A stretch of 35,634 nt of DNA from Clostridiales bacterium (GTDB taxonomy: Bacteria > Bacillota > Clostridia > Oscillospirales > Oscillospiraceae), in contig JAAYOP010000090.1 of the NCBI GenBank assembly GCA_012520295.1, positions 1 to 35,634 on the forward strand, written 5' to 3'. Both the position numbers and the translations under genes were made by a program. This document shows positions 1 to 35,634 of this stretch, one piece after another (position 1 is the first letter of the stretch; every line of letters begins with the position of its first letter). Below the pieces are notes generated by a model. It saw only the letters and a program-made list of their open reading frames with translations, did not search any database and had not been told where the DNA came from.

Positions 1-10
1 CATCTTGCAT
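1..10 (-). CDS. start of a gene cut by the left window edge
   Basis: On the minus strand an AAGGAG ribosome binding site (15-20) is followed by ATG codons at 8-10 and 1-3. The reading frame leaves the window at once, so the product cannot be named. Spacing from AAGGAG is 4 nt to the first ATG and 11 nt to the second, so the true start is uncertain. It lies downstream of fhs in the same orientation, separated from it by two hairpins, so it is probably a separate transcript. Confidence 0.35.
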
Positions 11-65
11 GCATCTCCTTGTTTTTATGTTGGTTTACAAACTCATCTTAACAGGTTTCGCATGC

Positions 66-101
66 AGGGGGAATAGGTTTTGCTATTCCTCCTTTATTTT
101 T
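66..101. terminator. hairpin with T-rich flank in the leader of the left-edge gene
   Basis: An 11-bp stem (66-76 with 83-93, one G-T wobble) encloses a 6-nt loop. It is followed on the plus strand by TTATTTTT, which is terminator-like in the plus direction. However, no plus-strand gene precedes it. Read on the minus strand it sits in the probable 5' leader of the gene at the left edge and lacks a following T-run, so it could be a leader structure instead. The stem is certain; the role is not. Confidence 0.4.
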
Positions 102-128
102 GCCAATTATAATTTTACACTAAGAACA

Positions 129-174
129 AGCGGATTGCGCAAATACAAGCTTTGCACAATCCGCTGCTTTTTTT
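129..174. terminator. intrinsic terminator downstream of fhs
   Basis: AGCGGATTG (129-137) pairs with CAATCCGCT (157-165), and the stem continues inward with GCAAA/TTTGC after one mismatch. A seven-T run follows on the plus strand (168-174). On the minus strand, the direction of fhs, the stem is followed by the weaker TTGTTCTTAG. It lies just after the fhs stop codon, so I read it as the fhs terminator, probably working in both directions. Confidence 0.6.
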
Positions 175-186
175 ATTCAAGCTGAT

Positions 187-1860
187 TTAGAACAGTCCAC
201 TGATAAGACCGTTTTCATCCACATCGATCTTCTCTGCGGAGGGAACCTTGGGCAGTCCGGGCATTGTCATAATCTCGCCGGTGAGAGCCACGGCAAATCC
301 CGCGCCCGCGGAAATCCTGACTGCGCGGACAGAAATATTAAAGTCCGCGGGACGTCCCAGCTTTTTCGGGTCGTCGGTGAGGGAATACTGGGTCTTTGCC
401 ATGCAGACGGGAACATTGCCGTAACCCAGCTTCTCGATTCTCTCAATCTGCTTGAGTGAGGAACCTTCAAATGAGACACCCTTGGCACCATATACCTTTT
501 TGGCGATAGCTTCGATCTTCTCCCTAATGCTGAGATTTGAATCGTATGTGAAGGAGAAGTCGTTTTTATCTTTTTCAATGGCTTCGAGAACCTGATTTGC
601 CAGATCCACGCCGCCTTCGCCGCCCTTTGCCCATACTTCTGTGAGGGCAAATCTGGCGTTAGCCTTTTTACAGGCATCCTCAATCAGCTTCAGCTCGGCA
701 TCCGTGTCGCTTACAAAGCGGTTTATGGCCACAACAGCCGGAAGCTTGAATACCTGTGTTACGTTTTCAATGTGCTTGAGCAGGTTGGGTATTCCCTTTT
801 CCAGAGCCGCCAGGTCTTCCTTGCCCAGCTCGTCCTTCGCGGCTCCGCCGTGGAGCTTAAGAGCCTTAACTGTTGCCACTATAACAACTGCGTCGGGCTG
901 TATTCCTGCATAGCGGCACTTGATATCGATAAACTTCTCGGCACCCAGGTCAGCTCCGAAACCTGCTTCGGTTACAACATAGTCGGCCAGCTTCAGTGCC
1001 GTGGTGGTAGCGGCAACACTGTTGCAGCCGTGAGCTATATTGGCAAAGGGTCCGCCGTGGACGAATGCCGGCGTATGCTCAAGGGTCTGCACCAGATTGG
1101 GCTTGATGGCATCCTTCAGGAGAGCTGCCATGGCTCCCTGCGCTTTCAGGTCACCGGCGGTTACAGGCTCATTCTTCCTGGTATATCCGATTATAATCTT
1201 TGCCAGTCTGTTCTTCAGATCCGTTATGTCTTTGGCGAGGCAAAGAATTGCCATTATCTCGGAAGCAACGGTAATGTCATACCCGTCTTCCCTGGGAACG
1301 CCCTGGGTCTTTCCGCCCAGACCTACAACCACATTGCGGAGGGCCCTGTCATTCATGTCCACGGCACGACGCCATGATATGCGGCAGGGGTCAATATCCA
1401 GTGTGTTGCCCTGGTATATATGGTTGTCTATCATAGCGGCAAGAAGGTTGTTTGCCGCGCCTATGGCATGGAAGTCACCTGTGAAGTGAAGGTTAATATC
1501 CTCCATTGGTACAACCTGGGCATAGCCGCCCCCTGCGGCTCCGCCCTTAACTCCAAATACCGGACCCAGTGACGGCTCTCTGAGACATAGGAATGCTTTC
1601 TTTCCAAGCTTCGAGAGCGCATCGGCAAGACCTGTGCTGCAGGTTGTCTTTCCTTCGCCTGCCGATGTGGGGTTTATAGCGGTGACAAGTATCAGCTTAC
1701 CCTTCATGGGGTGGTCCTTCAGCTTTGTGATGTCAACCTTTGCTTTGTGTTTTCCATAGTGTTCCAGAATATCGGAATCCAGTCCGACCTTCGCGGCTAT
1801 TTCGTCGATGTGAAGCGGTTTAGCTTCCTGAGCTATTTCTATGTCCGACTTAAATGCCAT
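187..1860 (-). CDS. fhs: formate--tetrahydrofolate ligase
   Basis: This cytosolic enzyme joins formate to tetrahydrofolate with ATP, giving 10-formyl-THF for purine synthesis and one-carbon metabolism (in acetogens, also the methyl branch of the Wood-Ljungdahl pathway). The 557-residue protein has the family's usual length. The ATP-binding loop [10 protein letters not shown] is at residues 64-73, and the glycine-rich segment [22 protein letters not shown] that follows the loop in FTHFS enzymes is present. The start is firm: AGGAGGT (1868-1874) lies 7 nt before ATG. It is the last gene of the M16-M16-lgt-fhs run, with a 94-nt gap after lgt, so it may also have its own leader. Its presence alone does not prove acetogenesis, because many Clostridia use it anabolically. 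Confidence 0.97.
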
Positions 1861-1954
1861 TAAATGTACCTCCTAATATAAAATGCAAAAGATATATATA
1901 TGTTAGGCAAAAAACCTACTAAGTGATTTGGAGCCCCTCGGGAAGGAGCCTGAT

Positions 1955-2980
1955 TTATCCCTTTTCGGGCGGCACATTCTCCCCTTCCGGGAGATTACTA
2001 TCCCCTTCCTCTGCTGACGGTTCTTCAGGGAAATCAGCTTTTTGTATAAGGGTATTATATATATCCGATAGCTCCTGGTCTTCCTCTTCCTGTTCAGGAA
2101 GAGTTTCGGAATCCTCCACCCGAGAAGCCAGGTGTCTGTTTACATAGAGCTCATCCGGTTCGTGGTTCTTTCCAATCCTGTTATATAAGAGAAGGGCAAG
2201 GGAGCCTATTACACATATAAGCGCCACCAGTTGCGAGACTCTCAGCTGGGTTCCGAAAAGGAAAAGACTGTCCTGCCGAAGCCCTTCTATATAGAGTCTC
2301 CCCAGTCCATACCATCCCAGGTACATTATGAATACTTCCCCGTCGAACTTCCTTCTTTTTGAATAGAAGTGGAGAAGTATGAAGCCCAGGACATTCCATA
2401 AACTCTCATACAGGAAGGCGGGGTGGTAGTAAAAGGTTCCATATTGATTGGTGAGGCCCATTTTCCAGGGCACACTGGTTTTATAGCCGAAGGCTTCCCT
2501 GTTGACAAAGTTGCCCCACCGGCCAACTGCCTGTCCTATCAGAAGTCCAAGGCCTGAAATATCTGCCACGGCCCCCAGCTTAACCTTTTTAACTCTTGAG
2601 AATATCAGGGCGCCGATAAAGGCAAATATAACGCCCCCGTATATGGCAAGACCGCCTTCGCGAATATTTACAATTCTGACGATGTTTTCCCACAAGCTTC
2701 CCTTGAAGCTCCAATCGTAGAACACAACGTAATACAGTCTGGCGCCCACCACACCTATGGGAACAGCGTAAATAAGCAGGTCCACAATATTGTCATCATT
2801 CAGGCCAAACTGCTTGGCCCTTTTAAAAGCGTATATTACTGCAAGGAGAAATCCCAGCGCGATTATTATACCGTACCAATAAAACTTCCATCCGAAAAGA
2901 ACAAAATACGGCTTGAAATCCAATATGAATTTTTCGCCCAGGATTGGAAAGGAAATTGTCGCATCGCTCATATCCGGCAT
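1955..2980 (-). CDS. lgt: prolipoprotein diacylglyceryl transferase
   Basis: Lgt moves a diacylglyceryl group from phosphatidylglycerol to the lipobox cysteine of prelipoproteins in the cytoplasmic membrane, the first step of lipoprotein maturation. The Lgt signature GRWGNFVNREAFG is at residues 153-165, and the loop REGGLAIYGG is at 107-116. The position occupied by the important His103 in E. coli Lgt appears to be Tyr here. About seven hydrophobic segments span residues 20-265. The protein is longer than the usual ~260-300 residues because of a ~60-residue hydrophilic tail (after about 275) in which about a third of residues are acidic. The ATG at 2980 has AAAGGGG about 10 nt upstream. The gap to the upstream M16 gene is 18 nt, so the two are co-transcribed. 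Confidence 0.95.
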   Translation of the reverse strand: MPDMSDATISFPILGEKFILDFKPYFVLFGWKFYWYGIIIALGFLLAVIYAFKRAKQFGLNDDNIVDLLIYAVPIGVVGARLYYVVFYDWSFKGSLWENIVRIVNIREGGLAIYGGVIFAFIGALIFSRVKKVKLGAVADISGLGLLIGQAVGRWGNFVNREAFGYKTSVPWKMGLTNQYGTFYYHPAFLYESLWNVLGFILLHFYSKRRKFDGEVFIMYLGWYGLGRLYIEGLRQDSLFLFGTQLRVSQLVALICVIGSLALLLYNRIGKNHEPDELYVNRHLASRVEDSETLPEQEEEDQELSDIYNTLIQKADFPEEPSAEEGDSNLPEGENVPPEKG

Positions 2981-2998
2981 TAATCTACATCCCCTTTA

Positions 2999-4279
2999 TC
3001 AATTGTCCGCCTCATTGGGCCATACAATCGATATCGCCAGGCGCTCAGGATTAAAAGCGTCTGAGATGAACCTTTGTATTTCGTCAATTGATATTTTATC
3101 ATAATAATCCAGACCCTTCATAGGGTCATAGCCTTTGAAATGACCGTCAGCAAGATAGGCTGTTATATTCTCCATATCGTCAAAGTCTCTCAGGTAGTTT
3201 CCGATGCTCGCTTTTTTGAGTCTCTCAAAAAGCTGTACATCCACGCCCTCGCGGCTTATCCTGTCCGCTTCCGCCGTAATCTCATCCATAACCTGGAGAG
3301 GCTCGCGGCTTTCACCCACCGCGCAGGCATACATCCCGCCTGGAACGTATGAAAAGCCGGCGCCAAATCTATTATTAATCAGTCCCTTGGCATACATTCT
3401 TGCATACAGGGGCGAGGACGTCCCCGCCAGTACGGCACAGGCCAGATTTCCAAGCAGGAGAAATCTGAAATACTCCTCTCCGTTATCGGGCTGCTCAAAC
3501 TTTGAGCCCATTCTGAAGAGAGGAGCCGCCACTTCCATATTAACCTCATACTTCTTCTTGTTGGGATACAAGGTCTCGGGCTCACCGTAGTCCCTCTGGG
3601 GAAGCTCGCCGGCCTCCTGCACAATTATCTCCCGGGCAGTATCGATAACCTTCTGGGCGTCCAGATCCCCGGCAACGCATAAGACCATATTGGACGGATT
3701 ATAGAAGACCTTGTGGCAGTCATATAGCGTGTCCGCCGTGATCTCAGCAATGCTTTCAACGGTTCCGGCAATTGGGTCTCTCACTGGATTATGGGCGTAA
3801 AGGGCCCTCAAAAGATTTTGATAGACTGCACGGGTGGGGTTATCCTCGCCCATGAGTATTTCCTGGGCTATTATCCCCTGCTCCTTTTCCACGCTCTCCG
3901 GCGTAAAATACGGGATAGAGACAAAGCTCAGCAATATCCTGAGGTTATCATAAAAATTATCAGCGCATTCAAAGTGATATGCAGTTATTCCTGTGCTCGT
4001 ATAGGCATTTGGAGACGCCCCGTTTAAAGACAACTGCATAAGGGCGTTGCCCTCCTCGGTGTCAAACATTTTATGCTCGAGAAAATGCGCGACTCCGGCC
4101 GGAGTATCCACCCACTTTCCACCAAGGGCAAACCGCCTGTCACACCCGCCGTAATTGGTGGCGAAGAATGCGAAATACTTGTTGAAGCCCCTTTTGGGAA
4201 GCACATATATGTTCAGCTTGTTATCAAGGACATGGTGATAAACCTTTTCACCTATTTTCTCATATTCGATAAGCTTCAT
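2999..4279 (-). CDS. M16 family zinc peptidase (YmfH-like, catalytic partner)
   Basis: This is an insulinase/processing-peptidase family protein with the inverted zinc motif HxxEH intact: HFLEH at residues 65-69. A glutamate at about 133-140 could be the third zinc ligand. It resembles Bacillus YmfH, which sits next to a related protein lacking the zinc site. The same pairing is seen here: the upstream M16 gene overlaps it by 4 bp (ATGA at 4276-4279), so translation is coupled and a heterodimer is likely. No signal peptide is seen, so the protein is probably cytoplasmic. The substrate is unknown; related pairs (AlbE/AlbF) process peptides. The 18-nt gap to lgt places it in the same operon. 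Confidence 0.88.
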   Translation of the reverse strand: MKLIEYEKIGEKVYHHVLDNKLNIYVLPKRGFNKYFAFFATNYGGCDRRFALGGKWVDTPAGVAHFLEHKMFDTEEGNALMQLSLNGASPNAYTSTGITAYHFECADNFYDNLRILLSFVSIPYFTPESVEKEQGIIAQEILMGEDNPTRAVYQNLLRALYAHNPVRDPIAGTVESIAEITADTLYDCHKVFYNPSNMVLCVAGDLDAQKVIDTAREIIVQEAGELPQRDYGEPETLYPNKKKYEVNMEVAAPLFRMGSKFEQPDNGEEYFRFLLLGNLACAVLAGTSSPLYARMYAKGLINNRFGAGFSYVPGGMYACAVGESREPLQVMDEITAEADRISREGVDVQLFERLKKASIGNYLRDFDDMENITAYLADGHFKGYDPMKGLDYYDKISIDEIQRFISDAFNPERLAISIVWPNEADN

Positions 4280-5562
4280 ATCTGAGGCACCTCCTGCTTA
4301 TTTCTAAGGAAATAAACGGTATCAAGACAGACGCTCCGGGCTATTTTTTCAACTTCTTCCTTGGTAACTTTTTCAGTAAGAGCCGCATATTCCTCAAGTC
4401 CGTAGTCCAGGCCGTCCACAGCCTGGCCCAGGTAGAAGGCATCCATAGAAGCAGCGGAATCCAATGCGGCTTTCAGAGACGACGAAACGACTTTTTTCGC
4501 CCCGTCCAGCTCTTCCGGAGAAATCTCACCCCTTTTAACAGCCTCAAGCTGGGTGAGTATTTCGCCAAGGGCCTCATCGTATTTATTGAAATCAATCCCC
4601 GATATAACATACATTACGCCCTTGTGCCTGTCTATCATGGAGCTTGTGTAGTAGCACAGGGACAGTCTTTCACGCACATTTAAAAACAGCTTGGAGGATA
4701 TGCCGCCCCCGTATACGGCGTTGAAAACCGTTATCGCCGCAAGTTCGGGAGAACGCATAATCTCACCAAGCCTGAATCCCAGGGATAGCTTTCCCTGGGT
4801 AACATCCAGCATTTCCACATGGTAATTGGGTTCTCCGCAGCTTATGCGCACCTGGGTTGCCGCTTCGTCTGCAATTTCTCTTCTCGGAAGTATTTTAAAG
4901 GCTTCCAGCACGGCGGCTTCCACCCTTTCAGGAGTTGCGCTGCCGCAGTAAAACATCTGTATCTCAGAGCCTTCGAGTATACTTTTATAGTGCTTTGTCA
5001 GCGCGGATGGGGTTATCTTCTCCGTTGACTGCACAGACCCCAACACATTGACGCCCAAATCCTCGTCCTTGAACATTATCTCCCTTAATCTCAGAAGAGA
5101 ATAGGTGATTTTATCATTCAGATTGGCTCTGATTTTTTCGCACTGCTTTTCCTTCTCGGAAGCAACATAATCGTCCAGCAGGTTGCCGCCTTTTGTGACG
5201 GGTGCCAGAAGCACATCGCCCACAAGACCTATAACGCGCTCGAGAAGTGAGGTCTCGCCTGGAATATACTTATCGTCTACAAAATTTGATATAAAGCCTG
5301 TACATTGGATTTCACCGGCCAGCCTCACCACCGGCTCTATGGCGGCACCGTACAGGTCATTGAGCGCCGCCGCCATGCTCTCCATATCGGGATATTTTGC
5401 GCATCCCCTTCTCAAAACGTTTGGAATCAAAGCGTTTAGAGATGCGTTTTCTCTATTTAACTGCTGCAGAAGATATACGCTGAAGTAGCTTGCCTTGAAC
5501 TTATCGGTTGTTATGCAGGTCAGTTCCACATTTGGCATGATCTGTTTTCTAATGGCGTCCAT
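4276..5562 (-). CDS. M16 family protein without zinc site (YmfF-like)
   Basis: An M16-fold protein of about 428 residues that resembles its downstream neighbour in length and layout but has no HxxEH. The matching N-terminal region (around NRENASLNALIPNVLRRG) carries no histidine pair. It is therefore probably the non-catalytic half of a heterodimer with the HFLEH protein, as for YmfF/YmfH; this is inference from family knowledge. The reading frame extends upstream to a TTG at 5598, but AAGGGAG (5574-5580) precedes ATG at 5562 by 11 nt, so I prefer that start. Its stop overlaps the next start by 4 bp. A promoter at 5723-5751 lies upstream. Confidence 0.85.
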   Translation of the reverse strand: MDAIRKQIMPNVELTCITTDKFKASYFSVYLLQQLNRENASLNALIPNVLRRGCAKYPDMESMAAALNDLYGAAIEPVVRLAGEIQCTGFISNFVDDKYIPGETSLLERVIGLVGDVLLAPVTKGGNLLDDYVASEKEKQCEKIRANLNDKITYSLLRLREIMFKDEDLGVNVLGSVQSTEKITPSALTKHYKSILEGSEIQMFYCGSATPERVEAAVLEAFKILPRREIADEAATQVRISCGEPNYHVEMLDVTQGKLSLGFRLGEIMRSPELAAITVFNAVYGGGISSKLFLNVRERLSLCYYTSSMIDRHKGVMYVISGIDFNKYDEALGEILTQLEAVKRGEISPEELDGAKKVVSSSLKAALDSAASMDAFYLGQAVDGLDYGLEEYAALTEKVTKEEVEKIARSVCLDTVYFLRNKQEVPQI

Positions 5563-5722
5563 AGTTCTCAAAGCTCCCTTCACACAGCATGACGACAAGA
5601 TGACCAGGGCATATCATAAAAACCCGTGACCGATATGCCAAAATCACATGACGGCATATAAAATTGCACCAGCGAAGTCGGTTTCGGCATAAATACTATC
5701 ATTTTTTCACAAATATATCATA

Positions 5723-5751
5723 TTTATATCATATTATCCGCTGTGAAACAA
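5723..5751 (-). promoter_or_regulatory. sigma-A-like promoter for the M16-lgt-fhs operon
   Basis: Read on the minus strand, TTGTTT (-35, 5746-5751) and TATAAA (-10, 5723-5728) are separated by exactly 17 nt in an AT-rich stretch, ahead of the first M16 gene. Between this and the gene (5563-5722) there is an inverted pair ATATGCC/GGCATAT around 5633-5660 whose role is unknown. The assignment rests on consensus and position only. Confidence 0.45.
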
Positions 5752-5815
5752 TACGTTTTCAGCCTTGTTATCTTTTCCGTTAAAATTTCTACGGCTGATT
5801 ATAAAATAGATAAAT

Positions 5816-8800
5816 TTATTCCTTATTTTTGGATATATCTACGAAAATATTTCCCATTGATGCCTCTTGTGTTTCATTCTTTTTCATTGTTTTTTCAACC
5901 AGTATCCTGTGCTTTCCTCCCCTCGAAACCCTAATTTCAAGTATTCCCTCAGCAGTATTTACATATGCCTTATACCCATCCCAGACCTGAGGGAGGCGCG
6001 GCCGCAGCACAAGCTCTCCGTTTACCTTCCTGATACCGAGAAGATCCTCCACAACGATTCTATAATACCATGCCGCCGCTCCAGTATACCAGCTCCATCC
6101 TCCTCTGCCTGTGCACTGGGGATTTGCGTACACATCCGCCGTAATGACATAGGGCTCGGTTTTATAAGTTTCCTGGCGGTGACTCATGGGGGCAAGAGCT
6201 CTGAGCATATTCCACCCTTTTTCCGTCATCCCCGCCTTCAGGCAGGCCGCGGCAAGCCATATGGCGGCATGGGTATACTGGCCTCCGTTTTCTCTTGTTC
6301 CCGGAAGATAACCAATAATATACCCCGGATTAGGACCCTTTCCGTCAAAAGGCGGTGTGAACAGCTTGACAATTCCATTATTCCGGTCAAACAGGTGAGT
6401 TGCGGCACTGTCAAGAGCCTGCTTGATTTTGTCCTGGCTGCCAAAGCCGCTTAATACCGCAAAGCTCTGGGCAATCGAGTCTATTTTGCATTCCGCTCCG
6501 GCTTCGCTGCCTAGGGGCTTGCCATTGTCGTAGTAGCCTCTTATATACCATTTGCCGTCCCATGCCTTGTCGGCCGCGGTTCCCAAAGCCAGAGCCTGGC
6601 TTTTATACCGCGCTGAGAGTCCGTTTTCGCCCATATGAGCACATATATCTGAAAATCTCTCCATTACCAGGGCTGCAAACCACGTCAGCCAGACGCTCTC
6701 ACCCTTTCCCTCGGCTCCCACCTTGTCAAAGCCGTCATTCCAGTCTCCTGTGCCAATGTGGAGCAGGTTGTGTTCTCCGGTCCCACGGCTGAGAACCATT
6801 TCAATTGCCCTTATACAGTGGTTGAATACCGTGTCCGGGGCCCCGGCCGGCTCAGCCTGCTCATACCTGTCATGCTCTCCCTGCCTTAAAACATGGGAGC
6901 GCAAATAATCAGCCTCTTGCTTTAAAATCCCATAATCTCCGGTCTTTCCGATATATACGACAACCGTATAGGGAAGCCAGAGCAAATCGTCGCTAATTCT
7001 TGTTCTGACGCCCTTATCCGGCTCCCCGTCTCTCCCCTTGTGCCACCAGTGCTGGACGTCGCCCTGCTCATACTGGTGCCTGCAGGCTGCTAAAATCTGT
7101 TCTCTGACAAGCTGGGGAGCGCAATCGGTCAGGGCGCACACATCCTGAAGCTGATCTCTGAAGCCGTATGCTCCTCCGCTCTGATAAATGGATGTTCTGC
7201 CCATAACCCTGCAAGCCAGTACCTGATAGAGCGCCCAGCCGTTTATATAGTTGTCCAGCTCCTTTGAAGGCGTCTCGATGGTTATGCCGCATACAAGGCT
7301 TTTCCAGTATTCAATGGTCTCCGACAGCGCATTTTTGGCGGTTTCAGGATTTGTCAATTTCCTGAGCTCATCCAAGTCATCCACTCCGCATACAAGAACC
7401 ACCGTTTCAGCCGCCTGGAAGTACGCACCGAAGCAGGGGTCAAGGGCCGCTCCCACACGGCCGTCCAAAAGCCCCAGCCGCCAGGAGGTTTTGTCGCAGG
7501 TAAATTCGCTTACAGCCGTATTGGACACAAGGGTAAAAACCCCCGAGCTGTCATCCCTGTTCAGATTTCTCGCCACAAAAGCATCATTCTTCAAGCAAGT
7601 CAGTACACTCCTGGACTCGTCCTCCTCGGAGCCTAAAATCAAACCTGTAAAATATTTGATTTTATCGCTGTCGGTTTTATTTTCAATATCTATGATAATA
7701 ACCCGCGCGTCTATTCTCGGATGGACGAAGGCGGTCATTTTAACATTGGTCCTGTCGATTGTTTTCTCCCAGGAGGCAAATCCGAAGCCGTATGTGACCC
7801 GGCAGGGTATACCATCGGTTGTGGCAAAAAGTGATACGCTCTTTCCCGTCCTGCTCAGCTCTATTGTCTCCGGCCCCTCTATAGAAAGGGGATCGTTATG
7901 CCAGGAGTTAATCCGAAACTCCCTGGCATTGCCATGCCACATATTGCCTGTACCCGCATCGGTGCAAAGCCAGCCAAAGCCCCCGTTTGCGAGAATATGG
8001 CTCCAGGCTATGCTGTTCAGGTTTCCTTCGGTTTCAAAGACAAAGCTCCTGTCGGAATCAAACTCACAGGAGGGGATTTTATCCACCTTGCTGTCCGCGA
8101 TTTTCAGTAGCCTGTCTTTGGGACGGAGCTGTGTGTCGCGCTGTACCCGCTCCACACCCTCGGAGAAGTTTATCACCACATCGGACATGGCAAGCACACC
8201 CACAACTTCGGCGCTGTTTCCGTCAATAAGATGGATACCCGGCGACATGTTTACATGGCTCTCCCTGCCCAGTTTCCTGATGGCATCGCTCAGCAGGGTC
8301 CTCACCGGCTGGTGATAGCTTCCACCGTCGTCAATTATATAAACCAGGTCATAACGGAACCCGTTTTGGGAGATAAGCGCGTGTTCTCTTATCAGCTTGA
8401 TGCTTTTTTCCGCCTCTTCCTCATTATTTACCCGGGCTGTTAAGACGGGAAAGTCCCCAGATATTCCATAGCGCCAAAGGCCCTGCTTACCTTGACAGCC
8501 TGCTTCCACATAACCGGCAAGCTTTGTCCTCTCACTTGTCAGGTACACAAGACTGCTCAGCCTGTACATTGCCTCGTCAACTTCATTGGGCAGCATTTCA
8601 AGGGCCTTTGCCTTGTTGTCCAGATACGAAATGCCCCTGTGCTTTTTTATTTTCAGTATTCTCTGGGCGCTGCAGGCCGCAGTTTCTTCATCCTCAGACA
8701 CGGCAAGGGCAAAGTGAATCCTCCTGCTCTCGCCCGGCCTTAAGCTGAATTTAAGGCTTGCATATACACAGGGGTCCAGAACGGAGCCTATGCTGCCCGT

Positions 8801-11800
8801 GGTTTCTCTGCCGGCAGCCGCCCGGAGAGAAAGGAGGCCACCCCTGCCCAAAGCCTGCTCTCTTGAGGTCTCAAAATCCATCTTTTCGCTGCATGAAAAG
8901 CACAGCGCAACAGGTCTTACTCTGGCGCCGTAACGCCTTTTAACAATAATTCCGTAATCATTCAGAGCGGTTTCCATGGACAGCTTTGAAAAAGCCGGAT
9001 GCGCCCTGTAGTCCCTTTCAGGCGACAGAACAGGCTCAAAGAAGCATATCAGCTGCAGGTCACGGGTCTCGGAGGAAGCATTTCGAACAGTGACATCCCT
9101 ATGCTCCCCGATCTCACCCTGGGGCACAAAAACCTCCACGCATGTTTCCAGCCCCTTTGTCCTGGAGTAAATTCTTCCATGTTCTCCTGTAAACTCACAG
9201 CGGAAAACAGAGTTCGGATTATAGTCGGGGGCAGGCTGAAGGGCGAAGAAGTCCGTACCAGATTTAAGGAAAAAGCTTATTCCAAGATCCTGCCCAAAGC
9301 GATCGCTGCTAAACCTGCACACCCTGATATCTTCCCAGGAGGAGCGGCTTGTCCCCAGCTCGGACAGCAGGACCGTATACGCGCCGTTTGACAGCAGTGT
9401 GCACTGGGGATTTAAGATATCTGTTCCGGTAATATTCTTTTTCCAAATCTCTGTAGGTATACGGTCGGGCTTTTCCGGCACATCCGCGCCCTGTCTTGTG
9501 GTTATCACATGGCCCACAGGCCCCTTCTCCTGAAGAAGCTCGGCATGGCCGGACATGGCGGGATTGGCCATGAACCTGCGCTGCATAATAAAATCCCTCA
9601 GCACATTGTCGATGGCCAGTATGCTCATACCTAAATGGTGCACCATGAAGCATTTTACTATTTCATGCTTGCCGTTCCCGGCTCTGGCGGGCGTGAAGTC
9701 CGCCGCTTCATAAAAACCGTATCTGCCCTCCATATTCAGCTTTTTAAGTCGCCTGAGATTCTTAAGAGCCGATTTAAGGTTATAGGGCAGGGTCAGAAAG
9801 GTGGAATAGGGGGAAACCACCGTTTCCCTCTCCATACCTCTTTTGAGAGCCAGGCTTTGTACACCGTGGGCTTTATACTTGTAGTTCAGGGCGGTATCAA
9901 AGGCATAGAAGGAACTCTCGGAAATACCCCACGGTACACAGTTTTTCTTCTGGGCATAAAGGCAAAATTTCAGGCTCTCGTGAATAAGGGAGTTTTTGTA
10001 GCAGGGCATCAGGAGATTTGGCATGAAATATTCAAACATCGTCCCGGTCCAGGATGCCATGCCGGTGCGTCCGTCAACGCAGGCAAGAACTCTGCCCAGC
10101 TTCTGCCAGTGCTTCTTTTCCACCTCTCCCCTTGCGATTGCAATATAGCTGGTCTGTCTCGCCTCGCTGGCCAGCAGGTCATACCAGCCCTTTGTCAGGG
10201 TGTTTTCCGTTGCGTCAAAGCCAATGGAAAAAAGCTTTCTGTCCTCATCATACAGCGGTTTGAAGTTCATTTCCGATATCAAATTTTCAAGCCTTGTGAT
10301 AAGTTTCTGTTCCTCAAGCTCCCTGAGCCCCTCTATGAGCGCGATTATGCAGCCCACCAGGTTTCCGCTGTCAACGGTGGATACATATCTGGGCTCCAGG
10401 GGCTTTAGATTCCTGATATCATACCAGTTGTATAAATGCCCATTCCATTTTGGGAGCCTTTCCACGGTGGACAGAATATTCTCAATAAGACCCACAGCCC
10501 TGTCCCTGGTGCACAGGTGAAGGTCATAGGCAGCCAGAACCGAGAGCATTGCCAGTCCGATATTGGTGGGCGATGTCCTCTCTGCCGTGCCGGTGGCCGG
10601 CTCCTCCTGCCAGTTGTCGGGAGGAAGGAAGCTTCGCTTAGGAACCAGCAGCCTATCAAAATATCTCCATATATCTGACGCGCACCTGTTCAGGAAATTC
10701 CTGTCCTCCTCCGAGATGATTATCTCATCCTTTTTTTCACGGCTGAAGACACACGCCAGAGCCGGTGTAATCATCCATATAAGGCCTATGGCCATACCCG
10801 CCGGAAAAGGAGACAAGGTGAGGGCAAGTATACCTGCGGCCACGGAAAAAAACATTTTTCTGAAATAAAAAATATAGCCCTCCGGGTTGGCTGAAAGAGA
10901 ATCCTCGGCGGTCACCCACGCCAGCATGTTCTTTTTTGATATCAACATTCTGTAAAGAGCCGTCAATATGGCATGCATGCTGACATATGCGGTATATGGC
11001 AGCAGAAGAAACTGCAAAAAAGTTTGCATTACTGCCCCGGCAAAGCCGGAGATGACGCTGGACCTGTACTTGGGCTTCAGAGCGCCCCCCGGCCTGAGCA
11101 TAGTGTCCGCCGAGCTGATAAGAAGCCTGGAGGAAAGGGATATGAGAGCGGCCACCACGGCATAGACCACTGCTCTGCCGCTCAAAAACATGCTCAGATA
11201 TACACAGATAAAAAGAGCCGGCGGCGTAAGGCTTCTTCTCAGGTTGTCGAATATCTTCCACTTGTTTATTGAATCCAGCGGGTTTTCTATCTTTTCATTG
11301 TTCTCATTTCTTACCTTTTTAAAGATCCAGGGCAATATCTGCCAATCCCCACGCGTCCACCTGTGCATTCTGTCATAATAGGAGGAAGCTTTATGAGGAA
11401 AGCCATCGGTAAGCTCGGTGTTGCTTAAAAACCCACTGCGGACATAGGCTCCCTCAAGAAGGTCATGGGAGAGAATCCAGTTCTCGGGAAATCGGTGATT
11501 CAGGCAGGTGTGATAAGCGTCTACGGATACTATGCCCTTTCCGGTAAAGCTACCCTGGTCGAAAAGGTCCTGATATATGTCTCCCGCGTTGCTGGCGTAT
11601 GGGTCAATGCCTCCCTGTCCGCCGAATATGGCGGCAAAGTCACTGCGGTTCGCAGCAGAGAGATCCAGGGCAATCCTGGGCTGCAAAATACCATGACCGG
11701 AGCTTACTATTCCCCTCGCGGTGTCTACAACGGGCGAGTTTATGGGGTGCATAATAGCTCCCACCAGTTCTCTGGCCGTATCAACACCCAGCCTTGTGTC

Positions 11801-13444
11801 GCTATCGAGCAAAATCAGATATTTCACATCGTATAATTGCCCAGTCTCGTTTGAGCCGATGATAATTCCGCTTTTCTCCCTTTTTATCAGTCTTATAAGC
11901 TCTACTATTGCCCCTCTTTTTCTCTCCCAGCCCATATACCGCCTGTCCCTGGGATTGTAAGACCTTCTTCTGGAGAAAAAATAAAAACCTCCCCCGTATT
12001 TTTCATTCAGCTTGTTTATGGCTTCTTCCCCGTCCCGCAGGAGCTTATAATCCTCGGCAGTTATCTCCTTATCGGATTCCTTAAAATCAGCCAGCAGTCC
12101 AAATATAAGCTGAGTCCCGGCAGAACTGTTGGCCAGCTTATACTCTTCCAGCAGCTTGGCATATTTTGCGCAGGAAGCCCGGCTGTTCAGAAGCATGGAG
12201 ATAACACACAGGGTCCTGCCCTCCTCCGGGATACCCTCTTTTAACTCCAGTCTCGGCAGCCGGCAGGGCCTGGTAAATTTTAAAATCAAATAGTCCGCAG
12301 TATTTTTGACTATTTCAAATACTGGAAGAAACAAGAGGAAAAACAGTAGAGGCATATCAATAAAATACGCCACCAGCAAACTGAGAAACAAAGTTACCAG
12401 AATATGCGAGCCAATAAACAATGTCCCTTTTCTTTTCCTCTTGGGCCTGCCCAGAGGCTCTTCATATATATAGTATCCTACATGCGCCCTTCTGCCCTCA
12501 CCCTTTTCGGCCAGCTCAAGAATCCCTTTCGCCACCTCATGCTCGCTTTCCATTTCTGCTTCCGCCAGCCTGGCAATATCTCTCCTGTAAAGGCTCCGGC
12601 TTTCCTGGTCCATCCTCATGTAAATACCTGATGGGTCTTTGAGCATCAACTGCTCAACCCGGCTGACCTCTTCAAGGATTTTTGAGGCATCCATGGAGGA
12701 CAGCAGCCTCAGAGACGAAAAAATCGTCGCCACCTGAGCGATCATCTCCTCATGGCGCCCTCTGGCTTCGATGGCCTTTTGGCTTATTTCATCGGGAATA
12801 TCCTCCCCGCTGCTCTTCAGCTTCTCGGCAAGTTCCTCGGCATAAAAGCAGTTGGATTTGTCATTTCGCTCCAAGCACAGTATCATATTCTCAATACTCC
12901 TTGAAGTCTCATAGAGCATTGATACAAGAGCGAGTTTTACCATAGGCACAAAAAGCGAAAGCTCTTTTTCAGTCAATAAAAGCGCGTTCTGGAAATTCTC
13001 CAGAAAACACCTAAGTCTTTCTGCATTGACCTCTCCCTTGCCCGAGCGAACCAGTGAAAAGGCAGCGGCATGTATGACAGGCCTTTTATATTCCTTTGCC
13101 TGCGGCAGAGCCTTCGCCTTTTTCAAATCGGCTATTACAGACTTTGCCTCCCTTTCGGCTATATATCTGTTATCAATTATCCACTCAACTTCTGTGGGAA
13201 TTTTCACCGCAGACGCTGCGTACTTTTCAGCGTAATAACAAATATTCTTTAGTTTTTTCAGCTTTTTTTCCAGGTCCGAAGCGGATTTTCTTGCGCTGAT
13301 TTCGCCTGAAACCGCAATGGTTTTCGCTGCGTTTTCCGAGTACTGGGCCAGTCTGTCCATATCTATATAGAGGAATGTGTTCTTTTCGCTGACATTGTTC
13401 ATAATCTTATTCCAACCTCGTATATTCTCTTGCTTGAAACTCAT
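5816..13444 (-). CDS. cyclic beta-1,2-glucan synthase (NdvB/Cgs type, GT84 + GH94)
   Basis: A giant membrane enzyme of about 2,540 residues that builds and cyclises beta-1,2-linked glucose chains from UDP-glucose. Domain order (residues counted from the upstream ATG at 13483): a helical N-terminal part; hydrophobic segments at about 350-405; a GT84-type glycosyltransferase with DSDT near 560 and RWTRGDWQ near 709; several membrane segments at about 735-960; a glycoamylase-like domain with PWGISESSFYAFD near 1189; then two GH94-like regions. The second contains SGGAYGFRDQLQD near 2106 and TGDWNDGFD near 2247, where the family's catalytic Asp lies. In studied Cgs enzymes the GH94 part trims chain length by phosphorolysis. 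The start is uncertain: in-frame ATGs occur at 13483, 13444 and 13402, all with weak ribosome binding sites. It is a single-gene unit, divergent from ylxM-ffh. The product could instead be a linear or modified glucan. Confidence 0.88.
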   Translation of the reverse strand: MSFKQENIRGWNKIMNNVSEKNTFLYIDMDRLAQYSENAAKTIAVSGEISARKSASDLEKKLKKLKNICYYAEKYAASAVKIPTEVEWIIDNRYIAEREAKSVIADLKKAKALPQAKEYKRPVIHAAAFSLVRSGKGEVNAERLRCFLENFQNALLLTEKELSLFVPMVKLALVSMLYETSRSIENMILCLERNDKSNCFYAEELAEKLKSSGEDIPDEISQKAIEARGRHEEMIAQVATIFSSLRLLSSMDASKILEEVSRVEQLMLKDPSGIYMRMDQESRSLYRRDIARLAEAEMESEHEVAKGILELAEKGEGRRAHVGYYIYEEPLGRPKRKRKGTLFIGSHILVTLFLSLLVAYFIDMPLLFFLLFLPVFEIVKNTADYLILKFTRPCRLPRLELKEGIPEEGRTLCVISMLLNSRASCAKYAKLLEEYKLANSSAGTQLIFGLLADFKESDKEITAEDYKLLRDGEEAINKLNEKYGGGFYFFSRRRSYNPRDRRYMGWERKRGAIVELIRLIKREKSGIIIGSNETGQLYDVKYLILLDSDTRLGVDTARELVGAIMHPINSPVVDTARGIVSSGHGILQPRIALDLSAANRSDFAAIFGGQGGIDPYASNAGDIYQDLFDQGSFTGKGIVSVDAYHTCLNHRFPENWILSHDLLEGAYVRSGFLSNTELTDGFPHKASSYYDRMHRWTRGDWQILPWIFKKVRNENNEKIENPLDSINKWKIFDNLRRSLTPPALFICVYLSMFLSGRAVVYAVVAALISLSSRLLISSADTMLRPGGALKPKYRSSVISGFAGAVMQTFLQFLLLPYTAYVSMHAILTALYRMLISKKNMLAWVTAEDSLSANPEGYIFYFRKMFFSVAAGILALTLSPFPAGMAIGLIWMITPALACVFSREKKDEIIISEEDRNFLNRCASDIWRYFDRLLVPKRSFLPPDNWQEEPATGTAERTSPTNIGLAMLSVLAAYDLHLCTRDRAVGLIENILSTVERLPKWNGHLYNWYDIRNLKPLEPRYVSTVDSGNLVGCIIALIEGLRELEEQKLITRLENLISEMNFKPLYDEDRKLFSIGFDATENTLTKGWYDLLASEARQTSYIAIARGEVEKKHWQKLGRVLACVDGRTGMASWTGTMFEYFMPNLLMPCYKNSLIHESLKFCLYAQKKNCVPWGISESSFYAFDTALNYKYKAHGVQSLALKRGMERETVVSPYSTFLTLPYNLKSALKNLRRLKKLNMEGRYGFYEAADFTPARAGNGKHEIVKCFMVHHLGMSILAIDNVLRDFIMQRRFMANPAMSGHAELLQEKGPVGHVITTRQGADVPEKPDRIPTEIWKKNITGTDILNPQCTLLSNGAYTVLLSELGTSRSSWEDIRVCRFSSDRFGQDLGISFFLKSGTDFFALQPAPDYNPNSVFRCEFTGEHGRIYSRTKGLETCVEVFVPQGEIGEHRDVTVRNASSETRDLQLICFFEPVLSPERDYRAHPAFSKLSMETALNDYGIIVKRRYGARVRPVALCFSCSEKMDFETSREQALGRGGLLSLRAAAGRETTGSIGSVLDPCVYASLKFSLRPGESRRIHFALAVSEDEETAACSAQRILKIKKHRGISYLDNKAKALEMLPNEVDEAMYRLSSLVYLTSERTKLAGYVEAGCQGKQGLWRYGISGDFPVLTARVNNEEEAEKSIKLIREHALISQNGFRYDLVYIIDDGGSYHQPVRTLLSDAIRKLGRESHVNMSPGIHLIDGNSAEVVGVLAMSDVVINFSEGVERVQRDTQLRPKDRLLKIADSKVDKIPSCEFDSDRSFVFETEGNLNSIAWSHILANGGFGWLCTDAGTGNMWHGNAREFRINSWHNDPLSIEGPETIELSRTGKSVSLFATTDGIPCRVTYGFGFASWEKTIDRTNVKMTAFVHPRIDARVIIIDIENKTDSDKIKYFTGLILGSEEDESRSVLTCLKNDAFVARNLNRDDSSGVFTLVSNTAVSEFTCDKTSWRLGLLDGRVGAALDPCFGAYFQAAETVVLVCGVDDLDELRKLTNPETAKNALSETIEYWKSLVCGITIETPSKELDNYINGWALYQVLACRVMGRTSIYQSGGAYGFRDQLQDVCALTDCAPQLVREQILAACRHQYEQGDVQHWWHKGRDGEPDKGVRTRISDDLLWLPYTVVVYIGKTGDYGILKQEADYLRSHVLRQGEHDRYEQAEPAGAPDTVFNHCIRAIEMVLSRGTGEHNLLHIGTGDWNDGFDKVGAEGKGESVWLTWFAALVMERFSDICAHMGENGLSARYKSQALALGTAADKAWDGKWYIRGYYDNGKPLGSEAGAECKIDSIAQSFAVLSGFGSQDKIKQALDSAATHLFDRNNGIVKLFTPPFDGKGPNPGYIIGYLPGTRENGGQYTHAAIWLAAACLKAGMTEKGWNMLRALAPMSHRQETYKTEPYVITADVYANPQCTGRGGWSWYTGAAAWYYRIVVEDLLGIRKVNGELVLRPRLPQVWDGYKAYVNTAEGILEIRVSRGGKHRILVEKTMKKNETQEASMGNIFVDISKNKE

Positions 13445-13525
13445 TGAGCCATTCCGATATGCTATATTTTTATAATAGAGCATGTAAATTATTCAGAGCC
13501 AAAGCTTCCCGACCCCGAATTTTGC

Positions 13526-13554
13526 ATTTTATGCCATTTGTTGAGCCCTTTCAG
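13526..13554 (-). promoter_or_regulatory. possible promoter for the glucan synthase gene
   Basis: On the minus strand CTGAAA (13549-13554) and TAAAAT (13526-13531) are 17 nt apart. This would put the transcript start near 13519, upstream of all three candidate ATGs. The -35 box matches only partly. Confidence 0.3.
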
Positions 13555-13599
13555 CGAAACACGACAAGTAAAATCGCTTTACGAAATTTTCATAATCTA

Positions 13600-13628
13600 T
13601 TGACATCGGACTTTTTTTATTTTAATAT
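13600..13628 (+). promoter_or_regulatory. strong sigma-A promoter for ylxM-ffh
   Basis: TTGACA (13600-13605) is a perfect -35 box, followed after exactly 17 nt by TAATAT (13623-13628). The spacer carries a seven-T run. An 8-bp inverted pair, TTACGAAA (13579-13586) and TTTCGTAA (13631-13638), brackets the promoter symmetrically and could be a binding site. The first gene downstream starts at 13693. Confidence 0.8.
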
Positions 13629-13692
13629 AGTTTCGTAAGGTGTATCGGCTTTACATATCATTGCATTGATGGATGCTGGAGGTGGAATTGTT

Positions 13693-14055
13693 TTGGATAA
13701 AACTGTGCGTATGACAATGCTCTTCGACTTTTATGGCAATCTGTTGACAGACAAACAAAAGGAGTATATAGACCTGTATTACAACGAAAACCTTTCACTG
13801 TCAGAAATCGCAGAAAACGACGGAATCAGCAGGCAGGGCGTAAGGGACATAATTATACGCGCCGAAGGGATTTTGGAAGCGACGGAGGAAAAGACCGGGC
13901 TGATGAGACGTTATTATGAAATGCAAAACGACATCAAGGCTATCGAAGGCTACCTTACCGAGATAGCCCAGCTAAACCAGACCAGATTTAAAAACGGCCA
14001 GTTGCTCAATCTATGCAATGACATATACAACAGACTGCAAGTTCTCAAAATATAG
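13693..14055 (+). CDS. ylxM: YlxM/p13-like DNA-binding protein, SRP-associated
   Basis: A small helix-turn-helix protein of the UPF0122 family that is encoded ahead of ffh in Firmicutes. In streptococci the family modulates SRP-FtsY GTPase activity. The sequence contains MTMLFDFYGNLLTDKQKEY and an HTH core LSLSEIAENDGISRQGVRD, both typical. The frame opens at ATG 13666, but GGAGGTG (13678-13684) lies inside that stretch and precedes TTG at 13693 by 8 nt. The protein then begins M-DKTVRMTMLFDFYG, matching the Bacillus YlxM start, so I take TTG and 120 residues. It is the first gene of the operon, 55 nt before ffh. Confidence 0.92.
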   Translation: MDKTVRMTMLFDFYGNLLTDKQKEYIDLYYNENLSLSEIAENDGISRQGVRDIIIRAEGILEATEEKTGLMRRYYEMQNDIKAIEGYLTEIAQLNQTRFKNGQLLNLCNDIYNRLQVLKI

Positions 14056-14110
14056 GTTTAGCATGAATCAATCCTGATTTTTCAGATGTTCCACCGGTTT
14101 GGAGGCATAA

Positions 14111-15463
14111 ATGGCATTTGAAAGTTTGACAGAAAAACTGTCGGCCACTTTTAAAAAGCTCAGAGGCAAGGGTAGATTGAGCCAAGCCGATATTAAAGAA
14201 GCCATGCGAGAGGTCCGCCTGGCTCTGCTGGAGGCCGACGTAAACTACAAGGTAGTCAAGGATTTTATCCAAAGGGTCAGCGAGCGCGCCAGCGGCGCGG
14301 ATGTGTTGGAGAGCCTGACTCCGGCCCAAATGGTCATCAAAATCGTCAACGAGGAATTGACGGCGACCATGGGCAGCGAAAACACAAAAATTAATATATC
14401 CTCAAAACCGCCAACCGTAGTAATGCTTGTGGGACTTCAGGGCGCAGGAAAGACGACAAACGGAGCAAAGCTGGCAGCCCATATGAAGAAAAACGGCAAG
14501 CGTCCTCTTCTTGTCGCCTGTGATATATACAGGCCCGCGGCTATTAAACAGCTTGAAACTGTGGGCGCCCAGGTGGACGTGCCTGTTTTCCAAATGGGTA
14601 CATCCGACCCGGTGAAAATAGCAAAGGCGGCTGTTGAGCACGCTAAAAAGCACGGAAACGACATGGTCTTTCTGGACACTGCCGGCAGGCTTCATATAGA
14701 CCAAGCCATGATGGATGAGTTGAAGGCCGTCAAAGCCGCAGTTAATCCCGACGAAGTCATGCTGGTTATCGATGCCATGACCGGTCAGGACGCTGTCACA
14801 ACGGCAAAAGCCTTTGACGATGCTCTGGGTATCGACGGTATTTTCCTCACAAAGCTGGATGGAGATGCCAGAGGCGGAGCGGCCCTGTCAGTCAGAGCTG
14901 TGACGGGAAAGCCAATAAAATTTGCCGGCATAGGCGAAAAGCTGGACGGTATTGAGCTGTTTCATCCGGAGAGAATGGCCTCCCGAATTCTTGGCATGGG
15001 CGATATTCTGACCCTTATAGAAAAAGCCGAGCAGAGCTTTGACGAGAAAAAGGCCATCGAGCTGACAAATAAGCTCATGTCCAACAGATTTACACTCAAC
15101 GATTTTTATGATCAGCTTGTCTCACTGAAATCCATGGGCTCCTTAAACGACATTGTGGGTATGCTGCCGGGAGTGGATACAAAAGCACTCAAGGGCGCGG
15201 CCATAGATGAAAAGGCTCTGGTTCGCACTGAGGCAATCATACAGTCCATGACCGAGGCTGAGCGGAATAACCCCTCAATACTAAACAGCAGTCGTAAAAA
15301 ACGCATCGCCGCCGGAAGCGGAACCCAGGTTGTGGATGTTAACCGTCTTCTCAAGCAGTTTAATATGATGCAGGACATGGCAAAGCAATTCGGCGGAAAG
15401 GCTGGTCGGAAGGCGCTGAGAGGCAAAGGCTTCGGTAAGAAGCGCGGGCTCTTCGGACTATAA
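14111..15463 (+). CDS. ffh: signal recognition particle protein Ffh (SRP54)
   Basis: The GTPase core of the signal recognition particle; with SRP RNA it takes nascent membrane and secreted proteins to FtsY. The 450-residue length is normal. The N domain covers about 1-95. The G domain has GLQGAGKT at 108-115, DTAGRLHID near 190 and TKLDGDARGG near 248. The M domain follows from about 325 with the RNA-binding region and ends in a basic, glycine-rich tail. ATG at 14111 has GGAGG (14101-14105) 5 nt upstream. Translation coupling with ylxM is not visible, but the 55-nt gap without a terminator indicates one transcript. No SRP RNA gene was recognised nearby. Confidence 0.98.
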   Translation: MAFESLTEKLSATFKKLRGKGRLSQADIKEAMREVRLALLEADVNYKVVKDFIQRVSERASGADVLESLTPAQMVIKIVNEELTATMGSENTKINISSKPPTVVMLVGLQGAGKTTNGAKLAAHMKKNGKRPLLVACDIYRPAAIKQLETVGAQVDVPVFQMGTSDPVKIAKAAVEHAKKHGNDMVFLDTAGRLHIDQAMMDELKAVKAAVNPDEVMLVIDAMTGQDAVTTAKAFDDALGIDGIFLTKLDGDARGGAALSVRAVTGKPIKFAGIGEKLDGIELFHPERMASRILGMGDILTLIEKAEQSFDEKKAIELTNKLMSNRFTLNDFYDQLVSLKSMGSLNDIVGMLPGVDTKALKGAAIDEKALVRTEAIIQSMTEAERNNPSILNSSRKKRIAAGSGTQVVDVNRLLKQFNMMQDMAKQFGGKAGRKALRGKGFGKKRGLFGL

Positions 15464-15567
15464 GCAAACTAAGCGAAACCGAATACAAAACGGACCGCTT
15501 ATAAATAAATTTATTTGGTTAAAACATCTGCCAAATATACACAATACTTTACGGAGGTGCACCTTAA

Positions 15568-15807
15568 ATGGTCAAAATCAGACTTCGCAGAATGGGCGCA
15601 AAGAAAAAACCTTTTTACAGAATAGTTGTAGCGGATTCCCGTTTCCCCCGGGACGGAAGGTTTATTGAGGAACTGGGAACCTATAATCCTCTCACTGAGC
15701 CTTCCGAAATCAAGGTCGACAAGGAGCGCGTTCTCAAATGGATGAAGGACGGCGCCCAGCCCACCGATACGGTGAAAAAATTGCTCAAAAAGGCCGGTGT
15801 TATCTAA
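15568..15807 (+). CDS. rpsP: 30S ribosomal protein bS16
   Basis: Primary component of the 30S subunit that binds 16S rRNA early in assembly. The 79-residue protein starts [25 protein letters not shown], the conserved bS16 opening, and contains [19 protein letters not shown] (15553-15559) lies 8 nt before the ATG. The 104-nt gap after ffh has an AT-rich palindrome (AAATAAATTTATTT near 15505) and a weak promoter-like TTGGTT, so an extra internal promoter is possible. It is followed by khpA at 34 nt. Confidence 0.98.
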
Positions 15808-15841
15808 GCATCTTTAAACCGAGTACCGAAAGGAAAGGATT

Positions 15842-16072
15842 ATGAAAGAACTTTTACTTTACATTGCACGCAACCTTGTTGACGAACCTGATGCTGTTAC
15901 GGTAACCGAGAGAGAAAAAGAAACGGGAACAGTTCTCGAGCTGCGAGTGGCAGCGGCCGACATGGGTAAGGTTATCGGGCGGCACGGCAGAATTGCCAGG
16001 GAAATCCGTACATTGGTAAAATCTCTGGCACAGCGCCACGGCAAAAGAGTCAGTGTGGAAATCATAGATTGA
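15842..16072 (+). CDS. khpA: KH-domain RNA-binding protein KhpA (YlqC)
   Basis: A 76-residue single KH-domain protein. The RNA-binding GxxG loop is GRHG within GKVIGRHGRIAREIRTLV, at about residues 42-59. In streptococci and other Firmicutes KhpA pairs with KhpB (Jag/EloR) and binds many RNAs, affecting cell division and elongation. It is placed between rpsP and rimM, as in most Firmicutes. AAAGGAAAGG lies before the ATG. It is followed by a hairpin cluster before rimM. Confidence 0.95.
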   Translation: MKELLLYIARNLVDEPDAVTVTEREKETGTVLELRVAAADMGKVIGRHGRIAREIRTLVKSLAQRHGKRVSVEIID

Positions 16073-16079
16073 ATATTGC

Positions 16080-16117
16080 CGCTCTTTCGGAGCGTCTCTT
16101 GATACGGGACGCTCTTT
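16080..16117 (+). promoter_or_regulatory. competing hairpins between khpA and rimM
   Basis: GAGCGTCTC (16090-16098) pairs with GGGACGCTC (16106-16114), giving a 9-bp stem (one wobble) followed by TTTAAATT, a weak terminator. The GAGCG at 16090-16094 can alternatively pair with CGCTC at 16080-16084 around a TTTCG loop. The two folds exclude each other, an arrangement typical of attenuators, but it may be chance. Confidence 0.4.
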
Positions 16118-16155
16118 AAATTATCCGGCGGAGAAAATTGAACGGAAGATTGATA

Positions 16156-16656
16156 ATGAAGAAGAAGCGTTATCTGGAAAGCGGGAAAATTGTAAATACT
16201 CACGGTATAAAAGGCGAACTCAAAATTTATCCCTGGTGCGACAGCCCAGAGTTTCTGCTGGATTTCGACAGGATTTATATCGACGACGTGCCTCATACCG
16301 TCCTGTCTGCCCGTGTGCACAAGGGCATGGTGATTATGGGGCTGGAGGGCATATCGGACATAAACGACGCCCAGCGCTATATTAATAAAGTGATTTTTAT
16401 TGACAGGCATGATGCCCGGCTGGAAGAGGGCGCGTTTTTCCTTCAGGATATTATAGGATTTTCCGTTTTTGATGAAAGAGGGACACGCCTTGGAATTCTC
16501 CAGGAGGTGCTCACCAGGCCCGCTGGGAACATATACGTTGTCGCCGAAAGCGCTGAAGATAAAAACGAGCGTCTTATCCCCGCTGTCCCTGAATTTATTA
16601 AAAAGGTTGACCTGGAGCGTGGCAAAATAATAGTTTCACTTATTGAAGGGATGTGA
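16156..16656 (+). CDS. rimM: ribosome maturation factor RimM
   Basis: 16S rRNA processing factor that binds uS19 and helps form the head of the 30S subunit. The N-terminal RimM domain shows GKIVNTHGIKGELKIYPW. The C-terminal PRC-barrel ends with LIPAVPEFIKKVDLERGKI, a family hallmark. Length is about 166 residues. Two starts are possible: TTG at 16138 after GGCGGAG, or ATG at 16156 with GGAAG 7 nt upstream; I prefer the ATG. trmD follows after 9 nt, the usual pairing. Confidence 0.95.
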   Translation: MKKKRYLESGKIVNTHGIKGELKIYPWCDSPEFLLDFDRIYIDDVPHTVLSARVHKGMVIMGLEGISDINDAQRYINKVIFIDRHDARLEEGAFFLQDIIGFSVFDERGTRLGILQEVLTRPAGNIYVVAESAEDKNERLIPAVPEFIKKVDLERGKIIVSLIEGM

Positions 16657-16665
16657 GTCTGCCCA

Positions 16666-17442
16666 ATGGCCGTTAGCATGCATATTGATATTATGACCCT
16701 GTTTCCCGATGCGGTGGAGAATATGCTGCGCACGAGCATTCTGGGCAGGGCCCAGGAGAGAAACATAATCCGCATCGAATGTCACCAGATACGGGACTAT
16801 ACCACCAACAAGCAGAAGCAGGTTGACGACTATCCCTATGGGGGCGGCATGGGAATGATTATGCAGGCCCAGCCCCTGCATGCCTGTTGGAAGTATTTGT
16901 GTGACCGGAGCGGATATCGGGTCCACACGATTTTAATGTCTCCCCAGGGAAAGACCTATCACCAGGAGGACGCAAAGCGCCTGAGTAACCTGGGCAGGCT
17001 TATACTGGTCTGTGGACACTATGAGGGGGTGGACGAGAGATTTATAGAAGAATGTGTGGACGAGGAAATATCCATCGGGGATTTTGTTCTGACCGGCGGT
17101 GAGATACCCGCAATGGCGGTGGCCGACTCCGTTTGCAGACTTGTTCCCGGCGTCCTCAAAGATGAGAGCTGCTTTACAGAAGAGAGCCACTGGAACGGCC
17201 TACTGGAATATCCCCAGTACTCCAGGCCTGAGATTTGGGAAGGCCGGAGAGTCCCCGAAATCCTCCTGTCGGGCCACCATGCCAATATCGCCAAATGGCG
17301 CAGGCGCCAATCTCTGAAGAGAACTCTCCTGCGCCGTCCCGATATGCTGGAAACCGCCCGGCTCAGTGAGCAGGACTTGAAGCTGCTGGATGAAATAAAG
17401 GCAGAAATTGAAAATGAAGGCAAAGGAGAAGGGCTCCAATAA
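16666..17442 (+). CDS. trmD: tRNA (guanine-37-N1) methyltransferase
   Basis: Methylates G37 next to the anticodon using S-adenosylmethionine, preventing frameshifts. The trefoil-knot (SPOUT) region shows LVCGHYEGVDERFIE, and SIGDFVLTGGEIPAMAVADSVCRLVPGVL follows. Upstream is YGGGMGMIMQAQPL. The 258 residues are slightly longer than the ~240-250 norm. ATG at 16678 (HIDIMTLFPD) is an alternative start that fits the family N-terminus better, but it has no ribosome binding site; GAAGGGA lies before 16666 at a long distance. It is the last gene of the operon; the terminator is at 17760-17816. Confidence 0.97.
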   Translation: MAVSMHIDIMTLFPDAVENMLRTSILGRAQERNIIRIECHQIRDYTTNKQKQVDDYPYGGGMGMIMQAQPLHACWKYLCDRSGYRVHTILMSPQGKTYHQEDAKRLSNLGRLILVCGHYEGVDERFIEECVDEEISIGDFVLTGGEIPAMAVADSVCRLVPGVLKDESCFTEESHWNGLLEYPQYSRPEIWEGRRVPEILLSGHHANIAKWRRRQSLKRTLLRRPDMLETARLSEQDLKLLDEIKAEIENEGKGEGLQ

Positions 17443-17759
17443 TGGCACCCTCCTATCCACCAATATGTGGTTGATTTGCGGCCATATACATATGAATTGC
17501 TGCCCTGATACCGCAGAGCCTGTTGCCGGTGGAAAAGAGTTCCTTAAGCCCCATATTGCTCCACGGCCTCAACCCCAATCCCTTCGACTTAGGTCTATAG
17601 CTGTCGGATAGGGACGGGATAATAAGAGGCCTGGCGCACAATTACCCTGATCTGGCCGGGCAGGATAAATAAAGACGTCAAAAGTGAAATTATAGAGCGG
17701 AACGAAAACTCCGTGAAATGAATAGTAAGCTTGATAGCACAAAAGTAGGATAATAGTGA
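17443..17759 (+). other. 317-nt stretch with no recognisable gene
   Basis: Between trmD and its terminator there is no open frame with a ribosome binding site on either strand. Several stems are visible: CCAC/GTGG at 17457-17470, and a longer one where GTTG and CCGGTGGA (17522-17533) pair with TCCACGG and CAAC (17560-17573), with small bulges, around a 26-nt loop. It might be a 3' untranslated region, a structured RNA or a decayed gene. I could not match it to 6S, SRP or other known RNA. Confidence 0.35.
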
Positions 17760-17816
17760 AAAGTAAAAACACCGCTCGGCCCATAATATTTTTAGGTTGA
17801 GCGGTGTTTTTACTTT
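17760..17816. terminator. bidirectional terminator between trmD and tlp
   Basis: An 18-bp perfect inverted repeat (17760-17777 with 17799-17816) has a GC core CACCGCTC/GAGCGGTG. It is flanked by AAAAA before and TTTTT after, with a 21-nt loop. The symmetry allows termination of trmD on the plus strand and tlp on the minus strand. Confidence 0.9.
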
Positions 17817-17853
17817 AAACCGGTATAATTCAAAGCGCATAAAAGCGGTTTTA

Positions 17854-18093
17854 TTATCTGCCTCTTCTGCTCTCCCGGTAGTCGGCCTCATCCTTTATTT
17901 CCCGCCTGAAGCCTGCCAGAGCGTCCCGCCTTCTTTCATTTTTTTCAATGAGGTCCTCCCGCATCTTATCGTCGGAGGTGTTATTGAGCATTTCCTCGGC
18001 GGCCCGCATATTTCTAACAGTATTGTCTATATTTCGTTGGATTTTCTCCACATTGTCCCTGCGGTCATCAGGATTTCTTTTCAGTTTAAGCAT
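17854..18093 (-). CDS. tlp: small acid-soluble spore protein Tlp
   Basis: A 79-residue, highly charged protein without cysteine. NPDDRRDNVEKIQ near the start, NMRAAEEML in the middle, and EKNERRRDALAGFRREIKDEA toward the end match the Tlp spore-core family (despite the name, not a thioredoxin). Such proteins accumulate in the forespore under sigma-G. The start is odd: AAGGAG touches ATG 18093 with no spacer, while a CTG codon (18082-18084) lies 9 nt after AAGGAG and would give a protein beginning nearer the usual MxxPDDR opening. Upstream, TGAATT and ACTGCTA with 18-nt spacing weakly resemble a sigma-G promoter. It is monocistronic, between the terminator and a repeat-bearing spacer. It shows that the host lineage makes endospores. 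Confidence 0.85.
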   Translation of the reverse strand: MLKLKRNPDDRRDNVEKIQRNIDNTVRNMRAAEEMLNNTSDDKMREDLIEKNERRRDALAGFRREIKDEADYRESRRGR

Positions 18094-18224
18094 CTCCTTT
18101 TAAACATAAATAGCAGTCTGATTAGGCTTTAGACTAATTCAATATTATTATTTAGCTTTTACGCCCTGTTATAAAGTCAATTAGAGGATGGCCTTCCTTT
18201 TATTGGGCGCTAGCTGGACAAGTG

Positions 18225-18254
18225 GTTTTGCCCCTTTCAAATACATTGACTGAC
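18225..18254. repeat. 30-nt repeat, copy 1 (upstream of tlp)
   Basis: This segment matches 19387-19416 at 27 of 30 positions in the same orientation, with an exact 15-nt core CCCTTTCAAATACAT. It lies in the spacer between the UroD-like gene and tlp, about 130 nt upstream of tlp. Confidence 0.7.
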
Positions 18255-18296
18255 TGCACACAGACATCAAATGAACCTGGAGTTGCTCATTTTTCC

Positions 18297-18331
18297 AAGA
18301 AAACCGGTTTACAGACATATTTTGTGACCGG
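18297..18331 (-). terminator. weak terminator-like hairpin after the UroD-like gene
   Basis: On the minus strand CCGGT (18327-18331) pairs with ACCGG (18304-18308) around an 18-nt loop, followed by TTTTCTT. The stem is short, so termination here would be inefficient. AAACCGGTTT (18302-18311) is also a perfect palindrome. Confidence 0.25.
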
Positions 18332-18345
18332 AACTTAATTTGAAT

Positions 18346-19335
18346 TTAGAACAGTAAACTGCTCATGCGGTCAACATGCTTTGAGACGGCTTCAAACACA
18401 CCGGGATAGGTGCTGCCGGGCCCTCCGGCGGTGAGGCAGGGTATAAAATACAGCTTTCCACACTCTCTGCAGACCTTTTCCACATGGGTGGCTATGAGCT
18501 CCTCTGTCCAGTTGTGGACGTCCAGAATCCCGTTGTTCAGCCCTCCCATGAAGGAGATTTTTCCGCCGTATTTTTTTATGAGCTCAGGCACGTTATTTGT
18601 ATCTACGCAGCCCTGAAAAACGTCTATGCCCATTTCTATCATATATGGCACCAGATTTGCAGCGTAGGAATCGCTGTGGTGAATAATAAGCTCAACGCCG
18701 TGGGATTTGTAATAGCCGTAAATCCTCTTATATGAGGGCACTATAAACTCTTCAAACATCTCAGGGGACATAAAGGACGACCTGTGGCTTCCCCAGTCGT
18801 CATGGTGGAGCAGGGCGTCAGGGTGATAGTTTTCACAAATAAGCCTTGCGTATTCCAGCTCCCAGTCCGTTATGTATTCAATAAGCTCCTTCATGGCCTC
18901 CGGCTCGGCATAGAAGTTTACCAGACAGTCGTCCATTCCCATCAGATAGTGAAGCTGCTCAAATACTCCGGGGGCAACCATGGCCGTGGCAAATTTCTCG
19001 CTCCTGTCTATCTTGTCAATCATGGGTTTTATCGCGTCCCACTCCTCCTGGGGAAAATCAAGACTTGGAGCCTTGACGGTTTCACGCCATCTAGTTATGT
19101 CCTTTACCACCTTATGGGCTTCATCGTGGACCGGAAAGGGCCCCGGCGTATTGGCCTGGTAGCGGATAGTCACTCCCCAGCTGTTGACACATTCACTGCC
19201 CGGACCTTCCAGCGCCATATTCCGCCTCATATACGGGTCTCCGAATATGAGCTCCAGAGCCTCAAACTGGTTAACAAATCGGTCGGGCTTCCCTCCCCGT
19301 ATGGTTTCAAGCATATTCCGTCTCTTTGTCAGCAT
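18346..19335 (-). CDS. UroD/MtaA-superfamily protein (corrinoid methyltransferase-like)
   Basis: A 329-residue TIM-barrel protein of the uroporphyrinogen decarboxylase superfamily, which also contains methylcobamide methyltransferases such as MtaA/MtbA. The conserved RQAGRY opening of true HemE is absent, so heme synthesis is unlikely. Zinc methyltransferases of the family use His-x-Cys plus a later Cys. Here the matching site reads HHSDSY (219-224), with Ser where Cys is expected, and the later Cys is present in FIPCLTAGG (C300). HHDDWGSH (177-184) is another polar cluster. No corrinoid protein or methyltransferase partner is adjacent. GGGAGG lies 7 nt before the ATG. The gene stands alone and is flanked by two copies of a 30-nt repeat. 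The substrate is unknown. Confidence 0.75.
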   Translation of the reverse strand: MLTKRRNMLETIRGGKPDRFVNQFEALELIFGDPYMRRNMALEGPGSECVNSWGVTIRYQANTPGPFPVHDEAHKVVKDITRWRETVKAPSLDFPQEEWDAIKPMIDKIDRSEKFATAMVAPGVFEQLHYLMGMDDCLVNFYAEPEAMKELIEYITDWELEYARLICENYHPDALLHHDDWGSHRSSFMSPEMFEEFIVPSYKRIYGYYKSHGVELIIHHSDSYAANLVPYMIEMGIDVFQGCVDTNNVPELIKKYGGKISFMGGLNNGILDVHNWTEELIATHVEKVCRECGKLYFIPCLTAGGPGSTYPGVFEAVSKHVDRMSSLLF

Positions 19336-19386
19336 AACAATGCCTCCCCGTAATTATTTGTAATTTGATACCTGCCAAACAAACCT

Positions 19387-19416
19387 GTTTTGTCCCTTTC
19401 AAATACATGGATTGAC
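19387..19416. repeat. 30-nt repeat, copy 2 (upstream of the UroD-like gene)
   Basis: Second copy of the element at 18225-18254 (27 of 30 identical), 52 nt upstream of the UroD-like start. Both copies have the same orientation and both precede a minus-strand gene. Confidence 0.7.
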
Positions 19417-19426
19417 AGCCTGTGTG

Positions 19427-19441
19427 TAGGTTTTTTGCCTA
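19427..19441. repeat. small palindrome TAGG-N7-CCTA upstream of the UroD-like gene
   Basis: TAGGTTTTTTGCCTA forms a short hairpin (GTAGG/CCTAC including the flanking bases). The identical 15-mer occurs on the minus strand at 1904-1918 in the fhs leader. A second tiny hairpin, CCTTT/AAAGG, follows at 19455-19467. Function unknown. Confidence 0.35.
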
Positions 19442-19524
19442 CCACGGCAAAAAGCCTTTTACAAAGGTATTAATTTAATAATAACTCCCCTGTCATCATA
19501 TGGCAAGCCCGGATGCAACCTACG

Positions 19525-19561
19525 GCATAAAAAACCTCCGGAAACATGCTCCGGAGGTTTT
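19525..19561 (-). terminator. intrinsic terminator of the clpE operon
   Basis: AAAACCTCCGGA (19531-19542) and TCCGGAGGTTTT (19550-19561) form a 12-bp perfect stem with a 7-nt loop. On the minus strand the stem is followed by six T (19529-19534) then ATGCCG. It lies 12 nt after the stop of the clpE-like gene. Confidence 0.9.
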
Positions 19562-19573
19562 CATATTTTAATA

Positions 19574-21868
19574 CTAATGCTCAGCGGAGATTTCCACCTT
19601 GTCATCCCCTGCGGTAACCTTGATGGTCTTTACCGGTGTGGCATAGTTGCTGATAATGATTTCTGTTACGGCGTCTTCCACCTCTTTTTGTATCAGTCGG
19701 CGGAGATTTCTCGCCCCATAGGTCAGTGAATATGACTTTTTCGCCAGATATTCAAGGAGCTTGTCGTCATATATCAGCTCCATCTTCTTTTCGGCCATGC
19801 TGTCACGAAGCTCTTTCATCATTATATCGGCAATCTTTAAGAAATCGTCTTCGCTGAGCCTGTTGAAGTAGACAATTTCGTCCACTCTATTGATAAATTC
19901 GGGGCGCAGGAAGGCCTTCAAGGCCTTCATAGCCTTATCCTTGCTCTGTTCGTTTATGGAGCGTCCAAATCCCACACTGCCGTCCTTTTTGTCGCTGCCC
20001 GCATTTGTGGTCATAATGATTATGGTATTTTCGAAGTTGACAGTCCTTCCCTGGGCGTCCGTAATGCGGCCGTCATCCAGTATCTGAAGGAGTATGTTCA
20101 ATACATCAGGATGAGCTTTTTCTATTTCGTCAAACAAAATCACTGAATATGGCTTTCTTCTTATTTTCTCCGTGAGCTGGCCTGCCTCGTCATAACCGAT
20201 GTATCCCGGCGGAGAGCCAATGAGCCTTGAAACCGCGTGCTTTTCCATAAACTCAGACATATCCAGCCGTATAAGAGATTCCGGGGAGTTGAAAAGATCG
20301 GCAGCAAGCCTTTTCACAAGCTCAGTTTTTCCAACTCCTGTTGAGCCGACAAAGATAAAGGATACGGGCTTTCTCTTTGCCGATATGCCAACTCTGTTTC
20401 GCTTTATCGCAGCGCATACAACGCTAACAGCTTCATCCTGGCCTACCAGATGCTTCTTAAGACGGTCGCTGAGCTTGGAGAGCTTTTCAAATTCGTCCTC
20501 TCTTATGCTGCTGGCTGGAATCTTTGTCCACAGCTCAATTACCCTGGCCAGATTGTCCACTGTCAAAGCGGGTCTTCCGGCCTTTTCCAGGGATCTGAGC
20601 TCGGATTCAAGCTGTAACTCGCGACTTCTTATAATCGCCAGTCTTTGATAGTCGGAATCATTTCCGGCGGACAAAATCATCTCCCGTTCCTTGGCCAGAT
20701 CGTCCTTTTCCTTCATAATCTCGGCGGCTCGAGCAATGTTTTCATTACTCAGGTTGACATCGGAAGCGGCCTCGTCCAGAAGGTCTATGGCCTTATCCGG
20801 GAGAAACCTGTCGGTTATATACCGCTCGGATAGTATTACCGCCTGGCGGGCAATCTCCTCGGAAATTGTAACACCGTGAAAATTCTCATAATAATGGGCA
20901 ATTCCCTTTATTATCTCAACGGTGTCCTCTATTGAAGGTTCAGAAACTATAACCGGCTGGAATCTGCGCTCCAGGGCAGAGTCCTTTTCAATGTGTTTTC
21001 TGTATTCGGTAAATGTGGTTGCTCCTATAACCTGAATCTCTCCCCTGGAGAGTGCGGGCTTGAGTATGTTGGCCGCATTCATGGAGCCCTCGGCATCGCC
21101 CGCGCCTACAATGCTGTGCACCTCATCAATGACGAGAATAATATTGCCATGCCTTTTTATCTCTTCTATGAGTCCCTTCATGCGGCTCTCAAACTGGCCT
21201 CTGAATTGTGTCCCTGCAACAAGAGCTGTTAAATCCAGAAGATAGACTTCCTTATCCCTCAGCTTATAAGGAACATTGCCTTCTGCTATGCGCTGGGCAA
21301 GGCCTTCGGCAATAGCAGTCTTCCCTACCCCGGGCTCGCCAATCAGGCAGGGATTATTCTTGTTCCTGCGGTTAAGTATCTGGATAACGCGGTCTGTTTC
21401 TTCAACCCTTCCCACTACCCTATCCAGCTTACCTTCCTGTGCTCGCCTTGTCAGGGAAATACAATAGTTTTCCAGAAACCTTCTCTTCTGACCGCGTGTT
21501 GAGCCTGTCTTCTCCTTGTTGCTTTCACGCCCGGGCTTTTGTGCATCTCCTGGACTGGGCTGGGCACCGAAAAGCTTATCTAAAAATGGAAATGTGGCCG
21601 TCTTCCCGCTTTCCTCTGTGCCGCCTTCAATACTCAGGTCGCTTAAATTCTCCACACCTTCAAAAGCGGCCATCATTTCATTTGAAATACCCTCCAGTTC
21701 CTCGTCGGTTATTCCCATATTGTCACAAATATCCTGGACATACTTTATTCCAAGCTCTTTGGCGCACTTCAGACAAAGCCCCTCACTTAAAGACTTGCCG
21801 TTTTCTATTTTCTGTATGAATAAAATCGCTACATTCTTGTTACATCTTGAACAAATTGTCGGTTGCAT
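19574..21868 (-). CDS. clpE: ClpE-like ATP-dependent protease ATPase subunit (N-terminal zinc finger)
   Basis: A Hsp100 unfoldase that feeds damaged proteins to ClpP. Residues 6-35 form a four-cysteine zinc finger (C6, C9, C32, C35), as in ClpE and McsA, in place of the ClpC N-domain. After a variable linker come AAA-1 (Walker A GEPGVGKT at 177-184, Walker B VIDEVHS), a coiled middle segment near 395-440, and AAA-2 ([22 protein letters not shown], arginine-finger region [10 protein letters not shown]). The VGF tripeptide that docks on ClpP is present in [15 protein letters not shown] lies 6 nt before the ATG. It is 18 nt after pgsA and ends the operon. No CtsR-type operator is visible, unlike Bacillus clpE. 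At 764 residues it is longer than B. subtilis ClpE because of the linker. Confidence 0.9.
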
Positions 21869-21886
21869 TGCTTCCTCCTTCTGGGA

Positions 21887-22447
21887 CTATTCCTGCCTGG
21901 TTTTCCCATATCTCATAATCTGGGAAAATTTATAAACATAACTCACAAAGGCAACCAAGGTTACAGCTATGGCAACCGATATCATAATAGTCGCACCGAG
22001 ATGAGAAATGCTGTTTTTTAATACTATAAGTATAACACACACTATGAAAAAAACAATCGTTGAACATTTACCAAAATAGTTTGACGGCGGCATATCGGAC
22101 ACTCTTTTATAGACAATAAATCCGCCGATACCCATCAGGCATTCCTTGATAACAAATACAATTATTGCCCATAAAGGAACTACCCTGTCGATAGTTATGC
22201 AGACAAGCACCGCAAATGTCATTAGCTTGTCACCAAGTGGATCAAGTATCTTTCCCAATGTAGAGGTCATATTATATTTTCTTGCGATTTTCCCGTCCAG
22301 AACATCCGACAATGCCGCTATGCCATAGATTAAAACGGCAAAAACCCCGGAATATTTGATGTTGCTAAAATATACCAAAACAAAAACCGGAACAAGGCAG
22401 AGTCTGAAGACAGATAATACATTCGGAAGATTCATATTTGTGTCCAT
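21887..22447 (-). CDS. pgsA: CDP-diacylglycerol--glycerol-3-phosphate 3-phosphatidyltransferase
   Basis: A membrane enzyme making phosphatidylglycerol phosphate, the committed step to phosphatidylglycerol and cardiolipin; its product line also supplies Lgt. The full CDP-alcohol phosphotransferase motif is present: D-VL-DG-KI-AR-x8-G-KIL-D-PLG-D. About five hydrophobic segments follow. The frame runs upstream to a TTG at 22531, which would add 28 residues with an internal FAGE repeat but has no ribosome binding site. I use ATG 22447 (GGAG just before it); ATG 22435 (MNLPN) is also possible and best fits the family N-terminus. It is 18 nt before clpE. Confidence 0.9.
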   Translation of the reverse strand: MDTNMNLPNVLSVFRLCLVPVFVLVYFSNIKYSGVFAVLIYGIAALSDVLDGKIARKYNMTSTLGKILDPLGDKLMTFAVLVCITIDRVVPLWAIIVFVIKECLMGIGGFIVYKRVSDMPPSNYFGKCSTIVFFIVCVILIVLKNSISHLGATIMISVAIAVTLVAFVSYVYKFSQIMRYGKTRQE

Positions 22448-22611
22448 TTCTCCGGCGAATTTTTCATTAACAAGTTCTGATCCTTTCTCGCCGGCGAATT
22501 GATCGGAACGCTTTTTTGTGTAAACAGGCAAAAATTCAAATCATCTGCTTAATTTATATACAATATGCCTTTTGGCTGCTTTGTTATCCCCCTTGCCTGT
22601 TACACCCCATA

Positions 22612-22639
22612 CTTATATCTATGCTTAAGCTTATGTTAA
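22612..22639 (-). promoter_or_regulatory. possible promoter for pgsA-clpE
   Basis: In the 132-nt spacer after cvpA, the minus strand carries TTAACA (22634-22639) and TATAAG (22612-22617) with 16-nt spacing, each one mismatch from consensus. This would let pgsA-clpE be transcribed apart from the genes upstream. Confidence 0.4.
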
Positions 22640-22663
22640 TGGGTATTATAAAAATAATAAAAA

Positions 22664-23350
22664 TCAAATCCCGAATAATGCAGTTATCGGATTATTGTTC
22701 ATAAGCCATTTTAAGACCACCGTTTTGTTCACAACAGCCTCGGGTAATATGAAACCAAGAAATCCGGCAGCCCAGGAAAGTATAAACAGAAGTATCATTC
22801 CTTTTACAAATCCCAGTGCGGCTCCGCCAATGCCGTTAATAAGATTGAGTCCCGGCAGCTTAAAGGCGAAGTTTATTGCGTTTGCCAGCAGCTTAAATAC
22901 TATTATTATCAAAACAAATACAATAATCAACAGTGCAGCATATGCTATCGCACCGGACAACTTATGTACAATTGCCGATTTCAGAGAGCTTCCGACCTCC
23001 CTGAGCTCGTCTTTTAGCTCTCCGGCAAGCTTTTTTGCCGTTGTTTCCAATACTCCCAGCTTTTTCAGACTGTCGTATGAAACCTGGTATACCTCCTGCT
23101 CGCCATCATCCTCATCAGCCGGCAGCTCTTCCTGGCTTTCATCCACCGCCCCGCTCACCGCATTACTTATCATAGGCTCAATCATGGACGTAAAATCCGA
23201 GGAAAATGTTTCTGCGACGAGGTTCGCTCCGTAAAAAGCAACAACAAGGGCCAGTATACCGCTTATTCCCAAAATAAGTCCTTTTTTATACCCGCTCAAT
23301 ACACACAGAGCAAGGATGCCGATTAGTATCAAATCTAAAACTATATTCAT
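22664..23350 (-). CDS. CvpA family membrane protein
   Basis: A 228-residue protein with hydrophobic segments at about 3-20, 25-45, 135-165 and 175-215, the four-helix layout of the CvpA/colicin V production family. A hydrophilic acidic insert lies near 65-100. The family is linked to colicin V export in E. coli and to envelope processes elsewhere; its molecular role is unknown. GAGAGGTGG is upstream of the ATG at a longer than usual distance. It follows the DUF5711-like gene by 43 nt, so the two are probably co-expressed. Confidence 0.8.
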   Translation of the reverse strand: MNIVLDLILIGILALCVLSGYKKGLILGISGILALVVAFYGANLVAETFSSDFTSMIEPMISNAVSGAVDESQEELPADEDDGEQEVYQVSYDSLKKLGVLETTAKKLAGELKDELREVGSSLKSAIVHKLSGAIAYAALLIIVFVLIIIVFKLLANAINFAFKLPGLNLINGIGGAALGFVKGMILLFILSWAAGFLGFILPEAVVNKTVVLKWLMNNNPITALFGI

Positions 23351-23393
23351 ATTCAGCCGTTAACCACCTCTCGGTTCAGCATCAGCTGCATCT

Positions 23394-24521
23394 CTACGGC
23401 TCAAAGACCGCCGCTCCATAGCCTGATATTATTATCGCCTTTCCGTTCCGGCACATAACAGCATTTTTTATGCCGGTCGTATCAGCAAGTTCCCCATATA
23501 TCTTAAAAGTTGGGGTGTATACAACGGTTTTGTCCGAATATACCGCCACCAGATATTTGCCTGCGGCCGATATGGACAAAAGCTCTCCGTCCACATCTAT
23601 GCTGCCCAGCTCCCTGCCGTCTGCGCTTACTGTGATCAACCTTCCCGTCTCGCCGGCCTTATGTTTTCCCAGGACCAAAAGGGCAAACCCGTCGCCGTCC
23701 AGACTATAGTCCTTCAGGTATTCTCCTTCGTAACGATATTCCGCTTCGGGCTTCAGCTCACTGTTTAGGATTGTCATACCCGTCTCGGACAGGGCACATA
23801 TTTTGTTGTCCGCCAAATACTCTATATCGAACACAAGCCGGTTTTCTGCGATATATGAACCTCTTTCGGTTTCGCTGTCAAATCCAAAGGTCACAATCCT
23901 GCTGCCCTGCTCCGTTAGTGTTACTGCGGTCATGGACTTACTGTCCGGCGATATGGCCGCATCAATAAGATATCCCTCTCCGGAATACCATTTAAATTTC
24001 GGTGAAAGGCTTTTGTCGAAAACGGTTACCAGACCCTTATACCCTGTTTCCTCCGAGGCAACTGCCATCCAATCATTTTTGTTTAACGAGACGGATATAA
24101 GGGCTCCCTGGGCGGTCATATCCCTGACCCCACCCGTACTTTCTATTATTTTGAGCTTTGTGCCCCCTATATCCCATACGGCTGCTTTTTTGGTTCCTGA
24201 AGATATTGCCGGGCTGGACATTATATGGTCGGTAGAGACTATTGTATTTCCTTCCCCATCATAACAGGCCGCTCCCGAGGGGGAGCCTACCACAAGCATG
24301 CCGTTTATCTGAGAAAAAACATTTCCCATGCTCGCTTCAAACTCAAAGCTTTCGCTGACGGAGGGTCCGGAGCCAAACACCCGGCCTACATTCCGCAGCA
24401 GCGAATTGGCGGAAATAAACTCATCCCCCGGCAACAAAATAATCGTGGCGGCAAATATTATAACAAGCACCAATACGGAGACTATTATACGAATAGCGGT
24501 ATGCTTTTTATTTTTTTTCAT
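23394..24521 (-). CDS. membrane-anchored beta-propeller-like protein (DUF5711-like)
   Basis: A 375-residue protein with a basic N-terminus (KKNKKH), one strong hydrophobic segment at about 10-30 ending in LLPGDEF, and no lipobox. It is therefore probably a type II membrane protein with its bulk outside the cell. The rest is made of repeating short strands with phrases such as GMLVVGSPSGAACYDGEGN and ISPDSKSMTAVTL, as in WD40/PQQ-like propellers. I recognise it as similar to clostridial DUF5711 proteins; no biochemical role is known to me. Its start overlaps the truA stop by 4 bp (24518-24521), so translation is coupled. Confidence 0.65.
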   Translation of the reverse strand: MKKNKKHTAIRIIVSVLVLVIIFAATIILLPGDEFISANSLLRNVGRVFGSGPSVSESFEFEASMGNVFSQINGMLVVGSPSGAACYDGEGNTIVSTDHIMSSPAISSGTKKAAVWDIGGTKLKIIESTGGVRDMTAQGALISVSLNKNDWMAVASEETGYKGLVTVFDKSLSPKFKWYSGEGYLIDAAISPDSKSMTAVTLTEQGSRIVTFGFDSETERGSYIAENRLVFDIEYLADNKICALSETGMTILNSELKPEAEYRYEGEYLKDYSLDGDGFALLVLGKHKAGETGRLITVSADGRELGSIDVDGELLSISAAGKYLVAVYSDKTVVYTPTFKIYGELADTTGIKNAVMCRNGKAIIISGYGAAVFEP

Positions 24522-25282
24522 TTGAACATATTCCCTACAGCACCATCATACCAAATCTTTGTCAGATAAAGGCCATGGGGCGGAACCGTAGGCCCTGCCA
24601 GACATCTGTCGCCGCTTTCCAATATTTTGCTTATATCCTCCGGCTCAAGCTTTCCAATCGACGCGTAAATGACTGTCCCCACCATTGCCCTTGCCATATT
24701 ATATAAAAAACCGTTGGCACAAACTCTCAGACTTATTATATCGCCGTTTTTTTCAACGTCAAAATAGTAAACCGTTCTGACAGTTGATTTAACATTTGAA
24801 CCCACAGAGCGAACAGCCGCAAAGTCATGGGTCCCGACAAATTTTTCTACCGCCTTCTTTAGCCTGGTAATATCCAGGGGAGACGGGTAAAAATATGCCC
24901 TGTCCTTTAAGAAAGGATTCCTGAAGGATGAATTTAATATTCTGTAGGTATATTCTTTTTTCCTGCACGAAAGGATGGAATTAAAGTCCTGGGGAACTTC
25001 ACATGCATCTGTTGCTACAATGTCGCCCGGTAACAGGGCATTCAAGGCAAAGGGCAGCCTGTCGCAGGGTATTGCCGAATTGGTTTTAAAATCAGCGCAA
25101 TACATTTCCGCGTGCACACCGGCATCGGTTCTTCCGCAACCGGTGAGTACCACAGGCTCTTTAAGAATTTTTTCAAGAGCGGTTTTGACTGTTTCCTGCA
25201 CCGTTATCTCGCTTTTCTGAATCTGCCACCCGTGGTAGGCCGTTCCCAGATAGGAAAGCCTTATGGCTATATTTCGCCTCAT
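24518..25282 (-). CDS. truA: tRNA pseudouridine synthase A
   Basis: Converts uridines 38-40 in the tRNA anticodon stem to pseudouridine. The catalytic Asp is D53 in GCGRTDAGVHAEMYCADF. The N-terminal IRLSYLGTAYHGWQ and the later FLYNMARAMVGTVIYASIGKLEPEDI are typical. The 254-residue length is normal. It lies 10 nt after ecfT, as in many Firmicutes (ecfA1-ecfA2-ecfT-truA), and overlaps the DUF5711-like gene by 4 bp. Confidence 0.97.
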   Translation of the reverse strand: MRRNIAIRLSYLGTAYHGWQIQKSEITVQETVKTALEKILKEPVVLTGCGRTDAGVHAEMYCADFKTNSAIPCDRLPFALNALLPGDIVATDACEVPQDFNSILSCRKKEYTYRILNSSFRNPFLKDRAYFYPSPLDITRLKKAVEKFVGTHDFAAVRSVGSNVKSTVRTVYYFDVEKNGDIISLRVCANGFLYNMARAMVGTVIYASIGKLEPEDISKILESGDRCLAGPTVPPHGLYLTKIWYDGAVGNMFK

Positions 25283-25292
25283 CTCACCACCG

Positions 25293-26096
25293 TCACAGTC
25301 CGAAATACCGAAGTGTTATGACGGCCGCCAGTAAACAGAAACCTACAGTAAGAGCCAGGTAATCCCGCCTGGCCATTACCAGACGCTTCATGCGCGTTCT
25401 TCCTTCTCCCCCGTGGTAACAGCGGCTCTCCATGGCTATCGCCAGCTCATCGGCCCGCCTGAAGGCACTTATAAAAAGGGGAATAAGAAGCGGAAGCATT
25501 GCCCGTGCCTTCTGAAGAAGGTTTCCCGTATCAAAGTCTGCTCCTCTGGCCTTCTGGGCGCTCATAATCTTATCCGTCTCTTCAATAAGGGTAGGAATGA
25601 AGCGAAGGGCGATACTCATCATCATGGCAAACTCATGTACAGGCACCTTTATTTTTTTCAGAGGATTTAAAAGCAGCTCCATTCCGTCTGTCAAGCTCAT
25701 GGGGGATGTGGTATATGTCAGCAGAAAGGTTCCCGCTATGAGCATGAATATCCTGAGTATCATGAAGATGGAGCGCTTGATTCCCTCTGCCGTTATTTTA
25801 AATATCCAAAATTCCGCAATTGGTTCTCCCTGAGAAAAAAACAGGTTTATAAAAGCAGACAGGACAATAATTATAATCAGAGGTTTCATACCCCGAAAAA
25901 TCGCTTTCAGACCTATTCGGGATATATATATAATAGTTGCCAGAAATATTAAAATCAAGGAATATGATACAAAGTCTTTGCATATGAAAAGAGCGGCTAT
26001 ATATGTGACCGTAAATATCAACTTGGTTCTCGGATCCAGGTTGTGTATTAATGTATCACCGGGGAAATACTGGCCTAGGGTGATATCCTTAAGCAT
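25293..26096 (-). CDS. ecfT: ECF transporter transmembrane subunit EcfT
   Basis: The membrane coupling subunit of an energy-coupling-factor importer. It links the two ATPases to exchangeable S components for vitamins or metals. There are about five hydrophobic segments. The first coupling motif, KARGADFDTG, is near residues 190-199 and the second region, MESRCYHGG, is near 230; these helices insert into grooves of EcfA1/A2. The 267-residue length is normal. It overlaps ecfA2 by 8 bp. Confidence 0.95.
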   Translation of the reverse strand: MLKDITLGQYFPGDTLIHNLDPRTKLIFTVTYIAALFICKDFVSYSLILIFLATIIYISRIGLKAIFRGMKPLIIIIVLSAFINLFFSQGEPIAEFWIFKITAEGIKRSIFMILRIFMLIAGTFLLTYTTSPMSLTDGMELLLNPLKKIKVPVHEFAMMMSIALRFIPTLIEETDKIMSAQKARGADFDTGNLLQKARAMLPLLIPLFISAFRRADELAIAMESRCYHGGEGRTRMKRLVMARRDYLALTVGFCLLAAVITLRYFGL

Positions 26097-26955
26097 GCCC
26101 CGTTCCCCCTTTCAGCGCAAGCAGTGCCCTCGAAGCCTGCTCAACGGTAAATATAGAGGGTTCAAGGGGGAGCCCCAGCTCCCTTAGCCTCATGGTAACC
26201 CTGGTTATTTCCGGTACTGAAAGGCCTATGGACTGCAGCTTTTCACCGTGGGAAAATACCTGATCCGGAGTGCCTCTCAAAATTATGCGCCCTTCATTGA
26301 ATACCACTATTTTTTGAACCGTCCTGGCGATTTCGTCCATATCATGGGTAACCAGGATGACGGTAGATTCTTTTGTTCTATGGTATTCTTTTATGTTTTC
26401 TATAATCGACTCACGGCCTGCAGGGTCAAGGCCGGCTGTCGGCTCATCCAGGATAAGCACATCGGGGTTCATTGCTATAACCCCTGCTATAGCAACCCTT
26501 CTTTTCTGACCTCCGGACAGCTCAAAGGGCGATTTCTCCAGCAGCTCCGGTTCGATATCAACAAATTCCGCCGCCTCGCGGACTCTTTTATCTATCTCAT
26601 CCTCCGGCAGCTTCATATTCTTCGGACCGAAGGCTATATCCTTATATACGGTTTCCTCAAACAGCTGATACTCCGGATACTGGAATACCAGCCCGACTTT
26701 AAACCGCACATCCTTGATATTGCTTTTATTCTCCCAGATATCTGTGCCGTTGAAAAGTATTCTCCCCGAAGTCGGCTTCAAAAGACCGTTAAGATGCTGT
26801 ATGAAGGTGGATTTTCCGGAACCGGTATGCCCAATAATCCCAATAATATCTCCTTTTTCAGCTTCAAAATCTATATCTTCTATAGCCTGCTTCTCAAATG
26901 GGGTTCCCTGGCTGTAGAGATGGCAGAGTTTCTCTGTTTTTATTATAGGTGCCAA
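26089..26955 (-). CDS. ecfA2: ECF transporter ATPase EcfA2
   Basis: ABC ATPase of the shared (group II) ECF module. Walker A is GHTGSGKST (42-50), the Q-loop FQYPEYQLFE (91-100), the signature LSGGQ (146-150), Walker B DVLILDEP (165-172) and the H-loop LVTHDMDE. The Q-loop ending in QLFEETV is characteristic of EcfA2. The gap from ecfA1 is 38 nt, and the 3' end overlaps ecfT. GGAAAAGGAT lies upstream of the ATG. Confidence 0.95.
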   Translation of the reverse strand: MAPIIKTEKLCHLYSQGTPFEKQAIEDIDFEAEKGDIIGIIGHTGSGKSTFIQHLNGLLKPTSGRILFNGTDIWENKSNIKDVRFKVGLVFQYPEYQLFEETVYKDIAFGPKNMKLPEDEIDKRVREAAEFVDIEPELLEKSPFELSGGQKRRVAIAGVIAMNPDVLILDEPTAGLDPAGRESIIENIKEYHRTKESTVILVTHDMDEIARTVQKIVVFNEGRIILRGTPDQVFSHGEKLQSIGLSVPEITRVTMRLRELGLPLEPSIFTVEQASRALLALKGGTGHA

Positions 26956-26993
26956 ATATATTCAATCCTTTTCCAGGTGGATGCCCATAGGGG

Positions 26994-27860
26994 TCATCCC
27001 CTTTTTTCCGATAGCATAGTATAGATTGTTTGAGCGCATTCCTCCACCGACAGCGCTTCAAGGGGCAGGTGGAACCCCTCCTTACGCAGCCTGTAGAGCA
27101 GCTGTGTTGTTTCCGGTACGGTGAGACCGGCAGCTTTCAGCTCCTCCACATGGGTAAAGACCCAGGCGGGCTTCCCGTCCTGTATTATCCTGCCGTCCGA
27201 CATTATTATAAGTCTGTCGGCATCAATTGTTTCGCTCATATGGTGGGTTATAAGTATCACCGTTATGCCATGGTCTTTGTTCAGCCTGTGAATTGTGTCG
27301 AGAACTTCCGACCTGCCCACCGGATCCAGCATCGCAGTCGGTTCGTCAAGCACAATACATTTTGGCCTCATGGCAATAATTCCGGCTATGGCAACCCTCT
27401 GCTTCTGACCACCTGAGAGGAAATGCGGGGCATGCTCACGGTATTCATACATACCTACCAGCTTTAATGCCTCATCTACCCTTTCTCTTATCTCCTCACT
27501 GGGTATACCGATGTTTTCCGCCCCGAAGGCCACATCATCCTCCACCACATTGGCTACTATCTGGTTGTCCGGGTTTTGAAATACCATTCCCACTCGCCGC
27601 CGTATCTCCAGGGTGAGACTCTCATCGGCGGTATCCATTCCGTCTACATATACCTTTCCGGAGTCGGGTAGCAAAATAGCGTTAAAATGCTTTGCAAGGG
27701 TTGATTTGCCGGAGCCGTTATGTCCCAATATGGCTACAAAACTTCCTTCCTCTATGTCCAGGCTTATGTTATCCAGCGCCGCGGCCTCCCCGGCATCGAA
27801 GGGCTGGTTTGACTTGTATCTGTATGTGAGATTTTTAACCTCGATAATATTCCTCTTCAT
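26994..27860 (-). CDS. ecfA1: ECF transporter ATPase EcfA1
   Basis: Partner ATPase of EcfA2. Walker A is GHNGSGKST (46-54), the Q-loop FQNPDNQIVANVVEDDVAFG, the signature LSGGQ (148-152), Walker B CIVLDEP (168-174) and the H-loop LITHHMSE. It carries the ~50-residue C-terminal extension of EcfA proteins, used in dimer contacts. It lies 39 nt after the methyltransferase gene and is presumably transcribed from the promoter at 28778-28806. No S-component gene is in the window, which fits the group II type. Confidence 0.95.
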   Translation of the reverse strand: MKRNIIEVKNLTYRYKSNQPFDAGEAAALDNISLDIEEGSFVAILGHNGSGKSTLAKHFNAILLPDSGKVYVDGMDTADESLTLEIRRRVGMVFQNPDNQIVANVVEDDVAFGAENIGIPSEEIRERVDEALKLVGMYEYREHAPHFLSGGQKQRVAIAGIIAMRPKCIVLDEPTAMLDPVGRSEVLDTIHRLNKDHGITVILITHHMSETIDADRLIIMSDGRIIQDGKPAWVFTHVEELKAAGLTVPETTQLLYRLRKEGFHLPLEALSVEECAQTIYTMLSEKRG

Positions 27861-27899
27861 TGATTTTAACCATCCATTGAATTAGACCGTCCGGCATTG

Positions 27900-28745
27900 T
27901 CACGCCGTCCACCGGCAGGTTGCTCCGCAGGGCAGCACCAGTCCGCTCTCGGTAACGGGAAGGCCCAGCTCAGCGCTCTGACTTTTTCCCCCGAATCTTT
28001 TGCCAAAGACAGTCTGGCTTATATAGGTGAGCACCGCGGAGGACAGTCCCGTGGTATAGGTATTTATAATAACAAAATCGGGCTTGTCGCTTAATACGCC
28101 CGCACATAGCTTTACAAAATCAAAAAGGTTGTCCTCAAGCTTCCATAATTCGCCCGAGGAACCACGCCCATATGAGGGAGGGTCCATTATAATGGCGTCA
28201 TAACGGTTGCCCCGCCTTATTTCCCGCTCAACAAACTTTCTGCAGTCGTCCACTATCCAGCGTATGGGCCTGTGGGCAAGCCCGGAGGCAGCCGCGTTTT
28301 CCCTTGCCCAGGCTACCATTCCCTTTGCGGCATCCACATGGCATACCGCCGCCCCTGCCAATGAGCAGGCCAGTGTGGCAGCTCCTGTATAGGCAAAAAG
28401 ATTTAACACCTTAAAACCGCGCTTTTTCGCGGATACCCGCTTTATAATAAAATCCCAGTTCTCGGCCTGTTCAGGAAATATACCCGTTTGCTTGGAATTC
28501 ATAAGTTTTACATTGAATATGAGCTTCCCATAGCCAATCCGCCATGATGCGGGAACACTGTGGTTTTTCCACGCCCCTGTTTTATAGTGCGCATCGGGCT
28601 TTTTCCAGCCTTGGTGCCGCCTTGGAGTATCCCATATAACCTGAGGGTCCGGGCGAACAAGAATATGGTCTCCCCATCTCTCCAGTTTTTCGCCCCCTGA
28701 GCAGTCTATAAGCTCATAATCTGTCCACTTGTCACTGACCCACAT
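27900..28745 (-). CDS. class I SAM methyltransferase (RlmI/RlmK-like)
   Basis: A 281-residue Rossmann-fold methyltransferase related to the C-terminal domain of 23S rRNA methyltransferases RlmI and RlmK. SAM motif I is KVLNLFAYTGAATLACSLAGA, an acidic residue (HVDAAKG) follows, and motif IV is DAIIMDPPSYGRG. The N-terminal PUA domain of RlmI is missing and is replaced by a ~90-residue segment rich in Trp (WDTPRRHQGWKKPD). The DPPSY motif suits either base-C5 or base-N2 methylation, so the target is not settled. AGGAG (28755-28759) lies 9 nt before the ATG. It is the first gene after the strongest promoter of this half. Confidence 0.82.
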   Translation of the reverse strand: MWVSDKWTDYELIDCSGGEKLERWGDHILVRPDPQVIWDTPRRHQGWKKPDAHYKTGAWKNHSVPASWRIGYGKLIFNVKLMNSKQTGIFPEQAENWDFIIKRVSAKKRGFKVLNLFAYTGAATLACSLAGAAVCHVDAAKGMVAWARENAAASGLAHRPIRWIVDDCRKFVEREIRRGNRYDAIIMDPPSYGRGSSGELWKLEDNLFDFVKLCAGVLSDKPDFVIINTYTTGLSSAVLTYISQTVFGKRFGGKSQSAELGLPVTESGLVLPCGATCRWTA

Positions 28746-28777
28746 CCCGGATATCTCCTGTTCTTACTTAGCAAAGT

Positions 28778-28806
28778 ATTATATCATTTTTGATTTTTAC
28801 CGTCAA
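28778..28806 (-). promoter_or_regulatory. strong sigma-A promoter for the methyltransferase-ecf-truA operon
   Basis: On the minus strand TTGACG (28801-28806) and a perfect TATAAT (28778-28783) are separated by exactly 17 nt. The predicted start near 28771 leaves a ~25-nt leader. The genes down to cvpA, and perhaps to clpE, follow without a clear terminator. Confidence 0.85.
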
Positions 28807-28861
28807 ACCGTAACAACAACAAATATTGTTATTATTTTCCCACTTATTTTTATATATAACA

Positions 28862-29002
28862 GCGATAAAGCTATCGCAGACAGAAGGCAGAAGCGAGAAG
28901 ACAAAAAACATATTACAGAGGACAGAAGTGATAACAAAAATCCATATTGTTCCCCTTCATTATCCATTATTCTTATTCATTACTTCCACGCCCTCTGTCT
29001 GC
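28862..29002. repeat. degenerate purine-rich short repeats and inverted pair downstream of proA
   Basis: Plus-strand units resembling (G)ACAGAAGG recur between 28876 and 28930. GCAGACAGAAGGC (28876-28888) is the inverse of GCCCTCTGTCTGC (28990-29002) with one mismatch. A 6-bp hairpin, GCGATA/TATCGC, is at 28862-28877 and might end the proA transcript. On the minus strand 28960-28985 repeats ATAATG-like units. No gene is visible here. Confidence 0.45.
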
Positions 29003-29006
29003 CTCC

Positions 29007-30254
29007 CTACCTTATCTGGCCGTTACCGTAGATGATAAACTTATTTGATGTAAGCTGATTGAGTCCCATGGGTCCTCTGGCGTGAAGCTTCTGTGTAGAA
29101 ATACCGATCTCTGCTCCCAGACCGAACTCATATCCGTCGGTAAATCTGGTGGAGGCATTGACATATACCGCCGCCGCATCCACCTGTTCAAGGAAAAGCT
29201 GGGAGTTGAAATAATCACTGGTCACAATGGCCTCAGAATGCCCGGAACCGTATTCATTTATAAAATCAATCGCCTCTGATATTCCCGATACGACCTTAAC
29301 GGCAAGAATAAAATCATTGTATTCTGTTCTATAGTCTTCCGGCACAGCCTTTTTAACCGAACTTCCAAGGATTTCCACAGTCCTGCCACAGCCTCTGAGC
29401 TCAACATTTTTCGTATCCAGCTCTTTCCTTGCCATCGGAAGGAATTTTTCAGCCACAGCTTCGGAAACAAGCAAAGTCTCCATGGCATTGCATACCGAAG
29501 GCCTGGAGCATTTGGCATTGAAAACTATTTCCACCGCCATATCCAGGTCAGCACTGTCGTCCACATAGACATGGCATATTCCTATGCCCGTCTCAATTAC
29601 AGGCACCTTCGCGTTTTCAACAACGCTTTTAATAAGTCCGGCCCCGCCCCTGGGTATGAGCACATCCAGATACTCGGACAGCTCCATCAGCTCCAGAGCG
29701 CTTTGTCTGGACGTGTCCTCTACCAGGGATATACAGTCCTCCGGCAGACCGGCGGATTTTATTGCCTTCCTCATTATGCTTACTATTGTTTTATTGCTCT
29801 GGAAGGCTTCCTTACCGCCCCTCAAAATGACCGCATTGCCGGATTTCAGACACAGCGCCGCAGCGTCCGCAGTCACATTCGGCCTGGATTCATATATTAT
29901 GCCTATAACGCCCAGAGGAACACTTTTGCGGCCTATTATCAGGCCGTTGGCCTGGGTCTTCATTTCGGTAACCACACCGATGGGGTCCTCCAGTGCTATC
30001 AGCTTTCTGATACCCTCCGCGATAGCTTCGACCCGCTGTTGTGTGAGTGTAAGCCTTTCTATAAAGGATTGCTTTAATTTGTTTTCACGGGCGAGGGCCA
30101 AATCCTTTTCGTTGGCTGCCAATATATCTTCACAGCCTTTCATGAGGCAGTCCGCAATTGCCTCCAGTGCGGCATTCTTCACCGCCTGACCTGTACTGGC
30201 CAGTATTCTTGAGGCCTTTTTTGCCAAGGCTCCCTTTTTTTCAAGCTCTGTCAT
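29007..30254 (-). CDS. proA: gamma-glutamyl phosphate reductase
   Basis: Second step of proline synthesis: NADPH-dependent reduction of glutamyl-5-phosphate to the semialdehyde. It belongs to the aldehyde dehydrogenase superfamily; the catalytic Cys lies in CSRPSVCNAMETLLV, near residue 253. VPLGVIGIIYESRPNVTADAAALCLKSGN and the end RGPMGLNQLTSNKFI are classic ProA. The frame opens with TTG at 30269, but GGGAGG lies 7 nt before ATG 30254, giving 415 residues. It follows proB by 65 nt and ends the operon. Confidence 0.97.
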   Translation of the reverse strand: MTELEKKGALAKKASRILASTGQAVKNAALEAIADCLMKGCEDILAANEKDLALARENKLKQSFIERLTLTQQRVEAIAEGIRKLIALEDPIGVVTEMKTQANGLIIGRKSVPLGVIGIIYESRPNVTADAAALCLKSGNAVILRGGKEAFQSNKTIVSIMRKAIKSAGLPEDCISLVEDTSRQSALELMELSEYLDVLIPRGGAGLIKSVVENAKVPVIETGIGICHVYVDDSADLDMAVEIVFNAKCSRPSVCNAMETLLVSEAVAEKFLPMARKELDTKNVELRGCGRTVEILGSSVKKAVPEDYRTEYNDFILAVKVVSGISEAIDFINEYGSGHSEAIVTSDYFNSQLFLEQVDAAAVYVNASTRFTDGYEFGLGAEIGISTQKLHARGPMGLNQLTSNKFIIYGNGQIR

Positions 30255-30319
30255 GGTGTACCCTCCCAAATTCTCCGAATATGTAATTTGCCAAAAAGAA
30301 TATCGAGTATAAAACAGGT

Positions 30320-31126
30320 TTATGACCGCTGCTTTTTCGGCACAAACCGGGTGCCCACGCTCTTGCCCTCCAGAATTTCATAGAGACTTTCCAGGCGCTG
30401 GCCGGAGGTTATCGTCATTTCAATGCCGTTTTTCAGAGCTATCTCTCCGGCAATAAGCTTTGTGGCCATACCCCCCGTGCCCCAACTGCTTCCGCTGCCC
30501 CCTGCCATTGCTCTCAGATTGTCCGTAATCTCATATACCACATCCACGGGTTTTGCACCAGGGTTTTCCCTGGGATCGCACTCATACAGCTTATCCGTAT
30601 CCGTCAGCAGGATAAGCCTGTCAGCCTGGCAGAGCACGGCAACGATTGCAGACAAGGTGTCATTGTCACCAAGTATTTTGTTATGCCCGGTTTCGATTTC
30701 CGCATAAGACACCGAGTCGTTTTCATTGACCACGGGAATTACCCCCAGCTCCAGCAAGGCCTCAAAGGTTCTGATGAGGTTTTCCTTCCTCTCCGGTATC
30801 TCCACATCCTCATCGGTAAGAAGAATCTGCCCCACTATCTGGCCATATTCCGCAAAAAGCTTGTCGTACAGATGCATAAGCTCCAGCTGTCCAACGGCAG
30901 CCGTTGCCTGCTTCATGCGAAGTTCCGCAGGCCGCTCGGTGAATCCCAGCTTATTTGTTCCCACAGCTATGGCTCCCGAGCTGACAAGGATTACTTCATT
31001 TCCCATCCCTTTAATATCAGAAAGTATCCTGGCGAGATTATCCAGGGTACGCAGGTTTACGGTCCTGCTTTCTCTCATTATGGTGGTTGTCCCTATTTTT
31101 ACCACAATTCTCTCTGTGTCTTTCAT
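30320..31126 (-). CDS. proB: glutamate 5-kinase (without PUA domain)
   Basis: Phosphorylates glutamate to start proline synthesis and is usually inhibited by proline. The amino-acid kinase fold is clear: VVKIGTTTI at the N-terminus, VILVSSGAIAVG, PVVNENDSVSY and GTGGMATKLIAGEIA. The protein is about 268 residues and lacks the C-terminal PUA domain of E. coli ProB, as in many Firmicutes. The open frame begins 24 codons earlier at 31198, inside ispA, but AAGGA lies 9 nt before ATG 31126, which I take as the start. proA follows at 65 nt. Confidence 0.95.
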   Translation of the reverse strand: MKDTERIVVKIGTTTIMRESRTVNLRTLDNLARILSDIKGMGNEVILVSSGAIAVGTNKLGFTERPAELRMKQATAAVGQLELMHLYDKLFAEYGQIVGQILLTDEDVEIPERKENLIRTFEALLELGVIPVVNENDSVSYAEIETGHNKILGDNDTLSAIVAVLCQADRLILLTDTDKLYECDPRENPGAKPVDVVYEITDNLRAMAGGSGSSWGTGGMATKLIAGEIALKNGIEMTITSGQRLESLYEILEGKSVGTRFVPKKQRS

Positions 31127-31166
31127 AATCATATTTCCTTCCATTGCCGCGAAGCTGTGCCACAGG

Positions 31167-32057
31167 TTATCCGGTTCGCAAAGCAAGCTCATCGGCAATC
31201 CATTTTAAAAATCCGGTTTCGGAAAAAGCCCTGTCAACGGCCTCCTTTGCCAAGCTGGTTTGGCTCTCAATGGCATTCCTGCATTTCTCAATACCTAACT
31301 TGGTGGCAAAGGTGGACTTTTTGTTTTTTATATCAGAACCTGTCGGCTTTCCCATCTGGTCAAAGCTGCCCTCCAGGTCCAGTATATCGTCCCTCAATTG
31401 AAAAGCCATTCCCAAAAGAGCGCCGAATCTTGCAGCGGCAAGTGCCTGTTCCTCAGTTGAGCCGGCAGCCGCGCAGCCCATTACACAGGCCGCCATAAAA
31501 AGAGCGGCTGTTTTAAGGCTGCAAATGGTATTCAGCTCATCCTCCGACAGCTCCTTGTCTTCCCCGATTATATCCAGATACTGGCCGCCGCACATTCCCT
31601 CATAGCCGGCAGCGCCGCCTAAAACCCCCGCTGCTATCACTATCCTTTCAGCGGGTAAATTTGCTCTTAAAGCCGTGTTAAACGCCTCCGCCTGAAGGGC
31701 GTCGCCGGCCAAAAGAGCCTGCCACTGACCAAAAACCCTGTGGTTTGTCGGCTTTCCTCTCCTAAAATCATCATTATCCATACAGGGCAGATCGTCATGT
31801 ATCAGCGAGTATGTGTGAAGCATTTCAACCGCGCATGCAAAGTCCAGGGCCAGCTCAGGAGGCTCGCCGGAAATCCGGCAGAACTCAAGGGTCAGAACAG
31901 GCCTTATCCTCTTTCCGCCGGCCAGCAGACTGTATCTCATAGCTTCTCTCAACGTCTCCTGGGGAAGCCTTTCACCTGAGAGACACATATCCAGCCTTTG
32001 CTCTATCAGTAATTTATAGCTCTCATAAATTTTTCTAAATTCATTATTCTTCATCAT
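31167..32057 (-). CDS. ispA: polyprenyl (farnesyl) diphosphate synthase
   Basis: Joins isopentenyl diphosphate to allylic diphosphates, giving C15 (perhaps C20) precursors for undecaprenol and quinones. The first aspartate-rich motif is in YSLIHDDLPCMDNDDFRRGKPTNH (residues about 77-100) and the second is FQLRDDILD. The two-residue insertion in the first motif (DDxxxxD) is typical of bacterial IspA-type farnesyl synthases. The first codons are TTG-ATG-ATG; I take the first ATG. It overlaps the end of xseB by 14 bp, so translation is coupled. The common neighbour dxs is absent. Confidence 0.93.
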   Translation of the reverse strand: MMKNNEFRKIYESYKLLIEQRLDMCLSGERLPQETLREAMRYSLLAGGKRIRPVLTLEFCRISGEPPELALDFACAVEMLHTYSLIHDDLPCMDNDDFRRGKPTNHRVFGQWQALLAGDALQAEAFNTALRANLPAERIVIAAGVLGGAAGYEGMCGGQYLDIIGEDKELSEDELNTICSLKTAALFMAACVMGCAAAGSTEEQALAAARFGALLGMAFQLRDDILDLEGSFDQMGKPTGSDIKNKKSTFATKLGIEKCRNAIESQTSLAKEAVDRAFSETGFLKWIADELALRTG

Positions 32058-32277
32058 CAAATTGGAGCTCTTCGGGTTTACCGTCCTTGCCTTTCATAAG
32101 CTTTACTATTCTTGCTTCCGCGCTGTCCAGCAGCTTGCCACATTTTGCAACAAGCCCCGTACCCTCTTCAAAGAGTTCCAAAGCGCTTTCCAGCGGAGCG
32201 TCCCCTTTCTCAAGCAGCTGCACAATTTCATCGAGCCGAGCCATTGACTCCTCAAAGCTCATCTTCTTTTCCGCCAT
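32044..32277 (-). CDS. xseB: exodeoxyribonuclease VII small subunit
   Basis: A 77-residue helical protein; several copies coat one XseA to form the single-strand DNA exonuclease VII. MSFEESMARLDEIVQLLEKGDAPLESALELFEEG is the family core. The acidic tail (DDEE) is usual. ATG 32277 follows GGAAGG at a suitable distance; the reading frame itself extends 8 codons further. It lies 24 nt after xseA. Confidence 0.95.
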   Translation of the reverse strand: MAEKKMSFEESMARLDEIVQLLEKGDAPLESALELFEEGTGLVAKCGKLLDSAEARIVKLMKGKDGKPEELQFDDEE

Positions 32278-32301
32278 TTTTCCCAACCTTCCTGTTCTCA
32301 A

Positions 32302-33495
32302 TCATTCAGTTACCCGACAGGCTATATTCCCTTCACTGAGTTTTATTTTAAGCCTCTCGCCGTTTTCCACGTCACAGGCCCTTTTGACAAGAGTGCCGTC
32401 TTCCTTTTGGACTATTGAATACCCCCTGGCCAGTACCTTCAGCGGGCTCATTGCGTCCAGGGCCGCTGTCAGCCTGATAAACCCGGCCTTTTTATTGTGA
32501 ACCAGGCCGGAGGCCAGAGAAATAAGCTTCTCCTGGGTAAAGTCCACCAGCATCCTCCTGTCCTGTATATAATAGAGGGGACTTTTTAACACCCGGTTTT
32601 CCTTTAAGCTGTTGAGCCGCTCCCTGCAGGCTTCCAGCTGCCTTTTCAGAGCTTTGGCAAGTCTGATATCAGTTGACCTTAGCATCTCAGCCAACTCAAC
32701 TCTGTCGGGCACCGCCAGCTCCGCGGCATTTGAAGGTGTTGCGGCTCTCAGGTCGGCTACAAAGTCCGAAATTGTTACATCCGGCTCATGGCCTACCGCT
32801 GATATAACCGGTATTTCGGATTCGTATATTGCCCTTGCCACCCGCTCGTCATTAAATGCCCACAAGTCCTCAATGGAACCTCCGCCTCGCCCCGTTATAA
32901 TCACATCGGCTATTTTGTGTGCATTTGCGTAGCGTATGGCTCCGCATATCTCCGGAGGGGCCTCCGCACCCTGAACACGCACGGGAAGTATAATGAGCTT
33001 TGCGATGGGAAACCTCTTTCCCAGCACCCTTATCATATCCCTGACAGCCGCCCCCACCGGCGAGGTTATTATGGCAATCCTCTCAGGATATCTGGGTATC
33101 TGTTTTTTCTTTTCCCTGTCAAAGAGCCCTTCTTCCTGCAGCTTTTTCTTTAGCTGTTCATATGCTATGTGCAGGTCACCGATACCATCAGGTGTTATGC
33201 CTGTACAGTAAAGCTGATACTGCCCATCCCTCGGGTAAACTGAAACCCGCCCGGAGGCTATGACTTTCATGCCGTTTTCAGGACGGAATCTCAGAGTTGA
33301 TGCCTCCCGCCTGAACATTACGCAGCGCAGGGCCGCTTCTGTGTCCTTGATTGTGAAATAGTGATGCCCTGAGGGATAGATCTTATAGTTTGAAAGTTCG
33401 CCTCTGACATATACTCTTGACAGAACCGGTGAGGAGTCCATCATTTTTTTTATCAGACCGTTGAGCTCTGCCACACTGAATATTTTCTTATTCAT
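32302..33495 (-). CDS. xseA: exodeoxyribonuclease VII large subunit
   Basis: The catalytic subunit, which degrades single-stranded DNA from both ends in repair. It has an N-terminal OB fold (VYVRGELSNYKIYPSGHHYFTIKD), a central catalytic region with ITGRGGGSIEDLWAFNDE and SAVGHEPDVTISDFVADLRAATPSNAAE, and a coiled-coil region at about 265-350 that binds XseB. GGGGGAT precedes ATG 33495, giving 397 residues; the frame starts 7 codons earlier. It belongs to the nusB-xseA-xseB-ispA set. Confidence 0.97.
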   Translation of the reverse strand: MNKKIFSVAELNGLIKKMMDSSPVLSRVYVRGELSNYKIYPSGHHYFTIKDTEAALRCVMFRREASTLRFRPENGMKVIASGRVSVYPRDGQYQLYCTGITPDGIGDLHIAYEQLKKKLQEEGLFDREKKKQIPRYPERIAIITSPVGAAVRDMIRVLGKRFPIAKLIILPVRVQGAEAPPEICGAIRYANAHKIADVIITGRGGGSIEDLWAFNDERVARAIYESEIPVISAVGHEPDVTISDFVADLRAATPSNAAELAVPDRVELAEMLRSTDIRLAKALKRQLEACRERLNSLKENRVLKSPLYYIQDRRMLVDFTQEKLISLASGLVHNKKAGFIRLTAALDAMSPLKVLARGYSIVQKEDGTLVKRACDVENGERLKIKLSEGNIACRVTE

Positions 33496-33543
33496 TGCAT
33501 ATCCCCCATTTTTCACACTGGTTGACTTTTTAATCCTTACCTG

Positions 33544-34470
33544 TCATTCCTCCAGAGCCCTGTATGTGAGCAGGGCAATTCCCAGAGCATTGTCCGTGGC
33601 ATATTCCGGAGCCGGAAAAATACCCTTCGGAATCCTTGACCTGATATATATACTGGAAGAAACCCCGCCCGAGAATAAGATTGGCAGCGGACCGTATTCC
33701 GCGCCGGCGTTTTCACAGGCTCTGATTAAAACATCGGCCAAGGTTTCAAACACAAAGACCGCTATCTCCCCATGCTCGCACCCTTTGGAAATCATCTCTA
33801 TAACCTTGTTTTCCATTCCCGACAGGGAAAACTCGGTACCCCTCAGCTTTATTTTATAACTGTCCCTTACCCGCCCTTTACATGCCAGCTCATCCAGTCT
33901 TTTGCCGGCGGGAAAGTCCATACCCATATGAAAGCCCGTCCTGTCAATAAGCTGGCCTGCTGAAATATCGTTGCTTCCTCCAATCCTGCGACAGCTTACG
34001 CTTTTTCCCATGGGCGTCACATATAAAAGCTCGGTGGTTCCCCCCGACAGGTGCCATGCCAGATGGGGCCTGTCCAGAAGATGAGAGCTTCCCGATGACC
34101 AGGCTGCAGACGCTATATGACCCTGCTGATGTGAAAATTCATAATAGCCAATTCTCAGTGTCTGGGCCAATATTTTTCCGGCGCAAACCCCCGCCAGAAA
34201 ACAGGGCATATATGACCCCTCTTCCTCCCTGGGCTTTGATGCGACCCCTACTGCCCTTATATCCGTGTGTTCAAGCTCCAGATTTGACAGCACCTGGGGC
34301 AAACTCTTTACATGCTGAAAAAGCGCCTCATTTTGCCTGAGCCCCTTTGTCCCCTCGGGAACGGTGAGAGGCTTGCCGGAATTTTGTCCACAATCCCTAT
34401 GTCCGTCAAAAATTGCGGCGGAGGTTGTATAGTTGCTTGTATCCAAGCCCAGACATAAATCAGCCGTCAA
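33544..34470 (-). CDS. TsaD/Kae1-like paralog (peptidase M22 family)
   Basis: A 308-residue ASKHA-fold protein similar to TsaD, the enzyme for tRNA t6A37, but shorter than the usual ~335-345. The metal-site pair HxxxH is kept (H114, H118 in SHQQGH), as are SGGTTEL (142-148), the SAGQLIDRTGFHMGMDFPAGKRLDELA region and the late Asp (D293) in ATDNALGIAL. The opening CLGLDTSNYTTS differs from the IETSCDET-like start of TsaD. It is probably a clostridial paralog, with genuine TsaD elsewhere; this is inference. The start is TTG 34470 with AAGGAG 9 nt upstream, overlapping nusB by 11 bp. Its position between nusB and xseA suggests coupling to RNA or tRNA functions. Confidence 0.75.
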   Translation of the reverse strand: MTADLCLGLDTSNYTTSAAIFDGHRDCGQNSGKPLTVPEGTKGLRQNEALFQHVKSLPQVLSNLELEHTDIRAVGVASKPREEEGSYMPCFLAGVCAGKILAQTLRIGYYEFSHQQGHIASAAWSSGSSHLLDRPHLAWHLSGGTTELLYVTPMGKSVSCRRIGGSNDISAGQLIDRTGFHMGMDFPAGKRLDELACKGRVRDSYKIKLRGTEFSLSGMENKVIEMISKGCEHGEIAVFVFETLADVLIRACENAGAEYGPLPILFSGGVSSSIYIRSRIPKGIFPAPEYATDNALGIALLTYRALEE

Positions 34471-34915
34471 AGTTCGCTTCTCCTTTTATAAAGCTTCCCA
34501 ATACGCCGTTGATAAAGGATACGGTTTCCCGCTGTTCATATTTCTTTGCCAGCTCCACAGCCTCATTGACTGAAGCAGCTTTCGGAATATCCGGCATATA
34601 CAGGATTTCAAACATGGAAACCCTCATAATAGCCATGGCAGTTCTTGAAATCCGTTCCACCTTCCAGTTTTTTGCGTATTTTTCTATATATGAATCCAGC
34701 TCGGCCAAATGCTCCGACACACCAATGGCCAGCCTTCTGATATATTCAAGCTGCTTTTTGTTGGGATAGTCACTATAGACAGGGACTTCATCTTTAAGGG
34801 TTTTATAGTATTCCTTATCAAACATGATATCTAGCAGCTCTTCTGTTTCCAGCGGGTTAATGCCTGTCAAAAAAGAGATATGAACCGCAATTTCCCGCGC
34901 CGCGGATCTTAACAT
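34460..34915 (-). CDS. nusB: transcription antitermination protein NusB
   Basis: Binds boxA RNA with S10 to prevent early termination of rRNA operons. The all-helical NusB fold is supported by SRTAMAIMRVSMFEILYMPDIPKAASVNEAVELAKKYEQRETVSFINGVLGS, the strongly conserved C-terminal half. The frame runs from 34969, but GGAGG lies 6 nt before ATG 34915, giving 151 residues. A segment around 45-65 (KDEVPVYSDYPNKKQ) is less typical. The TsaD-like gene overlaps its 3' end by 11 bp. Confidence 0.95.
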   Translation of the reverse strand: MLRSAAREIAVHISFLTGINPLETEELLDIMFDKEYYKTLKDEVPVYSDYPNKKQLEYIRRLAIGVSEHLAELDSYIEKYAKNWKVERISRTAMAIMRVSMFEILYMPDIPKAASVNEAVELAKKYEQRETVSFINGVLGSFIKGEANFDG

Positions 34916-34967
34916 GGTTTTCCTCCGAGAGTGTGTTGGATTTGGTTTGTATTCTGTTTTTCTATAC

Positions 34968-34991
34968 AAAACCAGCGGGGGATATCCCCGC
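34968..34991 (-). terminator. GC hairpin between asp23-like gene and nusB
   Basis: GCGGGG (34975-34980) and CCCCGC (34986-34991) form a 6-bp GC stem with a 5-nt loop. On the minus strand it is followed by TGGTTTTGTAT, a weak T-run. It may be a partial terminator or attenuator within the ~105-nt gap before nusB. Confidence 0.5.
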
Positions 34992-35019
34992 CAGAGTATT
35001 ATTGATTTTTTATGCTTTT

Positions 35020-35394
35020 TTATTTCTCTTTGCCCATTGCAACGCCTGTAACGTGGACATTAACGGCAGAAACGGAAAAGCCTGTCATGGATTCAATGGC
35101 GTCAAAAACCTCGTTTTGAATTCGTGTGGCCACATCATTTACCGAGAATCCATATTTAAGCTTGATAAATGTGTCTATGGTTATAGCCGAATCCTCTACA
35201 CAAACCTTAACACCCTTTGCCGCGTTTTTCCTGCTGAGCAGCTCCGATATATCCTTCCCGTGGACATTGCTTATGCCGCCTATACCCTCAACTCCGGCCA
35301 TGGCTTCAAGAGCTATTATCGCAATTACATCCTCTGATATATTTATACTTCCCGTTTCAACCTGGCGGGTTAAATATTCCTTATTATCCGACAT
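35020..35394 (-). CDS. Asp23/Gls24 family envelope-stress protein (YqhY-like)
   Basis: A ~125-residue protein of the Asp23/DUF322 family, located ahead of nusB as yqhY is in Bacillus, where it affects lipid (acetyl-CoA carboxylase) homeostasis. The core GSINISEDVIAIIALEAMAGVEGIGGI and the end FSVSAVNVHVTGVAM are typical. There is no signal peptide or membrane segment, so it is cytoplasmic or membrane-associated. GGAGG is 11 nt before ATG 35394 and 5 nt before TTG 35400, so either may initiate. It is the first gene of the nusB-xse-isp-pro operon. Confidence 0.88.
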   Translation of the reverse strand: MSDNKEYLTRQVETGSINISEDVIAIIALEAMAGVEGIGGISNVHGKDISELLSRKNAAKGVKVCVEDSAITIDTFIKLKYGFSVNDVATRIQNEVFDAIESMTGFSVSAVNVHVTGVAMGKEK

Positions 35395-35450
35395 TGTCAA
35401 GTTATCCTCCCATCCTGCCATATTAAAAAGCTCTGCTGTTGTTTCTGGTT

Positions 35451-35479
35451 ATTTTACCACATAATATTATAAAAATAAA
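35451..35479 (-). promoter_or_regulatory. possible extended -10 promoter for the asp23-nusB operon
   Basis: On the minus strand TGG-TAAAAT (35451-35459) fits an extended -10 box. The -35 region 17 nt upstream (TTTATT, 35474-35479) is poor. The surrounding sequence is strongly AT-rich. Confidence 0.4.
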
Positions 35480-35573
35480 GCAATTTGTTTTTTTATTTAA
35501 TGCCCACTATCTGCGGTTGTCAAACATATGGTCCATTTTTTTAGGAAGTCTGTCAATGGTAAGTAGTAGTAGC

Positions 35574-35625
35574 GCTGTGGGAAGCGTTGAAAAGTCTAAC
35601 GCACCTTTTCAATGCTTTCCATAGC
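35574..35625. repeat. long imperfect hairpin at the right edge
   Basis: A 21-bp stem (35574-35594 with 35605-35625, with three G-T wobbles and a perfect TTGAAAAG/CTTTTCAA core) encloses a 10-nt loop. No T-run follows. No gene is visible between 35480 and the window end. It could be a terminator-like structure, a repeat-element end or part of a structured RNA. Confidence 0.5.
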
Positions 35626-35634
35626 TGTTGGACA

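Follow-up and report, generated by a model that had tools for sequence, protein, structure and literature searches.

The window, a stretch of 35,634 nucleotides, carries on its minus strand an ORF at 5816..13483 (2555 aa, the longest ORF listed) that encodes a predicted cyclic beta-1,2-glucan synthase (CGS). The initial annotation had placed this gene at 5816-13444; the ORF is real, but position 13444 corresponds to codon 14, and a comparison with homologous N-termini and with the protein of a member of the same genus indicates that the ATG at 13402 is the likelier start, giving 2528 aa. On the same strand, the next gene downstream encodes a yfmF-type M16 peptidase homologue (4276..5598), and a yfmH-type M16 peptidase homologue (2999..4279) and lgt (1955..2980) lie beyond it. 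On the plus strand, ylxM (UPF0122; 13666..14055) is divergent from the CGS gene, and is accompanied by ffh (signal recognition particle; 14111..15463). This arrangement, with CGS, yfmF, yfmH and lgt in that order on one strand and ylxM-ffh divergent, is widely conserved across the window and 20 further loci of the family; homologues of the window genes were found in 17 (yfmH), 16 (yfmF), 15 (ffh), 14 (ylxM) and 13 (lgt) of these 21 loci, some of which end early at contig ends. In addition, all 21 family CGS proteins fall within one clade of the tree (34 members, support 0.966). Because of this gene order and this single clade, the CGS gene looks ancestral in the Oscillospiraceae-like family, across which it appears intact and syntenic, and the same two observations leave a recent transfer of the window gene unsupported. 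No match to Rfam was obtained at the gathering threshold in the region 13300-16700 that could represent a leader RNA, and a simple scan found no terminator behind the gene. Elsewhere in the window, a 183-aa ORF (15859-16410, minus strand) matches neither Pfam nor NCBIfam, and the product of 18346-19335 (minus strand) resembles the methyltransferases MtaA/CmuA (uroporphyrinogen decarboxylase Pfam family), with scores under the NCBIfam cut-offs.

Cyclic glucan synthases are known chiefly from Agrobacterium and Brucella. The gene had been read as encoding a complete enzyme of this type with intact DSDT, RWTRGDWQ and TGDWNDG motifs, and both claims are supported by the comparisons that we carried out. 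A phmmer search against the PDB matched the Agrobacterium Cgs (8rf0/8rf9) with E=0 in three stretches, the best covering residues 204-1058, and the cyclase of the Thermoanaerobacter italicus CGS (TiCGS; 8wy1) with E=8.5e-128. Pfam placed a Glycoamylase (CY) domain at residues 1104-1308, followed by the GH94 supersandwich and GH94 catalytic domains; no NCBIfam model matched the protein at E 0.001. According to these matches and a Kyte-Doolittle profile, the minus-strand coding region is divided into an N-terminal domain (12449..13402, residues 28-345, approximate), the first hydrophobic segment or segments (12305..12430, residues 352-393), a GT84 glycosyltransferase (11249..12286, about residues 400-745), further hydrophobic segments (10739..11221, residues 755-915), a compact GH189 cyclisation domain (9494..10696, residues 930-1330) and a GH94 phosphorylase-type C-terminal part (5924..9451, residues 1345-2520).

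The three motifs align with the Agrobacterium residues D624/D626, R773/R776 and D2528. In the GT84 domain, the alignment pairs Agrobacterium D527, D624, D626, Y694, D739, R773 and R776 with window D466, D560, D562, the primer Y629, the base D674, R708 and R711, W709 being adjacent; in the GH94 part, D2393 and D2528 correspond to D2110 and D2250, the latter pair by eye. In the GH189 domain, motif and spacing relate TiCGS E1356, E1400, E1442, H1536 and H1537 to the putative acid/base E1107, E1151, the putative nucleophile E1189, H1282 and H1283 (residue numbers from PMC10901819 for Agrobacterium and PMC10834661 for TiCGS). All 15 tested catalytic, primer and adjacent sites, W709 included, are invariant in all 41 clostridial proteins compared (the window, 20 of the same family and 20 of the same class), and in a set of 104 proteins with Gram-negatives among them, 13 tested sites are conserved in 101-104, with Y629, E1107 and E1189 present in every one. 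The loss of catalytic residues, which the initial annotation had named as the finding that would speak against its reading, therefore does not occur. The model of the GH189 domain (pLDDT 91) had 8wy1 as its best PDB match (TM 0.92 by query length), the next-best structures being the Agrobacterium Cgs and beta-1,2-glucanases. Work by others on this enzyme class has established tyrosine-primed synthesis, length control by GH94 and ring closure by GH189. The predicted window enzyme is a compact variant of this known family, and ordinary for its lineage.

The compactness lies in the CY domain, which measures 416 aa in the window. The segment at residues 1040-1070 comprises 31 residues, versus 127 to 272 in the long forms and 73 to 95 in four Bacilli, and the phmmer alignment leaves positions 142-294 of the TiCGS chain unmatched by the window protein. 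In Agrobacterium, the CY domain has an additional stretch of about 120 residues, with a 4-helix motif that participates in the dimer (PMC10901819). The compact form was observed in all 34 clade members examined and in several other lineages, some of them Gram-negative; it is a domain variant rather than a peculiarity of the window.

The window genome (96% complete) yielded a single match with the CGS protein as query, the CGS itself, with no second GH94 match, and a PF10091 search also returned the CGS only. In the family sample, 54/101 genomes matched the query and 49/101 were counted as having CGS, 4 of them in fragments, after leaving out five GH94-only matches. In the class, 134/245 genomes matched, 95 of them at E <= 1e-100, the value that we used to define CGS, and these spread across 42/72 labelled families. 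A set of 80 named loci includes Papillibacter, Flavonifractor, Clostridium gasigenes, C. methylpentosum, Tepidibacter, Geosporobacter, Paenibacillus and Bacillus, plus Gram-negative phyla. The occurrence of CGS in a Gram-positive spore former, to which the initial annotation had drawn attention, is confirmed, but it is neither rare, as the family count illustrates, nor unreported: the cyclisation domain of the Thermoanaerobacter italicus enzyme has been characterised (PMC10834661), and CGS genes have been noted in Clostridium tetani (PMC5584792) and Caldicoprobacter (PMC9124407). The review PMC11842490 labels T. italicus Gram-negative, which obscures the earlier study of a clostridial CGS. Some divergent gene forms were also encountered. 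In L023 (G275:C13:9013-16133) and in G342:C2:1477014-1484230, CGS is found as two adjacent frames (about 1888+790 aa and 1939+832 aa, respectively) with the break before the GH94 catalytic part, representing either natural split forms or frameshifts. In G137, G193, G328 and G173, frames of about 1830-1880 aa have a listed best match that covers only GT84, CY and the first GH94 part; these are possibly CGS proteins that lack the phosphorylase domain, or split genes. Near full-length matches with about 33% identity to the window protein are present on plasmids of Klebsiella, Enterobacter, E. coli and Pantoea (H11-H20, H26-H36).

As the initial annotation had remarked, none of the neighbours that we looked up encodes an NdvA-type exporter, and the ABC genes detected in the window are limited to those for CbiQ and two ATPases (25293-27860). 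A search of the genome, which it had also proposed, gave the same outcome: none of 70 matches to the ChvA-class model (TIGR01192, cut-off 585.4 bits) passed, and the best reached 296.7 bits. No genome out of 245 in the class passed either, with five candidates scored per genome, nor did any of 15 named CGS-bearing genomes, Gram-negatives among them. Rhodanobacter reached 581 of the 585.4 bits, which indicates that the model does detect close ChvA relatives where they are present. The idea that a missing ChvA is a Gram-positive peculiarity was rejected, since the Gram-negatives among the 15 named genomes did not pass the cut-off. These results suggest that other exporters serve, or that the glucan remains inside the cell.

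The DNA upstream of the CGS genes was tested for sporulation and housekeeping consensus sites, using simple patterns first and scored models afterwards. The cruder first scan detected strict sigma-F sites in 4/21 family loci (expected 0.16), sigma-E sites in 1/21 (expected 0.15) and a loose sigma-K pattern in 3/21, above the expected 0.5. The scored models revealed a conserved promoter of the sigma-F (forespore) type, GNATA-N14-16-GGnnAnAnT, the letters of which we take to be the consensus from forespore studies in B. subtilis. This consensus was compared with the description in PMC3789822, according to which the sigma-F promoters of C. difficile and B. subtilis are similar and sigma-F is marked by a G preceding the −10, and with the csfB promoter (GTATA and GGGGAGGCTA; PMC4383634), which scores 12/14 by hand. 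In the first set, a score of at least 13/14 was found in 14/21 family loci, versus 10/219 other genes in the same loci and 4.1% of dinucleotide shuffles. In the second set, 20/25 family loci reached this score and 15/25 were perfect, versus 3% and 0.08% of the shuffles; combining both sets, 34/46 loci score at least 13/14 and 12/46 fall below. A scan of named loci, drawn from 63 proteins of at least 2300 aa in the tree alignment after dropping L103, L123, L126 and L144 (without upstream DNA or alignment), covered 13 clade members, 21 other Clostridia, 4 Bacilli and 21 non-Firmicutes. All 13 full-length clade members have the site; L081, L083 and L085 duplicate loci of the earlier sets, so that ten are new, among which further duplicates from the same species are possible. 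The total thus amounts to 44/56 family loci with a forespore-type site (34/46 plus 10/10). Three CGS-bearing family genomes, G046, G095 (fragmented) and G090, lie outside the promoter scan. Among fragments scanned separately, L120 scored 12 and L097 13; a perfect sigma-F type site (14/14) precedes the CGS fragment L104 (Clostridiales bacterium 43-6), which is not part of the clade set that was scanned.

The distance between the end of the −10 element and the codon of window residue 45 has a median of 72 nt (quartiles 59.5-79) in 34 sites. T occupies each of the three positions after the −35 GNATA in 22 to 24 of these sites, a feature that the search did not ask for, and inspection by eye showed GGAGG stretches resembling ribosome sites, together with start codons, downstream of the site in many loci. 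Over the 824,598 strand-bases of the 21 family loci, 97 sites score at least 13 and 8 are perfect; half of the perfect ones (4/8) are CGS promoters. Outside the clade the site is rare, with 4/20 class loci versus 12/159 control genes, and 3/21 other Clostridia, 1/4 Bacilli and 0/21 non-Firmicutes in the named scan. The remaining candidates were discarded: sigma-E was found in 0/21 family loci at 12/13, sigma-A in 0/21 at 11/12 or better, and sigma-G in 4/21 at 11/12, but the latter score was also attained by 10% of the shuffles and 19/219 control genes. Intended as a positive control, a 371-aa cluster next to spo0A, presumed from its position only to be spoIVB, has a sigma-F site in 1/8 cases. 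In six of the 20 class loci outside the family (L057, L058, L064, L067, L070 and L075), a gene for a fusion of sugar-nucleotidyltransferase, hexapeptide repeat and phosphomutase lies directly upstream of CGS, in tandem. Two of these fusions were scanned with Pfam and NCBIfam and scored best, below the cut-off, with the mannose-1-phosphate guanylyltransferase model; a gene of this kind fits a requirement for a sugar nucleotide. None of the seven regions before the upstream gene (these six and that of L066, whose upstream gene is non-homologous) reaches a score of 13 for sigma-F. Taken together, the promoter data suggest that a sigma-F type promoter is common to most of the family CGS genes and that these belong to the sigma-F regulon.

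The window has a promoter-like element at 13466..13494 (minus strand), formed by GAATA (13494-13490), N15 and TATAAAAAT (13474-13466), which scores 12/14 against the sigma-F consensus and has a −10 without the GG. A score of 12 is attained by 24-32% of shuffles, and therefore this site is not significant for the species alone. L036, from the same genus, keeps CTGAAT and the 14-base block ATTATAAAAATATA at a like spacing, with flanks that align poorly by eye. Given that the site of the window is degenerate, we infer forespore control in this species from the rest of the family.

The spore-forming nature of the host, proposed in the initial annotation, agrees with the sporulation genes of the window genome, which has two Spo0A_C matches and one SpoIVA match. 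Across genomes, the presence of CGS is associated with these genes, as judged by statistics uncorrected for phylogeny and genome size, so that part of the link could be due to joint loss from reduced genomes. Among the good genomes of the family, SpoIVA is present in 35/35 with CGS versus 27/32 without (p=0.02), and the link is weaker for Spo0A (35/35 versus 29/32, p=0.10). When all family genomes were included, the values were 46/49 versus 39/52 for SpoIVA (p=0.013) and 48/49 versus 43/52 for Spo0A (p=0.016). In the good genomes of the class, SpoIVA occurs in 73/79 with CGS versus 74/118 without (p=1.6e-6), a result that is similar when CGS is defined at 1e-150; counted by families, the link is weak (37/42 versus 20/30, p=0.04). 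Genomes with GH94 only show no SpoIVA link (23/39 versus 69/111), and SpoIVA is absent from 13/95 CGS-positive genomes of the class, or 6/79 of the good ones.

From these observations, we consider it probable that, in this family, sigma-F activates CGS in the forespore and that the ring glucan serves spore formation. Judging from residue identity with the studied enzymes, the GT84 domain would glucosylate tyrosine 629 and then use UDP-glucose to extend a beta-1,2-glucan, which the GH94 part would trim, and the compact GH189 domain would release it from the primer and close the ring by transglycosylation. At the family level, the promoters suggest that most transcription of the gene follows asymmetric division and takes place in the forespore, in which case the ring glucan would be made on the forespore side during sporulation. 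There it could be an osmotic or protective solute of the spore core or, if exported, a periplasmic-type glucan in the intermembrane space of the forespore; since engulfment leaves the forespore with two membranes, the polymer may act there as periplasmic glucans do in Gram-negatives. More tentatively, we propose cyclic beta-1,2-glucan as a possible developmental product of endospore formation, made under sigma-F by the Oscillospiraceae forespore, where it may act as a periplasmic glucan or as a core solute.

The glucan could instead be produced by growing cells and secreted by a transporter other than ChvA, to serve in the envelope or capsule or as an osmotic glucan, with an incidental link to spores. 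The protection against hypoosmotic stress conferred by the Agrobacterium Cgs (PMC10901819) fits such a vegetative role, as do the non-canonical window promoter, the scarcity of sigma-F sites before most CGS genes beyond the clade, and the many ABC ATPase genes that could export it (the 70 ChvA-model matches, all below the cut-off). However, this explanation seems unlikely in view of the well-placed forespore-type promoters of 44/56 family loci, the fact that no sigma-A-like site of at least 11/12 was found in 21 family upstreams, and the association of CGS with SpoIVA. A cytoplasmic carbon reserve or compatible solute, in any cell type, from which the GH94 part returns glucose-1-phosphate, would be compatible with the results of the exporter searches in the window genome and the class, with the intact GH94 catalytic residues and with the single match to the CGS query and to PF10091 in the genome. 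Nevertheless, CGS no longer cleaves a ring once it is complete (PMC11842490), and a reserve would thus need a ring-opening enzyme; no ring-opening or degradative enzyme was found in the window genome by the CGS-query and PF10091 searches. As a reserve also leaves the promoter unexplained, we regard it as improbable.

It is very hard to reconcile the data with a protein that synthesises some other polymer, or with a decayed relic. The nucleotidyltransferase fusion upstream of 6/20 class loci, with its best, below-cut-off score to a mannose-1-phosphate guanylyltransferase, could point to another sugar. Against this, the tested catalytic and primer residues are conserved in 41/41 proteins, and the TiCGS cyclase, which has the same residues, is specific to beta-1,2-glucan (PMC11842490); the intact ORF, syntenic across the family, argues against a relic.

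The forespore-type promoters of most family members offer a lead on the question raised in the initial annotation, namely whether the glucan is destined for spore coat, cell wall or capsule, or for storage. Gram-positive CGS enzymes were known before; what is new here, and the part worth following, is the family-wide forespore-type promoter. In the open-licence literature, we found no description of cyclic beta-glucan acting in the forespore or spore. If the promoter is real, it would provide a group of clostridial CGS enzymes with a function that can be tested and add a polysaccharide to the endospore parts list, and it would bear on the likeness of the two-membrane forespore to the Gram-negative envelope. 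A developmental role, if true, would give cyclic beta-1,2-glucan a new role and compartment, and explain the presence of a periplasmic-glucan synthase in a monoderm. How Oscillospiraceae sporulate matters for the spread of gut commensals. The cyclic beta-1,2-glucan of Brucella is an activator of dendritic cells (PMC3499565).

Among known systems, the sigma-F regulons of B. subtilis and Clostridioides difficile (PMC3789822, PMC7438776, PMC4383634) have, like the CGS sites, a −35 GNATA and a G-rich start of the −10 about 15 nt away, the csfB promoter being an example; CGS is placed in the regulon by its sequence, and a cyclic glucan synthase does not figure in the available text of these papers. 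The C. tetani CGS is reported to lie in a lysA operon under a lysine riboswitch (PMC5584792), a regulation that differs from that in the Oscillospiraceae-like family. The 1,2-beta-oligoglucan phosphorylases (Listeria innocua, PMC3960220; LpSOGP, 5h3z) belong to GH94, like the C-terminal part of the window protein, but they stand alone, whereas the window GH94 is part of a CGS. TiCGS (8wy1; PMC10834661), the founder of GH189, is a clostridial CGS like that of the window, with which it shares the five E/H residues and the fold of the domain (TM 0.92); it differs in having a long helical insertion and has been studied as an isolated domain. Its cyclase is active on beta-1,2-glucan and inactive on other polysaccharides (PMC11842490), and the available text of PMC10834661 offers no physiological role for it. 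Finally, the Agrobacterium tumefaciens Cgs/ChvB (8rf0, 8rf9; PMC10901819) has the same NTD-GT84-TM-CY-GH94 architecture as the window CGS and shares all tested catalytic residues, its primer Y694 being equivalent to Y629. It is nonetheless distant, with a CY domain 32% identical to that of the window, and the plasmid copy of A. tumefaciens F2 has 33.3% identity to the window CGS. The Agrobacterium protein is also longer (2818 aa versus 2528-2555), the window enzyme being devoid of the long CY insertion. Unlike Agrobacterium, the window host has no ChvA-class exporter over the cut-off and carries sporulation genes.
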